Virus record (IMG/VR): IMGVR_UViG_3300042340_000379
Coordinates: 143,856-207,855 of that record
DNA from: a virus
DNA: 64,000 nt
Reading direction: 5' to 3' (one strand)
Shown here: one piece after another, positions 1-64,000 of the stretch
Position numbering within the stretch: the first letter of the stretch is position 1
How the letters are laid out: each line of letters opens with the position of its first letter
Translations under genes and position numbers: made by a program
Notes under the pieces: generated by a model
Seen by the model: only the letters and a program-made list of their open reading frames with translations
Told to the model about the DNA's origin: nothing
Databases searched by the model: none

Positions 1-107
1 GGTGAAGCGTTTATAAGTTGCGCGTCTGTTGCGCTCTCGATGGCAGTCTCGAGAGCAGCAAAAGTCGGGTTGTTATACGAAAAGCGATCGCCAAACGTAA
101 ACGTCAT
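1..107 (-). CDS. partial structural-block protein, N-terminus only
   Basis: The minus frame opens with ATG at 107-105 and stays open to the window edge (about 35 residues, beginning MTFTFGDRFSYNN). Its ATG overlaps the TGA of the upstream gene as TGATG, the arrangement used for translational coupling, so it belongs to the same minus-strand virion operon. Too little is visible to name a product; its position after capsid and decoration genes suggests a head-completion or head-tail joining role, which is inference. Confidence 0.6.
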   Translation of the reverse strand, partial: MTFTFGDRFSYNNPTFAALETAIESATDAQLINAS

Positions 108-565
108 CAGATTGCGCCATTCGCCTCAAGAATGCGATCGCACTCAGCAACAACAGACGCATAATTAGGAAAGCGAGTTTTCACTGCTTTGATTCTAGCT
201 AGATCAACCGGATTTGCTTCCTCAAGATCAAGGACATAAGCCTTAACCTTTGAGTGATGCGCATCTGATTCTAAAGGAAGAACTACTTCGTCTTCGCTAG
301 TTTCAGCTAGCTTAGCCGAGTCAACCTGAAGACCAACAACCAGTTTAGTGTCTTCAGTTGGTTCGGCCTTAACTTTTACAGGCTTTTGGTCAGTAACCAA
401 GTGAACATGAAAAGCGCCAGGGTAGTAAGAGATCAGCTTTTGGGCCACTTCATCTTCTACAGTCAGCACATCACCAGAGTAGACAGCTGAAAGCTCACCG
501 GGTTTCCATTGCCCCTCAGTGAGGGGGACATTTACGTTGCTAATAACAATCAGGGTGTGAGCCAT
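107..565 (-). CDS. hypothetical virion-block protein, 152 aa
   Basis: Acidic 152-residue protein of the head-gene operon. Its ATG overlaps the TAA of the preceding gene (TAATG) and its own TGA overlaps the next ATG (TGATG), so three genes in a row are stop-start coupled. The N-terminal 60 residues are beta-rich (VISNVNVPLTEGQWKPGE), followed by an acidic, Lys/Glu-rich linker and a helical C-terminus. No family was recognised. Location directly after capsid and decoration-like genes suggests a head or head-tail connector accessory protein. Confidence 0.65.
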   Translation of the reverse strand: MAHTLIVISNVNVPLTEGQWKPGELSAVYSGDVLTVEDEVAQKLISYYPGAFHVHLVTDQKPVKVKAEPTEDTKLVVGLQVDSAKLAETSEDEVVLPLESDAHHSKVKAYVLDLEEANPVDLARIKAVKTRFPNYASVVAECDRILEANGAI

Positions 566-1248
566 TAGATAACGATTTCAACCTCTTTAGCGTCTACAGT
601 TGCGGTGACAACATCACCAGTTGCAGCAGTAGTAGAAGTAACAACTGCAATTAGTAAAGAGCTGTCGTAACGAACGTAATGAGCAGCAGGGGCAGATAAG
701 AAAGGCGAAGAAACGTCTTTGCTATGCACCATTTTCTCAGGAGCAACACCCACGGTAGCCCCAACAATCTCGTTGTGGGGAAGATTCCCGTAATCAAGAG
801 TCGGGGGATCAAAGATGATATCGTGTTTAGCCCAGGCGCTGCCAGAATACTTGTAGAAATTAACGAGTTTGAAGTACTCGCCCATGTCTACAGCATGAAG
901 ACGCACGGGGCCAGTGCCTCCAGTAGGAGGAGCTGCGGCGTTAGAAGCAGGGGCAGAAGTTACAACTGGGTTGGCGCGAGTGGGAAGAACATAAATGGGA
1001 GTCACAACAGTTGCAGAACTGGGAACCGCTGCAACGGTAACAGAACTCGCGCCGATAGAATACTTCTTACCATCGAGCCGAACAACGCCAGCAGCATAAG
1101 GGATGGTTAGAACATCAGTGGTAGCGTTATAGGCTACAGTCCCAATGGTAAGGCCAGAAACGACCCCACCGTAAGGATAAACTCGCATCCCGCCGCGCAT
1201 TGCCTGCGGGAAGCGATCAAAGTCAAATTGTTGGCCGACAGATGGCAT
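565..1248 (-). CDS. putative head decoration or structural protein, 227 aa
   Basis: A 227-residue protein immediately downstream of the major capsid gene, where decoration or head-fibre proteins are usually encoded. It is rich in Ala, Val, Thr and small residues with a low-complexity Ala/Pro/Thr segment around residues 97-112, typical of exposed phage structural proteins. Two beta-rich halves flank that linker. It is translationally coupled to the next gene through TAATG. The structural role is inferred from position and composition; no named family was recognised. Confidence 0.6.
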   Translation of the reverse strand: MPSVGQQFDFDRFPQAMRGGMRVYPYGGVVSGLTIGTVAYNATTDVLTIPYAAGVVRLDGKKYSIGASSVTVAAVPSSATVVTPIYVLPTRANPVVTSAPASNAAAPPTGGTGPVRLHAVDMGEYFKLVNFYKYSGSAWAKHDIIFDPPTLDYGNLPHNEIVGATVGVAPEKMVHSKDVSSPFLSAPAAHYVRYDSSLLIAVVTSTTAATGDVVTATVDAKEVEIVI

Positions 1249-1294
1249 GGATTACTCCTAAAAAGCAGATTGGCGAGATGGTGAACAAAAAGAT

Positions 1295-2623
1295 CTAGAA
1301 AGTACCGAAGCTTTCCATCGAACCCAGAATGAGGGTATCGTTGATCTCAGTAGCTTCACACACAGTGAGGATAGCAATCCACTCTGGGTATTTAGCAAAG
1401 GGAAGGAAAGAGTCACCCATCTGCATAGTCCGTCCGGGAGGAGAAGGAGGCTGCTGGTCAGGGCCAGTTCGCATCCACAGACCAGGAGAAGCATCAGGAG
1501 ATTCACCCACACAGTGGTGAGTAAGACCGAGAGTTTCCTGGGCATCTTGGTAATGGCGGGGTGCCATCAGAGCAACCTTATTCGGGGGCCAGTAGTTGGT
1601 GACAGTGTTGGTCTGAGGATGGCGGAAGAGACCGTCAAGAATACGGATTTTTACACCAGCAATAGCTTCAATGTCCCCACCTGGGCCGTAGCTAATAAAC
1701 TGAGGACTGGTGACAGCACCCACTCCAGTCGCAGTAATGCTGCGACCACCAGGCTGACCATCTGCGCGAGCATAATCACCAAAGAGACCCAGTTGACCTG
1801 AGTAAGCTTTCACAAACTCGTTTTCTTGAATCACAGTATAGAGTTCGCTAGAGATAACCATCTCAGTGAACTTATTCTTGTTGGTCTTCCAAAGGAAGTG
1901 CTTAATAAGGCGCAGAGTGCGAACAAGATCAGCTTGCGGGTGAGTCCAAGGGACGCCAGCGCGACCATTGGCATCAGTAAAGAGAAGAGCCTCAGTCCGA
2001 CCTTTATCGTTAGTCAACGCGGTAGCTGCGGTATAAGCAGTACCAGTAATAGTTGCGTTAGCTGCTACAGTAGCGTTAAAGCCTTTGTAGTGGAAAAGGT
2101 TGTGAACAGGAATGTGGGTCGAAACGTTGATCGACTGGTTGGTGCGGGGGTCAGTATAATTAATCCCACCCAGCAGAACTTGAGCCCGGAAAAAGTCCAT
2201 CGTCCGCTTGTGACGATTGATCATTTTCCGCACACGATCAGCGATGATTTGTTGAGGGTTGTACTGATCGTTGTAGGTACCAGCTTTGCGCAGCTGGTTG
2301 ATCAGGCCTTGGTCAAGAAAGTCATCTTCACGAACAACAGCGGGAGAAACTTCGCGCCGACGAATGCGCTCATTCTCAGCGAAGTTACCAGCAGGAACGC
2401 CAAAGCGAACAATGGGCATAATGCCTAAACCTTCAACAACCTGTTCGATTGTGATGGTACGCTCAGGAATATTCTGAGAAGGGAAAACATCGTCTAAAGA
2501 GCCGATTTCAATCTGCTCGTAAGAACGGGCCAGCATAGTCAGGTTCAAGGAACCTAGCGCTGTAACGTCACCGATGTATTCGTAATTTGTTGAGGAGGGG
2601 GTTAACTCGGGATGCGTAGACAT
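1295..2623 (-). CDS. major capsid protein, gpE-like (HK97 fold)
   Basis: A 442-residue protein with the look of the phage capsid E family: an N-terminal segment with ERTITIEQ followed by MPIVRFGVPAG, then a run of Arg/Glu and a DDFL motif near residue 100, which is the order seen in lambda gpE-type shells. It follows the protease/scaffold gene as expected for capsid assembly. The ATG at 2623 has an AAGGA sequence about 13 bases upstream. The C-terminus has hydrophobic strands ending in a short aromatic tail. The family call rests on recalled sequence pattern, not on a search. Confidence 0.8.
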   Translation of the reverse strand: MSTHPELTPSSTNYEYIGDVTALGSLNLTMLARSYEQIEIGSLDDVFPSQNIPERTITIEQVVEGLGIMPIVRFGVPAGNFAENERIRRREVSPAVVREDDFLDQGLINQLRKAGTYNDQYNPQQIIADRVRKMINRHKRTMDFFRAQVLLGGINYTDPRTNQSINVSTHIPVHNLFHYKGFNATVAANATITGTAYTAATALTNDKGRTEALLFTDANGRAGVPWTHPQADLVRTLRLIKHFLWKTNKNKFTEMVISSELYTVIQENEFVKAYSGQLGLFGDYARADGQPGGRSITATGVGAVTSPQFISYGPGGDIEAIAGVKIRILDGLFRHPQTNTVTNYWPPNKVALMAPRHYQDAQETLGLTHHCVGESPDASPGLWMRTGPDQQPPSPPGRTMQMGDSFLPFAKYPEWIAILTVCEATEINDTLILGSMESFGTF

Positions 2624-2639
2624 TTATCAGTCAGGTTCC

Positions 2640-3905
2640 TTAATAGAGTTGAGCGGAACGCTGACGCTGTTCGCTCAATTGGTTATGCTTTTGGATAATG
2701 TGAGCGTAAGGATTTTCATCCGAAACATTAGAGCCTTCAGCGTTCTGGTCAGAAGTATCATCTGATTGAGAACCTTGCTGCTTAGTCAAAAGCTGGGCAT
2801 TTTGAGCGCTCATTTCAGATAAAGCGGTAAACACAGCCTCTTCTTGTTCAGAAGGAAGACCAGCTGTAATAACAGCCTTAAAAGAATCTTTAACAGGCTG
2901 GCTTAAATTAAGCTTTTCAATTTTGTCGAGCTTAGAAGCAAGTTCTTGGCGAGCAAGTTTTTGATTTGCTTCATCGGCTGAAGCTTTTGCTTTCTCAGTC
3001 TCAAGCCGCTGGGTCTCAACCTGCTGGGCAAGAGTAATTAGCTGAGAAGCCAGTTGAGAAGGATCAGCAAAACTTTCGGAAGCAGGGGCCGCAGGTTGAT
3101 TTACAACAGCGGGTGCTTCGATAGTTTCAGGCTGAGCCGAGGTGGCTTGAGTTGTAATCATAGAACCTGGTGATTTATCAGTCTGGGTTAAGCTAAACAC
3201 AAATGTATTTGCCAAGTCTGCGCAACTTGAGTAAACTTCTGTCAGAGCAACGTTTCGAGGCATCCGGGTTAAGAAAGGGCGGTTGGTTAACGCGCAGCCA
3301 ACCAACAGAGTCCCAAGGGATTCTCCGTTTTCTTTAGAAACAGCATTCCGAATAATTTCAGCCGAGGAATACCTAAAGTAGTCTTCAGCAACTTGGTAAT
3401 AAGCATCAGGCTTAGCATCAAATTCTCCAAAGAGAGTATCGCCAAGTTGATACAAACGATCCAAGAAAGCAACAGCAGGAGCACCTTCCATAGTGTCCCG
3501 ATTAATCGGGTGGCCATAGAATAAAGGAGGCTCATACCCAGTTACATTCGCGTTGAAGTTGCGCATCATATCCGCAAAGTCTTCAGTAGTAAATGAGATC
3601 GGCCCATACTCTGGGTGTTCCCAAGTGCCAAGAACAGCGATAGGAACTCGGAGTCTAAAACCCTGGCTTAAAAGAGGGCCGTATTGAAGACCAAACTCAT
3701 CAGAGAGTTGGATAGTTACGGTTGCATCCCTGTTCTCGGACAGAGTTTCTGAAGTGGGTTCGTCTTCCGATAGTTCTTCAAGTACCTCTGAGCTTTTAAC
3801 ATTAGGCGCATCTGCCTGATTGGAGTTGTCTTCGGTAGGCTCAGAGAAGAGTTCATCAAGGTCATCGTCTAGAAGGGCAGCAATTTGGGTGGGAGTTAAA
3901 GACAT
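2640..3905 (-). CDS. capsid maturation protease fused to scaffold, Mu I-like
   Basis: Residues about 55-215 resemble the Mu gpI protease family: a GHP signature (FYGHPINRD), then an LGDTLFGEFDAKPDAY segment, a YFRYSSAEII stretch and the alternating GTLLVGCALTNRPFL that precedes the end of the protease domain. The last 200 residues are Gln/Glu/Ala-rich and predicted coiled coil (QTIETQRLETEKAKAS-like), as in a scaffolding domain that shares the protease reading frame. The first 50 residues are acidic. Gene order portal, protease/scaffold, capsid is the classical one, although here an unrelated island separates portal from protease. Confidence 0.75.
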   Translation of the reverse strand: MSLTPTQIAALLDDDLDELFSEPTEDNSNQADAPNVKSSEVLEELSEDEPTSETLSENRDATVTIQLSDEFGLQYGPLLSQGFRLRVPIAVLGTWEHPEYGPISFTTEDFADMMRNFNANVTGYEPPLFYGHPINRDTMEGAPAVAFLDRLYQLGDTLFGEFDAKPDAYYQVAEDYFRYSSAEIIRNAVSKENGESLGTLLVGCALTNRPFLTRMPRNVALTEVYSSCADLANTFVFSLTQTDKSPGSMITTQATSAQPETIEAPAVVNQPAAPASESFADPSQLASQLITLAQQVETQRLETEKAKASADEANQKLARQELASKLDKIEKLNLSQPVKDSFKAVITAGLPSEQEEAVFTALSEMSAQNAQLLTKQQGSQSDDTSDQNAEGSNVSDENPYAHIIQKHNQLSEQRQRSAQLY

Positions 3906-3920
3906 TTTGTATAATACAAA

Positions 3921-4748
3921 TTAAACAGCAGATTTTTTCTTGCGGTACTGAGTCATTTTTTCTTTGGCGGCATAAGCAAAGGCCTCGCTAAGCTCTGAGT
4001 CAGTAGAAAATGCGCCTTCAAGTGAGCCTGTCTTTTCTTTAAAAGCTTTCTTGTATAAAACGACGGCATAGACTTCTTGATCCTCGGGTGAAAGGTCAGG
4101 TCTAGAGTTAGCTTTTTCAGTTGCCTCAGCAAAAAGCTTTGCGTCAGAGGCCATTACGACTGGCTCTTGAGCCTTAGATTCTACCTGTTGAACTTTTGCC
4201 TCAACGGGCTTAGCTTGCTGAGGCTGACTAAAAACTTGGTGTGAAGCGCAAATATAGTTCGAGAGAACTAAAACCCCATAACTTTGGCAAGTAAGTTGGT
4301 TTAAGCTAGAGTCTAGAGTGGAAGCTTTACAAGTAGCGCAGGAGGGCGCTTGAGAAAATTCAGGAATAACGGCAGATGCATCAGCGTGGATCTTTCGGGA
4401 CATCGCTGCTGGATCTGAGAGTCTTGACAATGCTTGAGCCAAAATCTGAGACATAGATTCGCTATGATTAGATTCTGGCTGTGTAAATACAGAAGGATGG
4501 GGCTCGGTTAAAGTAGTGTAATCAGTACTGCGTGCAACAATCTCATGAGGTTGTGCAGCAAGAGTTACAGGGCCAGGCGGCTCAGCAACCACAGGCTGAG
4601 CAGGCTGTGTCGCGGCAGACGGCTCTACAGGTTCAGAACTTGATTCAGATAAAACTTGCTCAGATGGCAGTGGGTCAACACCATTTTCTCTGCGATGTTG
4701 ATTTACTGATTGAGCGAACAAGTTGTTAATAAGTTGAGTTTCCTGCAC
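3921..4748 (-). CDS. Pro/Gln-rich hypothetical protein of the head operon, 275 aa
   Basis: A 275-residue low-complexity protein read from a GTG at 4748, 15 bases upstream of the protease gene. The N-terminal 110 residues are rich in Pro, Gln, Ser and Glu; the middle carries several cysteines including a CATC pair near residue 138, which could bind metal; the last 70 residues are helical and charged and end in a basic RKKKSAV tail. Nothing familiar was recognised. It is the first minus-strand gene after the plus-strand island, so it may have lost its original upstream neighbour. Confidence 0.6.
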   Translation of the reverse strand: MQETQLINNLFAQSVNQHRRENGVDPLPSEQVLSESSSEPVEPSAATQPAQPVVAEPPGPVTLAAQPHEIVARSTDYTTLTEPHPSVFTQPESNHSESMSQILAQALSRLSDPAAMSRKIHADASAVIPEFSQAPSCATCKASTLDSSLNQLTCQSYGVLVLSNYICASHQVFSQPQQAKPVEAKVQQVESKAQEPVVMASDAKLFAEATEKANSRPDLSPEDQEVYAVVLYKKAFKEKTGSLEGAFSTDSELSEAFAYAAKEKMTQYRKKKSAV

Positions 4749-4828
4749 GTAAAGCGCCCATAACTATGAGCTCAGAGTAAACGCTCAGCATAAATTTACG
4801 GTGTTCAATCTAAAGGTATTAATATAAA

Positions 4829-5443
4829 ATGATGCCATCGTTTTCAAACCTACTGGCAAATAGGTGTCTCGTTTGGAACTTAAGTGGCCGGTTGGGTGGT
4901 CTTCCTAAAGAGAGAATTCCAATTCCAAGCTTGAGAGCTAGATTAGAAGTATCCGACAAGATTTTGAATCAAAAAGGAAACTCCTATGCTAGCCCTAACA
5001 TATGTCAAGCCATCCTCCAAATTGAGGCAGACTTTGAGAGCCTTATCACAAGTTCTCAAATCGAGAACGGCAAGCTAACCTGTTGGCTAGAAGATGAGTT
5101 CAGAAATTCTACTCAGCAGAGCTTCGACGTTTCTGACTGGATAGATGGAAGCCGGTTTGGTAAATCAGGAGAGGCTATTAGCTATCAAAAGTTAATAGCC
5201 GCGCAGATGATTCGACATGGGTACTCAATCCATGAAGAAATTGGGATTGGGTTTACTGTGCTCGACTTTGCGGGCCAGTCAGCGTCTACCAATTTGAGCC
5301 GCTGCAACTGCTCTAGCAAGCAATCGCCCTGTGAGCATATGCTGCTTGCTAAAGAGTACGCCGCGCCTGGAAATCGAAAACTGTTAAAGGAGATTATTGG
5401 TTTTGAATACGTCCCAGCTAATAGTGGTCGCTCCATTAACTAA
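4829..5443 (+). CDS. SWIM-type zinc-finger protein, 204 aa
   Basis: The C-terminal part has Cys159, Cys161, Cys168 and His170 in the CxCx(n)CxH spacing of the SWIM domain, a zinc-binding module that contacts nucleic acids or protein partners. The rest matches no enzyme I recognise. It is divergent from the capsid operon: the two starts (4748 minus, 4829 plus) are separated by 80 bases that must contain both promoters. It opens the plus-strand accessory island. A GATCGCATC/GGTGCGATCGC inverted repeat lies 3-prime of it. Confidence 0.7.
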   Translation: MMPSFSNLLANRCLVWNLSGRLGGLPKERIPIPSLRARLEVSDKILNQKGNSYASPNICQAILQIEADFESLITSSQIENGKLTCWLEDEFRNSTQQSFDVSDWIDGSRFGKSGEAISYQKLIAAQMIRHGYSIHEEIGIGFTVLDFAGQSASTNLSRCNCSSKQSPCEHMLLAKEYAAPGNRKLLKEIIGFEYVPANSGRSIN

Positions 5444-5551
5444 AGAGACTCTCTCCCTTCGGCAGCTGCGAAGAAGGGAAGCTCCTATAGTCGATCGCAT
5501 CTATATCTCTGTAGGTGCGATCGCAACACACAAACATTTGGAGGCGGCAAA

Positions 5552-5875
5552 ATGATTGAAGTAGGACAAGAATTATTCGTAACAGGTGGGAGGTACAATA
5601 GTGTTGGCTGAAAACGAGTCGAAAAGATCGGGAAAGTATATTTTACTTTTGAGGGCGATCGCGGGCGTTTTTATATAAGCAACCTTCGAGAGGATATCAA
5701 AACCAACTATCCCAGGCAATGTTATCTGACTGATAAGGAACACTTTGAAAGACTTGAGCTTGAGAGACTAACATCGGCTATCAAGGATCGAGTCAGGTAT
5801 CCTATTAATTTAGGGCAGGCGCAGGCGATCGTAGCTATTCTTGGTCTTACGTCATTGTCTAGTCATGATCAATAA
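5552..5875 (+). pseudogene. small gene interrupted by an in-frame UGA
   Basis: A 107-codon frame starts at ATG 5552 and stops at TAA 5873-5875 but has a TGA at codon 20 (5609-5611). Downstream of it the frame continues with good coding character (KRVEKIGKVYFTFEG, then FYISNLREDIKTNYPRQ). The residue before the TGA is Gly and the next Lys-Arg; a Trp (TGG to TGA) would fit the aromatic-rich context. A SD-like GGAGG lies 8 bases before the ATG. It is either a fresh nonsense mutation, a sequencing error or a read-through site. Function unknown. Confidence 0.55.
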
Positions 5876-6030
5876 GCGTATCCACAGCTATGCACCGCCT
5901 TCTATCATCGGATGGATTGGCGACTACCATCGATCGCGCAATCGTCCCAAAGCCCATCTAGGGGGCAGGCGATGTTCACATACTTCATCTCGTATCTTTG
6001 GGCTAACAGTTGGTGTAACTGAAAGCATTC

Positions 6031-6132
6031 ATGACACTTGATAGCATCACCTATGAAGAAAATCAAGAAATATTTATTGAAGGATTGATGGAATGTGTCT
6101 ATGTGCTAGCTGAAGTGCGAGGACTGTTGTAG
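6031..6132 (+). CDS. possible 33-aa ORF in the island
   Basis: ATG at 6031 opens 33 acidic codons (MTLDSITYEENQEIFIEG) ending 12 bases before the next gene. No convincing ribosome site. The 155 bases before it (5876-6030) hold only even shorter frames. Weak candidate, listed because it fills an otherwise empty gap. Confidence 0.25.
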   Translation: MTLDSITYEENQEIFIEGLMECVYVLAEVRGLL

Positions 6133-6144
6133 GAATTTTCTATT

Positions 6145-6543
6145 ATGAACACTCAAGAATTGCAGGAAGCTTACTATGAGCTTCCCTATCACACTCGGCA
6201 TAAATACGTTCGTATACTCCGATTAATTGATAAGGGCGTCGATACACTAAACGAAATATGCGCTGAGTTAAACGAGAAACCTCAATCCTTAGACCAGAAG
6301 TTAAAACGCCTCAAGGAACTAGGAATAATTGAAAGAGACCGAAAAACACCAAGAGGTATGCTGGAATATCAATATCGATGGGCCGATGGTATAGAGAAAG
6401 ATGATCTGTTTCAACTTATGAAAGAAACTATAACTTCAGATGGTAAACTACTAGAAAAACTATCTGACTTCAATCCTGCCTGGTCTAATAAGGCGGCTAT
6501 AAAATGGTTTGATTGCTTCATTGAGCTTGCGGATAAAATATAG
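6145..6543 (+). CDS. winged-helix DNA-binding protein, 132 aa
   Basis: Residues 15-75 have a winged-helix pattern: helix RHKYVRILRLIDKG, helix LNEICAELNE, recognition helix SLDQKLKRLKELGIIERD and a wing (TPRGMLEYQYRW). It is likely a transcriptional regulator of the accessory island or of its neighbours. The C-terminal 50 residues form a separate helical segment with several Trp. The next gene starts 6 bases after its stop, so the two are likely co-transcribed. Regulator assignment is from the pattern only; target unknown. Confidence 0.6.
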   Translation: MNTQELQEAYYELPYHTRHKYVRILRLIDKGVDTLNEICAELNEKPQSLDQKLKRLKELGIIERDRKTPRGMLEYQYRWADGIEKDDLFQLMKETITSDGKLLEKLSDFNPAWSNKAAIKWFDCFIELADKI

Positions 6544-6549
6544 AAAACC

Positions 6550-7332
6550 ATGAGTTATCAACCTCGCCTTTCAGACAAAAAACTTTCCGACGCTTTAGAG
6601 AAAGCTAGCGAGCTTATCCCTGAATTCAAAGACATACAAGAGAGAGACTCTCGCTCCCTTCCTCTTCTACTCGCTACTGTGTTTGATTCTCTAGCCTACG
6701 GAGAATTAGACTTAGACTTTAATGTACTGAGGTGGGCAATTGAAGCTTATGCTGGCATTAGGCTAATTCGGTGTGTAGATCCTCTTTTGAAGATCCACGC
6801 CCAATTAGTGAAGAAGGGTTATAGCTATGAAAAACCTATTCAGTATGCTGCGGGCGATCGATATGTAGGTTATGTTAAAGACCCGTTAGAAGACTGGTCT
6901 GTTCTATCTTTTAGCAGCCAACACCCTGGATTTATCGTTCTTGTTCGTCAGGGCAGAAAAGAAATTAGAGATGAATGTGCAAAGTGGGAGAAAGCTGGAG
7001 AAGACATTCGACTTCACAAAGCTGATCTTCTTACCCGCGAGATTCATATTCGCCTGGCTGACAAAGAAGACGGTTCTCTATACAAAGTTTTGTCTCATGG
7101 TAAGAACTGCTTTCTAGTTGATGGGCCTAATTCAAGCCCTTTCTTTCGGTATGGAAGTTTTAACGACATTGGATTTATAGCTAGTGCAAAAGAGGACAGC
7201 TTCAACTTGTTTCAGGCTGAGGGCGCGATGGTGCATTGGAAGAATATGAATTGCGCTATGTATGATATGGCTTTCCTGATTGAAATCTTTGAGGAAGTTC
7301 TTGCTAAAGAAGAAGAAGAGGTGGACTCTTGA
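6550..7332 (+). CDS. hypothetical protein, 260 aa
   Basis: A 260-residue alpha/beta protein with no motif I recognise. The first 90 residues are helical (SDKKLSDALEKASELIPEF), the remainder alternates strands and helices and the last 15 residues are strongly acidic. It sits between a winged-helix gene (6 bases upstream) and an overlapping downstream gene, forming a four or five gene unit. The arrangement of several mid-sized unknown proteins behind a small regulator resembles moron or defence-type cassettes in phages, but no defence domain is visible. Confidence 0.65.
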   Translation: MSYQPRLSDKKLSDALEKASELIPEFKDIQERDSRSLPLLLATVFDSLAYGELDLDFNVLRWAIEAYAGIRLIRCVDPLLKIHAQLVKKGYSYEKPIQYAAGDRYVGYVKDPLEDWSVLSFSSQHPGFIVLVRQGRKEIRDECAKWEKAGEDIRLHKADLLTREIHIRLADKEDGSLYKVLSHGKNCFLVDGPNSSPFFRYGSFNDIGFIASAKEDSFNLFQAEGAMVHWKNMNCAMYDMAFLIEIFEEVLAKEEEEVDS

Positions 7333-7913
7333 AAACCGAATACTACTCTATCCGTAGTCAAACAGGCGAACTACTCTACATCCACTCTAGCAGCAATGGC
7401 AATGCTGATTGTTGTGGCGATCGCACCTACAATCTAGACTATGTGGGTGACACGGTATATAAAGCTGAGGACTACACTACCGCCCTCTATGCCAGCCACC
7501 ATTCAACTGAGTGGTATAACAGCACAGAAGACAGACCTAAGTGGTATACACCCAAGATTGGTCAAGATGTTCTAACTGTAGTCAAGGTTGTAGAGACCAT
7601 CGAGATTGAAGACCTGGAACCTCAATATGATCTAGCTCCTTCTTATTCTGATGACTTAGCTTTTGTACTGAACTATAGTGCTGTTTTTGATATCGAGCAC
7701 ACTAAGGATCGTAATAAGACCGTATTCTTCATGAAAGGCAGAAAAGCCAAGTCAATAGATTTTCACCCTGGGAGATGTGTTTTTCGGAACCTTCATCTTG
7801 AGGGCATCACCAGTCACCCTGAATTTCCCTTAAATAAAAGAGCTGACAAGTTCTTCCAGGAAAATCCCAATGCTTTTATTTTTGTAACTGAACCTATAGG
7901 AAAGCTAACATGA
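7329..7913 (+). CDS. hypothetical protein with TTG start, 194 aa
   Basis: The start is a TTG at 7329 that overlaps the TGA of the previous gene (TTGA); a strong GAGGTGG at 7318-7324 supports it over any later ATG. The protein is beta-rich in its first 100 residues with many Tyr, Trp and Asp (HSSNGNADCCGDRTYNLDY) and has no recognised domain. It overlaps the next gene by 4 bases, so translation of the series is coupled. Confidence 0.65.
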   Translation: MKTEYYSIRSQTGELLYIHSSSNGNADCCGDRTYNLDYVGDTVYKAEDYTTALYASHHSTEWYNSTEDRPKWYTPKIGQDVLTVVKVVETIEIEDLEPQYDLAPSYSDDLAFVLNYSAVFDIEHTKDRNKTVFFMKGRKAKSIDFHPGRCVFRNLHLEGITSHPEFPLNKRADKFFQENPNAFIFVTEPIGKLT

Positions 7914-8238
7914 TCAATGACGCAATTCAACCATTTTTAGATGCTGGGTTTAAGAAATTTCCTAAAAATGACTTTCAAGAATACGCTGAATTTGGATTAC
8001 AAAAACGAATTGAAGATGAAAAAGGAACCAAATATTTTGTAACTTTATACGTGTACGATTTCTCAAAAATTCCGAATTACCCAAATCCTAAAAAATTGAC
8101 TTCCATTTAGATTTTCGAATTGAGTCTGAATTGCTTGACAAAGGCGTTGAAATTGACGTGGCTATCATATCTCCTAAAGACGCGCTACAGACAGCAGAGA
8201 CACTTTGGATGGCCTTGAAAGGTAAATACTATGAGTAA
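7910..8238 (+). pseudogene. small gene with a frameshift in an A6 run
   Basis: The ATG at 7910 overlaps the previous stop. Frame one ends at a TAG at 8108 after 66 codons, but the other frame continues from the A6 run at 8090-8095 to TAA at 8236-8238 with sensible sequence (DFHLDFRIESELLDKGVE). Adding one A to the run gives one continuous protein of about 109 residues that overlaps the next gene in the same way as its neighbours do. Hence a one-base deletion, a sequencing error or polymerase slippage. Product unknown. Confidence 0.6.
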
Positions 8239-8632
8239 GTTTACTATTCTAGTAAAGCATCCACCAGGAATTCAAACGCAATTTAGTAATTGTGACATTG
8301 AATACACCATCTCATTCTCTACTATTCATAAGTTTGAGACAGATGAAGCTCAAATCCTTAAAGCTTTTCAAGATGCTGTAGAAAGCTGGGTGACTTCTAC
8401 AATTGAAGGTAAAGAGCGTTATCTAGTGGCAGGGCGGTATATTGATATCGAGCAACTTCTTCGCTCGTTAGATAAACCGTCACTTCATAAGTGCTTAGCA
8501 AAACATGGGATATTAGATTTCAAAATAGCTGAACCACCTATGACGTTTGATTGTTGGAACTCTCAGACTAACCTAACGCCCCATGATTTAGACGTTGAGG
8601 ATATAGGAGAATGGTCAGACGACTGGCCTTAG
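8231..8632 (+). CDS. hypothetical protein, 133 aa
   Basis: Last gene of the accessory island. Its ATG at 8231 overlaps the stop of the repaired upstream frame at 8236, supporting the idea that the upstream frameshifted gene is or was real. An acidic 133-residue alpha/beta protein of unknown function, ending 15 bases before the end of the convergent portal gene. Its C-terminus is Trp/Asp-rich. Confidence 0.6.
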   Translation: MSKFTILVKHPPGIQTQFSNCDIEYTISFSTIHKFETDEAQILKAFQDAVESWVTSTIEGKERYLVAGRYIDIEQLLRSLDKPSLHKCLAKHGILDFKIAEPPMTFDCWNSQTNLTPHDLDVEDIGEWSDDWP

Positions 8633-8647
8633 TAAAAGCAAGGAGGC

Positions 8648-10069
8648 CTAAGCCAATTTCCCAGTAGGCTTCTGAGCAGTTTTAGGCCGTGCGGTCTGCA
8701 AAGGTTTCGATACCCCAGTAGGCCGACCGGCTCCCTTCACTTCTTTGTAAAGCACTTTCTTAATAAACTCGGTGTCGCCTTTATCGTGCGGGCGATCCAA
8801 AGCGCGAACCATCTGCCGAACCATTTGGTGATCAGACGCGTTGTTCGGGTTGAAATAACCTTTGTCGGTCATGCCGCTTACAACCTGCATCATAGCCACT
8901 CTATCTTCAGCTCGATCGCTATATATACGAGAGAATGAAGCGGGATGCCTGGCTGACTCGCGGTTAAAGTTGTATTGAATTAAACGCCCAAACGCCTGGC
9001 GGGCAATCGGCATCATGAACAGATTTCTGTAATGCTCAAGGTTGCCGTAGTAAAGTTCCATCCTGCGCTCAACCCCAGCTTCGTTATTGTTGAGTTCATT
9101 AGTAATTAGGAACGGGGGAATACCAAGAGGAAGCATTTCTTGTTCACTCACGTATCGAATCGAGTCAATAAAGATAGAACCGATGTTGTTGCCTGGGGTT
9201 AAAGAACCAACATCAGGCTTGTTTGTCCCATCTTGCTGTGGCAAAAACAGCATGTTGCCGCTTGAGTCCAGGTTCTGAATAGTCTCTTGAAATACTTCCT
9301 GAGTTGTAAGAGTTCTTTCTTCTCCAGTAGAAGGATCAATCGCTGTTCGACTAGTAGGGTAAACCGGCATTTTTACATACAGAAGCGGGTTGCCGTACCG
9401 GTCAAGTGCCGAGGCCATCATATCAACCAGGGCGTCTTTCAGCCGATGCCATTTATAGCAAGGCGCAACCGCTGAGTAACCATAGTAGTTACCAAACGCC
9501 GCGTTGTTCGCAATATATATGGTCTTCCAAAAAGACAAGCTTTGCTCAGGCTTAAATCGATTAGGAGTTTGATAGATACCAGATTTCCAGTAGCCACCAG
9601 CTGTCTCCTTACCTTCAGTCAACATCCCATTTTTATCAGGACGGATGACAATTGTGTTGGGCTGGTAGGTAACTAACCCATCTAGAGAAAGCGTACCAAA
9701 CTTTAGGTCATACAAATTCTCGCTAACAGAGAAGCCAGCCCAAAGCGTAGTAAATATAATCTGGTATAAAACTTCATGCCACTCTTGGTTAGTGCCATCT
9801 TGGAGAGTTTGAATATTAAAATTCAGAAACTCTTGGATTTCAGGGTCTGGATGGTGAACCGGGCCCACAGTTGAAAGAATAGATTTCACCATCATATTCA
9901 AAGCTGTAAACAGAATGGTGTCTTGATAGACCATCTGCTCATACGTTTTCAGCTTTTGCATAGACGGGCGCAGGGTAGCGATCGGCATCGAACCCTGCTG
10001 ACTAAAATGTCCTCGAGCCTGTCGTTTAGACTCGAACCGCTTATCTGTTACATAAAGAGATTGGGGCAC
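8648..10069 (-). CDS. phage portal protein, DUF935/Mu gp29-like
   Basis: A 473-residue protein with portal features: an N-terminal helical clip region (YEQMVYQDTILFTALNMM), a long central domain with strands around GNPLLYVKMP and NMLFLPQQDG, and the characteristic GIPPFLITNE followed by a long helix with ERRMELYYGNLEHYRN. This is the pattern of DUF935-type portals, which form the dodecameric DNA channel at the capsid vertex. The C-terminal 60 residues are basic and Pro-rich. It starts at GTG 10069, directly after the TAA of the 89-residue gene. Confidence 0.7.
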   Translation of the reverse strand: MPQSLYVTDKRFESKRQARGHFSQQGSMPIATLRPSMQKLKTYEQMVYQDTILFTALNMMVKSILSTVGPVHHPDPEIQEFLNFNIQTLQDGTNQEWHEVLYQIIFTTLWAGFSVSENLYDLKFGTLSLDGLVTYQPNTIVIRPDKNGMLTEGKETAGGYWKSGIYQTPNRFKPEQSLSFWKTIYIANNAAFGNYYGYSAVAPCYKWHRLKDALVDMMASALDRYGNPLLYVKMPVYPTSRTAIDPSTGEERTLTTQEVFQETIQNLDSSGNMLFLPQQDGTNKPDVGSLTPGNNIGSIFIDSIRYVSEQEMLPLGIPPFLITNELNNNEAGVERRMELYYGNLEHYRNLFMMPIARQAFGRLIQYNFNRESARHPASFSRIYSDRAEDRVAMMQVVSGMTDKGYFNPNNASDHQMVRQMVRALDRPHDKGDTEFIKKVLYKEVKGAGRPTGVSKPLQTARPKTAQKPTGKLA

Positions 10070-10339
10070 TTAGAGAACGCCAGCTTTAAATAGCTCTTCT
10101 TGAAGTTTGTAGCCTTCGAGCAGCCACATTTGGTCTTCTACTTTTTTCCTGGCAACTCTACGGCCAATCTCAAGATTGAAATTGGATGGGTCAACACAAG
10201 AGCCGCTGCCCTCTAAAGTAAAACCATTCTTCAGCTTGTAGGACACAACCAAGCATTTGCCCCAGAAGACATGCTCTTCAGTTTCCGCTTCATCCAATAG
10301 CTTTGCAATTTGGTCTAGAGTGACCCGGTTCTGACTCAT
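10070..10339 (-). CDS. small phage protein, 89 aa
   Basis: An 89-residue protein with a compact beta core: HVFWGKCLVVSYKLKNGFTLEGSGSCVD then LEIGRRVARKKVEDQMWLLEGY. This resembles the small Gp49-like phage proteins in which a strand pair is followed by a helix carrying R..A. and a terminal amphipathic LEGY segment; that likeness is from memory and tentative. It is contiguous with the portal GTG (TAA then GTG), so likely co-translated. Confidence 0.6.
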   Translation of the reverse strand: MSQNRVTLDQIAKLLDEAETEEHVFWGKCLVVSYKLKNGFTLEGSGSCVDPSNFNLEIGRRVARKKVEDQMWLLEGYKLQEELFKAGVL

Positions 10340-10406
10340 GTCTCTAATCCTAGAGTGTGCGCAATTCTGATTAAACTACCCAAGCACCCCGTTAAGGTGC
10401 TCAGGT

Positions 10407-11584
10407 TTAGAAAAAGCGTGAGGTTGAAGAAGTGGGCGCTTGAGGGAATTGAAGCTTAGAATTCTGCTCCATACGCTGCATTTCCATCTTGCGCTCGGCC
10501 TGGCGATTATGCGATTCTCGCTCGCGAACGATGTTTTCCACCTCATGCGCAATCGCCTTTTTGAGCATGTCGTCTAAACCGTGCCTTTCAAACCAAGGGT
10601 CTTTACCTAACCAATCTTGTACAGGAATTGGTACAAGTTGGTTTATGGCTAGCCAAGATGAAAAGTCATACTTTTTAGCAACTCGCTTGATATCATCTTG
10701 AGACTGGTTGTATTCGTCAAAAATCTGCTGCTCGGTAAGTCTGTACCTAACACGGTCGAAAAACTCAAACAGCTCAAGAGGGTCAAGCCTTCCAACTAAT
10801 TCATAGAACACATCAACAAGTTCTGTTCTATGAATGGGGAAGTTCTCTAGGAAACGATGGCCTTGCGGGATGCAAGGCTCATAGTATCCTCGGTCAACTC
10901 GCTGGCGACGGCGGATGATTTGGGCTTGAGTTCGCCACCGAGCTTTTTTGCATCATCCATGTCTGACTCATCAATAGTAAACATATTGATAAAGACGGTC
11001 GCTGCAAACTGAACGTCAGCAATGTCCCATTCATCAAGAACTGAGATGACATCTTTAGGATGCTCTACTGGTACATCGTTTACAGCCGAGAGGCAGTAAG
11101 CCAAAAGAAACTCTTCAAGGCTGCAGCCCATTTCAGCCATGCCGGTGTACTTTTGGTCAGCAGCAAACTGAACGCCAGTAGAAGGAGTACGAAACTCAAT
11201 CGAGAGATTTGGACTAGGAAAGCGCCCTTTAGGAATACGGTAAGTAGGCTGGTACTGCTTGGTAAGATTCTCAGCAATTGCTTTAGCAGCTTTAGCCTGA
11301 TCTTTTGACATAAAGAAAGCTTCAGTAATCGCCACAGTTAGAAACTGGCGGTCACGAATCGGGAAAGGCTCAAGCCGATCAACCATGTCGCGAGGCTGAG
11401 CGTCCAAAGGCTGGTCGTTGATTTCCTGCATACTCTGAGCTAGCATTAGCTCTTCTACAGAGTATGGGTTGCGATCACGCTCAGGGTAAAGACGGCGGGC
11501 GCTGCGATAGGTGCCGTAAGTCGGCTCGTTAAAAGAGATAGAATACTGCTTAGAAGGAAGCTTTTCTGCTGCAATGCGGATCAT
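10407..11584 (-). CDS. tail assembly chaperone frameshift product (GT-type)
   Basis: A -1 ribosomal frameshift at A AAA AAG (10943-10949) would join the upstream chaperone to the downstream frame ending at 10407, giving about 392 residues. The -1 frame is open without a stop from the heptamer through the end of the upstream gene and into the 134-codon frame, which itself has only a poor GTG start (10811). This is exactly the architecture of lambda G/GT and its many relatives, where the fusion is made at a few percent and chaperones the tape measure protein. The unique C-terminal part ends in a basic, Gln/Met-rich coiled helix. Confidence 0.7.
10847..11584 (-). CDS. tail assembly chaperone, G-type, with internal duplication
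   Basis: Zero-frame product of 245 residues from ATG 11584 (a TTG at 11629 would add 15). It holds two similar halves: in both, a PT or TP strand segment is followed by a helix with VEELMLAQSM or LEEFLLAYCL, an IND or VND with a Pro-x-Asp, then a short helix with D and an xxD.QF. helix (IRDRQFLTVAITEAFF; IADVQFAATVFINMF). The acidic tail holds the slippery heptamer. The duplication suggests fused chaperone domains. Divergent from the plus-strand gene at 11645. Confidence 0.65.
   Translation of the reverse strand: MIRIAAEKLPSKQYSISFNEPTYGTYRSARRLYPERDRNPYSVEELMLAQSMQEINDQPLDAQPRDMVDRLEPFPIRDRQFLTVAITEAFFMSKDQAKAAKAIAENLTKQYQPTYRIPKGRFPSPNLSIEFRTPSTGVQFAADQKYTGMAEMGCSLEEFLLAYCLSAVNDVPVEHPKDVISVLDEWDIADVQFAATVFINMFTIDESDMDDAKKLGGELKPKSSAVASELTEDTMSLASRKAIVS
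10943..10949 (-). promoter_or_regulatory. -1 ribosomal frameshift heptamer A AAA AAG
   Basis: On the minus strand GCA AAA AAG is read as Ala-Lys-Lys; the A AAA AAG heptamer permits simultaneous slippage of both Lys tRNAs into the -1 frame, which is then open to the stop at 10407. Its place near the 3-prime end of the first chaperone gene is the usual one. Confidence 0.7.
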
Positions 11585-11644
11585 AAGCTTTTTATTAGGA
11601 ACAATCTCATTCTCACTTTTATTAATCAAGCAAAGTGGTCAATT

Positions 11645-12286
11645 ATGCAAAAGCTCATTTTTACTTTAATTTTAAGGTTAGGTTTGCTAGGAGCTGTACT
11701 TAGCGCGGGATTTCTCCTAGCTTTAGGCAAACTACCTGGCAAGAATCAGCTAGCCGAGTTTGTGTTCTCAGATAAAGTTGATGTCGATGTGCGCGAGATT
11801 AAGCTGTCTGAGATCCAAGCAGTTGCTAAACTTATAACCGCTGAGCAAGATTACGAGGTTAATATTCCTCTGCGCTCAGACCGGGAAGTTTTAGGAACGG
11901 TTGTGGGTAGTACCAAGCTTATTTACATCGCAAGGGGAACCGTCTCTGCTGGAGTAGACTTAAGCAAAGTGACTATTAAGGATATTGAGAACACACCTGA
12001 AGGATTAGTCTTAAACCTACCCGCTCCAAAAATTCTCGAAACAGAACTGGATGTATTTAAGTCTGCAGTGTTCGGGGAAAGCAAAAGTGTCTTTGGGCCT
12101 GACGTACTTGATAAGCTAGTCGTTCAGGGTCAACAAGAAGGAAAGATTGCCATTATGGAGCAAGCTTGTAATAGCAACCTTCTCCTAGAAGCCGCCCAGA
12201 ATGCTGAAAAGAGCCTGGCCGCAATTATCAAAGTTAACATACCTAACGGTGATTGCTGGCAGGCTGAACAGACAAAAATGTCGTAA
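11645..12286 (+). CDS. membrane-anchored DUF4230-like protein
   Basis: A 213-residue protein with one N-terminal hydrophobic helix (residues 5-28, FTLILRLGLLGAVLSAGFLLAL) and an extracytoplasmic domain with the DUF4230 pattern: helix AVAKLITAEQDYEVNIP, then a strand YIARGTVSAGVDLSKV followed by VLNLPAPKI and a helical C-terminus with two Cys. DUF4230 proteins are widespread, often membrane-anchored and of unknown function. It opens the plus-strand block and is divergent from the tail chaperone gene. Confidence 0.65.
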   Translation: MQKLIFTLILRLGLLGAVLSAGFLLALGKLPGKNQLAEFVFSDKVDVDVREIKLSEIQAVAKLITAEQDYEVNIPLRSDREVLGTVVGSTKLIYIARGTVSAGVDLSKVTIKDIENTPEGLVLNLPAPKILETELDVFKSAVFGESKSVFGPDVLDKLVVQGQQEGKIAIMEQACNSNLLLEAAQNAEKSLAAIIKVNIPNGDCWQAEQTKMS

Positions 12287-12320
12287 AGTAGTAGGGTAAT
12301 CCTAAAGCTTCTATAACGTC

Positions 12321-12548
12321 ATGCTAGCCTATAAAAAAAGAGACATTATCACTTATCAGTCTTTAGTCCTAATTATGTTAGGTCTAATTATAGCTTTGGC
12401 TTCCATTGGCTCTGTTACAATGGGGACACTCTCAAGTCGTATTGATATTCTTGAAAAGAAAGTGGATGCTCAAGCTGATCAGCAAATAGAGCAGAAAGCT
12501 AAGTCAGAAGCGATTACTAGAGAACTCACCATCCTTGAGAATAACTAG
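12321..12548 (+). CDS. small membrane protein with coiled coil, 75 aa
   Basis: One transmembrane helix at residues 12-36 (LVLIMLGLIIALASIGSV) followed by a coiled coil (IDILEKKVDAQADQQIEQKA) with heptad-spaced hydrophobics. Size and topology would fit a small phage membrane protein such as a spanin-like or pilot accessory factor, but nothing specific identifies it. Its TAG ends one base before the next ATG. Confidence 0.6.
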   Translation: MLAYKKRDIITYQSLVLIMLGLIIALASIGSVTMGTLSSRIDILEKKVDAQADQQIEQKAKSEAITRELTILENN

Positions 12549-12549
12549 C

Positions 12550-12870
12550 ATGCAAAAGCTAATGAGAAAGCTTTTCCATCTTGGCCCTCCTGAATCGCTC
12601 ATCGAAAACGTAAGCGTAAACTTTGATTCTCATCCAACTCTACCCGGCATGTTAGAGGTAGAAATTACAATCAGAGCTGTAGTCAGCCCGCATATCCTCA
12701 AGCATAAACTAACTAGTGTTGCTTTTGGCCCTAAAGGAAAACTAGAACAGTTTCTCCGTCTGGCCATGCCCTATGTCAACAGCGGAGAGAATTTAGAGGA
12801 GGTTCTTAATTTTGCCAATAAGCTTATCTCTAAAAACAAGCCGCAGAATCCTGGGACGGCTAAAAGCTAA
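12550..12870 (+). CDS. hypothetical protein, 106 aa
   Basis: ATG at 12550 directly follows the stop of the coiled-coil gene; an upstream TTG at 12535 would extend it by five residues but overlaps that gene and is less likely. The sequence is a mixed alpha/beta protein (MLEVEITIRAVVSPHILKHK) with a basic C-terminus. No family recognised. It directly precedes the giant gene and is probably in the same transcript. Confidence 0.55.
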   Translation: MQKLMRKLFHLGPPESLIENVSVNFDSHPTLPGMLEVEITIRAVVSPHILKHKLTSVAFGPKGKLEQFLRLAMPYVNSGENLEEVLNFANKLISKNKPQNPGTAKS

Positions 12871-12916
12871 GCGATTTGAGCACATTGACAAATTAAGTTT
12901 CTACTAGTCTGATGGG

Positions 12917-15900
12917 ATGGATCCCCTCTTCCCAGAATTAGACCCGGCTTTAATTGATAACCAGAACTCCGAAGTTCGAGAGCAAATCAGACGGTTAGAA
13001 AAATCAACCCCTGAAGATATTGCTCGCCAAGAGTTAACCACCCCTGACCTTAACTCCATAGGGATTAGTCGGGGGTTTAGACTTCACTACGGAGAAGTAT
13101 CCGATCGCCCTGGCACACGCTACAACATGCTAGGGCAAAAGATCTACGAACCACCGACTCTAGCAATGGAGTCTCAAGTTGGATTTTATGAGCCGGTCAG
13201 CGTTCGCGCCAACGTTTCTCTAGACCAATCCCTACAAGTTAGAGCTGTTAATGCAATCGACTCTATTAACTATGGACGTTCTGTATTAACTGGGCAGCAG
13301 CGAACTGTAACGAGTGGCTTAAACACTATGTTTGGGCGGCAGTTTAGAAGTTTAATGTATGACCAGCAAGTAAGAGCTGCCGGTCTTATGGGGTTAAGCC
13401 GAGAAGACACCCGCGCTCTTTTAGGAGAACCTGCAGTTAGAGAAGGGCTTTATCAAGACGCTGGCTTTAGAACACCCAGCCTTGAATCGATTATGGAGAA
13501 TATGGGCACCGGGATGCCTAGCGCTGAACGCATCAGTGACATAAATAGAATGGGCTTCTACGCCGATCGCTATGCAGATCCTGAGAGCGTTCAGAAACTT
13601 TATCGAGAAGTCAACCAACTAAAAAATGCCCTTGGCGATGGAATCAAATCTGTAGAAAAGCGCTATGCATACCGAAAAGTTAACGGCATGTACGAAAAAG
13701 TCCTTGTTGGCTTAAAGGTTGGAGTAAGAAATTACAATGACCTTTTTGACGGAATGGGTCTCTACAGCGGAACCAGCGCTCCTGCTGTTGAAAGAGAAAC
13801 TGCTTTTAACTTTACTGTTGACTCTAAGGGCCAAGTAATTGAACTTAATACTAATAGGGTAATTAGTGGTTCGCTTATGGCCCTTGGGCCGTCCAGCATT
13901 TCTACTATTGTGGGTTCCTCTCTTATTGGAGGAGAAGGTCGCCGCCAAAGTAGTTCGGCTACAGCGCTGGGCCTTTTAGCTACTTACGCCAGGTCATCAG
14001 AGCTTGAAGCTCGGCACGGTGTTGTAGATGGTGTGTTTAACACCATGATCGCACAAGGAGAATATGGTGCTCTTGGAAGAGTCTTTGCAGAAGCTCTTGT
14101 GTCTCGTAATGAGAAGTATGTCGCCAGCCGGGGCTTAAAATTTGGCGAAGTTGCTGGCCAAATGCTCAGCTCCGTCGGCCATAAAGATTTTAAGAAAGGT
14201 ATTCATGAACTAATTGAGAGTATTTCCTATCGCGGTCTTGAGTACTATTCCAGTCTCCATACTGTATTTAAGGAAAGCTTTGATGAAAACACAGCCCGCA
14301 TGGAGCTGTTTAGAAACCGGCAGTCTCTTCTTACAGCTGCCTTTGACCCTCTTCTAAATTACACGGGTGGGGAAGGCTCCAGATTTGATGGGTTAATTGA
14401 CACCACAATGAAGCGGGTAGTTGACCTAATTCAATCTGATAGCAGTACCCAGCGGTTAAAAATTGCAGGTCAGGATGTAGACATTTCTCTATTTGATGAC
14501 TTAAAAGTTGCGGCTTTAAACATGAGCCCAACAGGTCGAAGTGCTTACGACTTAAGAAAGAGTCAAGTCAGCCGCTCGATTCTGCAACTTATGATGTCGC
14601 CATTCCTAATGCCGCATGAGTCAGGCTACTCAGGGTCTCAGTCTTCCTCCCGCCTTGGATTGTTTGCCATGTCGGAAACTAGGGGTCAGCGGGGTATGTA
14701 CGAGCTTTTTGCCATAAGCCCGTCAAAGCATACCCACGGAATGAAGAGCACAAAGCCTGGTGAGTACTACAAACCTATTGGCTCACAGAGCGCTAAAAGC
14801 TCTGTTATGAAATATATTGGCGGATTTTATAAATTTGACGACACTGCTGCTAAAGTAGCTGAGTTTTATGAGACAAAGACTTTATTTGCAGGTATGCCCT
14901 CATTAAAGCGTGCCAAGCTTGATGACATTCAGATTCACATGCAAAAAGCTGGATATAAAAGTTCTCGAGAGATTATCGAGAAGTATCGAGCAGAGATGCA
15001 GCTAAAAGAGGATAAAGATATTGAAGTTCTACTCATGCCATTTAGAAAGCCTGAGCAGATCTCCCAACGTCTTAAAAACTTGGTAGGGGGTAGACCCATG
15101 CTAGAAATAGCAACGGGTCTTCGCCGCGCAGTGATGAGCCAGAGTGGGCAGCAACTTCGAAGTTATTTCTCTGGAGGAGACTATGGCGTTTCCCTTGATG
15201 TGGGGAAAGCGTTAAGCGGCAACATTCCTGCCGCGCTAAATGACATCCAGTATCAGCAGATGGAGCAAGAGAGATCGCGCATTATTGCTGAACTGGGTCT
15301 AGATGAAAAGAAAATAACGCCGAGACAGCAATCAGAGTTATCTCGTTTGCTAACCTCTCGTATGCGGGAAATTGAAACTCAGTTTAATGAAGGCGGCGGG
15401 TACATTCAAGGTAAAGCCGCTCGCTTAACCATGGTGGGCATGGGCGTGAACATGCTCTCTGACTTTATGCTCGTCAACCAGGAGTACGTCAACAACACAG
15501 CTTTTGGCTATCTACATCATTCCAAGTTTCGAGTTTCAGCTACTCAAAACGTTCGGTATGAAGGAGTGGGGCGAGTTACAGAAGCTGACCCTTATTTTGA
15601 CTGGAAGACTAATCGCCTGGCGGAGGTGTTTAAAGCTGGTACCTCTATCTATCTATCACCTACCCCTCTAAAAAATGAGAGGGCAATGGAGATTCTTAAA
15701 AAGACCGCGCAAAGCATGAGGTCTGAGTTTCTTGCTCGAGGCATTAGCAAACGAGAGAGTGACGCGCAAGTAAGGCGCACGCTTCAAAGCAACTTCAAAT
15801 TTTTAGAGAGCGTAGACATCAAAGATGGAGAAGTCACCAACGCAACGATGCGGGCGGGTGCGTACTCGTTTGATGGGAATGATATGCGGTTCCAAGGTGA

Positions 15901-18900
15901 ATTGGTTGGTTCCTCCCTCCGTCTTGGAATGCTGCCCACAAATAATCGTCAGAGGTTAGGTGAGACTGGATTAAGCGGGGCGACTTCACTTGACTTCTTC
16001 GATGTAAAAATCCCCGGTGTAATCCGCTCAGTGTCTAAAGGCTTAGTTACGGTAGCCAATGACATAAACTTTGCTCCTTCTAGTGGGGGATATGAAGCAG
16101 ACATTAATTTTCTGGTAACTTCAGATATTCCAAGTGGCTCTAGATCCTCTTCTCTTACAAAAGGCCCTTGGTCTATGTATGAAAGTGAATCATTTTGGGC
16201 ACGCGCTCGAGAGCAGGCTATTCAACATAGTTTTGTTTCTAAGCAAACAGCTCAAGAAGGGGTGTTTGGAATCTTAAGCCCAACCGCGTTTAAGGGTTAC
16301 AACTACGAAGCTGGCTTAGATATTCTTAGGGATGCTGAATCTCGACGGGATCTGCTAGCTATTCCTGCTGACCAAACTGCTTTTCTACTTGGTATAGCCT
16401 TTATGGAAAAAGGCGAGAAAGGCCAGCGGTTAAAAGCGGCTATGCGTGAGTATGCTAAAACTCAAAGCTTAGGCTCATCTGTCGGTCTTCTATTAGAAGA
16501 TGTTAACTCGGGGTCTAGCATTGAAAAAATGCGGAATTTAATGCTCTCCACGCCTGACATTATTGAGTTTGCTGGGGGACAAAGCCTAGACCAAATGGGA
16601 GACTACCTTGCTCAACGATTTGAGACAGGAGACTTCGACCCGATTAAAAAGAGCTTAAACCGCATTGTTGGAAAAGCTCTGGACAAGTCTGTTCAAATGG
16701 AGCAGTATGTTGAAGGGCAGTCTAGTCTAGTTAGAACTTTCCAAGAAGGAGATTTTAGCGTTAGAAGTGCCGGTTTAGTTGCTGATGTACTCAATACAAC
16801 TCGCCAATTAATTTATGGTGGCATGACTGTAGGTGATGACCCCCTCCAAGGATATGCTCTTGTAGACAAAGAGAAGGGCGCTCGAGTCGATCGCTTTATT
16901 GAAGATAAAGACTTCCGAGCCGCAACTTTAGATATAGCACAAAAGATGGGAGTTAGAAGTCTGCTTCCTTCCCAGCTTAAGTTAGAGGGAGCCCTAAGCA
17001 GCCTTAAAGAAGGAGACGAACTCTACTCTCAAGTAGAGTCAATGCTCTATTTAATGCATGGTCATTTTAGTACTTCTCCTTTAGTAGCTCGCGCTTCAAA
17101 TATGCTACCTAGCAGAATCCTAGTAGCCGCTGGTTCAGAAGATGCCGTAGCTCTAGAATTTCATTACTCTCTCAACTTAAGCAAGCGAGAGTTTGGCATG
17201 TTGCGCGGAACAGGCGTGGACATAGAGAAGTTTACAGACTTACAAGCCGCTTATGGCGTTGTGGCTACTCACGGCTCAGCCAACAGTACCTCTCGAATGA
17301 TGCAAGTTATCAGCCCGTTTAGTACTGATAAGACTCAAGCAGGCGTGGCTAAAACAATGTCCCGTCTTATCGAGGGTTACAACGACTTTAGCGGCAAGTT
17401 CAAATTCTTAGGCAGCGTTGGAAATCTCAGCCTTCTTGATGAAGTTGTTCGGTCAATGGTGACTGGAAAGACCGATCGCACGCTACAGCTAATGGCTAGC
17501 TATGACTTAGCTAACAGAGCGCTTCGTCATCAAAAAGGTTTAGGGCAATTTACTGAGCAGACGGTAATGAACGTCGCCGGGGCCTTTAACCCAGGAAGCC
17601 TTGATTTAGACAGTGCTTCATTTAGTCAATTGGCCGACCTGGCTAACATTTATGGGGTAAAAGGAAATACTAAAGAAGAGCTAGCCAAAGGGTTACGAGA
17701 AACTGGGCCAATACTTGGCAGAGGTATTCCCTACTATGGGCCTTCAAGAAATCCGTTCGAGATTAAGCGGATGGCAATGGCTCGGGCTGTTATTGACTTA
17801 TCTAAACGACAAAAACAAAAAGGGCACGGCTCCCTAGTCTTTGGAGTCACTTCAGATAATGAAGATGTCAGAGACATCATGAAACGGGAGCGACTAAGCG
17901 CTTATGGATTTGGCTACTCAGACTTTAGGCAAGCTCTTGATTTAGTAAGTGATACTCAAACAGGGCGTCTTCTTTCTGACGGGAATGGCGACAAAGATCA
18001 CGTTCAAAGAATTGCGGGGCGGCTGCAAGATCATGACCGCTCAGTAGAACTTATGATGGAAAAAGCGGCGGGCACCTCAGACACAGAGTCTTTTGTGGAT
18101 GTTCTATATAAAGTAGTCTCTGGTGCTCAGCAAGTTATTGAAAATACTGAACGAGGTTCTGATGATTATAAGCGGGCCGAACGCTTAAGAAGTGAGGTCT
18201 ATCAAACCAAGTCTCTTTTGATGCCTTTTGTTCAAACAGCTCGGGATGGGTCGAAAGGAATCATTAGTCTGTATGACCCAACAGAAATGGGCGGTCAGTT
18301 ACGATTCACCGGAACACCTGCCATTCGCTTGGGTCTTGATGTTCTGTCTAAAGTCCCCGCCCAGTTTGAGGATCACATTTCTGAGGTTGTAGATCGGCAG
18401 CGGCAGATATGGGAGATTCTCCCTGAATTCCAAAGCATTATGGATAGGCTCACAACCGGGCCCATCATGGATGCTAACTTAGGTGAGATTTCTGTCATTG
18501 AAGAGATGCAGCGCCTGGCTATTCAAAGCCAAGAGGATGCCGCGCTTCTCTTTGGTAGCGTTATGGCCCAACGATCGCAAGGGGAGAAAATTAAGTACCC
18601 TGGCGTTTCCTTTGTTGCAGTAGCTGATTATCTAGCTACTCCTATGGAAGCTTTTGTTGGTAGCCGGGTTATGGGAACTGGCTTAGACCAAGTTGTCCGA
18701 GATGCCCAAGCTAGCCTAAATGGAGAAGAGCGGAGAAACAATCGATGGGAAGCAGAGAGAGAAAGGCTTCTAAAGCGAGCGGTTACTCATAGCCAATCAA
18801 CTGAAAAATCAGTCCAGAATAAATTTAAGCTGGCCCAGCGTCGGCGTATGGAGCTTCTACGCCAGCGAGTAAACATTAGAAAAAACCTTAACGAGAATGT

Positions 18901-21900
18901 TGGGCGGTTAAAAGAAGAGCAGCGCGTTATTAAAAAAACTCGTGAGAGAGTTTTTAAGCAAGAACGGGGTGCAAACTACCAAGCGTATAGACTTGATGGG
19001 CTTAGCCAAAGATATAACCATGCTCAAGCTGAGATATATGGTGCTAGAGATAACTCTCAACGAGAACTGAGAGAGCTAAATCCTGAACTCAATCGATTGC
19101 GCAAAGATACAAAATTTATGCAGCGGCAGTTTGTTCAAAACAAACTTCACCAGTTTGTTGTTGAAGGCCAGCACGTTTCTATCTTTAACAAAGAATTTAT
19201 TGCTGGAATTGGCGCACGCGATGGAGTTGTGCAAAGCGAGCTACGAAGCATGATTGCTCAAGCTCCTGAGGGATTTGTCGAAGGACTTAGCTCAGGAGAA
19301 ATTTCAGACCAAAACTACTATGACAAGTTTGTGTCAGTTCTAAGTAAAGTAGACCAGCAAGGTCAAAACATCTACAGAGCTGAGCTGGCCGGAATTGAAA
19401 GCGCAATGGGCCACGCTCTTAGAGATGGCTCAGGTTCTAGAAGCGATCAGCGTCAAATCAAAAAATACATGGGGCGGCGAGCTGCCTTTAACCAAACTCA
19501 GCAAATTGGGTTTGACTTCAAACCTCAAGAATTCGCTGCTCTTCAAAAGCTTCAATCACTGACTGGCTACGTTAACAGAGCGGGTGGCCCTAGCGGCGGC
19601 TCTATTGTTAACCAGCAGCACTCAATCCAAAACGTTGAGCGTCTAAAAAACAAACAAGTCTCTGAAGGCAACCAACTCTCACTAGCTCTTGATGGAAACC
19701 AGACCGCGCTAATTGTCTCAATGTATGGCCGGTTTGGCGTGCAGGGCGGTGACTTTGACGGTGACGCTTACCAGCTCGTCTTTGGATTTAGAGACATTCA
19801 AGAGTCCTTAGTTAAATCAATCAACAAACGGAATCAGATGGAAGATTCCAAATTGGCCCTTGAGCTTGAAATGGGGAGCGGGGAATATGGCAGAGATGTT
19901 CTTTTGCGTCGAGCCCAGCTTAGCAACCAAATTCGAGTTGAACAACAAGGAATTGACGGTCTAATCGGAAAACTTGATAACCAATTCCAAATGGCTGGAG
20001 AGCAGATAAGCCAAGGTGTTCGTCGTCACGTCTCTTCTTTAACAGGTGTTCCCTTGTCAATTATGTTGAACAAGGACGTGTACAGTGATGAACAAGTCTC
20101 TAATATGATCGAGCAGCAACGGGGGATTACGCCTGGCTTAACCGACTTTGGAGATTCTTATGGTGGCGAGGCCACGTCTTACGGCTTCTTATTCAACGAC
20201 ATTAACCAAGACCTTGGAAGTCTAAACGGAAGTCTTGGAGATTACCTAGACACTAAATTGGAAGGAAAGCCCTACGGATTAGACAAAGCTCAGCTTAGCC
20301 AATTTAAGCAGTTGACAGAAGAAGCCATGTCTAAACTTGACTTGGTAAACTCAAATGCTTCTGAACGAGCCCAAGCCTTTGGAGTAGAGTTGGGAACTCT
20401 AAATAACCTGCGCATGAGTTTGGATACCACCCAAAAGTTCATTCAGTCAGCGGCGGGTACAGTTCTTGACATGAAGTCTTTTGATTTAATGCAAGATGCA
20501 ATTGGTTATGTGGGTACTTCTCTAATCGGGGAAGGCTACAACGCAATCACCAGCATGATAGGCCGGTCTACCCTAGCGCGAACTTTAGCTCATGGACTTG
20601 GCGCTGAGTCAATGGTCGGCTTAGACACCGCAGCCCTAAATCTTGGAGGACAAATTCAAGAAAGACTTGATTATCTATTTGCTGGTGGAGAGAAAGCAAA
20701 TACGTCCAGCAATATTAAAGAGAAGTTCGCAGTCGATGAGATAAAACGCACCGCCTATTTTGCTCAAGAGAAAAGCCAACAAATTAGCGGTAAGCTGACC
20801 ATGATTCAGCAAATGATCCGAGACTCTCTAAAACCCAAAGAGGCTGGAGGTCTTATTGGAGCCATAGTTGATAACTCTGCAGATGGGGAAGCGTTCAGAG
20901 AAAAGTTTGACCGACTAGAGAAAAAGGAAGAGCGTTTAGACGCGCTACGAAACTTTGTGTCTACTAGAGCCGTTACCTCAATGGTAGATACAAATGAGCG
21001 GGGGCTCATCAACGCTTTTGGTGCCATCTTCTTAATGGCTGATTACACCAAGGAAAGTTCTCCTGAGAAAATGCTTAGCGACAAATCTGATCGCTATAGT
21101 GTTCTGCGCCAAACTCGAGAGCTATATGAAAAACAGTCTTCCAGGCTTCAGCAAGGTAAAGGTTTAAGTTCAGATTTAGATACTATCACGCGCCTCCGTC
21201 TTCAAGACCCAGAGTTTAGAGACAAGATGGTAAATGATGATGGGTTCCTAATCCGTCAGACCGTTGTTGACTTAATCAATAGTGCTACTGCACAAGAGAC
21301 AACCTCCAAATACTTAGGTTACGATGCTAATGATAGAGTTAGACAAGCCAACGTAATAAGAGAACAGTACATTGGTGCTTTAGCATCAGAGCGTGGACTT
21401 CTCGATGCTTCGTCTGACTTCTACTTTAAAAACGAGCAGCATCAAATGGCTATGATGAGTGCTCTTAATATCAAAGAACAGGACATTCTTGGCTATACTC
21501 AAGGCCAAGTTCAGAATGTATTTTCAGATAGTAATGCAGCTTTTAAAGCTTTAACGGAAAGAACATTTGTTGAGTCAACTTATCTAGGAATGGGACAGGA
21601 AGACTTAGAGTTCTCCAGAAATGTCATTCAGGCTGGTCGCTCCTTAGAGTTTATGGAGTTTGGGAACCAAATAGCATTTGCGCCTTTTGCAGCAGCTCAA
21701 AGCGAAAACCTTGTAGCTATAGAACAGTTAATGCGTCGGGGTAAATTAGATGACCCTGCTTTAATGAGAGAGGTTCAAATCAACAGCTCGGCAAGATTGT
21801 TTGATGCAATCGCCAAGGTCAGCACAAAACTTACCTCTCAGTATGGTTCTTTAGAATCAGCCATTAGTAAAGAGGAAGTGTATAAAGGCTATTCTCAAAT

Positions 21901-22999
21901 GGCAGAGCTGGCTGGAGTATTTGATGTTAGTCGTGATGAATCTAACATGCTTTCTTTAGCCATGGCAGCTAAACCTGACGGTAAGCAGTCTATCTTCGAG
22001 CAGCTTGCTGATTTGTCAGCTGGTCGCGCTAATGTTGAAGAGAAATATAACCAAATTTCAGATATTCACCAGGAAATGAGTACTGCTACTGGAACTCGTA
22101 AACAGTTTCTAGAGCAGCATCTAGCTCTACTTGAAGGTTCACTTGACTCTTATAGACAAGGAATTTCAACAAATGACACCAGCGCAGTAAGAACCGCACT
22201 GGCTGAAATTGGAAATAAAGAACGTCAATTTAGAACTGATCAGTTTAAAAAAGACGAGCGCGGCAGGCGGCTATTAATTCATAGCGCTGGAATGATGCAC
22301 GTCGCGTCAGGTTCTCAAAGTATGGGCGTGGTCAATACGCTTGGTCTGTTTGCAGCCCCTGTTGTTGGAGCTGCTCTTATGAGTGGCGCTGGATTAGATG
22401 AGCGGCTAGTCCTGGGCGGGTACGATTTAATGCAGGGTCTATCTACAGCTGAAGGATTTGCGGATAACAAAATGGCTCAGGCGACTAACAGCATGTTTAT
22501 CATGAGCCGATTACGCCAGCAAATGGCCGAGCAAGAAAGTCTATTTCTAGGTTCTGTAAAAGGCGTAGCGACAGAAGCACTTTACACAGGCCTAGCAGGG
22601 CTCGCCAGCCAAGCGTCCACCAGCCTTATGCGAGCAGCCGGGGCGCGGCAGGCAGCAGGAGGTTTAGGATCCGCACTTGCTGAAGCAGTCGTGACAGCGG
22701 CTGCTTTAGCTTTTTCTCGTAAAGGAAGCCAGTATGGCGTTCAAGACGAGGATTACAGTAGTCTAATGGCGCAATCTTTGTTAGACATGGCTCAGTCTAC
22801 AGAGAACATGATACAAGCTATGATTGAGAGGGCCCAAGACATTGAGGTCGAAACAGAAGACCAAATTGTCACGTTTGACTTTGATGCATCTATGGCACCC
22901 ACAGAATATGAAGAGCGGGTGACTGCTGGGTGGATTGAGTTCTCTGTTGCCTCTGATGAGTTTGATTCTGTCTACTCTGAAATTGGAAATTACGCTTAA
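12917..22999 (+). CDS. giant 3360-aa protein with RNA-polymerase-like DFDGD loop
   Basis: One continuous frame of 3360 residues. Residues 2279-2283 read DFDGD, preceded by GRFGVQGG and followed by AYQLVFGF, as in the catalytic loop of the double-psi beta-barrel that holds the Mg ions in multisubunit RNA polymerase beta-prime, in YonO-type single-chain polymerases and in the giant RNA polymerases of crAss-like phages. A long basic coiled coil lies at about 1934-2075, just before the barrel. The C-terminal 250 residues contain Ala/Gly-rich hydrophobic helices (GLFAAPVVGAALMSGAGL near 3143) typical of membrane-active or tape-measure segments. It lies beside the tail chaperone and no separate tape measure is visible, so a virion-packaged or injected polymerase, possibly doubling as tape measure, is the best guess. 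Alternative: a purely structural protein with a chance motif. Confidence 0.7.
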   Translation: MDPLFPELDPALIDNQNSEVREQIRRLEKSTPEDIARQELTTPDLNSIGISRGFRLHYGEVSDRPGTRYNMLGQKIYEPPTLAMESQVGFYEPVSVRANVSLDQSLQVRAVNAIDSINYGRSVLTGQQRTVTSGLNTMFGRQFRSLMYDQQVRAAGLMGLSREDTRALLGEPAVREGLYQDAGFRTPSLESIMENMGTGMPSAERISDINRMGFYADRYADPESVQKLYREVNQLKNALGDGIKSVEKRYAYRKVNGMYEKVLVGLKVGVRNYNDLFDGMGLYSGTSAPAVERETAFNFTVDSKGQVIELNTNRVISGSLMALGPSSISTIVGSSLIGGEGRRQSSSATALGLLATYARSSELEARHGVVDGVFNTMIAQGEYGALGRVFAEALVSRNEKYVASRGLKFGEVAGQMLSSVGHKDFKKGIHELIESISYRGLEYYSSLHTVFKESFDENTARMELFRNRQSLLTAAFDPLLNYTGGEGSRFDGLIDTTMKRVVDLIQSDSSTQRLKIAGQDVDISLFDDLKVAALNMSPTGRSAYDLRKSQVSRSILQLMMSPFLMPHESGYSGSQSSSRLGLFAMSETRGQRGMYELFAISPSKHTHGMKSTKPGEYYKPIGSQSAKSSVMKYIGGFYKFDDTAAKVAEFYETKTLFAGMPSLKRAKLDDIQIHMQKAGYKSSREIIEKYRAEMQLKEDKDIEVLLMPFRKPEQISQRLKNLVGGRPMLEIATGLRRAVMSQSGQQLRSYFSGGDYGVSLDVGKALSGNIPAALNDIQYQQMEQERSRIIAELGLDEKKITPRQQSELSRLLTSRMREIETQFNEGGGYIQGKAARLTMVGMGVNMLSDFMLVNQEYVNNTAFGYLHHSKFRVSATQNVRYEGVGRVTEADPYFDWKTNRLAEVFKAGTSIYLSPTPLKNERAMEILKKTAQSMRSEFLARGISKRESDAQVRRTLQSNFKFLESVDIKDGEVTNATMRAGAYSFDGNDMRFQGELVGSSLRLGMLPTNNRQRLGETGLSGATSLDFFDVKIPGVIRSVSKGLVTVANDINFAPSSGGYEADINFLVTSDIPSGSRSSSLTKGPWSMYESESFWARAREQAIQHSFVSKQTAQEGVFGILSPTAFKGYNYEAGLDILRDAESRRDLLAIPADQTAFLLGIAFMEKGEKGQRLKAAMREYAKTQSLGSSVGLLLEDVNSGSSIEKMRNLMLSTPDIIEFAGGQSLDQMGDYLAQRFETGDFDPIKKSLNRIVGKALDKSVQMEQYVEGQSSLVRTFQEGDFSVRSAGLVADVLNTTRQLIYGGMTVGDDPLQGYALVDKEKGARVDRFIEDKDFRAATLDIAQKMGVRSLLPSQLKLEGALSSLKEGDELYSQVESMLYLMHGHFSTSPLVARASNMLPSRILVAAGSEDAVALEFHYSLNLSKREFGMLRGTGVDIEKFTDLQAAYGVVATHGSANSTSRMMQVISPFSTDKTQAGVAKTMSRLIEGYNDFSGKFKFLGSVGNLSLLDEVVRSMVTGKTDRTLQLMASYDLANRALRHQKGLGQFTEQTVMNVAGAFNPGSLDLDSASFSQLADLANIYGVKGNTKEELAKGLRETGPILGRGIPYYGPSRNPFEIKRMAMARAVIDLSKRQKQKGHGSLVFGVTSDNEDVRDIMKRERLSAYGFGYSDFRQALDLVSDTQTGRLLSDGNGDKDHVQRIAGRLQDHDRSVELMMEKAAGTSDTESFVDVLYKVVSGAQQVIENTERGSDDYKRAERLRSEVYQTKSLLMPFVQTARDGSKGIISLYDPTEMGGQLRFTGTPAIRLGLDVLSKVPAQFEDHISEVVDRQRQIWEILPEFQSIMDRLTTGPIMDANLGEISVIEEMQRLAIQSQEDAALLFGSVMAQRSQGEKIKYPGVSFVAVADYLATPMEAFVGSRVMGTGLDQVVRDAQASLNGEERRNNRWEAERERLLKRAVTHSQSTEKSVQNKFKLAQRRRMELLRQRVNIRKNLNENVGRLKEEQRVIKKTRERVFKQERGANYQAYRLDGLSQRYNHAQAEIYGARDNSQRELRELNPELNRLRKDTKFMQRQFVQNKLHQFVVEGQHVSIFNKEFIAGIGARDGVVQSELRSMIAQAPEGFVEGLSSGEISDQNYYDKFVSVLSKVDQQGQNIYRAELAGIESAMGHALRDGSGSRSDQRQIKKYMGRRAAFNQTQQIGFDFKPQEFAALQKLQSLTGYVNRAGGPSGGSIVNQQHSIQNVERLKNKQVSEGNQLSLALDGNQTALIVSMYGRFGVQGGDFDGDAYQLVFGFRDIQESLVKSINKRNQMEDSKLALELEMGSGEYGRDVLLRRAQLSNQIRVEQQGIDGLIGKLDNQFQMAGEQISQGVRRHVSSLTGVPLSIMLNKDVYSDEQVSNMIEQQRGITPGLTDFGDSYGGEATSYGFLFNDINQDLGSLNGSLGDYLDTKLEGKPYGLDKAQLSQFKQLTEEAMSKLDLVNSNASERAQAFGVELGTLNNLRMSLDTTQKFIQSAAGTVLDMKSFDLMQDAIGYVGTSLIGEGYNAITSMIGRSTLARTLAHGLGAESMVGLDTAALNLGGQIQERLDYLFAGGEKANTSSNIKEKFAVDEIKRTAYFAQEKSQQISGKLTMIQQMIRDSLKPKEAGGLIGAIVDNSADGEAFREKFDRLEKKEERLDALRNFVSTRAVTSMVDTNERGLINAFGAIFLMADYTKESSPEKMLSDKSDRYSVLRQTRELYEKQSSRLQQGKGLSSDLDTITRLRLQDPEFRDKMVNDDGFLIRQTVVDLINSATAQETTSKYLGYDANDRVRQANVIREQYIGALASERGLLDASSDFYFKNEQHQMAMMSALNIKEQDILGYTQGQVQNVFSDSNAAFKALTERTFVESTYLGMGQEDLEFSRNVIQAGRSLEFMEFGNQIAFAPFAAAQSENLVAIEQLMRRGKLDDPALMREVQINSSARLFDAIAKVSTKLTSQYGSLESAISKEEVYKGYSQMAELAGVFDVSRDESNMLSLAMAAKPDGKQSIFEQLADLSAGRANVEEKYNQISDIHQEMSTATGTRKQFLEQHLALLEGSLDSYRQGISTNDTSAVRTALAEIGNKERQFRTDQFKKDERGRRLLIHSAGMMHVASGSQSMGVVNTLGLFAAPVVGAALMSGAGLDERLVLGGYDLMQGLSTAEGFADNKMAQATNSMFIMSRLRQQMAEQESLFLGSVKGVATEALYTGLAGLASQASTSLMRAAGARQAAGGLGSALAEAVVTAAALAFSRKGSQYGVQDEDYSSLMAQSLLDMAQSTENMIQAMIERAQDIEVETEDQIVTFDFDASMAPTEYEERVTAGWIEFSVASDEFDSVYSEIGNYA

Positions 23000-23030
23000 A
23001 GCCCTCGTTCGTTTAACCCCTATCTATTAA

Positions 23031-23221
23031 TTGACACTCCTCAGCCTAAAGGCGTGAGGATTCTTGGACTCACTATTGCCTGTAGGACTTGTCCTAGCAT
23101 GGTCTTACTTAGTGATACCTAGTCTTGCAACTAGCTTCTCAAGCGTGAATTGCCGTATGCCCTGCGGTACTACACCTATTCTAATATAAAGCCGTGCTAG
23201 AAGCACGGGGTTTTAAACCCA
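23031..23221 (-). mobile_element. IS200/IS605-type relic (PATE-like) with both ends
   Basis: Read on the minus strand, the left end carries the hairpin CCCCGTGCTTCTAGCACGG typical of IS200/IS605 left ends, and the right end carries CCTCACGCCTTTAGGCTGAG followed by GAGTGTCAA, typical of tnpB-side right ends. The 190 bases between hold no gene, so this is a palindrome-associated non-autonomous derivative. The right-end segment recurs identically at 48126-48169. In TnpB systems the RNA guide is read out just past this TCAA, so an orphan omega-RNA is conceivable but not shown. Confidence 0.65.
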
Positions 23222-23272
23222 TTTTTTCGATAAAAACCTTTTCTTTGTAAGGATTAGAGACAACCGGCGATC

Positions 23273-23307
23273 GTCAAGAATCCTTGGACGCCAAGATGGC
23301 ACAAAGA
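23273..23307 (+). repeat. direct repeat copy 1 (GTCAAGAATC...CAAAGA)
   Basis: About 35 bases (GTCAAGAATCCTTGGACGCC then AAGATGG) recur with few changes at 24113-24146. Each copy contains the small inverted repeat CTTGG...CCAAG. The two copies flank the exported-protein gene on its 3-prime and 5-prime sides, as if it had been inserted as a cassette or the repeats were regulatory. Confidence 0.6.
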
Positions 23308-23354
23308 ACCCCCTTTGGGGGGTGGAGGACTTGTGAGCGAGGATGCCTTTGTTA

Positions 23355-24017
23355 TTAAGAACCTGGGTATGAGTTCTCGAATAGCCATTCACCCTGAACC
23401 ATTCCTCCCGTTTTTGAAAGGCGATCTACAATCTCGGTCGTAAAAGCCGTCTTGGGCTTTGTGTTGATCCGCTGGGCTTCAATGTCTGCAACTCTAAGGT
23501 CATACTTCGGGCCGTCAGGTATCTGGTCAGCAGAGAGCTGGTCAGTCGCAGTCCTCATGTTTTTTACATACTGCTGATAGTCGTTCCAACCCATTTCCTT
23601 TAGCTGGTCGAGGGTATATATTCGGCTACCCTCTCCATCGACCAAGACTATGTACTTGATATTCTCCTGAGCCAGAGGGGCTGAGAGCCAGTCGCCCACG
23701 TCTAGGGTGCCCAGTTCATTCTTGTACCCCATACTCTGGCCCCAGGGTCTACATGCTTCGGCTGACTGCTCATGCCAGAACGCAGCGACCATCTCTGTAT
23801 GATTGTTGCGATCGATGGTGGCTTGCTGATCGATCGATATCGTCTCGGTTGGGTCGATGTCTGGGGAGACTTCTACCTCTCCGCATTCGTAGTAAGACTG
23901 CGCAGCGACATCCTGCTTAGGCCTTTCTGCGAGAATCTTGGGCGCTACGAATTGCGATCCCGCCACGATCGCGCCAACGCTAGATAGCGTCAGTATTGTG
24001 GAAACAATCTTGCTCAT
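23355..24017 (-). CDS. exported protein of unknown function, 220 aa
   Basis: Start chosen at ATG 24017 because it gives a clean signal peptide: MSK, a hydrophobic stretch (IVSTILTLSSVGAIVAGS) and an Ala-rich cleavage region near residue 29; the upstream in-frame start adds only a basic leader. The mature part is acidic with two Cys and no recognised domain. Opposite in orientation to its neighbours, flanked by the direct repeats at 23273 and 24113 and next to an IS200/IS605 relic, so it may be a recent cargo gene. Confidence 0.6.
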   Translation of the reverse strand: MSKIVSTILTLSSVGAIVAGSQFVAPKILAERPKQDVAAQSYYECGEVEVSPDIDPTETISIDQQATIDRNNHTEMVAAFWHEQSAEACRPWGQSMGYKNELGTLDVGDWLSAPLAQENIKYIVLVDGEGSRIYTLDQLKEMGWNDYQQYVKNMRTATDQLSADQIPDGPKYDLRVADIEAQRINTKPKTAFTTEIVDRLSKTGGMVQGEWLFENSYPGS

Positions 24018-24112
24018 AAGTTTCGTCCGTTGTGGTTGTAAAGGTCGGTCCACAAGAATACGTTTACTCTTGTCGACACTTTTTAGTATACGCCTAATTG
24101 CCGATCGCCACC

Positions 24113-24146
24113 CGTCAAGAATCTTTGGATGCCAAGATGGTCAAAG
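24113..24146 (+). repeat. direct repeat copy 2 (GTCAAGAATC...CAAAGA)
   Basis: Second copy of the repeat at 23273-23307, with the same internal palindrome (CTTTGGATGCCAAG). It lies about 95 bases upstream of the start of the exported-protein gene and 37 bases before the small gene at 24184, so it may be in the promoter region of both. Confidence 0.6.
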
Positions 24147-24183
24147 ATCCATTGGCATAGCAACTCATCATGTTAGTCTAACA

Positions 24184-24345
24184 ATGGAGGAAGCAAACGC
24201 CTTTGTTCAAGCCTGGTCACAAGATAACCGGCCTCACATTCAAAATATGCCTGAGGCTGCTAAGCTTAAGGCAGGCGATCGAGAGTTCTTTATTAGTGGG
24301 ATACCTCCCGAAGCTTTCGACAAAATGTTTTCTGACGAAGAATAA
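24184..24345 (+). CDS. small acidic protein, 53 aa
   Basis: ATG at 24184 opens a 53-codon frame (MEEANAFVQAWSQDNRPHIQ) followed within 45 bases by an intrinsic terminator, which supports it as a real single-gene unit. Helical and acidic, no domain recognised. The upstream direct repeat lies about 40 bases before the start. The longer frame beginning further upstream runs through the divergent promoter region and is unlikely. Confidence 0.45.
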   Translation: MEEANAFVQAWSQDNRPHIQNMPEAAKLKAGDREFFISGIPPEAFDKMFSDEE

Positions 24346-24386
24346 TAATGGATCTCTCTACTGCCTGTAGAGATTAATAGAAAGAC

Positions 24387-24413
24387 GGGCTGCATCCAGC
24401 GGCCCTCTTTTTT
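24387..24413 (+). terminator. intrinsic terminator
   Basis: GGGCTGC/GCGGCCC stem (one G-U pair), five-base loop ATCCA, then TCTTTTTT. It separates the 53-aa gene from the tail-gene block that begins at 24462. Confidence 0.75.
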
Positions 24414-24461
24414 GCCAAAAATTGAACGGTTTAGCTAAGCTGCCGCTGGTAAGCTTAGTAA

Positions 24462-24977
24462 ATGAGCGCCTCTACCCCCCTTATTGGAATTGCCCACCAA
24501 ATTACCCGGTTTCTTAGAGACCAGGTTCACCTTATGGCGATAGGGAATACTGTCACACCCTGGGCTACAGAAGGAATCGCGCCTTCTATTCCAACTACTC
24601 TGCTAGCTCTTCCTGAAATCTGCGGCTACTTCCCAATCAAAAGAGCAAGCCCAATTGTCCCTCACCAAAATGGAGAGATTCTTTCAGATGGGAGAAAATG
24701 GATTGAAGTTCATGGAAATGAGACAGACCTAGCCGCCGCTGCTTGTCGAGCTATTCTGTTTGAAGCCGACATTCGCCACTCGGTTATTCCTATTCAAGTT
24801 CTTAAATATAGAAGCGCGGGGCTGTTCACAGGCTGCTTTGTCAATGAGGCGATCGACGCTCAAAGCTTCTTTCTGCCTAACGAAATCGTTGGCTACTTAG
24901 ACAGCGCTTGGTACTTTCCTGCAATAGAAGTTCAAAGCAATCAAATTCAAACTCTCCAACTTATTAGGAGATTCTGA
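24462..24977 (+). CDS. putative tail/baseplate-block protein, 171 aa
   Basis: First gene of the plus-strand structural block after the accessory insert. A 171-residue alpha/beta protein (LIGIAHQITRFLRDQVHLMA) with no recognised domain. Its TGA overlaps the ATG of the next gene (TGATG). A role in tail or baseplate assembly is inferred from being coupled to a series of fibre-like genes. Confidence 0.6.
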   Translation: MSASTPLIGIAHQITRFLRDQVHLMAIGNTVTPWATEGIAPSIPTTLLALPEICGYFPIKRASPIVPHQNGEILSDGRKWIEVHGNETDLAAAACRAILFEADIRHSVIPIQVLKYRSAGLFTGCFVNEAIDAQSFFLPNEIVGYLDSAWYFPAIEVQSNQIQTLQLIRRF

Positions 24978-26377
24978 TGCTCGCAAACTTTGCTCTCCTA
25001 ACAGGTTTAAGAGCGTTAATTGACCGCTTTGGTGGTCGGCAAAACATTCCCGAAGAAGAAATTACGGCTTTTATTGGAGCTCAAGCAACAGGCTCTACAG
25101 CCAGAGCTGATATAGAAAAGTTGTTTGAAACTCTTGAAGAAGCTCCTGAGATTATAGAAACACTTGCAGAAGAAGCTGCTGTAAGGTCTATTCTTTCAGA
25201 CCTTTCTCCAAACTTACAGTACGAAGATGAATCCCAAAATGGATTCTCTGCTTATGGTTACTTAGACTCAATTGTTTCTTCAGGTGGTGATAGCGCTAGG
25301 ATCACTCGGCTCTTCGACCCTGACCGGCAAGACTACTTTGGAATCAAATACTACGACAAGTTTACTGGCAAAGGGCGCTACTTTAGATTTAGTTTATTGC
25401 CCGCCATTGAGAACAAAATCTCTCCTTTAATTCCTGGGCAAACAGTCCCAGGAGTTCAACCTGGCATTATGATCAATACCGCCATGCGCCACAGGAATAT
25501 TTTAATTCCTGGCTCTACTCCTGTTTATCAAGCAATTGGCCTCGAGTCCGTTGAGATTCGTCTTTGTGGTTTGCTTAGCGGAGATGAAACTGTTATAAAT
25601 GACACGCCAGGCCCAATAACATTTACAGATAACGAGTTAGGTAATGCAACTAGTGGGTATGACCTCGCGCAATTTTTTAGAGAAGAAGTTGTAATTCCTG
25701 GGGTTCCTGTTGATGTTGAAATCTATGCTTCAGCAGGCCAAGTCGCGCCACTTCAACGAGAGGGCGCTAACCCTAACGGCTCAATTAAAATTAATGGGAG
25801 CCTTTTAATTAAAAGCTTTCGATCACTGTCAGCTCGAGCTTCAAGAGAATACTACTGCATCGATGCTTTTCTTATCAACTATAAATTAGAAAAACGAGCC
25901 GACCCTAAAGGAACTCAAAGCGCGGCAGACCTTGAGATTTGTCAGCTTTCAGCTCAGCAATGGAGAGAAAGCATAGGTGCTACAGATACATCTCCAGAGT
26001 CAGCTAGAGAAGGAAATCAAAATTCACCAGCTCCAGCCGAAGGGCAACCCGCAACCCCTACAGTAGTCCAGTTACCAGAACCTGTATCAAACGCTTGCTT
26101 AACCCTTCTTGCATCTAATGGGTTTGACATTTCAGATTTAAACAAAGCCCCTGAGCCCCCTCCTGTTCCAAGCACTGTTCCTGCTGCAATGGTTGGAGAA
26201 GGAGAGAGGGATAATAATGCTACAACGCCAGCTACAAGTGAAGTTGGAGCAAATGCTCAAACTGCTGGACAAGCTGCTCAACAGGGATTAGAAAATTTTT
26301 CTAATGTTGTTGGTGCTCAAGAACCTCTAAGAGCCCCTCAAGTGCTTATACAAAGAAACACTCAAGTAGCCCCTTAA
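24977..26377 (+). CDS. putative tail/baseplate protein, 466 aa
   Basis: A 466-residue protein with three regions: a helical N-terminal 75 residues (DIEKLFETLEEAPEIIETLA), a beta-rich core of about 250 residues with GKGRYFRFSLLPA and GSLLIKSFRSLSARASREYY, and a C-terminal 130 residues that are low complexity (Pro, Ala, Gln, Asn), as in flexible tail proteins. Translationally coupled to the previous gene. The SFRS-x-ARASREYYCID segment recalls baseplate hub-like proteins, but not firmly enough to name. Confidence 0.6.
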   Translation: MLANFALLTGLRALIDRFGGRQNIPEEEITAFIGAQATGSTARADIEKLFETLEEAPEIIETLAEEAAVRSILSDLSPNLQYEDESQNGFSAYGYLDSIVSSGGDSARITRLFDPDRQDYFGIKYYDKFTGKGRYFRFSLLPAIENKISPLIPGQTVPGVQPGIMINTAMRHRNILIPGSTPVYQAIGLESVEIRLCGLLSGDETVINDTPGPITFTDNELGNATSGYDLAQFFREEVVIPGVPVDVEIYASAGQVAPLQREGANPNGSIKINGSLLIKSFRSLSARASREYYCIDAFLINYKLEKRADPKGTQSAADLEICQLSAQQWRESIGATDTSPESAREGNQNSPAPAEGQPATPTVVQLPEPVSNACLTLLASNGFDISDLNKAPEPPPVPSTVPAAMVGEGERDNNATTPATSEVGANAQTAGQAAQQGLENFSNVVGAQEPLRAPQVLIQRNTQVAP

Positions 26378-26382
26378 CTTTT

Positions 26383-27687
26383 ATGCTGCCGATCGCACTA
26401 CAAAATCATATCGCGGCGGTATCCGAACAGTTCGGAGGATATTCTGCTGTTGAAAAGCTAATTCCTAAAAGCCAGCTCTACTATCTTTCGCTTTTTCCAG
26501 GCCCATTTTTTGTAACTTCTCCCTGGGTTCTATACAGCGCTCAGTTTGAAAACTACGCCCCTGAGTTAAAGTTAGCTGGGCATATTCTTGGCGAGCAATA
26601 CAAAGTTTATAACCGAGAGCTATCATTCCTCTTCAAAGGAAACTCCGCTCTTTTTGGAGAATCAGAACAAGAAAAGCTTCTAATTAACTCTGCTTACAAT
26701 GGTGAGTTCTTCCATATTCAAGTTAGCACTCAGTATGGCCCAAAACTTGTAGTCCTCTGGGTATCAAAAGTTGTTCCTAGAAATGTTCAAGAACGAGCCG
26801 GACGAGCACTCAGGGAAAGTGTTAAGCCAGTTAGCCAAAACTCTCATGAAATATTTCTCAGCTCTGAAGGATTTTCATCAGTAAGAATCTACTCTTACAG
26901 AGGTGTTTCAAAACTAACTGCTAAAGAAATAGAAAATTCGGGACAAGCGGAAGTTATTGAAATTACTAATGGAAGAACGATTAGACTTACTCCAAAAGTC
27001 AGTACTTGGTATGCTTTTGAAGCCAACGGAAGCTCTTTAAGAGTAGCGCCTACAGGAGTGGGTGAAGAGCGGTGGACAAATCATGGCGATGTTTACCATT
27101 TTGAGAGTCAAAATCAATACTTAGTCGGCAGGGACAAGCTTGATCTAAGTGATTTTTCGCTTAGTCGTCAAAATCAAGCCCATCTCTTTGGCCAGTTAAC
27201 AAGCCCGCTGGTAAGTTCAGGAGCTATTAGTGGGAGTAGTGAATTTGCAGGAATTCCGTCAGAACCAACTCAGTTGCTTGTTACTGGATCAATTATTCGT
27301 AAAGGCTTGCTAACATCTGTAAATAGTGATAATATTAACCCACGAATTGTCGTTTTTGGTCTAGGGGTTATTCAAGGGGCAAGCCTTGAATTAAGTGGAG
27401 GGGAGTTTAATTCAACTACTATAACTTACGGGTCTATAGAAGGAAACTCTCCAAGTTCAACTGCTGCCTTTGAACAAAAGATTGAAACTTCTGGCTTGAT
27501 TACTGTAGAGCCTATATTAGTCTCTCCGTTTACTCAAGAGTTTCAAGAAAGCGCGTTTGAAAGCTTCTTTATACCTAGAAGTACAGGATCGCTTGAGTTA
27601 CAGATTTTTCCCCTCTACTTAAATATAAATTTCGATTTTTCCGACACACATAGTTCACTAACACTAGGGCTCCTAGGAACGCTATAA
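26383..27687 (+). CDS. putative tail structural protein, 434 aa
   Basis: A 434-residue beta-rich protein starting 5 bases after the previous stop. The N-terminal third has an SYLSLFPGPFFVTSPW-like hydrophobic part and a KVYNRELSFLFKG segment; the C-terminal two thirds are Ser/Gly/Asn-rich strands, as in receptor-binding or fibre proteins. No enzymatic motif. Position between baseplate-like and fibre-like genes suggests a distal tail component. Confidence 0.6.
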   Translation: MLPIALQNHIAAVSEQFGGYSAVEKLIPKSQLYYLSLFPGPFFVTSPWVLYSAQFENYAPELKLAGHILGEQYKVYNRELSFLFKGNSALFGESEQEKLLINSAYNGEFFHIQVSTQYGPKLVVLWVSKVVPRNVQERAGRALRESVKPVSQNSHEIFLSSEGFSSVRIYSYRGVSKLTAKEIENSGQAEVIEITNGRTIRLTPKVSTWYAFEANGSSLRVAPTGVGEERWTNHGDVYHFESQNQYLVGRDKLDLSDFSLSRQNQAHLFGQLTSPLVSSGAISGSSEFAGIPSEPTQLLVTGSIIRKGLLTSVNSDNINPRIVVFGLGVIQGASLELSGGEFNSTTITYGSIEGNSPSSTAAFEQKIETSGLITVEPILVSPFTQEFQESAFESFFIPRSTGSLELQIFPLYLNINFDFSDTHSSLTLGLLGTL

Positions 27688-27688
27688 A

Positions 27689-28333
27689 ATGCCAAACATT
27701 CAAGGCAAAGACGCTAACAACGCAACTATTTTTATCCGCTCAACTCGGGCGGGGACGGACTTAGATCCTCATTCTTCAAATGAAGATACTATTGATCGGC
27801 TTGGCCCTGTTGGCGAGACTGCACCAGCTAGTGATACAGCCAGCTCTGGGCTAAATGGGCGATTGCAACGGATAGCCCAGCGACTCACATCATTAATCAG
27901 CGGGATAGGAGCTACCAACGACGCAGCCGCTACCAGTGACACAGGGACGTTTAGCCTAATTTCGCTGGTTAAGCGACTGCTATCTAGGCTGGGCGCGACC
28001 CGGCTTTATGTCGCCACTACAATTGCAACCAGTGGAGACAATACGGTAATTTCTGCCCCTGCTGCTGGGGTGCGAATCGTTATTACTGGTTTGCGGATTC
28101 AGAATAACACATCCACGACAACCACACTTTTGTTAAAAGATGGTGCGGCCACAACTGTATCAAGACTTAGGGCTGTTAGCGATGGGAGCGGCCTGAGTGA
28201 AAACTATGGGCTTGGGGATGAGATTAGGCTGACTGCCGCAACAGCCTTTGTTATTAACCTTAGTGGGGCAAATTCCCACGGGGTTTCTGTGCGTTATTGG
28301 CTTGAAAATGCCTCAACCGGGCTACCTATTTAG
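27689..28333 (+). CDS. phage fibre-like protein, 214 aa
   Basis: A 214-residue protein with a helical centre (GLNGRLQRIAQRLTSLISGIG) and a C-terminal beta-rich domain (TVISAPAAGVRIVITGLRIQ, TTTTLLLKDGAATTVSRLRA). This order, in which a repetitive helix precedes a strand-rich head with a GL-N-T pattern, is common in cyanophage and Burkholderia-type tail fibre accessory proteins. Starts 1 base after the previous stop. Confidence 0.6.
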   Translation: MPNIQGKDANNATIFIRSTRAGTDLDPHSSNEDTIDRLGPVGETAPASDTASSGLNGRLQRIAQRLTSLISGIGATNDAAATSDTGTFSLISLVKRLLSRLGATRLYVATTIATSGDNTVISAPAAGVRIVITGLRIQNNTSTTTTLLLKDGAATTVSRLRAVSDGSGLSENYGLGDEIRLTAATAFVINLSGANSHGVSVRYWLENASTGLPI

Positions 28334-28344
28334 GAATATGCAAA

Positions 28345-28878
28345 ATGACGTTATTGATGGGTTCAGTAATTGGATTTACCTACGACCAACAGGCCGAACC
28401 GAGTAGCCCTACCGCTGGGCAAACCTGGCGAGAACGCAGTAGTGGCGACGTTATCATTGGCGAATGGGAATGGTCTGGGAGCCTTTGGCTTACTTCAACA
28501 CCGTCTCTTTCTGTACCCTTTGAAACTACCTCTTTCTCCTTAACGGCTGCGTCTTCTACTAGGTGCATCATTGGTGTCAGAGCCGTAGTCGTTGAAGTAG
28601 GATTTTTCGCGCGGATGACCGTACCGCCTTTGGACGCAGCTAACAGTTACCTAGTTACTATTAATTATGGCAGGGGCGATGGTGTTGCGGGATCTACTGC
28701 GCTTGGATCTGCACAAACGTTAAACGCCAACGAAATTAGCTATAAAAGCTCAACGTTAAATGTCTTGGGTTTAAACGCATACAACAACCATGCCGCCTAC
28801 TTTACGATGACAATATCTGCGGGAACTCCGGGTGCCGTTCGTTTTAATCCTTATGCTTTGTATAAAAGGGTGCGCTAA
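28345..28878 (+). CDS. fibre-like structural protein, 177 aa
   Basis: A 177-residue protein opening with a segment common at the start of phage tail-appendage proteins (TAGQTWRERSSGDVIIGEWE then WSGSLWLTS): a T.P..P..GQTW.R....G.I..W.W....W pattern of structural side fibres. The remainder is a beta-sandwich-like domain. Its stop overlaps the next ATG (TAATG). Confidence 0.6.
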   Translation: MTLLMGSVIGFTYDQQAEPSSPTAGQTWRERSSGDVIIGEWEWSGSLWLTSTPSLSVPFETTSFSLTAASSTRCIIGVRAVVVEVGFFARMTVPPLDAANSYLVTINYGRGDGVAGSTALGSAQTLNANEISYKSSTLNVLGLNAYNNHAAYFTMTISAGTPGAVRFNPYALYKRVR

Positions 28879-29294
28879 TGCAAATTACAATCACGACCGC
28901 AGACGAATTAATGCACGGCCCTTTTGAAGTAGTGGATGGAGCGCCCAATCTATCTAGTATTGCCAGCCCCAATACCCAATCCGCATTGGCCGCTGCCTAT
29001 GCCGCTGGGAGCTACGCTACCTATACCCCGCCGCCAACAACCATCACAGCACCACCCACACCCACCCCCTCGGCCTTCCGTGCGGCTCTAGCGCAGACCG
29101 CTACCTGGATAGCCTGGGCTGAGACTCTATCCTTCGTGAGATACATCAACCTCACGACCGCCGCCGCCCTAGACAACTGGGCCGAAGCGCAGGCCATCTA
29201 CAACGCCATCAAGGCCACCACTTCACCGCCAGAGGCATCAATTACAGCCTGGCAGGCGTTGGCGGATGATAACGGCATTCCTATCACGTTCTAA
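28878..29294 (+). CDS. putative tail-fibre assembly protein, 138 aa
   Basis: A 138-residue Ala/Pro/Thr-rich protein: an N-terminal strand region, a Pro/Thr spacer near residues 50-65 and a helical C-terminus (FRAALAQTATWIAWAETLSF). Small proteins with this layout, encoded directly after fibre genes and translationally coupled (TAATG), usually act as fibre-assembly chaperones. The role is inferred. The 126 bases after it are GC-rich, with a repeated CCCCGCCATGG that could fold. Confidence 0.5.
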   Translation: MQITITTADELMHGPFEVVDGAPNLSSIASPNTQSALAAAYAAGSYATYTPPPTTITAPPTPTPSAFRAALAQTATWIAWAETLSFVRYINLTTAAALDNWAEAQAIYNAIKATTSPPEASITAWQALADDNGIPITF

Positions 29295-29420
29295 GCCTCC
29301 TCCCAGCCCCGCCATGGCCCCGCCATGGCTTTAATCGTCAACACACAGGCAAAAACGATTGATGCATTCTTGCCACAACTATTGGAGCTATAAGCAAAGT
29401 AACCCTTCTCATCCACCTAG

Positions 29421-29714
29421 CTAAGTTAAGCCAACGCGCTCATCAATATGTTGCAGCAAAGTGTAAAGAACAGACAGCTGGTTTATTTCCATTGGTGATA
29501 AACCTCTTTCTTGCATTCTTCTTATATTACGAATAAGAAGATCAAAATGGCGCATATAGTAGAAATCAACTAACTGCCGAACAGCAAGGTCATGACTAAG
29601 CCCATGCTGTTCGGCAAACTCATCGATCGCTATTTTAACAGGGTCACTAACTAATAGTCTGCACTTACTGTTTGCAGTTGTTCTGTGGCTTGCGAGTCTT
29701 GAGTCTTTTGGCAT
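29421..29714 (-). CDS. hypothetical protein with possible RHH segment, 97 aa
   Basis: Last gene of a minus-strand unit. Residues 17-60 (CRLLVSDPVKIAIDEFAEQH, then SHDLAVRQLVDFYY) resemble a ribbon-helix-helix DNA-binding segment, but the wing strand is weak. It overlaps the upstream gene by 64 bases, which is unusual for this window. Role unknown. Confidence 0.5.
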   Translation of the reverse strand: MPKDSRLASHRTTANSKCRLLVSDPVKIAIDEFAEQHGLSHDLAVRQLVDFYYMRHFDLLIRNIRRMQERGLSPMEINQLSVLYTLLQHIDERVGLT

Positions 29715-29917
29715 GGTTCAAAATCAGGGTCACAGTTTATCAATAAATACTCGCCGTTTAGAACGACCGGCTTATCAGAATAAACCCATACCCCGTCACC
29801 TAATGTAATCGCGTAATGGTCACTTGAAATTAAAAGGCAGTTGTCCTGAACTTTTGCATATTTAGCCAAGTAGGCTAAAACTTTAATCAGATTAATTAGC
29901 TTAGTTAACAAAGACAT
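29651..29917 (-). CDS. hypothetical protein, 88 aa
   Basis: An 88-residue protein with an amphipathic or weakly hydrophobic N-terminal helix (LTKLINLIKVLAYLAKYA) and a strand-rich body. It overlaps the PAAR gene (17 bases) and the next gene (64 bases). The overlaps suggest a compact operon, but no family is recognised. Confidence 0.5.
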   Translation of the reverse strand: MSLLTKLINLIKVLAYLAKYAKVQDNCLLISSDHYAITLGDGVWVYSDKPVVLNGEYLLINCDPDFEPCQKTQDSQATEQLQTVSADY

Positions 29918-30152
29918 TTGGACTCCCTTGAATAGCTATACCCCGCCCTGAATTACGATCGCCAATCCTATGAACCGCTCGATTGCCAGCAAAAACAGTA
30001 GGCGAACCACTAATTGCAAAAAAGTTAGTAATTATATCTCCAACTGATGAGGCCTTTCTATTGTTGACAAAAACGTTTCCAAAACAACGAGTCACAGGCC
30101 TTTTCCCCACAAAAGTTGTCTCTAGATCCCTAAGTCTAGTCCAAGCTGGCAT
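29901..30152 (-). CDS. PAAR-like tail spike tip protein
   Basis: An 83-residue PAAR-type protein: repeated GSPTVFAGNRAVHRIGD and GIAIQGSPNVFVN with an upstream GNVFVNNRKASSVGD. PAAR proteins form the sharpened metal-binding cone on the trimeric spike of contractile tails and type VI secretion needles. Its presence indicates a contractile (myovirus-like) tail. The start overlaps the preceding gene by 17 bases. Confidence 0.75.
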   Translation of the reverse strand: MPAWTRLRDLETTFVGKRPVTRCFGNVFVNNRKASSVGDIITNFFAISGSPTVFAGNRAVHRIGDRNSGRGIAIQGSPNVFVN

Positions 30153-30930
30153 TTGTAAAATCCTTTATAGTCAGACTGTTTTTGATTTGATTATAGAGCT
30201 CAGTTTTTAAGTTTGTGCTCAAAGTAAAGTCAGGCATATAATCTAAAGTATAGCTTGAGAGCCCGTGAGAAGAAGTAAACCCAAAGCTGTAATCAATCAT
30301 TAGCTTGTCAACAACTTCGATCGCTAACTTCTCGACACTCTTTGTTTCTACCGTAACCCCATACACAACACGGTCAGGTAGGGCTTTAAGTGCAGCGGGT
30401 GTAAGTGGTCTATACACATTTAAGCTCACAAATGGGTAGTCTTCTAGCAAAATTGTCTCTTCATCGAGAAGTCTCTGCCGTCGAGTTTTTTCAGCAAGTA
30501 GTAGTTTCAGTTCCCATTCATAAGGAAGTCCATTGTAAGGCTCGTTAACAAACCGGGCGACAACACTTTCTGAAAGACTAACCTCATCAGTCTGAGACCA
30601 CAGCTCAAATGGCCCCTTTTGATAAACTGTTCCGTCATAAGCTTCTTCAAGCAAAGCAGGAGTCGCAGATGTTTCTTCCGAAAGTAAAACATAACTATGG
30701 ATAAAATAAGCAAACTTTACTTCGAGTCGGTTAGGCCAAAGCGTCAGTGAAAGCTTGAATGGCCGATTTGATAAAGCTTCGAGAGACTGAAAGCGGAAAA
30801 TTTTGTTGTCTAAAAGATTTAACTCATACTGCCATTGCTGATAGAGAAAGGGGTCGTCTAAAGATTCAGTCCTATAGAAAAGAGGAAACGTGTCTCCCTC
30901 AAAGTCAAAATCGCGGAAAGAAATTTGCAT
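30136..30930 (-). CDS. putative baseplate protein, 264 aa
   Basis: ATG at 30930 is preferred over one at 30942, because the four extra codons (GFF) lie in the arm of the terminator hairpin just upstream. The protein is beta-rich with many aromatic and Leu residues (FEGDTFPLFYRTESLDDPF) and resembles nothing by name. Encoded directly upstream of the PAAR protein, so a spike or baseplate role is likely. If transcription comes through the upstream terminator, expression would be low; a separate promoter may lie in the terminator loop region. Confidence 0.55.
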   Translation of the reverse strand: MQISFRDFDFEGDTFPLFYRTESLDDPFLYQQWQYELNLLDNKIFRFQSLEALSNRPFKLSLTLWPNRLEVKFAYFIHSYVLLSEETSATPALLEEAYDGTVYQKGPFELWSQTDEVSLSESVVARFVNEPYNGLPYEWELKLLLAEKTRRQRLLDEETILLEDYPFVSLNVYRPLTPAALKALPDRVVYGVTVETKSVEKLAIEVVDKLMIDYSFGFTSSHGLSSYTLDYMPDFTLSTNLKTELYNQIKNSLTIKDFTNASLD

Positions 30931-30932
30931 GA

Positions 30933-30972
30933 AAAATCCCAAGCTGTACCTCTAAGTATAGCTTGGGATTTT
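30933..30972 (-). terminator. intrinsic terminator after parMR
   Basis: Perfect 13-base inverted repeat (AAAATCCCAAGCT ... AGCTTGGGATTTT) with a 14-base loop, followed on the minus strand by TTTTTC. It lies between the end of the parR-like gene and the start of the next minus-strand gene. Confidence 0.75.
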
Positions 30973-30992
30973 CATCAACAAAAGGTAAACTT

Positions 30993-31283
30993 TTAATCGT
31001 CCATATCTAACTGTATATCAGAAAACTCAACCCCTCCTGTAGAAGGAGAAGATATTTTTGACTGCTGATATTCGTAAGCAGTTGGTGCATAGTTAGCCGA
31101 AAATGACGGGCTAGACGATCTAAGTTGGGGTTCCGGCATTTGTTGAGAAGTTCGATAGCTCCTAAGAAGAAAGGCAAATACTTCAACGTTAGTAACTTTT
31201 CTCGAGAATTCTTCTTTGCTTAGCTCCTGCCTGATGTTTTCTAATTCTTCTTCTAGTTGACCCGTTAAAGCGATCTTTGCCAT
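30993..31283 (-). CDS. ParR-like adaptor protein, 96 aa
   Basis: A 96-residue protein encoded 6 bases after the actin-like gene. The N-terminal half (KIALTGQLEEELENIRQELS then VTNVEVFAFLLRSYR) is consistent with a ribbon-helix-helix fold; the C-terminal half is disordered, Ser/Pro/Gln-rich and ends in an acidic DIQLDMDD patch. In ParMRC systems ParR binds the centromere through its RHH domain and caps the ParM filament through its tail. Gene order and size match this. Confidence 0.65.
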   Translation of the reverse strand: MAKIALTGQLEEELENIRQELSKEEFSRKVTNVEVFAFLLRSYRTSQQMPEPQLRSSSPSFSANYAPTAYEYQQSKISSPSTGGVEFSDIQLDMDD

Positions 31284-31289
31284 CTTATC

Positions 31290-32345
31290 TTAGGCTCCCA
31301 CTGTTACAGCATGTCGGTTTAAGTTATCCAATGCCATAATGTTAGCAAAATCAGGGTGCTGAGGAACATAAATTCCAGCATTTGCGGGAAGCCGACCTTT
31401 AAACAAGTAAGCACAGCCACCAAACAACATACGACCGGAAGTAGGAACAAACTGATTAAAGTTGTTTCGAATCTCACCTTGAACTAACTCAAAGAAGTTA
31501 GCAAGAGCATGCTTGGTAAGATCGGTGAAGTCGATCATCTCATTGTTGTCAGCAGGGTAAAAATAGGTAGAGCGCCCATTCTCTCCAGGAATAGGATTAG
31601 CCAGCGCAGTCATGACATCATCAAGGTCTAGTTGACCTCCAACACGTTGGATCATCAAAGGATTGATTTTAATCATAGAAGCCAAAGCCTTACCACCAGC
31701 TAAAGTTGATCCTTTAACTCCATCATAGGAACTACGAAGTAGGATGTTGTTGCGAGGGCCGATCGCAGTAATATCCAGTGTGCCGCCGCCAATGTCAGCG
31801 CCGATCACATTTCCGACAGAAGGAAGGTGGTTAAGTTCACGAGCCATAATAATCGCGTCAACCCCTTCGGGCCGAGGAGCCTCAGGATAAATGCGAACTT
31901 TCATGTCAAATGTACCCTTGTCAGACGTATAGGTGTACTCAAAAGTATCAGTGAGTTTTTCGCGAAGGAACTCGCCTACAGTTCGGCCATCGGTTCGGCG
32001 CTTACTTGGGTCAGGTAGACTCCATTGAAGTACAACCTCGTAATTGGTTTTGTTTCCAATGGGGCCAAGAGTAGAAAGGAGAAAAGGAATAAAGTACTTG
32101 GGATCTAGCTTATCGCGGTTAACCAATCCACTCGCGGCGGCACCATACTCAGAAGCGCGATCGCCAATATGAAAGCGACCAAAATCCCCCTCAACAATAA
32201 TAGAGTCGCTGCCAGGGTCAATTGCGTCACCACCAGGAAAGATGGGAGCAACAATAGATTTTAGATAAATCGGCTGGGTGTGAATCCCATGACTAATAGC
32301 CAGAGTAGAAAAGTTGCCAACATCAATAGCGTGCTGAGTTTTCAT
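31290..32345 (-). CDS. ParM-like actin ATPase for plasmid segregation
   Basis: Start set at ATG 32345 (351 aa) since the upstream extension begins with TTG. Actin-fold motifs are visible: phosphate-1 AIDVGN at residues 6-11, phosphate-2 GADIGGGTLD at about 182-191 and the adenosine motif MLFGGCAYLF at about 306-315. Such filaments push sister plasmids apart together with a ParR adaptor, which is encoded next. The upstream region is a phased GGGCCC array where parC lies in ParMRC loci. Virulent phages rarely encode this pair; it points to a plasmid-like lifestyle. Confidence 0.85.
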   Translation of the reverse strand: MKTQHAIDVGNFSTLAISHGIHTQPIYLKSIVAPIFPGGDAIDPGSDSIIVEGDFGRFHIGDRASEYGAAASGLVNRDKLDPKYFIPFLLSTLGPIGNKTNYEVVLQWSLPDPSKRRTDGRTVGEFLREKLTDTFEYTYTSDKGTFDMKVRIYPEAPRPEGVDAIIMARELNHLPSVGNVIGADIGGGTLDITAIGPRNNILLRSSYDGVKGSTLAGGKALASMIKINPLMIQRVGGQLDLDDVMTALANPIPGENGRSTYFYPADNNEMIDFTDLTKHALANFFELVQGEIRNNFNQFVPTSGRMLFGGCAYLFKGRLPANAGIYVPQHPDFANIMALDNLNRHAVTVGA

Positions 32346-32408
32346 ACAAAAATTTGGGTAATAAGTGTTCAACAGACTCCCTTAGTATAAGCTAAATTTT
32401 TGGGTTGT

Positions 32409-32552
32409 GGGCCATAAAAGGCCCGACGCGGGCCCTAATCGGACTTTCTAGGGCCCTAAAGGGCCCAACGCGGGACGTGAAGGGCCCTTCACGGGACATA
32501 GACGGCCCGACGCGGGCCCTAAAGAGACCAAAAAGGGCCCGTGAAGGGCCCT
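32409..32552. repeat. GGGCCC phased array A, upstream of parM
   Basis: About 140 bases made of degenerate GGGCC(C) blocks every 10-11 bases (period about 21 in the best parts). It starts 64 bases upstream of the parM start and reaches to the next gene, the place of parC in ParMRC operons. No promoter is obvious inside. It is the most degenerate of the seven arrays, with substitutions such as GGGACGTGAAGGGCCC. Confidence 0.75.
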
Positions 32553-32577
32553 AGGCAAACTTGTATCGTACAAAAAC

Positions 32578-32961
32578 CTAAGCCCAGATTACATTCCCAG
32601 GGCGAAAGTTGGCATTAGTATCAATGCGCTTAAGCTGCAATCCGGCTGGCTCTCCTAGCTCTTGCTTAAATTCGCTATAAGAACCAAACTCAATCTTAAC
32701 GCCCCGCTCCTGGTAATAAGGATCATGCTTGATCTGGGCTCGTAAACTCTGCCACTTCTTATATAGATCCTCATTCGTCTGGCGGCTGCACTCGCAAACC
32801 CTAAGAGTCTTGTTGTATAAGGCGCGAGGACTAGCTTTTCTATCCTTCCCGCAGCTAATACATATAATAGAGTAGCGAGCGTCAGAACCGTAATCTCCAA
32901 CCTCCCATCCATTAACGATTGAAGGAACCTGCTTTGTGGGTCGTCCGCGATATCGCTTCAT
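32578..32961 (-). CDS. zinc-binding HNH-like or homing-type protein, 127 aa
   Basis: Residues 34-60 carry cysteines in a CxxC...CxC pattern (ISCGKDRKASP then VCECS), a likely zinc knuckle. The last 40 residues follow a pattern common in phage intron- or island-encoded nucleases: RGVKIEFGSYSEFKQELGEP then LKRIDTNANFRPGNVIWA. Full HNH His residues are not visible, so it may be a DNA-binding derivative. Confidence 0.55.
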   Translation of the reverse strand: MKRYRGRPTKQVPSIVNGWEVGDYGSDARYSIICISCGKDRKASPRALYNKTLRVCECSRQTNEDLYKKWQSLRAQIKHDPYYQERGVKIEFGSYSEFKQELGEPAGLQLKRIDTNANFRPGNVIWA

Positions 32962-33078
32962 TTTAAGTAAGGGGTAAACGCAACCTCTTTAGTTTAAGTT
33001 GTAAGCCGCAATATAGAAAGGGTTTTTAAAAACAACATCAAAATAAGTGCTACTTTAACTCCACACTATTTCAAGAAA

Positions 33079-33118
33079 GGGGCCGCTAGATCTATTAGAT
33101 CTAGCGGCCCCTTTTTTT
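33079..33118 (+). terminator. strong rho-independent terminator
   Basis: A 15-base perfect stem (GGGGCCGCTAGATCT / AGATCTAGCGGCCCC) with loop ATT followed by seven Ts. It isolates the tandem-repeat region from the minus-strand gene at 32578-32961, although no plus-strand gene directly precedes it. Confidence 0.75.
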
Positions 33119-33130
33119 GAGCAAATCTAG

Positions 33131-33259
33131 GTAAGTATTTATACTTACGATCACAAAGCTGGAGAAAATATGACGCGGATTTTAAGAGACTATCTTTAAC
33201 TAAGTATAAATACTTATGATCGCAAAGCTGGAGAAAATATGACGCGGATTTTAAGAGAC
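33131..33259 (+). repeat. two 69-bp direct repeats with palindromic operator
   Basis: A 60-base unit starting at 33131 recurs from 33200, nearly identical. Each unit begins with a 14-base dyad (AAGTATTTATACTT at 33133-33146; AAGTATAAATACTT at 33202-33215; the two are reverse complements of each other) and contains GGAGA then ATGACGCGGATTTTAAGAGA. The dyads look like operators for a dimeric repressor and the second half encodes a short peptide MTRILRD in each copy. Confidence 0.7.
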
Positions 33260-33280
33260 CAATTATGAGGGATATCAACT

Positions 33281-33331
33281 ATGCCCCCCTCCGACTTTGA
33301 GAAATTCAAAGCATCGAAGGTACGGGTATGA
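33281..33331 (+). CDS. possible 16-aa leader peptide (with two 9-aa relatives)
   Basis: ATG 33281 has a GAGG 11 bases upstream and encodes 16 residues (MPPSDFEKFKASKVRV). In the two preceding repeats, ATG 33170 and ATG 33239 each have GGAGA 6 bases upstream and encode nine residues (MTRILRDYL, MTRILRDQL). Three SD-ATG pairs in 160 bases suggest real short leader peptides or a relic promoter region. Below normal gene-calling size; uncertain. Confidence 0.3.
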   Translation: MPPSDFEKFKASKVRV

Positions 33332-33440
33332 CGAGTTTGCTCACCACAATTTTTGTGCGTGAGAACAACTCATCTCTTTGATTGAATGTAATTAAACATT
33401 TCACATCAAAGACTTAGTTTATTTCTCATTCACAACACAA

Positions 33441-33482
33441 GCTATCTGTACTTACTCTCTTACATGAATGAGTACAGATAGC
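33441..33482. repeat. 12-bp inverted repeat with 18-base loop
   Basis: GCTATCTGTACT (33441-33452) and AGTACAGATAGC (33471-33482) can pair in a stem-loop. It lies 26 bases before the terminator at 33508, in the gene-free stretch 33332-33577. Its role is not clear. Confidence 0.6.
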
Positions 33483-33507
33483 CTACCTACCACGCATCTA
33501 CACACCC

Positions 33508-33544
33508 AAGCCCGTGCCTACACCCTAGGCACGGGCTTCTTTTT
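33508..33544 (+). terminator. intrinsic terminator
   Basis: 13-base stem AAGCCCGTGCCTA / TAGGCACGGGCTT, loop CACCC, followed by CTTTTTT. It separates the leader region from the gene at 33578. Confidence 0.8.
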
Positions 33545-33577
33545 TATTCACCTAGTACACACCAAGGAGAACACATC

Positions 33578-33949
33578 ATGTCTATCTCTTCTTTTCTCAT
33601 TCCATCCATTAAAGGACTAGTCAAGCTAGGACTGCAAGACAGCAACCCACTGTGGGTGCATGACTGTATTCATGCACACGTATCTACACAACTACCACCC
33701 ATACCCATGGGTACACACCAGGTGACTGGTGTTGATGGTCTATCCATCAAGGAGTTCTGGGGTACACACCCACACACACCTACCTACCCAGGTGAACTAG
33801 ATGAGGCACGGGTTGGGATACATCAGTTCCTAGCCTCACCACTAGGTAGCCCTTGCTACCTAGCTAGGTACATCTACTGGTGTACCTACCTAGCCACACA
33901 GGGTATCAACCCTGTGATGGTGACCTATCACCACTGGAGGTCTATGTAA
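33578..33949 (+). CDS. hairpin-rich hypothetical gene, 123 aa
   Basis: Real start supported by AAGGAG 9 bases upstream of ATG 33578. The 123-residue protein is rich in His, Pro, Tyr and Trp with no recognised domain. Unlike its neighbours, the DNA is rich in CCTACC and CACACA and contains a chain of short perfect inverted repeats within the frame, e.g. GTGCATGA..TCATGCAC (33656-33677), TTGATGG..CCATCAA (33732-33750), CTAGGTAGC..GCTACCTAG (33842-33863) and CACAGGGT..ACCCTGTG (33897-33916). The codon choice may be imposed by this structure. Confidence 0.55.
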   Translation: MSISSFLIPSIKGLVKLGLQDSNPLWVHDCIHAHVSTQLPPIPMGTHQVTGVDGLSIKEFWGTHPHTPTYPGELDEARVGIHQFLASPLGSPCYLARYIYWCTYLATQGINPVMVTYHHWRSM

Positions 33950-33968
33950 TGACCTATCCATACAGGTA

Positions 33969-33998
33969 CCCCTATATAGAGACCCCTCTATATAGGGG
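33969..33998. repeat. perfect 13-bp hairpin CCCCTATATAGAG
   Basis: Stem CCCCTATATAGAG (33969-33981) and CTCTATATAGGGG (33986-33998) around the 4-base loop ACCC. It is 19 bases past the end of the hairpin-rich gene and continues the pattern of dense inverted repeats. Confidence 0.75.
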
Positions 33999-34058
33999 GC
34001 CTTATATACACCCCCCTACACCATGGTGGTTTAACTAGGTTCGATTCCTAGGTAGGGC
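33999..34058 (+). other. tRNA-like fragment with T-arm
   Basis: CTAGG TTCGATT CCTAG (34035-34051) matches a canonical T-arm, including the GGTTCGATTCC core, and the following GTAGGGC can pair with GCCTTAT at 33999-34005 as a 7-bp acceptor stem. The 29 bases between are too short for D- and anticodon-arms. It is a tRNA remnant, a tRNA-like element or a possible attachment site; not a functional tRNA as seen. Confidence 0.4.
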
Positions 34059-34061
34059 CTT

Positions 34062-34092
34062 GCCCGTAGCTACTTCTAGCTACGGGCTTTTG
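34062..34092 (+). terminator. intrinsic terminator
   Basis: 11-base stem GCCCGTAGCTA / TAGCTACGGGC with CTTC loop followed by TTTTGTTT, 28 bases before the ATG of the gene at 34120. Confidence 0.75.
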
Positions 34093-34119
34093 TTTATTTA
34101 CCCATAGAGAACAAACATC

Positions 34120-34515
34120 ATGCAATCACTCACTTCCCTTACAGCAGAACGGGATTTTAAAAAGGCCTGTTCAGAAAAGTACCAAATGGTTTCCCTAGAC
34201 AGGCGGCTTGTTTGTCAGGTAGCTCGAAAGCTACCTAAACAGCGCCGGATAAAAGCTATGGCCCACCTGCTAGAAGAGTACGGCAGGCAAGAGGCAGTTC
34301 CGACAGGCGAGCTAGTGGATAAGCTTTTTGCCCTGGATGCCGTTTATAAAATTAACGACTTGGTAATCGGGGTAGATGTGACCCTCGATAAATCTCGAAT
34401 TGTAGAAAAACGGCAAAAACTGTCTTCCTTATCTGAAGCCCACAAAGCTTTAGGTATCGACAGAACAATAGTGTTTTGTCCAAAGATCCATAAGGATCTT
34501 CAGTCTGCTCTCTAA
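34120..34515 (+). CDS. hypothetical protein, possibly nuclease-like, 131 aa
   Basis: Start at ATG 34120, preceded by AGAGAAC. The first 60 residues are helical and basic. Residues 62-100 (KINDLVIGVDVTLDKSRIVE) have a strand ending GVDVT followed by a charged helix and a HKALGIDRTIVFCPK strand, reminiscent of PD-(D/E)XK-fold nucleases, but the full catalytic set is not evident. The DNA contains further hairpins, e.g. AGGTAGCT..AGCTACCT near 34219 and AAGATCC..GGATCTT near 34484. Located ahead of a duplicated boundary cassette. Confidence 0.55.
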   Translation: MQSLTSLTAERDFKKACSEKYQMVSLDRRLVCQVARKLPKQRRIKAMAHLLEEYGRQEAVPTGELVDKLFALDAVYKINDLVIGVDVTLDKSRIVEKRQKLSSLSEAHKALGIDRTIVFCPKIHKDLQSAL

Positions 34516-34519
34516 ACCC

Positions 34520-34562
34520 TTTAATTCATAGCCGAGCCACAGGCTTAATTGTTCATGGCAAA
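34520..34562 (+). repeat. gene-boundary cassette copy 1 (AGCCGAGCCACAGGCTT)
   Basis: About 43 bases (ATAGCCGAGCCACAGGCTTA then ATTGTTCATGGCAA) recur with two or three changes at 35559-35600. An AGCC/GGCT stem followed by TTAATTGTT suggests a weak terminator or attenuator shared by two transcription units. Confidence 0.65.
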
Positions 34563-34588
34563 ACGCAAACATTACCTGGAGAACATCT

Positions 34589-34789
34589 ATGTCTTTTCAT
34601 GGAATCTATTACAACCACGCCGCTTCAAACCAAGAGTGGATTCGTCGCTACACCAAAATTGTATGCATTGGCGCTTGTAAGTGCCAAGACGGGAAAAAGC
34701 GCGTGGCCTACATCGCCAGCTTTGGCGATCAGAACAAAGACTTCATCCGCCGCAAAGAAGCTGAAGCTTGGATTCAATCTAAGCTCTAA
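34589..34789 (+). CDS. hypothetical protein, 66 aa
   Basis: ATG 34589 with GGAGAAC 7 bases upstream. A basic 66-residue protein with two Cys close together (ACKCQDGKKRVAYIASFGDQ) and a C-terminal helix (KDFIRRKEAEAWIQSKL) that resembles AP2-like or Arm-type DNA-binding N-terminal domains; tentative. Followed by a terminator at 34812. Confidence 0.6.
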   Translation: MSFHGIYYNHAASNQEWIRRYTKIVCIGACKCQDGKKRVAYIASFGDQNKDFIRRKEAEAWIQSKL

Positions 34790-34811
34790 TCCCAATCTTT
34801 TTATCATGCAC

Positions 34812-34836
34812 GCCCAGTAAAGCCTGGGCTTTTTTG
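34812..34836 (+). terminator. intrinsic terminator, copy 1
   Basis: GCCCAG/CTGGGC stem, loop TAAAGC, then TTTTTTG. The 38-base surrounding sequence (TCATGCACGCCCAGTAAAGC then CTGGGCTTTTTTGT) recurs at 35327-35360. Confidence 0.75.
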
Positions 34837-34863
34837 TGTCTAAAACTATCTGGAGAACATCAA

Positions 34864-35313
34864 ATGTCTACTCAAATCTTTTCCACTGCCCAAGCTTGCG
34901 CCGATGAAATCGCCAAGCTTCGCGCCCAGGGCGTTGCTTGCCGTCTTCAGAAAGTTGAAGGCGGTGGCTTCACCGTCGTTCTCATGAACGGTAAAGCCCA
35001 GCCTCAGAGCAAAACTAAAGCTAAAACTGATCCTGCTCCTCACATCCAAATTCGCCAAACTCTCGATGGCGGCGTGTGGTGCAACAAGGGTGCAGGGTTC
35101 TACCCTGTCGTCAAGTTCACCTTGGATGAGGCTATCAAAGCTTTGACTGATCGGTCTTACGTAAAGACCGACAAGAACCTGGATACGAAGAACTACAACA
35201 CGACTTGGGAGTTTAGTCTTAAGTCTCTTGTAGAAAAGGATGAAGCTGAAGAGTGGGGCAATCAAAACGATATGGACGATGAGCTGTACATGAATCGCAA
35301 CGGCCTCCTCTAG
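34864..35313 (+). CDS. hypothetical protein, 149 aa
   Basis: Start set at ATG 34864, which has GGAGAAC 6 bases upstream, rather than the upstream start at 34834 that falls in the terminator tail. The protein is Lys-rich with a Lys/Gln/Thr spacer near residues 50-60, a strand region (GGVWCNKGAGFYPVVKFT) and an acidic end. No known family. Monocistronic unit between two copies of the same terminator. Confidence 0.65.
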   Translation: MSTQIFSTAQACADEIAKLRAQGVACRLQKVEGGGFTVVLMNGKAQPQSKTKAKTDPAPHIQIRQTLDGGVWCNKGAGFYPVVKFTLDEAIKALTDRSYVKTDKNLDTKNYNTTWEFSLKSLVEKDEAEEWGNQNDMDDELYMNRNGLL

Positions 35314-35335
35314 TCAACAACCTTTTATCACGCAC

Positions 35336-35360
35336 GCCCAGTAAAGCCTGGGCTTTTTTG
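35336..35360 (+). terminator. intrinsic terminator, copy 2
   Basis: Near-identical duplicate of the terminator at 34812, separating the 149-aa gene from the small membrane protein at 35384. Confidence 0.75.
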
Positions 35361-35383
35361 TACTTATTTAGCGGAGAACTTCA

Positions 35384-35563
35384 ATGGCCCTCTTTCTCTT
35401 CATTCTCTTTTTCATTTCCCTCTGTCTTTTCTTTGCAGAGGACAAAGTAAGCCAACCCAGAATTACGCCTGACATGCTCCTTAGCAAAAAAGGCAAGCCT
35501 CTATATGGGGCAACTTTGCAGGCTCGCATCGAAAAGCTAGAGCGAGCTGGGTACATCCTTTAG
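35384..35563 (+). CDS. small membrane protein, 59 aa
   Basis: ATG 35384 with a GGAGAAC 4 bases upstream. The first 18 residues are a Phe/Leu-rich membrane helix (ALFLFILFFISLCLFFA), followed by a charged helix (DMLLSKKGKPLYGATLQ) on the cytoplasmic or periplasmic side. Single-TM topology; function unknown. Missed by a 60-residue cut-off but well supported by its SD and its place in the terminator series. Confidence 0.6.
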   Translation: MALFLFILFFISLCLFFAEDKVSQPRITPDMLLSKKGKPLYGATLQARIEKLERAGYIL

Positions 35564-35600
35564 TTCACAGCCGAGCCACAGGCTTAATTGTTCATGGCAA
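35559..35600 (+). repeat. gene-boundary cassette copy 2
   Basis: Second copy of the sequence at 34520-34562. It lies 38 bases before the start of the 1829-residue gene, so it is in its 5-prime leader and overlaps the stop of the small membrane gene. Confidence 0.65.
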
Positions 35601-35637
35601 TTTTCAAGCAACAACTAATCAACTGGAGAACAAACCC

Positions 35638-38600
35638 ATGAAATCCTTCACCAAATCTCTGAATTCTTTTGTTACCCGCTCCTTCTCTGTGGGTAAGCGC
35701 CAAATGATCTCTAAGGTCAAAATCGTTCACTCTAAGCGCGAGTTCATCTCGCGTGTTTCTGGCACCTTTCGCCAGCGCTTGAACCCTGCTACTCCAAAGT
35801 CCATTTTTGCTTGGGACGATGTTCAGCTCTCCTTAGCCTTTACTTATGGCCAAGGTTCTCTAGGAATCAAAGCTGACCGCGCCAACGCTGGCATTGGGTT
35901 TGGTAGTGATACCAAACCTAAATCTAAATCTGTTAAGTCCGATTCCATCAAAATCGCACACACCTTTAAGGAGATCCTCGCCCAAACCAAAGCTACCGCT
36001 GTCAAAGTCTTCGAGGCCATTTCCACCGTTTCTAAACTGATTACTCCCGATCTTCTGCTCTCTTCTACAGGTAAGCAGCTCTATGGAGCTGCTCTTAAAA
36101 ACCGGATTGCCAAACTTGTTCGTGAGGGCTACGCAGCCCCTGTTTCTCAACCTGCAGCGGTAAAGGCCGTTGACTTCATGGCGCTTGCTCAAGAGCGCTG
36201 CGCCCAAAGCCTTGCTGCGATCGAAGCAGCTATGGGCTTCACATCCACGGGCACCGTTGTGGCCATGCTTCAATCCGGCCAGGAGCCTGCGCCCATTGCG
36301 CGGCAGTCCGCCTCAAATATGGAGAACATCTCATTGTTTGAACTCAGGGCAAAAGAATTTCCAGCTCCTTCTGTCGAGGAGCTAATGTCTGACCTAAATG
36401 GCGATCGCGCCACCCGCGCTGAAAAGTGCAAAGCCATCTTGGCTAAGCACAACCTCAACACAGTTGGTGAGCTGATCGCTCGCGGCATGGTGTCTCGCAC
36501 CCGCAAAGACTTCTGGCTCGATAGTGCAAGCACTGCGTTCAGTGTGATGCTACTGGGCCACACTCTTGGCCAAATGCCCGCGCCTCTGGACTTCAAGGCT
36601 GGGAATACCTACCTGGTAGGTTTCCCTCTGTTTGATCGCACCTCTGGCGACAAGCAGATTTCCCCGTACAAGTGCGTCATAGGAGATATCGATCTCCTGA
36701 TGGCGTCTGTTCGTAGAGAAGAGCACGACATAAAGAACCTATCTTCTCCTGCTACCAAGAAGGTGTTTAAGAAGCACTTTAAGGTGCTAGAAGATAACTG
36801 CAAAGCCCTGGGCCTGTGGTTGTCTAAGGACGAAGTGGCTAACATGGCCGCTGCGTTGGCCATTAATGAAGTGGCTACCAAGCCCACCACTTTCGCGGTG
36901 CTGGCTTCCCACCTCTGCGAAGTCCTTGATGCTATGGGCATGATGCCCAACCGCGTGTATGCGGTGAATGCTGCGTGGAACCTTCCCCGCTACAAAGCGG
37001 ATCGCGTTATTGTGCGTAAGTTGGTAACCGCACTGCTGCGGGCCCAAGAGGGCATCGGCATGACAGGGTTCAAGTTCATCGACATGTCCACCAGCGAGCA
37101 AACTGGTGAGCTATTTGATGAAGTCGTTATCTGTGGCCAACGCTTTGTCATGGATGACGAAGGCGTTATCTTTGATGACGCAGGTACATCAAAACGGCTA
37201 AACCAGATAATGTTGGCTGCTCCCATTAAGGTAGGCCGCAGTCTACACCCCAACGAGTTCTCTATCTTGAGCGCTCACGACGTGTTGTTGTATCTGCTGG
37301 ACAACATTGTGCTGCCCATGCTCAACCGAAAGGATGTCAAATCTGACAAGAGCTTGGAAATCAGCCGTGTTGAGGAAACCAACGCTCGTGCTGCCCAGTC
37401 CATCAAATCGTTTATTGGCAAATCCATGCCTCTAAACGAGCGGGCTGTTGCGCTTGGTGTTGAAGATGCTGCCTCCAGCATTCTGACCAGCGGCGAAATC
37501 AGCTGCGTTGTCAAGTGGCATCAATCTCTCTTCCGTCGCAACATTGCGGCTGAGGGTTCAGCAGAGATCGCCATCTTCAAAGAAGGCATGCTAGTTGGGC
37601 CTGATAGTCCCTACAAACGCTCGGCTGATGCTACCGAGTATATGATCTTTAGCCAAATGGAGTTAAAGACCTCCACCAATTTCACCGACTATCACCCTCT
37701 CATCGAGCCTATGATCGCTCATGGCAAAGTGATTCAGCCTTTTGGCAACATGAATGCTGTAAGCCTTTCTGCTCACGGTACTCACTATGCCAACCTTGAT
37801 GTGAGCATTCAGAAAGAAGCTGTCAAAGCTTTCTGGGCTAACCAAGGCCTTGATGAGCAACAGCTGCGCTCTAAGTTCAACCTTGAAGGTGTAGTCGGTG
37901 ATGTGTGGATGCACATTGCTGAAGAAACCCTCAACTTCTTGTCCTACAAGGGCTCTAAGCGTTTCAAGCGCTCGGCTAACTTGTACGCTCAAGTCACCAG
38001 CTTCGCGTTTGAAGAGACCAGCCGCTTCCAGTGGTCTGGTCACGTTGATCACCAGATCACCGGCCTGGCGCTCAAGGCTGTGTTAGCTCCTAGCTACGTT
38101 TTCTCTGGGCCTGGTATGGCCTATATGAACTCGCACAAGCGTGCTCAATACGAGATGCGCTACCCCTTGGCTGGTGGCATGCATGACTACTACGATCGCG
38201 CTGCTGTGTTCAGTAACTTCGCGATTGATGATACTGCTATCATCACCAATCCTCTCACGGGCTGGAGCCATATTGACCTGGACATCAAAGTCCGGGAAGG
38301 GCAGGAGACTGGCTTGTTTATCGTGAACGAACATGGCCATCAGGTTCCTCTAAAAGCTGAGCACAATGGTGTGCTTTGCAAAATTCGTTTCCGCACTGTC
38401 GATAAGTTCTCCGTTAACGGCGTATTGGAGTGTCGCCTCTTTTATAAAGTGTCTGAGTACGACTTCAAACTGCGGGCTGGCTATAAAGCCATGACTACCT
38501 ATCATGACGGGTCGATCTTTGACCATAACGCCTACGCTCCCGAGTGGGACATCATCATCCCTGGTGATGCCAACAAAACCCTCGACCTTTTAACTTGCTT

Positions 38601-41127
38601 CCTCCCCGAGGCTGCTGAGTCATTCGGTCGCGCTCCTGAGGGCACTTTGGTTGATGGCGTTGATGTACGTGCCCTGCTGCGTTCACTTAATGCTGAGGCA
38701 TTTGGTCGTGAGGGCATCATTAAAGATGCGCCCAACGACAGCCTCTATGTCAACATGCTCATGTTGAATGAGGGTCGCTACGAGCAACTCCGTAAGTTGT
38801 TCATGACCGCATTTGGTCAAGTTATATGGATGAGCGTTGAGTCTGTAGAAATGCAGATCTTTGTCAACAAATTCTATTCTGCCAACGTTGCTGGTGGTGG
38901 CAAATGGCGCGAGCTGTCTGAAGCTGAGCTGGAAACAGTTGCTAAAGATGGTCTACCCAAGGGTGCTCGCGGCTTCTGCGACACCGCTGATATCAATGAC
39001 CAGAGCAACATTCTGGTTACCTACACTGAGAACGGGAAGTGCATGTCCCTTCACCGTCAGTGGGTCTACGCTTCCACGCCCGAGCTTGGCATGTACATGC
39101 TAGGTAAGCCTGAGTACACAACTGTGAGCCAGGCCGTTTCTGAATCCAGCGTTATGGGCAACGTCATCTATGACCTGGCCCTACGTAGCAACAAAGCTGC
39201 GTTGGAATTCGTCAACCGTGGCGAAATCAACCGCGTGCGCTACTCTCTTATCCATCGCCTAGCAAAAGGCCTTCCTATTGCTATTGATGGCGGCGAAATT
39301 CCTGTGATGAAAATCCAGGGCTCGATCGCTGAAATCGTGGGTAGTTGCAGCGCCAACTTGGCTGCTGCATACGCGGAAGGGCCTAACCAGTTCTTCCAAG
39401 TACTCCTGGAAATCTGCCAGGACAAAGTGCTGCGCTTTGAAGCCGACAACAGCACCTGGGTTAGCATCTACCTCCCTCTTCTCGCTTCTTACGGCGGGCA
39501 GGATCTTGAATCCAACGAAGGCATGACTCTTGCTAGCAAAGTCTATGAGTTGATGACCTCTTGGTACAACGGGGCCGACCCTAAGTCTCAGGGCATCAAA
39601 GTCATCGCGGGGGAAATCTCCAAGATGATGAATAAGTTGGCCGATGGTGGCCGGATGCAGAAGTCTTTGACCTACGGCCCTAAAGGCGTAGGTTTCAAGG
39701 TCGCCGCATTGCCCAACATTCCTACTGGGGAAGTGTGGGTCTATGCTGGCGGTGAAGTCTTTGCCAAAATGCGCAAGCTGTTTGGCAAAGACTTTGCTGA
39801 AAACGCCAAAACTGGCGATAGCTACATCGGTCTGGTGCGTGCGCCTATGACTCGTGTTGCTGTGCTCAAAGTCGTAGTCATCACCAAAGATGACAACCGC
39901 GCCTTGGCCTACAAACTCAATGGCGTGCAGGGCTACATCAGCCCATTCTCCCAGTATTTCAACATGGGAGACTTTGACGGTGATGGTGACTTGTCTATGG
40001 ACGTTAGTGATATCGTCCGTAGCGGTGAGCTTCAACAGGACTCTTTTGCGTCCATGCTCAAGTTCCAGCGGGAAACCCTGGGCTACGACATGATGCTACC
40101 CGAGTTCTGGAAGTCTGCTGCACCCGAGCAGTACTACGCCGACCACTTCTATGTACAGAGCTACACCTCTGTCATGGCTAAAATCGGTGGGCGCGGCCTG
40201 AACTTGGAATCTTCCGAGAAGGCCAACGTCATCACCCGTGCTCAACTGCTAGCCGGTGAGCACGGTGCAATCGGTCAGCAGACCGGCTATGTGTCCAGCT
40301 CATATCAAACCCAGTTCTTTATCACGCTGGCAGCTGAGATTCTGGGTCACCACAACGTAGCTGCATTCGAGTGGATTAAAGGCTCCACCTATCAAACCCA
40401 GGCCTTGTACGAAGTAGCGTTAGGCGGCTACTCTCCTGATATGTGCCGCGTGGCGTTTGGTCTTCTTGACCGCGCCTTCCGTTTGAGCACCACTCAAGAT
40501 TGGTGGCTAAAGCGTGTTGACGCTGAGGTTGCCGGTATGTTGCTTGACGGTACCAAGCACACAGCTTCTTCTCTCCTAGGTACCGAGCCTATGGATAAAG
40601 AGAAGACCCTGTTCACTTCCCTGAGTGAAGGCCAAGTGTTCCCCGCAATGCAGGCTTGCGGTTTTGGCTGGAATGGCTTTGAGGATGACCGCAACCAAGT
40701 GCAACAGTTTGTTAAAGCTGCTGCGCTCGCTGGCGTTGCTAAAAAGCGTGTCAGCGAAATCAAGAACGATGATGCTGGAATTGGTAGCGGCACCTACCAA
40801 AAGCTGGTGAAAACCTACGGCAAGAACATGGCCCTTGTCATGTGTCTTGCTCAACGTCTAATGGACATCAGCCGTAATAAGGCTGAGTTTGGTAAGGACT
40901 ACGACAACGAACTCCGCGCTGAACTCGACCAAATGCTCAAAGGTGTTAAAAGCGATTCTATTTCCGTCGATCTCTATCGTCGGATTGAGAAGACCCTAGA
41001 CGACTCTGTGTCCGCAGAAGTCGTAAGCTATGACAGCGCTGCTATCAACAAGCTTTGCCGCTTTGTTGAAACCGAAGACGCTGCTCCCATTACTCTGGAG
41101 GTTGCTGCCCAAGTTATCGCCAATTAA
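35638..41127 (+). CDS. 1829-aa protein with RNA-polymerase-like DFDGD loop
   Basis: ATG 35638 follows GGAGAAC. Near residue 1445 the sequence reads NMGDFDGDGDL, and 44 residues before it is VRAPMTRVAV (R1401-A-P). In cellular RNA polymerase beta-prime the same order is NRAPTLHRL, then NADFDGD about 35 residues later; three Asp (1445, 1447, 1449) would hold the catalytic Mg. The N-terminal 30 residues are basic. No zinc finger or bridge helix was recognised by eye. The likely type is a single-chain YonO-like DNA-dependent RNA polymerase; alternatives are a related RNA polymerase fold of unknown template. Followed at once by repeat array B. An early-region polymerase is a reasonable inference. 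Confidence 0.7.
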   Translation: MKSFTKSLNSFVTRSFSVGKRQMISKVKIVHSKREFISRVSGTFRQRLNPATPKSIFAWDDVQLSLAFTYGQGSLGIKADRANAGIGFGSDTKPKSKSVKSDSIKIAHTFKEILAQTKATAVKVFEAISTVSKLITPDLLLSSTGKQLYGAALKNRIAKLVREGYAAPVSQPAAVKAVDFMALAQERCAQSLAAIEAAMGFTSTGTVVAMLQSGQEPAPIARQSASNMENISLFELRAKEFPAPSVEELMSDLNGDRATRAEKCKAILAKHNLNTVGELIARGMVSRTRKDFWLDSASTAFSVMLLGHTLGQMPAPLDFKAGNTYLVGFPLFDRTSGDKQISPYKCVIGDIDLLMASVRREEHDIKNLSSPATKKVFKKHFKVLEDNCKALGLWLSKDEVANMAAALAINEVATKPTTFAVLASHLCEVLDAMGMMPNRVYAVNAAWNLPRYKADRVIVRKLVTALLRAQEGIGMTGFKFIDMSTSEQTGELFDEVVICGQRFVMDDEGVIFDDAGTSKRLNQIMLAAPIKVGRSLHPNEFSILSAHDVLLYLLDNIVLPMLNRKDVKSDKSLEISRVEETNARAAQSIKSFIGKSMPLNERAVALGVEDAASSILTSGEISCVVKWHQSLFRRNIAAEGSAEIAIFKEGMLVGPDSPYKRSADATEYMIFSQMELKTSTNFTDYHPLIEPMIAHGKVIQPFGNMNAVSLSAHGTHYANLDVSIQKEAVKAFWANQGLDEQQLRSKFNLEGVVGDVWMHIAEETLNFLSYKGSKRFKRSANLYAQVTSFAFEETSRFQWSGHVDHQITGLALKAVLAPSYVFSGPGMAYMNSHKRAQYEMRYPLAGGMHDYYDRAAVFSNFAIDDTAIITNPLTGWSHIDLDIKVREGQETGLFIVNEHGHQVPLKAEHNGVLCKIRFRTVDKFSVNGVLECRLFYKVSEYDFKLRAGYKAMTTYHDGSIFDHNAYAPEWDIIIPGDANKTLDLLTCFLPEAAESFGRAPEGTLVDGVDVRALLRSLNAEAFGREGIIKDAPNDSLYVNMLMLNEGRYEQLRKLFMTAFGQVIWMSVESVEMQIFVNKFYSANVAGGGKWRELSEAELETVAKDGLPKGARGFCDTADINDQSNILVTYTENGKCMSLHRQWVYASTPELGMYMLGKPEYTTVSQAVSESSVMGNVIYDLALRSNKAALEFVNRGEINRVRYSLIHRLAKGLPIAIDGGEIPVMKIQGSIAEIVGSCSANLAAAYAEGPNQFFQVLLEICQDKVLRFEADNSTWVSIYLPLLASYGGQDLESNEGMTLASKVYELMTSWYNGADPKSQGIKVIAGEISKMMNKLADGGRMQKSLTYGPKGVGFKVAALPNIPTGEVWVYAGGEVFAKMRKLFGKDFAENAKTGDSYIGLVRAPMTRVAVLKVVVITKDDNRALAYKLNGVQGYISPFSQYFNMGDFDGDGDLSMDVSDIVRSGELQQDSFASMLKFQRETLGYDMMLPEFWKSAAPEQYYADHFYVQSYTSVMAKIGGRGLNLESSEKANVITRAQLLAGEHGAIGQQTGYVSSSYQTQFFITLAAEILGHHNVAAFEWIKGSTYQTQALYEVALGGYSPDMCRVAFGLLDRAFRLSTTQDWWLKRVDAEVAGMLLDGTKHTASSLLGTEPMDKEKTLFTSLSEGQVFPAMQACGFGWNGFEDDRNQVQQFVKAAALAGVAKKRVSEIKNDDAGIGSGTYQKLVKTYGKNMALVMCLAQRLMDISRNKAEFGKDYDNELRAELDQMLKGVKSDSISVDLYRRIEKTLDDSVSAEVVSYDSAAINKLCRFVETEDAAPITLEVAAQVIAN

Positions 41128-41133
41128 TCGCTA

Positions 41134-41286
41134 GGGCCCTATAGGGCCCGCAAAAGTCCGATTGGGGCCCAACGCGGGCCCTTTACGTCCCGTGAAAGTC
41201 CTTTTAGGGCCCGCGTTGGGCCTTTCATGTCCCGTCGAGGGCCCTAAACGTCCCGCAAAAGTCCGATTAGGGCCCGTCAAGGGCCC
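41134..41286. repeat. GGGCCC phased array B
   Basis: Begins 7 bases after the stop of the 1829-residue gene. Unit GGGCCCGCAAAAGTCCGATT then GGGCCCAACGCGGGCCCTTTA; GGGCC blocks recur every 10-11 bases and complete units every 21. About 150 bases. It ends before a leader at 41287-41618, and there is no gene in it. Confidence 0.85.
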
Positions 41287-41507
41287 AACCCCTATTTTGC
41301 TGCGCTCTACCCTGCGCGGTTAGAGGGGGAATGTTAGTTTTATTTGTTTGTTGTTAGCAGGTTTAGCTAATGGCAGTGGGTCTGTGTGTTATGCGGTTGG
41401 GCGGCAGGATGTAGATGCTAATAGGTATTTATGGCAGCACTATTATTTAATTGGAGCCTGGTCGCAGCGATCGCGCTGTGTATCTGGCTCGACAAATGAT
41501 TTGCCGA

Positions 41508-41543
41508 CTGCCGTCCCCTGTGCGCGATGCGTTGGGACGGCAG
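41508..41543 (+). repeat. CTGCCG/CGGCAG hairpin in the leader 41287-41618
   Basis: Stem CTGCCGTCCC / GGGACGGCAG (10 bp, 16-base loop). The 330-base stretch after array B holds no credible gene; an 81-codon frame at 41348 runs through it but crosses this hairpin and has no ribosome site. A second CGGCAGTTTGTAATCC lies at 41583. These are probably leader structures or attenuators for the gene at 41619. Confidence 0.6.
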
Positions 41544-41618
41544 CGGGAGAAAGAAACGCAAATTGCCGTGACTTAATGTCCGGCAGTTTGTAATCCGTTG
41601 AATTAGAGACTTGCTGCT

Positions 41619-42299
41619 ATGTCTACTTCCTCTTCTGTCTACACCGAAAATTTCTCCCTAGAGCACGAAGTCACTTGCAGCCACTTTGCTGCGCAGCTCG
41701 CAGCCAAAACTGAAGGTCGCTGTCTGGAAGTCTCTCGTGAGCTCGTCCGTGGGAAAGATCACGACGCGCTCTTTAGCCTAAGCTGCATTTTCCCAACCGA
41801 GAGCGATAATGGGGTTGTAGTACAAATCGCTCTCAGTGGGTACCTAGATGCGTCTAGTATGAACATCAATGGAAACCTGTATAGGATGGCCGTGCCGTTC
41901 ACAAAAGGTGACCAGCGCCAGACTGACAAGCCCATGCGAATCAAGACTGGGGCTATGAAGCCTCAGGAGTTCAAAGGTCTTCTCTCTGACGAGACCATTC
42001 TCGAGTTGCAGAAGTGGGCGGAGTTGAATGCTGGCGCAAAACGCGCTAGCTTTGACCTGGAGATTCCTGAAGGGGTGGATCTGTATTTCACTTTGTCCTT
42101 CCGTAAAGGAAAGGAAAACCCTTATGCAGTAGACCCGCTGCATATCCTGAAAATGGATATCATTGGTGGTCTCTTGCAGGAGGTTGAGAAGCCCTATGGG
42201 ACAAAAGTTGGGGGTGTGGAGGATTCCCGTTTAGCTGCAAAGAGAGCTGCCCTTGCTGCTTCCACCCTGCCCACGCCTGCTGACGATGACGTGATGTAA
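41619..42299 (+). CDS. hypothetical protein, 226 aa
   Basis: Preceded by a long structured leader (41287-41618) rather than a simple SD. The protein is mixed alpha/beta: an acidic N-terminus, a strand region with SLSCIFPTESDNGVVVQIAL, a helical middle and an Ala/Asp-rich tail. No family recognised. The stop is followed by a CTGCCG..CGGCAG hairpin at 42313-42343, a boundary element shared with its neighbours. Confidence 0.6.
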   Translation: MSTSSSVYTENFSLEHEVTCSHFAAQLAAKTEGRCLEVSRELVRGKDHDALFSLSCIFPTESDNGVVVQIALSGYLDASSMNINGNLYRMAVPFTKGDQRQTDKPMRIKTGAMKPQEFKGLLSDETILELQKWAELNAGAKRASFDLEIPEGVDLYFTLSFRKGKENPYAVDPLHILKMDIIGGLLQEVEKPYGTKVGGVEDSRLAAKRAALAASTLPTPADDDVM

Positions 42300-42312
42300 G
42301 GTTCTATGCAAG

Positions 42313-42346
42313 CTGCCGTAATCCTACAATAGGGTTGCGGCAGTTT
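42313..42346 (+). terminator. CGGCAGTTT boundary hairpin
   Basis: CTGCCG pairs with CGGCAG across an imperfect stem, followed by TTTGTATT. It is one of a family of gene-boundary hairpins (also at 41508, 43184 and 43628). Confidence 0.6.
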
Positions 42347-42369
42347 GTATTCACTCTTGGAGAAATCCC

Positions 42370-43176
42370 ATGAAAGCTATGACCATCATCCTGTCTAATG
42401 CCTTGACTGAGCTAGTTTCTTCTGCAGGAAACTGGGACGAGCAGAAAAAGGTAGAGACCTTTCAAGAGTCACTAGAAGAGTTATCTCGCAAAGGGGAGCT
42501 TCCCCTTTGCGAGATAACGCTAGACATAAAAGAGAGCCGTAATTATTACGGCTTGATCGCCTATCTCGAAAATGTCAATGTCTCTCTCTTTGAGAGAGGC
42601 TTTCGGCAGACGACTGTCGAGAGCTTCAAGGTCACGACACCCTATTCCATCAAGGAGGTGAGGAACAAAATCCTCAAATCCTTGCTTACCAATTCAGCGG
42701 TTGTCCCTGCTGAATTGGTAAAGTGGCTCAAATTTGAGCCACTGGTGTTCGGGCTAGACAAGAATTTCGTTCACGGACTCGCACCAGGTCACTACTCAGG
42801 GGAAATGCTGATAGTGAAAAAGGGGCTGTTCGCAAGAACACCCTGCTATCCCATGCCCATTAAAGATACGGAAGGCTGGGAATCAGCCTTCATTGATGGA
42901 ACGTATGTATACAAGACGCCCTCGTCTTGGAGTGCGAGTTTGGTCTCGCGTGAAGATGAGGATAAGGCTGAGGCTAAGGCTGAAGCCGATGCCTCAATCC
43001 AGCAGATTGAGAAGGCCCAGCAATACGTAGGCTGGACAATCAGCGCGATCGCCAGTGGAATAGTCACTCTTACCTCTCCAACTGGAGAAGTAACTCAATT
43101 GACTTCCAGACACAGTGTCTGGAATTATGGGGATAATTCCGAAGACTGGATTGATATAGGGGGGATCTCAATCTAG
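42370..43176 (+). CDS. hairpin-packed hypothetical gene, 268 aa
   Basis: ATG 42370 with GGAG about 8 bases upstream. The 268-residue protein has helices at both ends, a helical Ala/Glu segment near 200-220 and no known domain. The DNA is exceptional: perfect stems lie throughout the frame, e.g. 18 bp at 42480-42518 (loop GCT), 13 bp at 42686-42721, the 22-base palindrome at 42722-42743, 10 bp at 43104-43124 and 8 bp at 43121-43140. The hairpins are in different frames and not repeats of one another, so the signal belongs to the nucleic acid rather than the protein. Followed by an AAACTGCC..GGCAGTTT terminator-like hairpin. Confidence 0.65.
   Translation: MKAMTIILSNALTELVSSAGNWDEQKKVETFQESLEELSRKGELPLCEITLDIKESRNYYGLIAYLENVNVSLFERGFRQTTVESFKVTTPYSIKEVRNKILKSLLTNSAVVPAELVKWLKFEPLVFGLDKNFVHGLAPGHYSGEMLIVKKGLFARTPCYPMPIKDTEGWESAFIDGTYVYKTPSSWSASLVSREDEDKAEAKAEADASIQQIEKAQQYVGWTISAIASGIVTLTSPTGEVTQLTSRHSVWNYGDNSEDWIDIGGISI
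42480..43140. repeat. chain of about 13 perfect inverted repeats
   Basis: Stems (bp) read by eye: 42480-42518 (18), 42535-42553 (9), 42582-42598 (7), 42659-42676 (6), 42686-42721 (13), 42722-42743 (11), 42827-42840 (5, GCAA loop), 42871-42891 (8), 42912-42929 (7), 42934-42949 (5), 43075-43088 (6), 43104-43124 (10), 43121-43140 (8). All except the long-loop one have loops of 0-7 bases. The chance of this density in 660 bases is very small. Confidence 0.8.
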
Positions 43177-43183
43177 TTTCCAT

Positions 43184-43217
43184 AAACTGCCACTGGCGAT
43201 CGCGCTGGCGGCAGTTT
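43184..43217 (+). terminator. AAACTGCC/GGCAGTTT hairpin with HIP1 loop
   Basis: AAACTGCC (43184-43191) pairs with GGCAGTTT (43210-43217); the loop region contains GCGATCGC. It is followed by GTATTC and resembles the gene-boundary hairpins at 42313 and 43628. Confidence 0.6.
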
Positions 43218-43226
43218 GTATTCAAT

Positions 43227-43272
43227 CGAGGCAACCACTACTCACCCCTGAGCCTCGCAGGGAATGCCCAAG
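43227..43272 (+). repeat. leader repeat GAGGCAACCACT...GCCTCGC copy 1
   Basis: About 46 bases (GAGGCAACCACTACTCACCC then CTGAGCCTCGCAGGGAATGC) recur at 53810-53853 with a 3-base deletion and few changes. GAGGC/GCCTC can pair. In both copies the repeat ends in ATGCCCAA, which opens a short frame (9 codons here, MPKKTTLII). Probably a leader or attenuator. Confidence 0.65.
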
Positions 43273-43337
43273 AAAACCACTTTAATCATTTAGCGCACCG
43301 CCGGGAGTAGCGCCCCGGCATTTTGGGAGATACCATC

Positions 43338-43550
43338 GTGGACGCCGAAACCGCATACGAATGTTTTGTTGGATCTATAACGCCTTTTGAATTTGTCGAT
43401 AAATTTGACTGTTTGGGCGATGCTATTAAGCAGCTAATAGCTGAAGAATGGTGGGCTGGCACAGGCCAAGTAGCCCCTGACAATCTGGCTGAACTCATTC
43501 GTGAGTACGCTGCCGATTGGTTAATTGCTAACTATGAGTCTATCCTATGA
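43338..43550 (+). CDS. hypothetical protein, 70 aa
   Basis: GTG 43338 preferred: GGGAG lies 8 bases upstream, whereas the TTG at 43323 has no SD. The protein is acidic and helical (EEWWAGTGQVAPDNLAELIR). Function unknown. Its TGA overlaps the next ATG (ATGA). Confidence 0.55.
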   Translation: MDAETAYECFVGSITPFEFVDKFDCLGDAIKQLIAEEWWAGTGQVAPDNLAELIREYAADWLIANYESIL

Positions 43551-43636
43551 CCACTACGCCTGTCCCTATGCCTAGACTCCCTGCCCGTATAGCCCAGGCG
43601 ATCGCCAGCCTGGGCATAACTACCCTACTGCCGTGA
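43547..43636 (+). CDS. possible 29-aa ORF coupled to upstream gene
   Basis: ATG overlaps the stop of the previous gene (ATGA). It codes for 29 residues, Pro/Ala/Leu-rich, and its last codons lie in the stem of the hairpin at 43628-43652. Too short to be sure; the overlap is its main support. Confidence 0.25.
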   Translation: MTTTPVPMPRLPARIAQAIASLGITTLLP

Positions 43637-43655
43637 CTAGGAGTCACGGCAGTTT
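43628..43655 (+). terminator. CTGCCGTGACT/AGTCACGGCAG hairpin
   Basis: 11-bp perfect stem with AGG loop followed by TTTGC. It belongs to the CGGCAG boundary hairpin family and overlaps the end of the 29-aa frame. Confidence 0.65.
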
Positions 43656-43674
43656 GCTGTCAACAAAAGCCAAC

Positions 43675-43968
43675 ATGTATATTCCAGAACTCGACTGCCT
43701 TAGAACAGAAATTGTTCATCGGAGGCTTACAGAGGACAAAAACTTTTACCTATCTGTTCGAGAGTCTCTTTCGAGAACCAGTGGCGAGAAAGACTATGAC
43801 CGCTTTGAACATTGGAGTCATGGGTTTGAAAAGCGGCTTAGAACGGCTACTGCTAGAAAAGATATGAGAGCCAAAATGAGGGAGGAGCGTAGATTCTCAG
43901 CTCTCTTCCGTGAGGGCTGGTTAGCTTGCGATCGCCTTCTTCAACCCGAGTTCTATCCCAACCCCTAA
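43675..43968 (+). CDS. hypothetical protein, 97 aa
   Basis: ATG 43675 chosen; a start at 43633 would lie inside the hairpin. A helical, basic protein (Arg/Glu-rich) with no recognised domain. Followed 18 bases later by the next gene with a GGAGAGG ribosome site. Confidence 0.55.
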   Translation: MYIPELDCLRTEIVHRRLTEDKNFYLSVRESLSRTSGEKDYDRFEHWSHGFEKRLRTATARKDMRAKMREERRFSALFREGWLACDRLLQPEFYPNP

Positions 43969-43986
43969 CCCAATAAGGAGAGGTTA

Positions 43987-44214
43987 ATGGTTATTACCTA
44001 TAAAGTAAAAAGTCTCACAAGCAGCGGTTGCTTAGTAGAACCCCCTAATTGCGGGCCCTACTACAATCTATACCGTCCGTTTAGCAGTAGCTTTGAGAGT
44101 GAAGAGAGTGCTCTCGCTGCCATACATGAGTGCCTGCTGAAGAGCGAACATCGATTTGAGTATGAAAACCTAGTTGTGGTTCGGGTCTATAACCCTAACT
44201 ATTTAGAGGAGTAA
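43987..44214 (+). CDS. hypothetical protein, 75 aa
   Basis: AAGGAGAGG 4 bases before ATG 43987. An acidic 75-residue protein with a strand-rich start and two Cys, no known family. The next short gene follows after AAGGAG. Confidence 0.6.
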   Translation: MVITYKVKSLTSSGCLVEPPNCGPYYNLYRPFSSSFESEESALAAIHECLLKSEHRFEYENLVVVRVYNPNYLEE

Positions 44215-44224
44215 GGAGACTATC

Positions 44225-44356
44225 ATGGCCCAACAACTTAAGCGCTGGGAATCGCCGCGAAAGAAGCCCAGTCGCAATGACAAGGGCCGTGGTGGTTCTG
44301 CTAAAGCACGGCAGGTTAGAAAGAAGATGCGCCGTCTAAGCGCTAAGCTCAGCTAG
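44225..44356 (+). CDS. basic 43-aa peptide
   Basis: ATG 44225 is preceded by AAGGAG with 6-base spacing. Forty-three residues, nearly half Lys/Arg (RKKPSRNDKGRGGSAKARQ then RKKMRRL), consistent with an RNA- or DNA-binding peptide. Below a 60-residue cut-off, but well supported by its ribosome site and the AAGGAG series around it. Confidence 0.55.
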   Translation: MAQQLKRWESPRKKPSRNDKGRGGSAKARQVRKKMRRLSAKLS

Positions 44357-44383
44357 TTTTTACTATATATAAGGAGTAATCCA

Positions 44384-44848
44384 ATGTCTATACTCTCTCA
44401 AATCGCACAAGAATCAAATAACCGCCTCAAGCGCGGCTCTTGGACTCCCCCTGGAAATGCATATAGCTCAGCCAGAACAGACGTGAAATTCAACAAGGTT
44501 GAAGTCCGCGTGCTGAATGCGCTTCTCACGTTTACAGAGTGGGATCTTAATGTAAGTGTGAATCTCCACTACGGGGAAAACATGGACGTTAAGCTAAAGA
44601 TCCGCAAAGAGGACTTCAATATGTCATGGGGTGCCTGGAATGTTTGGGCTACCCAGATAGTCCAGGCTATGGATACAATTCCTGAAGCGCACAACGACAA
44701 TGTGGAAGAGGAAGAGCAGGATTTAAACCCTCATTCTCTAGGTTATATGGAAGAGGAGCCAGAGCAGAATTTATACGACTGGCTACCCGATCCATCCGAT
44801 AGATCTTATGTTGGACGCCATCCTTTGGGGCCCTTGGTGTCTTGCTGA
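44384..44848 (+). CDS. hypothetical protein, 154 aa
   Basis: AAGGAG 8 bases upstream of ATG 44384. A mixed protein with a basic N-terminus, a middle with an NVSVNLHYGENMDVKLKI strand pair and an acidic tail (EEEEQD). No family recognised. The 110 bases after it contain a HIP1-centred terminator-like hairpin at 44916-44939. Confidence 0.6.
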   Translation: MSILSQIAQESNNRLKRGSWTPPGNAYSSARTDVKFNKVEVRVLNALLTFTEWDLNVSVNLHYGENMDVKLKIRKEDFNMSWGAWNVWATQIVQAMDTIPEAHNDNVEEEEQDLNPHSLGYMEEEPEQNLYDWLPDPSDRSYVGRHPLGPLVSC

Positions 44849-44915
44849 GTCACATTCATGGTGAACGTGCCCTCTGGGGCCTCGACTCTAATCCACTTCA
44901 AAACATAAATGCCGC

Positions 44916-44939
44916 TGGCGATCGCGCTGGCGGTTTTTT
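44916..44939 (+). terminator. terminator with HIP1 core
   Basis: CCGC/GCGG ends around GCGATCGC and a CTGGC inverted part, followed by TTTTTT. It separates the 154-aa gene from the next gene at 44958. Confidence 0.5.
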
Positions 44940-44957
44940 GCTACCTAGGAGTACCTT

Positions 44958-45152
44958 ATGCAAGACCTCAAACTTCCCGGCTCTCTTCTTATCCGCCAAG
45001 CACGGCAGTGGAGAAGAGTCGATCACTCCCTCACCCACGCTTTACTCAAAAGCACCCAACATCTTCTCGAACGGCGAGGGATGACCGAGATTGTTTTCGA
45101 TCGCCTGGTCGAAAGACAGCCAAAAACAGCTAGGGCCCTTGGCGGGCCCTAA
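44958..45152 (+). CDS. hypothetical protein, 64 aa
   Basis: TAGGAG 6 bases before ATG 44958. A basic, helical protein (Arg, Leu, His). The last codons (ALGGP and the stop) are inside the first unit of repeat array C, so the array supplies the C-terminus. No function recognised. Confidence 0.55.
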   Translation: MQDLKLPGSLLIRQARQWRRVDHSLTHALLKSTQHLLERRGMTEIVFDRLVERQPKTARALGGP

Positions 45153-45291
45153 ACGGCCCGTGAAAGTCCTTTTAGGGCCCGCAAAAGTCCGATTAGGGCC
45201 CGCGTCGGGCCCTTCATGTCCCGTGACGGGCCCTAAACGGCCCGCGAAAGTCCTTTTAGGGCCCGCGTTGGGCCACTTAGGGCCCTAAGGG
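45133..45291. repeat. GGGCCC phased array C
   Basis: GGGCC blocks every 10-11 bases, unit about 21 bases (GGGCCCGTGAAAGTCCTTTTA then GGGCCCGCGTTGGGCC). The repeat translates into a 7-residue period in any frame, a sign of its 21-base repeat. It begins inside the last codons of the preceding gene. Confidence 0.85.
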
Positions 45292-45375
45292 ATATTCGGC
45301 CACCCTGCCAGGCCTCTTACATCCACTCTCGGCAGGGTAGATATGTATTGTCCTATACCAAATCTAAGGTCAACT

Positions 45376-45546
45376 ATGAATTTCAACCGTCGCTCAGCTG
45401 CTTCCATCGCAATGTTAGGTCTTATGGCCGCTCTAGTCGTTGGTACTACACGCGAGGAGTTCCCTCGCACTTGTTCTCCTTGTTCTAGTGGAACTGGAAC
45501 TTGCTGCACAAGCTATATGCCTGTCAGAAATTCTGGCGTTTGCTAG
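45376..45546 (+). CDS. small exported Cys-rich protein, 56 aa
   Basis: ATG 45376 has AAGGT upstream. The N-terminus is a signal-peptide-like segment (RRSAASIAMLGLMAALVVG), after which five Cys lie in the last 30 residues (TCSPCSSGTGTCCTSYMP). It may be secreted or membrane-anchored with a disulfide-rich tail. No named family. Preceded by the CGGCAGGGTAG motif seen at several boundaries. Confidence 0.5.
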   Translation: MNFNRRSAASIAMLGLMAALVVGTTREEFPRTCSPCSSGTGTCCTSYMPVRNSGVC

Positions 45547-45676
45547 AAGAAGCAGCGTAAGCTGTAAGTTCTCCCCGCGCCTCAGCTCTGCTCGCCGCCC
45601 CACATCGCGTCTCATCTCGACTACAGAACCCTCAGTCTTAAGCGGCTGGGGGTTTCTGCTATTTATGGAGAAATTT

Positions 45677-46783
45677 ATGTTGTTACTCGAGATTTTCGCT
45701 GGAGTAGCAGCTGCCTACGTGGGCTCAGTGCTACCTGGCATGGGCATGATCGCCCTCCTAATTTGCAGTTCATGGAACCTTCCGGCTGGAGCCGCTTGCT
45801 ATGCGGCTAGTGTAGTCCTCTCCACATGGAGGGAACTCATTAGCCCAGCCACAAGCGCTGATCCAGAACTCCTCTCGCTAGGTGGCAAAAAGCTGGTCTT
45901 TGCAAACGATCGCGACCAGCAGATCATCTTTGTCGCGTCCGTCAAACTTAGCCTGCTCGCCCTCGGCATCCTGGTAGGGCATTTCCTAGTCCAGATGAGC
46001 GCTGACAACGTCTATTTAATAGCGCCGTTTGTTTTAGTTCCCGTTGTATTGGTGAGCTTGCGAAAAGTTCCCCAAGCAGAAGTTGGTAAAGCGATCGCGT
46101 TTCTAGGATTCTTCCTAGCCGTAATCGCCTGCCTGTCCTGGGTTCCAGCGATTTTGCCGATCCTCTATATGAGCCTTGCGGCCAATCCAAAAGAGGAAGT
46201 TGAGATTAAAGCCAACGCTAACTATGAAATCAAAAAGCTTAGTGGCTCCTCCCACAGCATTGCGTTCTGGGGAATTCTCTCTGGAATGATGCCTGGCTTA
46301 AACCCTGGCGCGATTGTTGGATTTACTTCAGCGCTAGGGCTAGACCCTCGCATTGCCTGTATTTCCATCAACGCCTTAGGTGAAGGCGTGTCCTTAGGCA
46401 TCTTTATCTTTGGTAGAGCTACTGGCAAGACGGCCATCACCGAGCAATTGTCTAAGTTCCTGGGTGAAGTTCTGCCTGGAGATGTAATAATTCCATGTGC
46501 GTTTGGTGCGGTTATTGCGATCGCGCTGATTCCAGTCTTTGTAAAGAGCTTGGATAGCGTGCTGCCGAATGACCAAAAGTATCGCCCGCTTGTAACCGTT
46601 GCTACGTGGGGTGTTAGCGTGTTTTACGCGAGTGTAAACCCTCTTAACTTTGTGTTTCCATACGCTGGCGTAATCACCGGGGTTATAATTGTGGCAGTTG
46701 TGAGTTCCCTGTGCAGAGTCTCGGTTCAAATGCCCGATAAGCTGCGGCCTCTATTGGTCGCAATTCCCATTGTCTTTCTCTAG
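45677..46783 (+). CDS. TctA/DUF112-like membrane permease
   Basis: Start at ATG 45677, which has GGAG 6 bases upstream; the ATG at 45665 overlaps this SD. The 368-residue protein has about ten hydrophobic segments and two copies of the TctA-type motif: GSVLPGMGMIAL near residue 17 and SGMMPGLNPGAIVGFTSALG near 205, the inverted-topology repeats of the tricarboxylate transporter membrane subunit family. TctA usually has about 500 residues, so this is nearer the short DUF112 relatives. No TctB or TctC is adjacent. It is the only recognisable metabolic/transport gene in the window. Confidence 0.7.
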   Translation: MLLLEIFAGVAAAYVGSVLPGMGMIALLICSSWNLPAGAACYAASVVLSTWRELISPATSADPELLSLGGKKLVFANDRDQQIIFVASVKLSLLALGILVGHFLVQMSADNVYLIAPFVLVPVVLVSLRKVPQAEVGKAIAFLGFFLAVIACLSWVPAILPILYMSLAANPKEEVEIKANANYEIKKLSGSSHSIAFWGILSGMMPGLNPGAIVGFTSALGLDPRIACISINALGEGVSLGIFIFGRATGKTAITEQLSKFLGEVLPGDVIIPCAFGAVIAIALIPVFVKSLDSVLPNDQKYRPLVTVATWGVSVFYASVNPLNFVFPYAGVITGVIIVAVVSSLCRVSVQMPDKLRPLLVAIPIVFL

Positions 46784-46795
46784 AGATAAACCCCA

Positions 46796-47104
46796 ATGCG
46801 TACCTATAGCCAAAATCGCCGTAAGTTAAATCAATCCAGAATCACCCGCGTTCTATCTCGAGGCTGCTGCAAGTGTGGCATCCAGTACTCAGGCAATCGA
46901 GTAGCTATTTCAAAAACAAGTGCTAAGCAAGAAACGTTCTGCGAAGTTCATATCCTCAGTGATGCTCTACCCGCCAGGATTAACCGTGAGGTGCAGTTGA
47001 ACCAAGCTCCTTTCTTAGGGCATGTGGTTTACGCTAGTTGCGCCTGGCCTCGTGAAGAACATATGACCATCCGGCAAAAGATAGAAGCGCTGCAAAAGAA
47101 GTAA
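46796..47104 (+). CDS. possible zinc-binding protein, 102 aa
   Basis: ATG 46796, 12 bases after the permease stop. Residues 24-52 have Cys-Cys-x-Cys (GCCKCGIQYSG) and a later CEVH, suggesting a zinc finger or knuckle, with a basic N-terminus. Likely nucleic-acid binding, otherwise unknown. A terminator (CCCCGGC/GCTGGGG then TTTTTT) follows at 47134-47161. Confidence 0.5.
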   Translation: MRTYSQNRRKLNQSRITRVLSRGCCKCGIQYSGNRVAISKTSAKQETFCEVHILSDALPARINREVQLNQAPFLGHVVYASCAWPREEHMTIRQKIEALQKK

Positions 47105-47133
47105 GCTAAACTTAAATATCGACAGAATATGTA

Positions 47134-47161
47134 ACCCCGGCCCTCAAAAGCTGGGGTTTTT
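47134..47161 (+). terminator. intrinsic terminator
   Basis: CCCCGGC / GCTGGGG stem with one wobble pair, followed by six Ts. It ends the permease/zinc-protein unit and precedes array D. Confidence 0.7.
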
Positions 47162-47179
47162 TGTGGCTAAAATAGGGTC

Positions 47180-47353
47180 GGGCCCTAAACGGCCCGCGAA
47201 AGTCCTTTTAGGGCCCGCGAAAGTCCTTTTAGGGCCCGCGTTGGGCCACTTAGGGCCCGTCAAGGGACGTAAAGGGCCCGCGTTGGGCCGTTTAGGGCCC
47301 GTGAAAGTCCGTTCATGTCCCACGCTGGGCCCTAAACGGCCCGCCAAGGGCCC
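47180..47353. repeat. GGGCCC phased array D
   Basis: About 170 bases of the same unit, including GGGCCCGCGAAAGTCCTTTTA twice and GGGACGTAAAGGGCCCGCGT. No gene in it. The 217 bases after it (47354-47570) hold the CATTCACGGCAGG and CAGTCACGGCAGG motifs and a CCCTTAGCTTCGGCTGAGGG hairpin, but no credible gene. Confidence 0.85.
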
Positions 47354-47570
47354 TAGCCTTTTTCCAGCAGCCATTCACGGCAGGTTGAGTTGGGAGATTC
47401 GCAGTGGCACTGCCTACCACCCACGGGTTGAGGGTGGCACGACCGACCAAAACGCCGAAAAGCGAGACAACGTCGTCCCCTAACTCAACTGCAGAGCCCT
47501 TAGCTTCGGCTGAGGGTTTCTGCTATCAGCCAGCAGCCAGTCACGGCAGGGTGTAATGGAGAACTTAACC

Positions 47571-48023
47571 ATGAACCTAAGACCTTTCACACCCGCGATC
47601 GCGCTTCTAGCCTGTGGATTCCTATTCTTAGGTGCAAGCCGCAAACCCAGTCAGGTTAGCAGTTTCGACAGTATCCGCCGCGCTGGTGAACTACATGTTG
47701 AAGTGCTTTCCTGCAATGGGCAGACCTGTACGCTAAAGGCTGGTAATGAAGTTCGTCGCGTAATCAGCCCTGAGCAGCTCGCTCCTGGTACCGGTATGGC
47801 ACGAATATCTAACCAAGCTGGTACGTTGAGCGTCTCGACTTTTGTACGGGACAAAATTCCAGCAGCCAGTCTCGGCATTGTGGAGCGGGTTCTATATATA
47901 GAAAACGCCCGCATTGTCTTTATTGCAGGCGCTGATATTACCTATTTATCCGATGACTGCCAGGTCGGCCAAATGGCCACTAGCCAAGGCAGCGACTCAG
48001 CTGTTTGCCACAAGCAGAAATAA
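47571..48023 (+). CDS. exported protein, 150 aa
   Basis: ATG 47571 preferred, with GGAG at 47558-47561 upstream; the ATG at 47556 overlaps that SD. A hydrophobic N-terminal segment (FTPAIALLACGFLFLGA) with a Cys could be a signal peptide or lipobox. The rest is beta-rich with four more Cys. Unknown function. The upstream repeat CAGCAGCCAGTCACGGCAGG is one of several at gene boundaries in this region. Confidence 0.55.
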   Translation: MNLRPFTPAIALLACGFLFLGASRKPSQVSSFDSIRRAGELHVEVLSCNGQTCTLKAGNEVRRVISPEQLAPGTGMARISNQAGTLSVSTFVRDKIPAASLGIVERVLYIENARIVFIAGADITYLSDDCQVGQMATSQGSDSAVCHKQK

Positions 48024-48075
48024 GCCAGCAGCCGGTCACAACAGTATAGATATGGGAGTTCTCCAACCCCAGCCG

Positions 48076-48107
48076 GGTGCTTAGCTACAAAGCTAAGCAC
48101 CTTTTCT
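48076..48107 (+). terminator. intrinsic terminator
   Basis: GGTGCTTAGCT / AGCTAAGCACC stem (11 bp) with ACAA loop, followed by TTTTCTT. It lies about 50 bases after the stop of the exported-protein gene. Confidence 0.8.
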
Positions 48108-48125
48108 TATTGATTGGATTAGAAA

Positions 48126-48172
48126 GTGAGTCCAAGAATCCTCACGCCTTTAGGCTGAGGAGTGTCAATGAT
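48126..48172 (+). mobile_element. solo IS200/IS605-type right end
   Basis: AGTGAGTCCAAGAATCCTCA then CGCCTTTAGGCTGAGGAGTGTCAA is identical over 44 bases to the right end of the relic at 23031-23221 (reverse complement). The left end is missing. It lies 130 bases upstream of the gene at 48304. The CCTCACGCCTTTAGGCTGAGG hairpin is the right-end signal. Confidence 0.7.
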
Positions 48173-48303
48173 TGGTTCACACCTAACCTTCTACGGAGGG
48201 TTAGCTGAGGCCCTGTCATGCCTCACGCTTGCGGCCATTCTCGGCAGTAGGCAAGAGTTCCCTGTTTACCACGTTTACCTTTACCCTAAGAGATCCTAAA
48301 ACT

Positions 48304-49257
48304 ATGACTGCTGAATACACCGCTCTTTACGCCGAAACCGTTGCCGGTACCGAGGACAACGAGATTCTCATTGGCGACCAAGTTTACTTATCGTTCGACC
48401 GCGAAGAAGGCTCGGGTGACAACCTACGCGCTTTTGTGGAGCTACAAGGCCCCACCGTTGAAGACATCGAGAACAAGATCCGCTACTTCGGCTCTATCAA
48501 GATGTACAGCGTCAACGCCACCTTCCGCCTATCCTTCCAGTATCTGACCATCATCAATGGTGTGACCAGCTGGAAAGGCCCCAAATCCAACCCCAACGGT
48601 TATTACGAAGCAGTCTACTTCGTGGAAGGACAAATCCAAAATGGTCGTCGGGAGAGCTTCAAGCTCCCCCGCAACGAAATTTTCAATCCTGCTAACGCAG
48701 GATTGATTGAAGAAATCTTCACCGAGATGAAGACCGCCCAACTGGCCAAATCCGCTGACCAAAAGCTGGATACCAATGGCATCCCATTCACCGAGAAAAC
48801 CATTCTTCTCATGCAGGGCTGGGCTCTTCTAGTGCGCTGCTATCCCAGCCGCGCCAGCTTCAGCCTTTCCAAGCGTAATGAGCTACAGGGGCTGCAAGCC
48901 CGCCTTGCAGTAGCTTCTGGCCAGCCTTCGTATATCGAAGAGCTTGCCATCGTGCCCGCGCCTGCCTACATCTCTGATGCAATCGCGCCTTTCATGCCCG
49001 AGCGTGAAGGCACGGCCCTTGCCATCAGCATGAATGCAGTTGTCGGCCAAGTGCCCGCTTCTAACGGTACCCGTGACGTGACTTTCCGCGAATGGACAAA
49101 CAACAAGACCTTCAGCCCTCAAGCTGAAGAGTTTGTTCGTGCCTTCGTGGCAGAGCCCGTCGCCCTGCTTCTCACTGAGAAGTTGGGTCGTAAGATCACC
49201 GCACTCGACATATCGGCTAATCCACTGTCCTACACAGTTGGCGAAGCTGACATGTAG
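48304..49257 (+). CDS. hypothetical protein, 317 aa
   Basis: ATG 48304 chosen; a TTG 25 codons upstream has no SD. A 317-residue protein of mixed composition (FDREEGSGDNLRAFVELQGP then ASNGTRDVTFREWTNNKTF), without a recognised domain. Several perfect inverted repeats lie in the frame, e.g. TCAATCCTGC..GCAGGATTGA near 48683 and GGGCT..AGCCC near 48890, part of the hairpin-rich signal of this region. Its stop is followed by a strong terminator at 49321. Confidence 0.6.
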   Translation: MTAEYTALYAETVAGTEDNEILIGDQVYLSFDREEGSGDNLRAFVELQGPTVEDIENKIRYFGSIKMYSVNATFRLSFQYLTIINGVTSWKGPKSNPNGYYEAVYFVEGQIQNGRRESFKLPRNEIFNPANAGLIEEIFTEMKTAQLAKSADQKLDTNGIPFTEKTILLMQGWALLVRCYPSRASFSLSKRNELQGLQARLAVASGQPSYIEELAIVPAPAYISDAIAPFMPEREGTALAISMNAVVGQVPASNGTRDVTFREWTNNKTFSPQAEEFVRAFVAEPVALLLTEKLGRKITALDISANPLSYTVGEADM

Positions 49258-49320
49258 AGCCCATTAGAGCCTGGCCCACTGCTAGGCTCTAATACCCACT
49301 ACCCACACTAGAGTACAAAA

Positions 49321-49353
49321 GAGGGCCTGACGTATTGTCGGGCCCTCTTTTTT
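49321..49353 (+). terminator. strong intrinsic terminator
   Basis: GAGGGCCTGAC / GTCGGGCCCTC stem (11 bp, one T-G) with GTATT loop and TTTTTT. It ends the 317-aa gene before array E. Confidence 0.85.
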
Positions 49354-49415
49354 GACTGCCAACCGGACTTTAGGGCAAACAGCCCCAGTTTCCTGGAGTA
49401 GCAACAGAATAGCTA

Positions 49416-49640
49416 GGGCCCGCGTCGGGCCCTAAAAGGCCCGTGAAAGTCCGATTAGGGCCCACGTCGGGCCCTAAAAGGCCCGTGAAAGTCCGATTAG
49501 GGCCCGCCAAGGGCCATGAAGGGCCCGCGTCGGGCCGTTTAGGGCCCGTGAAAGTCCTTTTAGGGCCCGAGGGGGTAAAGTTGGGCCCTTGGCGGGCCGT
49601 TTAGGGCCCGTGAAAGTCCTTTTAGGGCCCGCCAAGGGCC
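49416..49640. repeat. GGGCCC phased array E, longest
   Basis: About 225 bases, the longest of the seven arrays. It contains near-perfect tandem copies of the 42-base double unit AAAAGGCCCGTGAAAGTCCG ATTAGGGCCCACGTCGGGCCCT and shows unit sequences repeated exactly, so it has recently expanded. No gene in it. Confidence 0.85.
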
Positions 49641-49689
49641 ATAGCTATTTTGGCGATAAAATACAAAGAGTGAAGAAGAGAGAAAGTCT

Positions 49690-50128
49690 ATGTCTGAATT
49701 AACAGGAAACACGTTCGGTAAAGCAGGTACGCGCTATAAGCTCTGCGTTAATCTGGCCAATAGATAGTGAAGCTGATAAATATAATCCAGAGGGCGATCG
49801 GTATGAGTACGTTAGGCTCGCCAAAGATTCAGAAGGGTGTTACGTCGCGGATTGCTTTATAGAAAACCAGGACGGGAAGCGGCATCCTGGTTACATACAA
49901 GAACCCATTCGTTTCTTAGCCGTGATGCAGCTTGAATTACAGATCTATCTATTCCACATGCGTAATGCTTATGGATTGAGCGTCACAGTCGTAGCAGCAG
50001 AAAGTTACGACGATGCGATCGCCATGGCGGCTACAGAAGAGGGATACTCTGTTGAAGAGTATTTGAGCTTCGGCGTAAAACACCAGATTCTAACTGCCAC
50101 TGAAAAAGCAGTGTTACTCTCCAAGTAA
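49690..50128 (+). pseudogene. frameshifted hypothetical gene, about 146 codons
   Basis: ATG 49690 has a GAGAAAG upstream and opens a 25-codon frame (SELTGNTFGKAGTRYK) that stops at TAG 49765-49767. The +1 frame is open from 49703 to 50128 (WPIDSEADKYNPEGDRYEYV and so on) but has no start before GTG 49922. Joining the two by one base between about 49730 and 49764 gives a protein of about 146 residues. Either a frameshift mutation, a sequencing error or recoding. Not a known family. Confidence 0.5.
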
Positions 50129-50173
50129 GGAATAAAAGCTATGACCTGTCTGGACGTAGCCTAGCTATTCCAG

Positions 50174-50215
50174 CGAATCCCCGCACCTTTAGGTCGGGGA
50201 GGATGTCAAGGGGTT
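50174..50215 (+). mobile_element. diverged IS200/IS605-type right end
   Basis: GAATCCCCGCACCTTTAGGT then CGGGGAGGATGTCAAGG has the right-end design of IS200/IS605 (hairpin around CACCTTTAGGT, then GATGTCAA), but is not the same sequence as at 48126. No tnpA or tnpB is nearby. A third relic of the same family of elements. Confidence 0.55.
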
Positions 50216-50285
50216 GAACACCTTAAACGGTTCCCCCTGTGTTTTTATATAAATAAGAGAACTCGGGGACGAATTCAAACATCCG

Positions 50286-50588
50286 GTGCGGGAGCACCCT
50301 GGCAGAGATAGACAGGCCCTAGTTAAGGCACAGCAAGCTATCCGCATTTCCAGAACAAAGACGAATGCAAGATACGCGATCATTTTGACTGAGATTTACA
50401 TTGACCCCAAACACCATAGGCTCGCCTGTTTACAGGAGTCCTCCGCAAGAGGTATAGCCAGAGTAAGGAGTAGGGCAATCAGGAATCCAGCTCGCTACAT
50501 TATTTCCTTCGGCAAGAAATATGTGGGCCAGCCAGCCATCATCCAGCCGCCGATCGCGGCAGTCACCAAAAGGATCATTTGCGTTTGA
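50286..50588 (+). CDS. dubious 100-aa ORF
   Basis: A GTG-started 100-codon frame, basic (IRISRTKTNARYAIILTEIY), with no SD, that lies in an otherwise gene-free stretch (50129-50902). It may be the degraded remains of an inserted gene next to the IS200/IS605 end at 50174. No hit recalled. Confidence 0.25.
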   Translation: MREHPGRDRQALVKAQQAIRISRTKTNARYAIILTEIYIDPKHHRLACLQESSARGIARVRSRAIRNPARYIISFGKKYVGQPAIIQPPIAAVTKRIICV

Positions 50589-50894
50589 ATCAATCGGCTA
50601 AATAGGGTTAGTGGCATTTACGCCAGTTCATTGAGACCCTACTTCGGAATTTGTGGATACGATGGGATGGTTCCCGGCTCTAGCAGAAGAGGAGCTGACA
50701 GATGTGTGCAATCAATTTTATAATTATCTCTTCTTAAAATTTCTTCCTTTTCTTATTCTGTGTCTCTTGACACCCATGATAAAATTAAAGGTTAACCAAA
50801 CATCCACCTCATAGTCTGAAACCCTCATTCTCTCATTAAAATATTGATGTAAAGCTGCTCAAAGTATTGGGTGGCTTTTATTTTGTATACTTTG

Positions 50895-50919
50895 AGTGGA
50901 AAATGTTCAGCAAAAGTAT
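50895..50919 (+). repeat. 25-bp repeat AGTGGAAAATGTTCAGCAAA copy 1
   Basis: Identical for 25 bases (AGTGGAAAATGTTCAGCAAA AGTAT) to 52221-52245. Copy 1 overlaps the start of the gene at 50903; copy 2 lies 18 bases before the gene at 52263. It may be a regulatory or translation-start element. Confidence 0.7.
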
Positions 50920-51391
50920 GGATTACAAAAAAGTAGAAGCACTGTGTGAAAAGGGTATGTTCGATGTAATGCGCGGACATCCCAATTGTATTGCAGTCTT
51001 GGTGACAATTTCGCCAGAAGTTGCAAGTATGGAATACAAGTTAAAAAAGAGCGCGGCCTGGGTGGTTGCGGCTTACAAGCTAGCTGAGAGAATACTTTAT
51101 TTTAGGCGGGATAAGTATATCCCGTTCCCTACGTTAACTCTCCATTTTTACTTCAACACCGCCGATTTAAATAAAGATACGAAGCTTGGGGCCTATCTTG
51201 TATCTCTAGCCAATAAGAACTCGCTTGTGCCCTATTCTGGCGTAAAAGCTTATGTTCCACCTATCTGGGGAAATACTACGCGAGGCTATGTCATCTTTAA
51301 GGAGTATTTCTCTAGTTTAGACACAAGGCGGCGCGAGGGTGAAGATAGGATTGGGGCGAGAGGGCTTACCCCCTTTTTGTTGAAAATTTAG
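50903..51391 (+). CDS. hypothetical protein, 162 aa
   Basis: ATG 50903 chosen (162 residues); a start at 50918 (MDYKKVEALCEKG) is an alternative, since the repeat covering 50895-50919 may be a regulatory element. The 5-prime stretch 50589-50902 is AT-rich with no gene seen. The protein has no known family. Its DNA includes CGGGATA..TATCCCG near 51108. Confidence 0.5.
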   Translation: MFSKSMDYKKVEALCEKGMFDVMRGHPNCIAVLVTISPEVASMEYKLKKSAAWVVAAYKLAERILYFRRDKYIPFPTLTLHFYFNTADLNKDTKLGAYLVSLANKNSLVPYSGVKAYVPPIWGNTTRGYVIFKEYFSSLDTRRREGEDRIGARGLTPFLLKI

Positions 51392-51421
51392 AACTACAAC
51401 TACGTACAGGAGTTTAGATAG

Positions 51422-51661
51422 ATGATCGCTATAGAATTTGACTCGGCTCTTTTAGGAGAGACTGGTTCCAAAGAAAAAGATGGACAATACACGCGATTGT
51501 TCCGACAGAGACTTTTGATAGATCTTAAGGCACGCATAGACTTGGAGGTAGAACCGTCAGAAAGCAAGAACGTGCGCTGGCTGGTTCCGTTAGAAAATGC
51601 CCCTGCTTTTACCAGCACTCTTAATACGTATGCCTGGGACAATAATGCTACAAAATTTTAG
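51422..51661 (+). CDS. hypothetical protein, 79 aa
   Basis: Acidic N-terminus, basic middle (LFRQRLLIDLKARIDLEVEP), no family. Starts with ATG 51422 preceded by AGGAGTTTAGATAG. Four bases after its stop comes the ATG of the next gene. Confidence 0.5.
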   Translation: MIAIEFDSALLGETGSKEKDGQYTRLFRQRLLIDLKARIDLEVEPSESKNVRWLVPLENAPAFTSTLNTYAWDNNATKF

Positions 51662-51665
51662 ACCA

Positions 51666-51965
51666 ATGACTAAAGCTCAACAGCTAGTTGGAGAACTCGC
51701 CGCGAGACTTCCCACAGGCGCGAAGTTAGAAGTCTCGCGCCGAAATGACAAGCAGCTTGATATAACTCTGAGTTACACCGCTAACGGTTGCACCGGACAA
51801 TGCATAAGCCTTTGTGACGAAGATTACAACGGCCACGAACCCTGGCTGTGTGCTGTGATTATGCTAAACGGCTTAAAGGCCGATGTTAGAAACCAGTTCT
51901 TCAAAGCAATGTCTCTGCATGGAGTAAAAGTAGAACTTCCTGAGTGGGCGCGAAACAATGAATAG
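51666..51965 (+). CDS. hypothetical protein, 99 aa
   Basis: ATG 51666 chosen, shortly after the previous stop. A mixed protein with three Cys in its middle (NGCTGQCISLCDEDYNGHEP), which suggests a disulfide or metal site. It ends with an overlap with the next ATG. The DNA contains an 11-bp stem (CGCGAGACTTC..GAAGTCTCGCG around 51710-51748). Confidence 0.5.
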   Translation: MTKAQQLVGELAARLPTGAKLEVSRRNDKQLDITLSYTANGCTGQCISLCDEDYNGHEPWLCAVIMLNGLKADVRNQFFKAMSLHGVKVELPEWARNNE

Positions 51966-52221
51966 TTTAGAGATGAGCCCACTCGATCATGGCCGCAGGA
52001 TTGTCGAACTCTATGGCCATCGCATTGCTAAAGCCAAAAGCATTCCAGCTTGTGCGGAAGACTCTGAGGGGTATAGTGTGCGCTGGCTAACGCTTAGCGA
52101 AATTGTTAAAGACTACTGGCGCGGGAATGGATACGATCCAATGGAAAGAAACCCAATAGCACAGGGTTATATTCCCAGCAATCGGCTCTTCGATTTGACC
52201 AAACATATTCGAGATATTTAA
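51958..52221 (+). CDS. hypothetical protein, 87 aa
   Basis: ATG 51958 overlaps the last codons of the previous gene. Its sequence is helical and charged (RIVELYGHRIAKAKSIPACA). No family recognised. Followed by the 25-bp repeat at 52221. Confidence 0.5.
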   Translation: MNSLEMSPLDHGRRIVELYGHRIAKAKSIPACAEDSEGYSVRWLTLSEIVKDYWRGNGYDPMERNPIAQGYIPSNRLFDLTKHIRDI

Positions 52222-52245
52222 GTGGAAAATGTTCAGCAAAAGTAT
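52221..52245 (+). repeat. 25-bp repeat AGTGGAAAATGTTCAGCAAA copy 2
   Basis: Second identical copy of the element at 50895-50919. Here the ATG of the motif opens a frame that soon stops, so the motif is probably not itself coding. Confidence 0.7.
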
Positions 52246-52262
52246 TTATGGAGTATTAACCC

Positions 52263-52571
52263 ATGATCAAAGAAATCCGCCTCACTCACACTCGACCGAC
52301 TAACAATCCTGATTCAGGTGAGCTACGGAAAGACTCAGCCATTGCTGTAGTTCGAGAAAATACATACGGTAGCTCTCTAGTCAAGTTCGATCGCTTATTT
52401 GAAACGCTACAGGAAACATTTCCTGGTGCTACACGAGATTCTGTTAATGTCGTTCATTATGGCGGCAACCGCATTAAAGGAACCTTCGGCTTAGAATGGA
52501 CAGTGTTTTATGACATCCATGAAGCGCCTAAAGGTTGGACTGCTATTAGTGAACTAGAGTGTACGCTTTGA
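52263..52571 (+). CDS. hypothetical protein, 102 aa
   Basis: ATG 52263, preceded by TATGGAGT. A mixed alpha/beta protein (KTFRLFETLQETF-like region, HYGGNRIKGTFGLEWTVFYD) with no recognised family. Followed by a 29-codon frame with GAGGA upstream. Confidence 0.5.
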   Translation: MIKEIRLTHTRPTNNPDSGELRKDSAIAVVRENTYGSSLVKFDRLFETLQETFPGATRDSVNVVHYGGNRIKGTFGLEWTVFYDIHEAPKGWTAISELECTL

Positions 52572-52581
52572 CGAGGAAACC

Positions 52582-52671
52582 ATGGCCAATACTGACGATC
52601 TAATTTATTATCAAATGAGCTTACGTTTGCAATTAGAACTAGGTCTATCACTTATGAGATTTAAGTCGTAG
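52582..52671 (+). CDS. small peptide, 29 aa
   Basis: ATG 52582 with a good ACGAGGA 5 bases upstream. Twenty-nine residues (MANTDDLIYYQMSLRLQLEL). The SD and the terminator at 52711 support it as expressed. No function recognised. Confidence 0.4.
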   Translation: MANTDDLIYYQMSLRLQLELGLSLMRFKS

Positions 52672-52710
52672 CGCCTGACCTGAAAACTAGGCTCTGATTA
52701 ACCCGCCGAA

Positions 52711-52738
52711 ACCGCTCAGTTACCCTGGGCGGTTTTTG
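52711..52738 (+). terminator. intrinsic terminator
   Basis: ACCGCTCAG / CCTGGGCGGT stem followed by TTTTTG; it closes the unit ending with the 29-aa peptide, just before array F. Confidence 0.65.
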
Positions 52739-52742
52739 CGTT

Positions 52743-52895
52743 GGGCCCTAAAAGGCCCGTCAAAGTCCTTTTAGGGCCCGCTGTGGGACGTTTAGGGCCC
52801 GTCAAAGTCCTTTTAGGGCCCAACGTGGGCCTTTTAGGGCCCGTCAAAGTCCTTTTACGTCCCGCCAAGGGCCGTTTAGGGCCCGCGTTGGGCCC
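52743..52895. repeat. GGGCCC phased array F
   Basis: About 150 bases of the unit GGGCCCGTCAAAGTCCTTTTA alternating with GGGCCCGCTGTGGGACGTTTA. Immediately 3-prime of a terminator and about 45 bases before the gene at 52942. No gene inside. Confidence 0.85.
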
Positions 52896-52941
52896 TACCT
52901 AGTTTTTTGGTAAAATAGAAAGATACCCATGGTCGAGATTG

Positions 52942-53796
52942 ATGAGCACCGCAAATTTTGAATGGTTTAGAAAAAACGACGAGCACGGTATAGCTGACAA
53001 GAGACGAGCGTTAGCCGCCGCCTCAGCTACAAAACAACAAATCTCAGAGATACCAGAGCCGCCAAGACCACAAGCCGCTGTTGTTAAACCTACATCAGAG
53101 AATCTTTGGGCTGTTTTAGAATTTGATGTGTTTGGTGCAACTCGTATCCACGGCTTTAAGAATGAAGGAGATGCGGCGACTGCATTACAAACACTGCCCA
53201 CAAAGTTTAGCGCCCAGACAACTAAGCTGCTAAGCATTGCCATCAACCCTCCACGGCAGGGGCAGGGTTTTCTAATCCCAATGCTTTCGCTAAAAGTGGC
53301 GATGGGGGATTATTTTGCTTTTTGCGCGGAACATCCACAAAGTTTGACTAAACTCCAGAGCGATCAGATCGCTCTTGTGGAGAATCTTGCGCGTCAGGCT
53401 GTCACTAAGTACCAAGCTGAAACAGCCCACATCACAGCCTATCTAGAGGACGTTTGTCAAACTGGCAGATTTTTTCAGCCACCAGGGAAAAATTATGTTA
53501 TTGATGCTCAAACTAAGAAAATCGTGATGGCGACAGGACTTGCTGCCGAGAACCCTGGGATTGAAGATATTGAGGCATTATGTTTGTATCCAGACCTTGC
53601 GGTTCTTTTAGCTCTTAAGTCTACCTACCCGCAGACTGTACAGATGGCTAGAGTACTTGCCGCACATTTGTTTGGAGATGTTCAAATCCCTGACACTGCC
53701 GGGGTTTGCATGCTGGAGCCGGGTGCTCCGTTTAAGCTATTGGCTTGGGGTGGACGGGAGTGTCTGATTACTCAAGCCGATTTAATTACCCTTTAA
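52942..53796 (+). CDS. hypothetical protein, 284 aa
   Basis: ATG 52942 chosen (TTG 52939 adds one residue). A mixed helical protein with an Ala/Lys-rich N-terminus, a QIALVENLARQAVTKYQAET helix and Cys-containing C-terminal third; no family recognised. Its DNA has an AGAGCGATC..GATCGCTCT palindrome near 53357-53375. It lies just after array F. Confidence 0.6.
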   Translation: MSTANFEWFRKNDEHGIADKRRALAAASATKQQISEIPEPPRPQAAVVKPTSENLWAVLEFDVFGATRIHGFKNEGDAATALQTLPTKFSAQTTKLLSIAINPPRQGQGFLIPMLSLKVAMGDYFAFCAEHPQSLTKLQSDQIALVENLARQAVTKYQAETAHITAYLEDVCQTGRFFQPPGKNYVIDAQTKKIVMATGLAAENPGIEDIEALCLYPDLAVLLALKSTYPQTVQMARVLAAHLFGDVQIPDTAGVCMLEPGAPFKLLAWGGRECLITQADLITL

Positions 53797-53809
53797 ACTT
53801 GTTTTTTGA

Positions 53810-53853
53810 CGAGGCAACCACTCACCCCTGAGCCTCGCAGGGGATGCCCAAAA
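53810..53853 (+). repeat. leader repeat GAGGCAACCACT...GCCTCGC copy 2
   Basis: Second copy of the leader at 43227. It continues ATGCCCAAAAGGAGGGCGAAG, and the AGGAGG serves as SD for ATG 53868. The GCCC..GGGC pair in this stretch could mask the SD. Confidence 0.65.
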
Positions 53854-53867
53854 GGAGGGCGAAGATT

Positions 53868-54149
53868 ATGCACCTTAAGCCTTTTATGTCTCCCGAAGAC
53901 AGCCCCAATATGTATTTTCTCGAACTACAGCAGCAGAATCATCCAGAGCTTTTGCCCGGAGAGTTATTCCTCTCCAACGTAAAAATGGAACGCGTCGCCG
54001 CGATTGAGGCTGGCGAGGACGAGTTCTACAGCCAGTACGAAGGCGTCCGTGTCGGGGCAATGGCCTACGACAGTCTGCGCAGACACAGACCCAACGAGCG
54101 CCCCGTCTTTCATCGGGGCTACAGAAAATCGCATACAACCAACTACTAA
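53868..54149 (+). CDS. hypothetical protein, 93 aa
   Basis: ATG 53868 is preferred over ATG 53844, since AGGAGG lies 7 bases upstream of it. Acidic protein with an N-terminal LKPFMSPEDSPNMYFLELQQ and a basic tail. No recognised family. The GGGCGAAGA-x-ATG start context recurs at 54152-54171 and 56038-56056. Confidence 0.55.
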   Translation: MHLKPFMSPEDSPNMYFLELQQQNHPELLPGELFLSNVKMERVAAIEAGEDEFYSQYEGVRVGAMAYDSLRRHRPNERPVFHRGYRKSHTTNY

Positions 54150-54168
54150 ACCAAGAAGGGCGAAGACG

Positions 54169-54297
54169 ATGATCGACACTATCATTCGAGTCGTGTGTAT
54201 AGCTGGCCTGGTCGGGATCGCAATCGCGGCCATCAAGTCAAAGCCCAGCGGTCAGCGCCGGATCAATAATGGGAGGCCGGGGCGACGTATTCGATAG
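54169..54297 (+). CDS. small membrane peptide, 42 aa
   Basis: ATG 54169 preceded by AGGGCGAAGACG. One hydrophobic segment (IIRVVCIAGLVGIAIAAI) and a basic tail rich in Arg and Gly. It could be a small membrane-associated protein. Lies within a longer frame that is not credible upstream. Function unknown. Confidence 0.45.
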   Translation: MIDTIIRVVCIAGLVGIAIAAIKSKPSGQRRINNGRPGRRIR

Positions 54298-54367
54298 CGC
54301 GATCGCCCACAACCTGACCATATAACCACACTACGGGATTCGCCCCGATAGAGCGATCGGAGAAGTG

Positions 54368-54691
54368 ATGACAAAAGAGATAGAGCGACCCGCCTTTAGG
54401 GAGATCGCAAGTCGGCGCAAGGAGCAGCAGGAAGAGCGTTTAGAGGCCATGCGATCGGAGGCTAAAGCTGGCCATCCGCAATGGCTACAATTCCAAGAGG
54501 CTGTAGAAAGCATTAAAACTACTAGTGTCGCTAAAGTTGAATTAGATCTAGGCAATTATTACGGGACTCTAACCGTAAAGGTAGTGAGCGATCAGCACTA
54601 TGTTGGACTGGAGAACTGGAACGGCTGGTCTTGGCTACCCATCTCGAAGGCGCTATACGACCTATTGATCCAAGAGCTAGGTGGCAGCTAA
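54368..54691 (+). CDS. hypothetical protein, 107 aa
   Basis: GGAG 5 bases before ATG 54368. Basic and Glu-rich N-terminal helix (REIASRRKEQQEERLEAMRS) then a strand-rich segment (GNYYGTLTVKVVSDQHYVGL). No recognised family. Confidence 0.55.
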   Translation: MTKEIERPAFREIASRRKEQQEERLEAMRSEAKAGHPQWLQFQEAVESIKTTSVAKVELDLGNYYGTLTVKVVSDQHYVGLENWNGWSWLPISKALYDLLIQELGGS

Positions 54692-54746
54692 CCCATCAAT
54701 ATAAAAGACTGGTATCAATTGCATAATTTTCACTAGAGGAACAATC

Positions 54747-54938
54747 ATGAAAACTTTGACCGTTAGAAGCGTCGACACAGATCTCAACCTGGTTGAAATT
54801 AACGACGGAGTTCTCGTCGGGTACGAGCATTTCTGTTCGATCGCAGACACTCTACCATATAAAGGAGACGTATACAAGTATGAAGGCTCTGCCCAAATGG
54901 GCGGGCAGCTAACGAAGGCCACCAAGATTCAATCATGA
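54747..54938 (+). CDS. hypothetical protein, 63 aa
   Basis: ATG 54747 preceded by AGAGGAAC. Short, beta-rich (LTVRSVDTDLNLVEINDGVL). Its last codons overlap the ATG of the next gene (ATGA), so they are translationally coupled. Unknown. Confidence 0.5.
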   Translation: MKTLTVRSVDTDLNLVEINDGVLVGYEHFCSIADTLPYKGDVYKYEGSAQMGGQLTKATKIQS

Positions 54939-55309
54939 TCAACACCACCATCCCAGCCATCTGCTTCTTCGCAGAGGCCTATCGCGACAACAACCGCATG
55001 ACCAAGGCCTACGTAGGCTATTGGGAGAAGTGGTTCTGGCATATTGGAGTTAGCGGGAAGGTGCCCCGCGACCCGACCAAGACGCCTGCCCATGCGATCG
55101 TCCACTACATCCCAGGTGGTCTTTACAAGGTGTTTCCTGGCACTCTAGGAGAAGACCCCACGGTATGTTTCAAGAAGGCCATGATCTATGCCTTAGGGCA
55201 GCATCGGCCATTCAAAAGCGACCCTTCGGTTTGCCACGATCGCTGGCAGAATGAGATATTACCCGCGATCGCGGAACTACAACAACAATTGGAGGCAGTC
55301 CATGTATAA
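54935..55309 (+). CDS. hypothetical protein, 124 aa
   Basis: ATG 54935 overlaps the TGA of the previous gene. Contains a WEKWFWHIGVSGKVPRD segment and a C-terminal helix. No recognised family. Its last codons contain the AATTGGAGG that serves as SD for the next gene at 55302. Confidence 0.5.
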   Translation: MINTTIPAICFFAEAYRDNNRMTKAYVGYWEKWFWHIGVSGKVPRDPTKTPAHAIVHYIPGGLYKVFPGTLGEDPTVCFKKAMIYALGQHRPFKSDPSVCHDRWQNEILPAIAELQQQLEAVHV

Positions 55310-55487
55310 ACTTTACGCCCAGCAGTGGAACACATTCATTAAAGAAGGGACTCAGCAAGAGTGCTTGGATGAGGCGATCGCTCGAGGGTGGATAAATCCA
55401 ACGCCCGACACACGACCCGAAAATTGGTATTGTACCGACAGTTTTGCCAATGCCTATTGCAGCATCCGACTTGCTACCGAAGCTTGA
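55302..55487 (+). CDS. hypothetical protein, 61 aa
   Basis: ATG 55302 with GGAGG 8 bases upstream, overlapping the stop of the previous gene by a few bases. A mixed, acidic small protein (TQQECLDEAIARGWINPTPD). No family recognised. Confidence 0.5.
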   Translation: MYKLYAQQWNTFIKEGTQQECLDEAIARGWINPTPDTRPENWYCTDSFANAYCSIRLATEA

Positions 55488-55519
55488 ATGACAATCACAA
55501 CAACAATTGGAGAATTCCC

Positions 55520-55762
55520 ATGAGAGCCATCGACGACCCAGCCCGTTATGACACCCAGAACTGCCGGGTGTACCGAGTAAACATTGAAACGGGTGCTTAC
55601 GAACTGATCCAGACTGGATCAGTCAAAGCTATGGATCAACTGGTTCGAGACAACATTGGCGAGTACGAATACCCACTCACCATGTACTAGACCAACGATC
55701 GCGACGTGCCAGATGCTCAGAAAATTGCAGAATTTTGCGCGTACATCAAAGGTGGAAAATGA
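55520..55762 (+). pseudogene. small gene interrupted by in-frame UAG, 81 codons
   Basis: ATG 55520 with AATTGGAGAATTC upstream. The frame stops at TAG 55688-55690 (56 residues), but directly after the TAG the same frame is open for 23 further codons (TNDRDVPDAQKIAEFCAYIK) to a TGA at 55760 that overlaps the next ATG. That tail looks coding and gives the ATGA coupling typical of this operon. Hence either a nonsense mutation or stop-codon read-through. Confidence 0.5.
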
Positions 55763-55941
55763 GCGATCGCACGAACCATGGCGAGCTAGAGGTAATGCAA
55801 CTCAAAAGGATGCAGCCATACCTCGAAGCCCACGGCATAACCAGTCCTAAGAAGATTGACAACTACTGGATGGGCCACTACCCAGACGGGACGAATCAAG
55901 TAATTCCCAGCAGGGTTTACGAGCCGCCGTTCCCTGGGTAG
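55759..55941 (+). CDS. hypothetical protein, 60 aa
   Basis: ATG 55759 preceded by AGGTGGAAA. Basic and Pro-rich 60-residue protein (HGELEVMQLKRMQPYLEAHG). The ATG overlaps the stop of the extended upstream frame (ATGA), supporting the reality of that frame. Unknown function. Confidence 0.5.
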   Translation: MSDRTNHGELEVMQLKRMQPYLEAHGITSPKKIDNYWMGHYPDGTNQVIPSRVYEPPFPG

Positions 55942-56053
55942 CCGATCCATCAACCACCCCGATCGCGCCCTTCCATCCTGCATAGCCCAGGCTCCCACCA
56001 GTCTGGGCCTGACCACGTCCACTACAAGCAAATGCCCAAGGAGGGCGAAGACG

Positions 56054-56311
56054 ATGAAACTCTTTATGGCACCTGACGAAGTATTCCAAGAATGGCCTAA
56101 TATTTTTCAAGATGAAACGTTAATTGAAACGAGTGATGAAAAGTACCTCTGTGCTCAAGCGTTATCAGCGTGGGCTATGGTGTGTGGCCAGAGGGGAGAA
56201 GTACCGACAAATTTTGGAGATGTGCTAGCTAAAGTTGCGAATAGACTTGGTGTTTCGGGAACGCCTGATTCTTTCTCTGATTTTGCTAAAGAAAAAGGCT
56301 GGATTACTTGA
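56054..56311 (+). CDS. hypothetical protein, 85 aa
   Basis: ATG 56054, with AGGAGGGCGAAGACG upstream, the recurring start context. An acidic 85-residue helical protein (FGDVLAKVANRLGVSGTPDS). No family recognised. Confidence 0.55.
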   Translation: MKLFMAPDEVFQEWPNIFQDETLIETSDEKYLCAQALSAWAMVCGQRGEVPTNFGDVLAKVANRLGVSGTPDSFSDFAKEKGWIT

Positions 56312-56374
56312 CATGCGAAACGCCCAAAAAATTACATACGACCAACTACTAACCAAATAAGGAAATCAACACTG

Positions 56375-56863
56375 ATGTATAAAAACGCGATTGATAGCAA
56401 GAAAGTTGAACTAAAAGCCCAGAGGGAACTTGAGTTCCAAAAGAATGCGGAGAGCAAAAAGGATGCAATTCTAAAAGAGATCGAAGCGACTGTCCCAATT
56501 TTCTGGGACTGCTACCAGAAACATATCAAGGCTGGATTTTCTGCCTGGTGGAATGCTGAAGATGTTTTAGGAAGTGGGTATGGCGTTCCAGGCATTGTGA
56601 TGTGGGGGCATCTATTCATAGGTGCAGAGCGAGACTCTGACCGCTGGCGGCTTCGTATTGGATCTTGGAGCAATCAGCAGCAATATACTGGTTCCATGAC
56701 AAAAATCGAGTGCCAGCCAAAGGTTTCAATCGACGCTATGAATAGCCATCGAATGGCAATTGAGGAGAGATTTTCAGAGGGTGTCCAAGAAGCAATTTCT
56801 CTAATTACAGCTCCCGGCAACAAATCGAGCTTTGCGTCTTGGACTGGCCCGGATGAACTGTAA
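56375..56863 (+). CDS. hypothetical protein, 162 aa
   Basis: ATG 56375 with AAGGAAATC upstream. A helical N-terminus with Lys/Glu repeats (KKVELKAQRELEFQKNAESK), an aromatic middle (FWDCYQKHIKAGFSAWWNAE) and an acidic tail. No family recognised. Confidence 0.55.
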   Translation: MYKNAIDSKKVELKAQRELEFQKNAESKKDAILKEIEATVPIFWDCYQKHIKAGFSAWWNAEDVLGSGYGVPGIVMWGHLFIGAERDSDRWRLRIGSWSNQQQYTGSMTKIECQPKVSIDAMNSHRMAIEERFSEGVQEAISLITAPGNKSSFASWTGPDEL

Positions 56864-56908
56864 TCCCAAGAATGCAATTAATACTCAATATAAAGACTGG
56901 TACATACT

Positions 56909-57142
56909 ATGCGACAGTTGACTCCTGCTCAGAAGATGGGATTTCCACTTGGAATGTATTACGTGGTTAGTGGGGTAGAAAAAATCGAACTTTTTAGAGG
57001 CCCGTACGATTACCTCTCTATAGCCGTTGGGGTGGTTAACAGTTATACAGGCAAAGGGCTCTGGGTGATGAATAGCCAAGGGCACAAGTTGGACAAAAAT
57101 AAATACCAGAACTCCGAAGGCGAAGCATGGATTGCCAGTTAA
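56909..57142 (+). CDS. hypothetical protein, 77 aa
   Basis: ATG 56909, no strong SD visible. Basic protein with strands (MGFPLGMYYVVSGVEKIELF). No family recognised. Confidence 0.45.
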   Translation: MRQLTPAQKMGFPLGMYYVVSGVEKIELFRGPYDYLSIAVGVVNSYTGKGLWVMNSQGHKLDKNKYQNSEGEAWIAS

Positions 57143-57152
57143 ACCAGCGCTT

Positions 57153-57338
57153 ATGTCTAACTATCAGTTTGTAGAAACTGTCCATTCAATTGTTACAGCG
57201 GTCGCTTATCCAGTCTTTTGGGTTGTAGCCGTTACGTTCTTTTGGATCGCGCTGGGAGATGAAGACTACAAAATCCACTGGGTCTTGGCACTGATCTTGC
57301 TTAGTGTCGTTTTGTTTGAAGTAGGTCTATTGCATTAA
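57153..57338 (+). CDS. membrane protein with two TM helices, 61 aa
   Basis: ATG 57153 chosen (an upstream start overlaps the previous gene). Two hydrophobic helices (VTAVAYPVFWVVAVTFFWIA and WVLALILLSVVLFEVGLL) separated by a short acidic loop. Function unknown; possibly a small membrane modulator. Confidence 0.55.
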   Translation: MSNYQFVETVHSIVTAVAYPVFWVVAVTFFWIALGDEDYKIHWVLALILLSVVLFEVGLLH

Positions 57339-57482
57339 AGGAAGGTTTTTTGAGGCAAGAACATCTAGACGAGATTGCTAAGTACCTGTCTTTTTTCCAG
57401 TAGGGTTTTAAGTGCCATAACCAAGAGCACTATCATTCGCCGGATAAAGTTTGATGAACACCTGATTTTGGGAGAGTCAAGA

Positions 57483-57713
57483 GTGAATATTTATCTGACA
57501 AACCAGACCGCCGCTGAAATCGTTCAGATCCTTCAGCACCATCAGTATGACGGCACCTTCCCCGATCAGCGGGTAGCAATTGAACTTTTTCTGAATGCCT
57601 ATGAACAGGCATTTCAGGAAAATGAGGCAAAAGTGACAGAGGAACACAATAGCTTTTTGCGGGCACGGATGGCATCGTTCAAGGCCAGCAAGATGGCAAA
57701 CCCCCATGACTAA
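57483..57713 (+). CDS. hypothetical protein, 76 aa
   Basis: GTG 57483 with GGGAGAG 6-8 bases upstream is preferred over the upstream start at 57375. Helical, acidic small protein (QTAAEIVQILQHHQYDGTFP). Its TAA overlaps the next ATG. Unknown function. Confidence 0.5.
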   Translation: MNIYLTNQTAAEIVQILQHHQYDGTFPDQRVAIELFLNAYEQAFQENEAKVTEEHNSFLRARMASFKASKMANPHD

Positions 57714-57927
57714 CCCCACCCCCGACCAACTGATTAACTTATTTCAGCCCACTCCCTGGCAAGCCGGGAACCCGCCAGGGCCGGGGTGGTATTTGGTGAC
57801 GGTAGACATTAGCGGTAGCCGGGAAACCGAGTATGCCTACTGGCTACCCGGAGCCTGGGACGATGCGGAGAATGTTGTAGCCTGGCAACCCCTGCCGGAA
57901 CCGTACCAAGGTAAGGGAAAGGCTTGA
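57706..57927 (+). CDS. DUF551-like small protein, 73 aa
   Basis: ATG 57706 overlaps the previous stop. The C-terminal stretch PGPGWYLVTVDISG and NVVAWQPLPEPYQGKG is the W.PLPEPY pattern of small phage DUF551-type proteins. Its stop is 2 bases before array G. Function unknown in the family. Confidence 0.6.
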   Translation: MTNPTPDQLINLFQPTPWQAGNPPGPGWYLVTVDISGSRETEYAYWLPGAWDDAENVVAWQPLPEPYQGKGKA

Positions 57928-57929
57928 TA

Positions 57930-58072
57930 GGGCCCGCAAAAGTCCTTTTAGGGCCCGTCAAGGGCCTTTTACGTCCCGACGAGGGCCCTAAAGGGCCCGC
58001 AAAAGTCCTTTTAGGGCCCGTCAAGGGCCTTTTAGGGCCCGCAAAAGTCCTTTTAGGGCCCTAAAAGGGCCA
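57930..58072. repeat. GGGCCC phased array G
   Basis: Unit GGGCCCGCAAAAGTCCTTTTA and GGGCCCGTCAAGGGCCTTTTA in alternation; about 143 bases starting right after the stop of the previous gene. Similar to array B. No gene inside. Together with arrays A to F it makes seven arrays in 25 kb. Confidence 0.85.
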
Positions 58073-58086
58073 TAGGAAAAATCAGT

Positions 58087-58350
58087 ATGGATATTGATAT
58101 AGAGCAACTTCTGCTTTTAGCGCAACTTGCGAGTCATAGCTGGCGATCCGTAACAGCTAAAATAGATATACAGCTTTTGCAAGCTGTATATGATAGAAAG
58201 ATCGTCTGCAGCAAGCCAGATGTTGTAGTTGATCGCATGCAAGCGTTAATGCTGGCTCGTGGCGTGCCGTTGCTTGGCACTCATGTGCATATAGAGCAAC
58301 AAGACGAATCTCACCTAGATTGGGATTCAATATTAGGTACCTGTCAATAA
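58087..58350 (+). CDS. hypothetical protein, 87 aa
   Basis: ATG 58087 right after array G, with AGGAAAAATCAGT upstream. Short acidic helical protein (DIEQLLLLAQLASHSWRSVT). The DNA contains ATACAGCTT..AAGCTGTAT near 58170-58191, a perfect 9-bp stem. Unknown function. Confidence 0.5.
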   Translation: MDIDIEQLLLLAQLASHSWRSVTAKIDIQLLQAVYDRKIVCSKPDVVVDRMQALMLARGVPLLGTHVHIEQQDESHLDWDSILGTCQ

Positions 58351-58354
58351 AAGA

Positions 58355-58468
58355 ATGGGTCTAGTTAATTTGCTAGAGCACCTAAGTTCAAGATTCTTTA
58401 GTGGAGCCATTGCTAACCTGCGGGACGCTCATGACAATGCGATCGCGACAGGTGAAGTGGATTTTTAG
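58355..58468 (+). CDS. possible 37-aa protein
   Basis: ATG 58355 shortly after the previous stop (AAAAGA upstream). Thirty-seven residues, helical (MGLVNLLEHLSSRFFSGAIA). Size makes it uncertain. Confidence 0.35.
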   Translation: MGLVNLLEHLSSRFFSGAIANLRDAHDNAIATGEVDF

Positions 58469-58637
58469 CGTCCGTACACTTTCCACGCGATCGCCATTGA
58501 CGATTCAATGTATTGGAGTGAAGATAGAGGAGCGCTGAGGTTAATGCCCTCTTAGGGCTTTGCAAGCACCACCGATGACGCGCCCTCAACCCCTCTTAGG
58601 GATGCCCGAAAGGGCTGTCGTTGAGCAGAGAATTGCC

Positions 58638-58892
58638 ATGGAAAAGATGATTCACTTGGATGAGCCTCCATACATGGAGGCTCCCGAAGATCCTGATAGC
58701 AGCCCCATCTGGTCAACTTATAACGGGGTATTGATCGAATGCCACACCCGCTGCGTTGACCAGGCTCCGAGCGAAATGCGCGATCTTGGATACATAGAGG
58801 TCGCAAACCCTCACCCATTTGGGGAGCTATGGTGCAAAGAGTCCATGCTAGCTGAAGGATTGCCCTTGATTGAGCGAGAGGTCTTGGTATGA
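58638..58892 (+). CDS. hypothetical protein, 84 aa
   Basis: ATG 58638 is used, by analogy with the start after ATGCCCxAAAGG leaders at 53844; the earlier ATG 58602 (in such a leader) is the alternative. Acidic protein with Cys pairs. The DNA holds GAGCCTCCAT..ATGGAGGCTC near 58661, a perfect 10-bp stem. Overlaps the next gene (ATGA). Confidence 0.5.
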   Translation: MEKMIHLDEPPYMEAPEDPDSSPIWSTYNGVLIECHTRCVDQAPSEMRDLGYIEVANPHPFGELWCKESMLAEGLPLIEREVLV

Positions 58893-59722
58893 GTGATGCA
58901 TTAACCCAACTTCGCTACGGGTTCAGAGGGCTTGCCCAACTAGGGTCGTCGTTCGAGGAGTGCTTGGTAGCCGTGCTGCCAGCTCTCAATAGAATCGTGT
59001 CCGACGCCGAGAATTGGCAGTTAGTTTTTGACCTACTGCACTGGGACTGGGAGGGTCTGGGCAGGGCTCCCGTTCCTATTAAGTTGCAAGACCAGCTATT
59101 ACTGGCTCTGTCACCCTGGAAATCGGAGACCGCAGCCATTCTAAGGCGACTGGAAGCATCGGCTCAAGAGTGGGCTGATGCACTCAACGCCGCTGGCCTG
59201 AGTCCCTCTGAGGCTTTGGGGCTGGCAAAGGCTGACATAGAAATGACTGTTGAAAAGGAGTCAGCGCTGACTGCCGTGGCTACTCACAAGAGCGCGATCG
59301 CTCCCCCGCTAGAGATCGTGCGCCAGTATCGTCAGTTCTATCGAGCCAGCAAGATGTACTCGCCCGAGAGAACCAATGCGCTAAAGCCTCTGCTGTTAGC
59401 CAAGGAAGTCATCCAGCGCAGTTCCTCGACTGGTGAAGATCTAGCCGTAGAAGTCGCTGGCCGCATTGCCGCCCACCTGGCCCAGGTGCGTCGTGGCACG
59501 GCCAAGGGTCGATGGGTCATCTCCAGCCAGGATGCCGAGCGGCAGGCGATTTCTGAGTTTGCCAGATTCCTGGTTCATCATCTGCTAGGTGAGAGATTCC
59601 GGGGCGACAAGTCTCAGTTCAGTTCCAAGACTGGCATCGGACTGATTGAGGATGCCTGCTTTTTCCTGTACCTACTAGAGCAAGAGAAAGAAAACGATTC
59701 CAAGGAGGCTTCGCGTGGATAA
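58889..59722 (+). CDS. hypothetical protein, 277 aa
   Basis: ATG 58889 overlaps the previous TGA (ATGA). A 277-residue helical protein; the last 80 residues are regularly helical (WVISSQDAERQAISEFARFL then VHHLLGERFRGDKSQFSSK). I see a distant resemblance to helical small-subunit-like domains of CRISPR effector proteins but no diagnostic motif, so no call is made. Confidence 0.55.
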   Translation: MSDALTQLRYGFRGLAQLGSSFEECLVAVLPALNRIVSDAENWQLVFDLLHWDWEGLGRAPVPIKLQDQLLLALSPWKSETAAILRRLEASAQEWADALNAAGLSPSEALGLAKADIEMTVEKESALTAVATHKSAIAPPLEIVRQYRQFYRASKMYSPERTNALKPLLLAKEVIQRSSSTGEDLAVEVAGRIAAHLAQVRRGTAKGRWVISSQDAERQAISEFARFLVHHLLGERFRGDKSQFSSKTGIGLIEDACFFLYLLEQEKENDSKEASRG

Positions 59723-59972
59723 AGTTCTTGGCTTAGATGTTGTCAACAGGTTCAACCCTGGCGGGATAGAAGCCACTCTGAAGATGTGGCATGAAGACCC
59801 TGAGCAGGTTGGCCGATGGGTAGTGTTCGATGGAGTTCAGGTTTCGCTGAGAGATCGCCTGAACAACCTGCGAGAGGGGGAACGATCGATCTGCCTGGTC
59901 GAAGAATTAGCGTCAGTCGTCGGGGACAATGCACATCTAACCCTGGGGGAATTCCTATACAACGACTTCTAA
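59715..59972 (+). CDS. hypothetical protein, 85 aa
   Basis: GTG 59715 with AAGGAGG 6 bases upstream, overlapping the previous gene. Acidic helical protein (NRFNPGGIEATLKMWHEDPE). Convergent with the HNH gene (overlap of 4 bases at 59969-59972). Unknown. Confidence 0.55.
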   Translation: MDKVLGLDVVNRFNPGGIEATLKMWHEDPEQVGRWVVFDGVQVSLRDRLNNLREGERSICLVEELASVVGDNAHLTLGEFLYNDF

Positions 59973-60259
59973 CTCTTCTTCCACCGCCTCCACCCTCTAG
60001 GAGTAATACTCTCATGGCGAGGGGTGGTTCTTCTTCCGGGACGCCTCTCGCCATCACTTAAGCGCTCTAGATTTCCCTTATGATTGATAGAGCGCTTTCC
60101 ATTTTTGTGGTGAACCACAGTCCCATCGTTAGGCTTAGCACCGGCTATCCGACGATAGGCCCGTCGCCCATCTTTCCATCGACCATTACCCGTGCCCAGG
60201 ATGGCTGCTAGGCGCTTCTTCTTGTGGGCAGGTGACTGTTCGTAGCCAGGTTGAGGCAT
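59969..60259 (-). CDS. small HNH-type endonuclease-like protein, 96 aa
   Basis: Basic minus-strand protein with an HNH core: RAYRRIAGAKPNDGTVVHHK, then NGKRSINHKGNLERLSDG. The HHK..N..N pattern after DGT and the NLE.L.. end is the usual small phage HNH family that cuts or nicks DNA. It interrupts the run of plus-strand genes, as free-standing homing endonucleases do. Confidence 0.65.
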   Translation of the reverse strand: MPQPGYEQSPAHKKKRLAAILGTGNGRWKDGRRAYRRIAGAKPNDGTVVHHKNGKRSINHKGNLERLSDGERRPGRRTTPRHESITPRGWRRWKKS

Positions 60260-60305
60260 AGGAGGGGTGCAGAACGCTCAATGTATTTTAACCAACGGAG
60301 ACTTT

Positions 60306-60626
60306 ATGCCTGAACGAAGAGACGGCTTTTACCTCATCTATGAGTGCGATGGCCACTGCCACTATGATTCAATGGTCATCAAGGCTATCCTCACGAAAGA
60401 GAGCCAAGCAATCGCGCACTACACCCGGATCGAGTCGGCATATCCCGCCAATGGGGCTGGCTGGCGAGTGAAGATGGGATACCTGCCCAAAGACCATGAT
60501 ATGCAAGGCGATGGCGACATCTTGCGCCAGATGGAAGATGTTACACCCACTATTCTGTGTTCACGCGATGCGAAATGGCTTCCGTCCTCCAAGCATCAAA
60601 GAGAGTCCCGTAAGGAGAGGATTTAA
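60306..60626 (+). CDS. hypothetical protein, 106 aa
   Basis: ATG 60306 has CGGAGACTTT upstream and is preferred over the upstream start at 60267. A mixed protein with Cys and His (YECDGHCHYDSMVIKAILTK). The C-xxx-H-C-H cluster near residue 12-18 may bind metal. Its end is close to the next gene's SD. Confidence 0.5.
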   Translation: MPERRDGFYLIYECDGHCHYDSMVIKAILTKESQAIAHYTRIESAYPANGAGWRVKMGYLPKDHDMQGDGDILRQMEDVTPTILCSRDAKWLPSSKHQRESRKERI

Positions 60627-60630
60627 CGCC

Positions 60631-61287
60631 ATGGCCAACCCTATCGACACGTCTCCCATATCCATCGCCCACGTTGACCTGTCAAAAGGCTCTCTCGCTT
60701 TCAAGGACGCACTGACTTTCACGCCCACGATGGACAGGAACCTGATCTTAGTCCTGGATGCGGAGACGGGCATCTACGCTTTTGCTGAGACTAGAGACCA
60801 ACTCATAGAGGAGATCCATGAACAGCTTCGATTCATGTGGCTCGCCTATGCCATGGAAGATGACTACAAGCTCACTCAAAGCGCGATCGCATTTAACAAC
60901 AACAACAACGAGGAAGCTATAACTAAGATAAAAGCAAAAATTATGGAGTTTGATTGCGAGGCAGATCCTGGCGATCCGCATTCCACTAAAACTGAGGGTG
61001 CTGAATTGACGCCAGAGCGAGCCTACTACTACGGCGAGCTACGCGAGACTTTTAGCTGGACATACGAAACCACTTCCCGGTTTGTATTCTCATGTCCTGC
61101 CTCTGCCGATCCCGACAGCTTGATGGACAGATATGCCTATGATGAGCGAGGCGGTGGAGACGGTGCCGATGGCGACTACGAGTCGAGTTGCAGTCGAGTC
61201 GAGTCCTTGGGCGCTCAACCTATCCCAGAGGAACATTTCAACGTCATGAAACTCTACTTGCCTGACCTGACTATATCCGAGGATTAG
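60631..61287 (+). CDS. hypothetical protein, 218 aa
   Basis: ATG 60631 with AAGGAGAGG 10 bases upstream. A 218-residue acidic protein with an Asn-rich short tract (NNNNNEE) and a Gly/Asp-rich stretch (DERGGGDGADGDYESS). No family recognised. Confidence 0.55.
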   Translation: MANPIDTSPISIAHVDLSKGSLAFKDALTFTPTMDRNLILVLDAETGIYAFAETRDQLIEEIHEQLRFMWLAYAMEDDYKLTQSAIAFNNNNNEEAITKIKAKIMEFDCEADPGDPHSTKTEGAELTPERAYYYGELRETFSWTYETTSRFVFSCPASADPDSLMDRYAYDERGGGDGADGDYESSCSRVESLGAQPIPEEHFNVMKLYLPDLTISED

Positions 61288-61303
61288 GTTCTATCCCCCA
61301 TTC

Positions 61304-61405
61304 ATGTTTGAGGAACTGTTTATACATTGGCTCGTTCATGGGGCGATCCTCCGTTGGATTGCCGCCTATTCTAGACGATGGATGGCGATCGTCTTTGTTC
61401 GTTAA
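61304..61405 (+). CDS. possible 33-aa ORF
   Basis: ATG 61304, no strong SD. A short, Trp/Arg-rich hydrophobic peptide (WLVHGAILRWIAAYSRRWMA). Could be a small membrane peptide or a chance frame. Confidence 0.25.
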   Translation: MFEELFIHWLVHGAILRWIAAYSRRWMAIVFVR

Positions 61406-61462
61406 TTACCTTTCTGAGAGGAAATACTCATGCCAAAGATCACAGCAACAGAGGACTAAGCT

Positions 61463-61642
61463 ATGCCAAACGGCCCATATAAAGTTAATCAAGACGACAT
61501 CGATCGCAGCAGCACCCTTGACCAGTCGGATCTAAACCGCTGGTACGTCCTCGTCTCTGGCACCATGCAGTTCGTTCGATCGCAGGAGGACGGCAAGACC
61601 CTGGTGCAACAGCTCAGGGACGACCTGCGGGCAATCTCTTGA
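61463..61642 (+). CDS. hypothetical protein, 59 aa
   Basis: ATG 61463 with AGAGGA 8 bases upstream. Fifty-nine residues, acidic (NGPYKVNQDDIDRSSTLDQS), followed by a very strong terminator at 61662. Too short for a 60-residue cut-off, but the SD and terminator make it a good gene. Confidence 0.55.
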   Translation: MPNGPYKVNQDDIDRSSTLDQSDLNRWYVLVSGTMQFVRSQEDGKTLVQQLRDDLRAIS

Positions 61643-61661
61643 CGCTCATGGGTACATCAAA

Positions 61662-61700
61662 ACAAATCAACCGCCGAGGATTCCTCGGCGGTTGATTTGT
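61662..61700 (+). terminator. 19-bp palindromic hairpin, likely terminator
   Basis: ACAAATCAACCGCCGAGGA and its reverse complement around one T; the T-rich 3-prime arm ends GATTTGT. It follows the 59-aa gene and isolates the PolA gene's leader. Confidence 0.75.
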
Positions 61701-61796
61701 ATAGTACAAATTTTAAGGGACGGCGGTGTTAAGGAGATTTCAATCCCTGGTAGGGATTAGTGTGAACTCACCGCTCAATCTGTACTAAAAGTAGAG

Positions 61797-61837
61797 GGGC
61801 GGCGGTGTTGGGGAGAACAACACCCTAGCCGCCGCCC
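61797..61837 (+). other. GC-rich stem in the leader of the polymerase gene
   Basis: GGGCGGCGG (61797-61805) pairs with CCGCCGCCC (61829-61837), with an inner TGTTG/CAACA stem. It lies in a 350-base stretch (61701-62051) with no credible gene; a 63-codon frame at 61859 has no SD. A CCATCTCGGCAG boundary motif lies at 61847. It may control the polymerase gene or be part of an origin. Confidence 0.5.
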
Positions 61838-62051
61838 TGCTGGTCTGCCATCTCGGCAGTGAGATCCAGCTATGGATATAGTAGCAGATTTAAGCTAAAT
61901 AGCAAGAAATTTACTTTGGATAGTTGGGCAGAATCAGCCTATTTTTGTGCTTACAATAGGTGCAAGGCAATAAAAAAGCTGCGTGGGAACACAGCTTTAA
62001 GAATTACTTGTTTGGGAATCGACAGTCTATCTATCCACTCACTATTTTAAC

Positions 62052-63821
62052 ATGAAACAGAAAGCTGCATCGCCCTCCAGCAGTCAAAGTATCCAAGATT
62101 TAGAACTGAATCAACCTTGCGTGCCCCAAAGTATCCAGGATGCGCTAGCTAAGCTACCGTTAGAAACTCGGCAAAGAATAGAGAAGAACGTAGACAAGCT
62201 TAACCGAGGAATAGATAACGAAATCCTTAGACAAATTATTCACAAAGCTAATCCACAACTGTCTCATGCTTATGGAGTGGCTCTTGTTCGCAGCATACTT
62301 TGGCGTATGGAGCGGGACGCCCATCTATCCAAGATTAAAGAACCTATTTATAGACGCAGCATCCCTGTAAGTATTCTATGGTCAGCATTAAGTGGGGAGC
62401 CCTCTCGCATTTATAACAGCAATGCTAGGGCTCAGAAGTTTATGGGGGCTATTACCAAAGAGATAATCGACCCTCTATGGAGAAGCCGACTTATAACGAC
62501 AGTTCCCCATAACCGTAAGCAGCATAGGTGCCGAATCTTTAACCTAAGGCACGTCGCAAAAACAATCCACAACAGAGAACAAAAACCCCATATGCACCCA
62601 TTTGACTACAACCGCGTTGAAGATTACCAACTACCCCCAGTGGGAGTGGGTCAAGAGAAACTGCCTTTGCTCTGGTCTAAAGACAAAGCAAAGTACATGG
62701 CTATCACAAATGAGACCGGGGAATACCTCAGAAACTGCAAGTTCAGATTTGAGAGCATTGCATGGGATCGCATTGGGCTCTATTGGGCTAAGCAGTATGC
62801 AGACATAACAGCTAAATCTAGGGTGGCCTGCGATGCAAAGATCGGCTCGATCAAAAACGCTATTGAGGGTCTTGAATGGAAAATGGATGTTCAGCATACC
62901 GGGCAGTATCACATCCAGGGCCCAGGCCGTATGCATACCATTGGTGGAAGCATCGCGCTGCCAAAAGCATTCAGGCGGCTCTTTATCAGCCCTGTTAACA
63001 AGAACAACCTAGTACTCGAACTTGACCTTAAAAGCGCTCAGCTCGTTATCCTGAGTAAGTTTTTGGGGTGTACTGAGATCGTAAGCGCACTCCAGGACTG
63101 CCATAGAACGGGTAAATCTATTTGGGGTCTTATACAGCCAGAAGGGGAGTGTGTACCTAAGCGAGCGCTGAAAGTCCTAACCTATGGCCTATGCTTTGGA
63201 GCCAAGCGAGAAGACCTTCTCTATCTATGTAATAAGGAACTCTGGAAGACAGAATGCCCATTCGAGTTCTCAAAAGAAAGCCTAGATAAAGTTTTGGATG
63301 GGTTTTTAGCTCCTTTAGTCATTGAACGAGACAAATGGATGGCACGGTACACAAGCAAAGAGCTCAAAAAGAGAGGCACTAAGCTAACACACAAAAATGC
63401 TCTTGGGCTCGTATTTCAGGCAGGTAAAGAGCTGAAAGAATACGAGGCAAAGTGCAAAAAGTACGGGAAAAAGCCCCTGGATACTAAGATTGCAGGCCGT
63501 TTGCTGGCGCATTATGCCCAAGGTGAGGAGCAATTCATTATGCAGAGCTTCATTGCTAGCAGCGTGATGAAAGAGAACATATTAGACTTTAGCTATGACG
63601 GCCTAAGCGTTGAAGTTCCTATGAATTATGCAGAGATAACAGAACGATACGACGCATGGTTACAGGAATTTGACCCTGACCATCACTTTGAGTACTGTCC
63701 CCTATGGTTCAAACAGAACCCTGACCTAGATGGGCCCGACATGCTAGGCAATATGCTTCAGGAAAATTGGGAGGAGAAGTATAACCAAAAACCAGAAAAC
63801 CTTAAATATTTTCCTGAATAG
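62052..63821 (+). CDS. PolA-like DNA polymerase without exonuclease domains
   Basis: A 589-residue protein whose second half has the family A palm/fingers motifs: motif A LELDLKSAQL around D325, motif B K374-VLT-Y378-GLCFG, which aligns position for position with the KxxNFGxxYG motif of DNA polymerase I, and motif C SYDGLSVEV around D516, where YDG replaces HDE. A 320-residue N-terminal helical domain is not an exonuclease by eye. The gene ends before a perfect 18-bp hairpin. Probably the plasmid's replication polymerase; a phage T7-type RNA polymerase is the less likely alternative since motif C lacks HDS. Confidence 0.7.
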   Translation: MKQKAASPSSSQSIQDLELNQPCVPQSIQDALAKLPLETRQRIEKNVDKLNRGIDNEILRQIIHKANPQLSHAYGVALVRSILWRMERDAHLSKIKEPIYRRSIPVSILWSALSGEPSRIYNSNARAQKFMGAITKEIIDPLWRSRLITTVPHNRKQHRCRIFNLRHVAKTIHNREQKPHMHPFDYNRVEDYQLPPVGVGQEKLPLLWSKDKAKYMAITNETGEYLRNCKFRFESIAWDRIGLYWAKQYADITAKSRVACDAKIGSIKNAIEGLEWKMDVQHTGQYHIQGPGRMHTIGGSIALPKAFRRLFISPVNKNNLVLELDLKSAQLVILSKFLGCTEIVSALQDCHRTGKSIWGLIQPEGECVPKRALKVLTYGLCFGAKREDLLYLCNKELWKTECPFEFSKESLDKVLDGFLAPLVIERDKWMARYTSKELKKRGTKLTHKNALGLVFQAGKELKEYEAKCKKYGKKPLDTKIAGRLLAHYAQGEEQFIMQSFIASSVMKENILDFSYDGLSVEVPMNYAEITERYDAWLQEFDPDHHFEYCPLWFKQNPDLDGPDMLGNMLQENWEEKYNQKPENLKYFPE

Positions 63822-63879
63822 GATAAGAAAAACTTATATAGTACGAATATAGTACATAAAAAGTTTAATAAATAAGCTG

Positions 63880-63930
63880 AGCTTATGATCAATATAACTA
63901 AAACTTATATTGATCATAAGCTTTTATTTT
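63880..63930 (+). terminator. 18-bp hairpin terminator after the polymerase gene
   Basis: AGCTTATGATCAATATAA and its reverse complement with a 7-base loop, then TTTTATTTTTTC. The 60 bases before it (63822-63879) are AT-rich and hold direct TAGTAC repeats; the 3-prime side to 63970 is also AT-rich. An origin nearby is possible but not shown. Confidence 0.75.
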
Positions 63931-63971
63931 TTCTATTTTGAATTTCTAAAAAAAATATATTTTGTGGCCCA

Positions 63972-63982
63972 GGGGGGGGGGG
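63972..63982. repeat. 11-base poly-G tract near window end
   Basis: Eleven Gs follow GGCCCA, 18 bases before the window edge. No other G run of this length occurs in the window. It could be an assembly junction or tailing artefact. Confidence 0.6.
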
Positions 63983-64000
63983 AGCCATTCGGAGGTCGCT

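Follow-up and report, generated by a model that had tools for sequence, protein, structure and literature searches.

Protein-coding genes in a cyanophage lineage with transcripts predicted to fold into consecutive hairpins

Why would a gene that keeps an open reading frame be saturated with hairpins? This question was raised by a 268-codon gene at positions 42370 to 43176 (plus strand) of a 64,000-nucleotide window, the whole stretch of DNA analyzed here, which covers bases 143856 to 207855 of a 207,855-bp IMG/VR virus record (IMGVR_UViG_3300042340_000379, hereafter G000). The major capsid protein of this phage is about 30% identical to that of Microcystis phage Ma-LMM01 and 32% identical to that of a Microcoleus phage. 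Another relative of the capsid gene (34%) lies on a contig of the cyanobacterium Elainella saxicola, and the cyanobacterial HIP1 palindrome GCGATCGC occurs 37 times against 2 expected. It is a jumbo-sized cyanophage.

We first examined whether the hairpins were present as described. The first-pass annotation had reported about 13 mostly perfect, mutually unrelated inverted repeats filling the frame, and this observation was confirmed. The frame is open, with an upstream GGAG. The 18-bp perfect stem with a 3-nt loop (42480 to 42518) and the 22-nt perfect palindrome with 11-bp arms (42722 to 42743) are exactly where they were reported. We also found perfect stems of 9 bp with a 1-nt center (42535 to 42553), 7 bp with a 3-nt loop (42582 to 42598), 13 bp with a 10-nt loop (42686 to 42721), 8 bp with a 5-nt loop (42871 to 42891), 10 bp with a 1-nt center (43104 to 43124), and 8 bp with a 4-nt loop (43121 to 43140), as well as a pair of 14-nt arms with 86% complementarity and a 6-nt loop (42651 to 42684), all on the plus strand. 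The stems are not copies of one another. This separates them from mobile palindromic elements (REP, RPE, and similar), which also place hairpins inside bacterial or phage sequence, some in frame, but whose copies share sequence.

Next, we compared the gene to shuffled controls, a test that had been proposed along with the original observation. Seven perfect stems of at least 8 bp with a loop of at most 20 nt were observed, compared to means of 0.48 in synonymous shuffles, 0.23 in codon-order shuffles, and 0.26 in dinucleotide shuffles, with 0 of 300 reaching 7 in each. When synonymous shuffles also preserved dinucleotide counts, the stem score was 58 against a mean of 9.2 and a maximum of 22 in 300. 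No homologue of the protein was found in the phage collection, IMG/VR, PHROGs, or Pfam (one Pfam hit fell below its cutoff) or in the two related IMG/VR records found first. An AlphaFold model of the protein alone was uninformative (pLDDT 38.5).

While scanning the rest of the phage, we found that this gene is the most hairpin-dense long ORF of the record but not the only one. A second small gene (33578 to 33949, plus strand, 123 codons) is similarly saturated, with a sense-strand minimum free energy (MFE) z of −6.7. Between the two lies an 1,829-amino-acid gene (35638 to 41127, plus strand) that is clearly enriched, with a stem score of 83 against about 33 to 35 expected and a sense z of −6.2. 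This giant gene carries an NMGDFDGDG motif and is RNA-polymerase-like in its DxDGD motif. GDxDGD is invariant in four relatives, while searches of Pfam, PHROGs, and PDB returned no polymerase hit and a model of the giant-gene core was of low confidence (pLDDT 40), so the resemblance to a polymerase rests on the motif. Several genes inside the G000 block are not structured, and the gene at 41619 to 42299 (plus strand) is only weakly so (sense z of −2.0).

Three diverged relatives showed the same arrangement. G002 (IMG/VR 3300010354_000044; capsid 82% and giant gene 34 to 38% identical) is hairpin-rich in the syntenic stretch at 61.7 to 79.4 kb, and G004 (3300035681_000001) and G006 (3300043447_000710) are hairpin-rich around their copies of the giant gene. 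Outside the blocks, these genomes are near background. The small block genes mostly have no homologues. Gene calls outside annotated records were simple longest-ORF calls.

To determine which molecule carries the signal, we pooled 58 block ORFs from the four phages. The predicted fold of the sense strand was 7.0 kcal/mol per 100 nt more stable than that of synonymous shuffles (median z of −6.1) and that of the antisense strand 6.0, whereas 110 other ORFs of the same phages gave 1.7 (median z of −1.7) and 1.5. The sense strand was deeper in 45 of 58 block ORFs (Wilcoxon P = 4e-6), with no significant difference in the other ORFs (P = 0.15). Stems with one mismatch had G·U 45 times and A·C 11 times, compared to 5.2 and 4.4 in shuffles (binomial P = 7e-5), and block base composition had no strand skew. 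Since a G·T mismatch of the coding strand is a G·U pair in the sense RNA but A·C in the antisense, the sense RNA is the selected molecule. This case rests on the pooled data. The 268-codon gene alone shows no strand bias (sense z of −6.6, antisense z of −7.6; no G·U and one A·C mismatch stem), and in G000's own block the count is only 6 to 3. MS2, used as a positive control for the G·U bias, was too short to tell (3 versus 3).

Loop lengths peaked at 4 nt (45 seen, 2.3 expected), with no loop-sequence consensus and no codon register. Windows starting at codon 1 showed no excess (−0.09), rising to −3 to −4 per 48 nt further in. Thus, the first ~48 nt (about 16 codons), the landing zone of the ribosome, are left open, as translation needs. 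All uninterrupted helices in the predicted structures were under 20 bp. With dinucleotide-preserving synonymous shuffles, 139 stems of at least 8 bp were seen against 31.8.

We then asked how the stems are built. Codon-order shuffles scored 284.5, synonymous shuffles 365.9, and the real genes 1271. About 92% of the excess therefore comes from synonymous choice and a little from the amino acids (synonymous over codon-order ratio of 1.29, compared to 1.05 in other genes). Orthologous genes within the clade keep structure but carry their stems in different places. For example, the block gene at 34120 to 34515 (plus strand) has a 37% identical orthologue in G002, and both are structured with stems not at the same places. 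In orthologues of the giant gene, stems did not coincide beyond chance overall. Of eleven orthologue comparisons, one reached 0.01 and one 0.05, not consistently across stem-length thresholds. A 57% identical paralogue pair in G004 keeps some stems, one with a T-A to C-G double change, and has rebuilt others. This is suggestive, but the counts are too few for significance. Searches with the major capsid protein and the giant gene for relatives close enough for a covariation test gave only diverged phages or short fragments without the block.

These data bear on the two readings offered by the first-pass annotation, that protein and structure are both selected or that a hairpin-generating mutational process acts here. 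That interpretation was partly supported: the first reading is supported, but the unit is a gene block in a phage lineage rather than one gene, and the selected strand is the sense RNA. A mutational process alone, such as template switching or quasi-palindrome correction at DNA hairpins, would account for long and nearly perfect stems that differ in each relative, occur in all three codon registers, and bend the proteins slightly towards stems, as well as for the equal folding of both strands in the 268-codon gene. However, such a process should be strand symmetric and blind to the translation start. It does not predict the preference for G·U over A·C, the deeper sense strand, the spared start region, or stem building mostly by synonymous codons. 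We consider it very unlikely as the sole cause, although it may still supply raw material.

As controls, the same method gave −1.4 (Ma-LMM01), −1.7 (T4), −2.3 (crAss001), −3.1 (N4), and −9.0 (MS2) kcal/mol per 100 nt. The blocks (−5.1 to −9.6) are in the range of this single-stranded RNA (ssRNA) phage. As in the system reported in 2004 (cited in PMC6563262), the folding excess is spread over coding sequence rather than placed in single conserved elements. The differences are that these are double-stranded DNA (dsDNA) tailed phages, that the property is confined to one gene block, and that it consists of consecutive short perfect hairpins (stem score ratio well above the 1.67 of MS2) and not long-range folding. 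The blocks work like GORS but, being part of dsDNA phage records and confined to one block, were not classed as GORS. No earlier description was found in the open literature searched, which covers few subscription papers.

Selection on local mRNA folding in coding sequences has been reported across the tree of life (PMC7063772). Such selection leaves an unstructured initiation zone with stronger folding further in. The effect in the blocks has this form but is several-fold larger, visible as perfect hairpins, and limited to one block, while neighboring genes of the same phage show the ordinary slight effect. This resemblance would fit hairpins that pace ribosomes to regulate output or cotranslational folding. 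However, pacing should favor particular positions, whereas orthologous genes carry stems at unrelated positions and genes of all kinds in the block are affected, so we regard this reading as unlikely.

A role in transcription is also possible, though improbable. If the block were copied by a fast polymerase uncoupled from ribosomes, local hairpins could keep nascent RNA from re-pairing with the template (R-loops) or assist elongation. The block is centered on a polymerase-like gene, the hairpins are local, and cyanobacteria are not known to encode Rho. Against this, no evidence indicates which polymerase transcribes the block, and other phages with their own polymerases (N4 and crAss001) show only a slight excess.

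We next examined whether the property follows the protein or the block. AcrIII-1 family (STIV B116-like ring nuclease; PF08960) genes lie in the G004 and G006 blocks, with matches of 87.4 and 40.7 bits against a curated cutoff of 26; ring nuclease activity, the cleavage of cyclic tetra-adenylate, is inferred from this match. Both genes are structured (change in MFE of −7.3 with z of −3.6, and −13.0 with z of −6.7). Of ten homologues elsewhere, eight lie between +1.8 and −4.3 and two reach −6.4 and −6.5. This implies that structure goes mostly with the block, not the protein. An ORF of G002 (positions 15282 to 15668 of locus L018, which holds its block) showed subthreshold similarity to Csx3, a ring-nuclease family, that was not significant (E of 0.02 to 0.05). 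The same block encodes a CCA/poly(A) polymerase head-domain protein (PF01743; L018 18611 to 19321), and G002 also has a 2,859-amino-acid fusion joining a Dda-like helicase, a DxDGD core, and NADAR and macro domains in one frame (L018 5363 to 13942).

In Ma-LMM01, RNA sequencing placed the early class in gp054 to gp063 (PMC5780444). The adjoining gp064 is a distant homologue of the giant gene (hhalign 89%, E of 2e-6). We found that gp064 to gp067 are more structured than the rest of that genome (median of −5.2 against −1.2; P = 1e-5), while gp054 to gp063 are not significantly so (P = 0.10). A 24-ORF stretch around the homologue in a further phage, G008, is modestly enriched (P = 0.002). The early assignment of our blocks is therefore by synteny and partial.

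Taken together, we believe that the hairpins are selected secondary structure of translated mRNA. The computations themselves establish that, in four diverged phages of one cyanophage lineage, a block of fast-evolving genes around a giant DxDGD-motif gene is tuned, mostly by synonymous codon choice, so that the sense transcript is predicted to fold into consecutive local hairpins while its first ~16 codons stay open. Because the particular stems are not conserved, structuredness as such seems to be what is kept. The rest is our inference: that the block is an early host-takeover region with mRNAs made while host defenses are intact, and that compact hairpins with little exposed single strand hinder single-strand-specific RNases and guide-RNA binding by RNA-targeting immunity, such as type III CRISPR, while ribosomes unwind them. 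In this view, the mRNA is armored to the density seen in ssRNA phage genomes. Type III CRISPR detects foreign RNA (PMC12830947, PMC7213978), and the predicted ring nucleases in two of the blocks fit hosts that use it, although this is circumstantial. Work cited in PMC13307933 reportedly shows that RNA structure modulates Cas13 activity. Single-strand RNases are an equally good selective agent, and we could not separate the two. We place RNA-level selection at about 0.88 and a protective purpose, given that, at about 0.55, or roughly 0.5 for the whole reading. A bolder hypothesis, which we consider unlikely but not excluded, is that whole coding sequences were rewritten into hairpin chains specifically to defeat RNA-guided immunity alongside an enzymatic anti-CRISPR in the same block, so that the message structure would be a passive counterdefense.

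Strong ordered RNA structure across coding sequence is regarded as a trait of RNA viruses, whose genome is the RNA. Its presence in one gene block of a DNA phage lineage, beside unstructured genes of the same genomes, separates genome-level from mRNA-level causes and gives a built-in control. If the purpose is protection from RNases or RNA-guided immunity, it would be a passive counterdefense written into synonymous codons. Codon-usage analyses of such blocks are also shaped by RNA folding.

While inspecting the sequences between block genes, we found that most block genes in G000, G002, G004, and G006 are preceded by a terminator-like GC hairpin with a T run, then a short phage-specific repeated leader and a ribosome-binding site. 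Next to the 268-codon gene, an intergenic hairpin (CTGCCG..CGGCAGTTTG; 42306 to 42350, plus strand) lies between the preceding stop and the ribosome-binding site of the gene, another of the same kind follows the gene (AAACTGCC..GGCAGTTT; 43184 to 43217, plus strand), and a third of the same kind has a 12-bp stem and a 3-nt loop (43627 to 43653, plus strand). G002 carries a repeated intergenic RNA element, GACC-loop-GGTC-NTTAAATA (L018 1676, 2196, 3505, 4094, 4213, 4659, and 5326), whose loop pairs with varying downstream sequence, an apparent H-type pseudoknot. The second stem pairs in 5 of the 6 copies tested. The element had no Rfam match, and Rfam searches of both block regions gave only subthreshold matches. 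These repeated leader elements, and the fact that the block is defined as a set, would fit hairpins that serve as many binding sites for one phage RNA-binding protein, for storage, export, or packaging of early mRNA. However, the absence of a loop consensus and of shared stem sequence in the 268-codon gene makes this doubtful.

tRNA T-arm-like hairpins (GGTTCGATTCC type) without a full tRNA also lie between block genes (window 34033 to 34060; L018 1731, 2259, 2759, and 3560). A tRNA/tmRNA scan found none in the window or in block loci L018, L089, and L098 and three ordinary tRNAs in locus L019, outside the G002 block.

Elsewhere in the window, a 3,360-amino-acid protein (12917 to 22999) has a second GGDFDGD motif, with no Pfam or PHROG match and weak similarity to Ma-LMM01 gp080. 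Two 19-bp perfect stems with a 1-nt center lie at 33076 to 33114 and 61662 to 61700, the first followed by a T run. Dispersed GGGCCCTAAA / TTTAGGGCCC palindromic repeat clusters occur at 45142 to 45288, 47179 to 47217, 49414 to 49506, 52743 to 52779, and 57983 to 58068. Finally, a phage without the block, G007, has a single hairpin-dense gene (40814 to 41857, minus strand), with a stem score of 53 against 13.

Follow-up and report, generated by a model that had tools for sequence, protein, structure and literature searches.

A divergent family-A DNA polymerase-like protein of a large cyanophage and of small Synechococcus elongatus plasmids as a candidate plasmid-type replication protein

The stretch of DNA analysed here (the window, 64,000 nucleotides) makes up the final 64 kb of an IMG/VR record of 207,855 bp, and close to its end, at 62052-63821 on the plus strand, it carries an ATG-initiated open reading frame for a divergent family-A DNA polymerase-like protein of 589 amino acids. 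This protein has no above-threshold match in Pfam, PHROGs, NCBIfam or PDB chains, and Pfam gives no match to PF00476 (DNA_pol_A) in particular. Its N-terminal part of approximately 283 residues (62052-62900, plus strand) contains no recognised domain, and Pfam finds there none of the nucleases whose absence had already been noted in the preliminary description of the sequence. Two sub-threshold matches, to Aca2_YdiL (Pfam, residues 9-60, E 0.0055) and, weakly, to AcrVA1, occur in the window protein only, and conservation of the N-terminal part with the plasmid homologues described below is limited to a few positions (I104-P105, G115, K136, H158-x-x-R161). The AlphaFold2 model of the window protein, obtained with a single sequence as input, has a mean pLDDT of 35, too low to be of use. 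That these N-terminal 280 or so residues form a DNA-binding part is our guess.

The affiliation of the C-terminal half was assessed by aligning with hhalign a profile of four sequences, the window protein and three plasmid homologues, to a profile of 16 family-A DNA polymerases, among them those of E. coli, T7 and a Thermus phage and two cyanobacterial plasmid PolA proteins. The two profiles match over 231 columns (probability 89.6, score 59.3, E 1.9e-6; all hhalign E-values given here are each for one comparison), which places a polymerase domain of fingers and palm at residues 284-531 (62901-63644, plus strand) with all family-A motifs in order. Sixty column-shuffled profiles scored 22.6 or less (best E 0.1), the reversed profile scored 18.5, and E stayed at 8e-6 or better whichever member of the profile was dropped. 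The C-terminal half alone reached E 2.6e-7, so that the family-A palm, whose absence from this half would have spoken against the preliminary description, is present; the N-terminal half gave a non-significant score of 19.0. A profile of two T7-type single-subunit RNA polymerases yielded a score of 19.4 over 11 columns (E 0.29), also not significant. In runs with single sequences the window protein scored 40.6 versus at most 31.2 for 46 other proteins of the record, and because this margin is modest, the family-A result rests on the profile. Two of the plasmid homologues show PF00476 below threshold in the part with motif C (E 0.06 and 0.2; 12.7 and 11.0 bits versus the curated cut-off of 34.3), and since these scores lie below the cut-off, the window protein is to be seen as a remote relative outside the curated family. 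Taken as profile evidence, these data make it very probable that the product of the reading frame is homologous to family-A DNA polymerases, and the earlier description of a PolA-like protein without a recognised exonuclease holds.

The profile alignment also bears out the reading frame and the motifs as they had first been read. R293 (62928-62930, motif GR-M-H-T versus GR-L-S-S of Pol I) corresponds to R668 of E. coli Pol I and is invariant in all four family sequences. Motif A, ELDLKSAQLV (63018-63047), contains the catalytic D325 (D705 of Pol I), has Q330 at the position of the steric-gate glutamate E710, and replaces R712 with V332. In motif B, or the O helix (K370-R-A-L-K374-V-L-T-Y378-G-L-C-F382-G383, 63159-63200), K374 is the counterpart of K758, while K370, Y378 and F382 stand for R754, F762 and Y766. 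Q490-G491 (63519-63524) are equivalent to Q849-G850 of the QGT motif, the equivalent of N845 is alanine, and motif C reads S-Y-D516-G-L (63591-63605) versus V-H-D882-E-L in Pol I, with Y515 for H881 and G517 for E883; all these elements are on the plus strand. The four-sequence alignment keeps ELDL[KC][SC]AQL, K-x3-K-x3-Y-x3-FG, QG and SYDGL, and R293, D325, K370, K374, Y378, F382, Q490 and D516 are retained at only 24-28% identity to the window protein. The altered motif A (KSAQ) and motif C (YDG instead of HDE) are thus real, with Q330 and YDG found in four of four sequences, and a loss of D325 or D516 in homologues, which would have refuted the initial reading, is seen in none of them. Compared with the polymerases of PF00476, the protein shares fingers and palm, the catalytic aspartates, the O-helix lysine and the QG and GR motifs, whereas it lacks exonuclease domains, differs by the E710 to Q, HDE to YDG, R712 to V and N845 to A changes, has an unrelated N-terminal half and is about 16% identical in the profile alignment. 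The changes in motifs A and C could lower activity; the Thermus phage Tt72 polymerase is active with serine as the third residue of motif C (PMC9324360). Judging by the conserved residues, we consider it likely that the polymerase is catalytically active.

By tblastn, homologues occur on four plasmids of 24-32 kb, all from S. elongatus: pMAS, which is the 24-kb plasmid of UTEX 3055, a 24-kb plasmid of PCC 11802, pIITB6_3 and pIITB7_1. In the C-terminal half they are 30-32% identical to the window protein. The PCC 11802 and IITB6 copies have identical score and span, which leaves four independent sequences including the window protein. The homologues WP_126148393.1 (pMAS), WP_338438782.1 (pIITB6_3) and WP_338463092.1 (pIITB7_1) are annotated as hypothetical. 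They resemble the window protein in polymerase-domain homology, motifs, similar length and the exonuclease-less layout, and differ from it in that they lack its C-terminal tail of about 40 residues and are encoded beside parA/parB on small plasmids, while the phage copy has no such neighbours. No relatives were found among phages, nor in pattern-based scans of viral contigs and genome contigs, which were also the only coverage of cyanobacterial chromosomes; since such scans are insensitive to distant relatives, this is not proof of absence.

The gene adjoins parA/parB on all three plasmids examined (pMAS, pIITB6_3 and pIITB7_1). pMAS and pIITB6_3 share one arrangement, in which parA and parB are followed, after a gap of 640-790 bp, by the polymerase-like gene and then by a convergent hypothetical gene; on pIITB7_1 the gene is flanked by that for CyRepA1 and by parB/parA in convergent orientation, and 2.5 kb with no annotated gene precede it. 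All three plasmids have long intergenic regions upstream of it. Their cargo differs (type I-E CRISPR, type I-MYXAN CRISPR and DISARM), and an all-against-all comparison of the listed genes left only ParB, the polymerase-like protein and a DUF4351 protein common to all. Neither pMAS nor pIITB6_3 has an annotated Rep, and relatives of CyRepA1 or CyRepX1 were not found on them (about 1 kb of pMAS lay outside the stretch examined); the unnamed proteins checked there comprise a WD40 protein, one with a weak HTH match, and unknowns. The cumulative GC skew of pIITB7_1 has its minimum about 760 bp upstream of the polymerase-like gene, whereas in both 24-kb plasmids the skew has a maximum, not a minimum, close to the gene. 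With CyRepA1 and the polymerase-like protein together, pIITB7_1 possibly has two Reps in one plasmid. The publication on pMAS, in its excerpted text, mentions a 'plasmid maintenance region' and there names no replication protein (PMC9239245).

The record itself is a cyanophage of about 208 kb and not a plasmid. It encodes a Mu-type portal and a large protein with weak matches to the Microcystis phages Ma-LMM01 and MaMV, and shows long synteny with a related phage of 172 kb (G002). The first 144 and the last 145 bases of the record (window 63856-64000) are identical apart from one G in a homopolymer, and from this 145-bp end overlap the contig, classed as linear, is therefore effectively circular with about 207.7 kb. 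The phage has its own PolA in two reading frames, at record positions 53990-55372 (3'-5' exonuclease part) and 55877-56875 (palm part); it is also of family A but, unlike the window protein, has the 3'-5' exonuclease domain, retains HDE and DYSSQE in full and has a palm part that passes the PF00476 cut-off. The break in this PolA falls after the GR motif and before motif A, where a small reading frame is interposed, and G002 shows an identical split. A DnaG-type primase and an SNF2-type helicase are also encoded by the phage, as is a ParM/Alp7A-like actin (31290-32372, minus strand) conserved in G002. Directly after the actin gene there is a small reading frame (30993-31283, minus strand), a possible partition pair with it. 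Phage actin-like proteins can serve segregation or replication, for example AlpC of CGP3 (PMC4446434), and phage-plasmids with partition genes are known from environmental viromes (PMC4490671); by this analogy the ParM-like actin fits a plasmid-like state without proving one. The polymerase-like gene is absent from G002 and from another related phage, G003 (both records are possibly incomplete), the genes flanking it have no viral relatives that we could find, and no parA/parB or other recognised plasmid gene lies beside it.

A perfect hairpin with a stem of 18-19 bp, a 7-nt loop and a T-rich tail (63879-63923, plus strand, fold z -6.1) lies 3' of the gene and is read as an intrinsic terminator because TTATTTTTTC comes after the stem; once the circle is closed, several hundred bases with little coding potential follow the gene. 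The downstream AT-rich region and the hairpin reported previously, the latter at 63880-63922 if its stem is counted as 18 bp, are both real, but the hairpin is best taken as a terminator and not as an origin element. Upstream, a weak 10-bp stem with a T-rich tail (61975-61998, minus strand) lies just before the gene and could end an antisense RNA, and a 19-bp perfect inverted repeat at 61662-61700 is terminator-like on the minus strand. An antisense-RNA control of the CyRepX kind was considered for these minus-strand terminators and set aside, as the plasmid homologues show no such pattern upstream. Two 26-nt direct repeats (25 of 26 positions identical) at record positions 275-300 and 410-435, about 420-560 bp downstream across the contig junction, are found nowhere else in the record and have no known counterpart on the plasmids. 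At the phage gene there is no iteron array that we could find, Rfam gives nothing credible near it, and the GC skew of the phage has no clear extremum there.

From this analysis we suggest, with about even chances in our estimate, that the protein is a plasmid-type replication protein of cyanobacteria, encoded by one gene and built on a family-A polymerase without exonuclease, which is carried here by a phage. A Rep role is plausible from the gene context. The features by which we would recognise a Rep (a plasmid location, a place beside partition genes, retention while the cargo changes) are found for the plasmid homologues and not for the phage copy, and for pMAS and pIITB6_3 the role follows by exclusion, not by proof, because no other Rep candidate was found; on pIITB7_1 the protein is perhaps accessory, since CyRepA1, from a recognised Rep family, is also present. 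The initiator-polymerase of a plasmid family that the preliminary description had envisaged thus stands as far as the family is plasmid-borne and adjoins parA/parB, but the element here is a cyanophage with a conventional PolA, and that PolA and the phage primase count against the proposed role. In the proposed scheme the polymerase domain of the C-terminal half, which by its sequence keeps the two catalytic aspartates and lacks a proofreading part, is joined to N-terminal residues that would most probably recognise an origin or contact a partner; once recruited to an origin close to its own gene, the protein may make or extend the first DNA primer, after which host enzymes would continue replication. 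In S. elongatus the gene belongs, along with parA/parB, to the backbone of small defence plasmids, and the cyanophage, which already encodes a PolA and also a ParM-like actin, may have acquired it, perhaps for a circular plasmid-like state or, alternatively, as another initiation route.

The closest functional precedent is CCPol of SCCmec, a family-A polymerase without exonuclease domains in a replication module, which primes DNA de novo with its partner MP (PMC7581432). The likeness consists in an exonuclease-less family-A polymerase on a mobile element, thought to serve replication of that element, and by this comparison the window protein might prime de novo. CCPol works with MP and the helicase Cch2 of its own operon, whereas the window gene is single, encodes an N-terminal part of about 280 residues and lacks such partners: the phage gene is not part of an operon and is closed off by a terminator, and the neighbours of the family are par genes, a convergent hypothetical gene and unknown reading frames. 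CyRepA1 and CyRepX1 are Rep proteins of cyanobacterial plasmids (PMC10899382, PMC9978351) of 1000-1100 amino acids with helicase-type domains (PMC10899382); the likeness of the present family to them would be the Rep role on such plasmids, putative here, and the polymerase-like protein has no sequence or profile similarity to the CyRepA1 and CyRepX families.

Other explanations have to be weighed against a replication role. The protein could be an accessory repair or translesion-type family-A polymerase, cargo of plasmid and phage and not an initiator, which would agree with the lack of proofreading domains, with umuD genes also carried by the 24-kb plasmids, with a Y-family polymerase on pIITB6_3 and with CyRepA1 as another Rep on pIITB7_1; we regard it as rather unlikely, since the gene has been kept with ParB while the rest of the plasmid was exchanged and pMAS and pIITB6_3 show no other Rep candidate. 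The changes of the glutamates of motifs A and C and of the arginine of motif A, together with alanine for N845, may raise the thought of a polymerase fold that has lost catalysis and now serves as a DNA-binding initiator, but this diverged family has kept the two metal-binding aspartates and the lysine of the O helix without exception, which speaks against a dead fold because a dead enzyme need not keep them, and such re-use seems to us improbable.

Still less probable is a primer-making enzyme using ribonucleotides, an idea invited by the invariant glutamine for the steric-gate glutamate, as E710 of Pol I blocks ribonucleotides (PMC9324360); glutamine may still exclude the 2'-hydroxyl, and the profile matches DNA polymerases and not the two single-subunit RNA polymerases it was compared with. 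An assembly chimera, with a plasmid fragment joined to the phage contig, would be suggested by the position of the gene less than 200 bp from the contig end, next to a stretch of higher GC and more HIP1 sites, and by the fact that no other viral contig was found with it. We hardly believe in such a chimera, however, given that the contig closes on itself by the overlap just downstream of the gene, that it is flanked on either side by genes with homologues in G002 (at record 196794, a weak match of 25%, and at 11820) and that no recognised plasmid gene accompanies it.

To our knowledge, the replication proteins of many cyanobacterial plasmids are unknown, and the polymerase-like family now offers a named candidate Rep for the defence plasmids of the pMAS type. 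As its only known relatives adjoin the partition genes of small Synechococcus plasmids, the protein may represent a type of plasmid replication protein that has not been described before. We found no description of a family-A polymerase as plasmid Rep in the open-licence literature. A bolder form of the proposed role is tentative, with chances that we put somewhat below even: a new class of plasmid initiators, each a single protein that unites an origin-binding part with a self-starting exonuclease-less family-A polymerase, occurring both on cyanobacterial defence plasmids and in a large cyanophage perhaps persisting as a plasmid. If the Rep role holds, the family would join CCPol as the second example of family-A polymerases that initiate or prime replication for a mobile element, would provide vectors with another replicon, presumably unrelated to those of CyRepA and CyRepX, and would link a jumbo-size cyanophage to plasmid maintenance.

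A few observations on the rest of the record may be added. An accessory region at about 36-61 kb of the window (record 180-205 kb) exceeds the remainder of the phage genome in GC content, at about 0.50, and in HIP1 octamers, and is mostly devoid of homologues in G002. Short reading frames of GP-rich repeat units at 47163-47483 and 57809-58024 are probably tandem repeats rather than genes, and a reading frame at 59969-60259 (minus strand) contains, by eye only, an HNH-like stretch, VVHHKNGKRSINHKGNLERL. Elsewhere in the record, at 40921-42072, 86774-87964 and 94900-96075, an N-terminus resembling that of IscB (PLMP) and two proteins resembling TnpB were recognised, also by eye, so that several nuclease genes of the IS200/IS605 type appear to be present in one phage.
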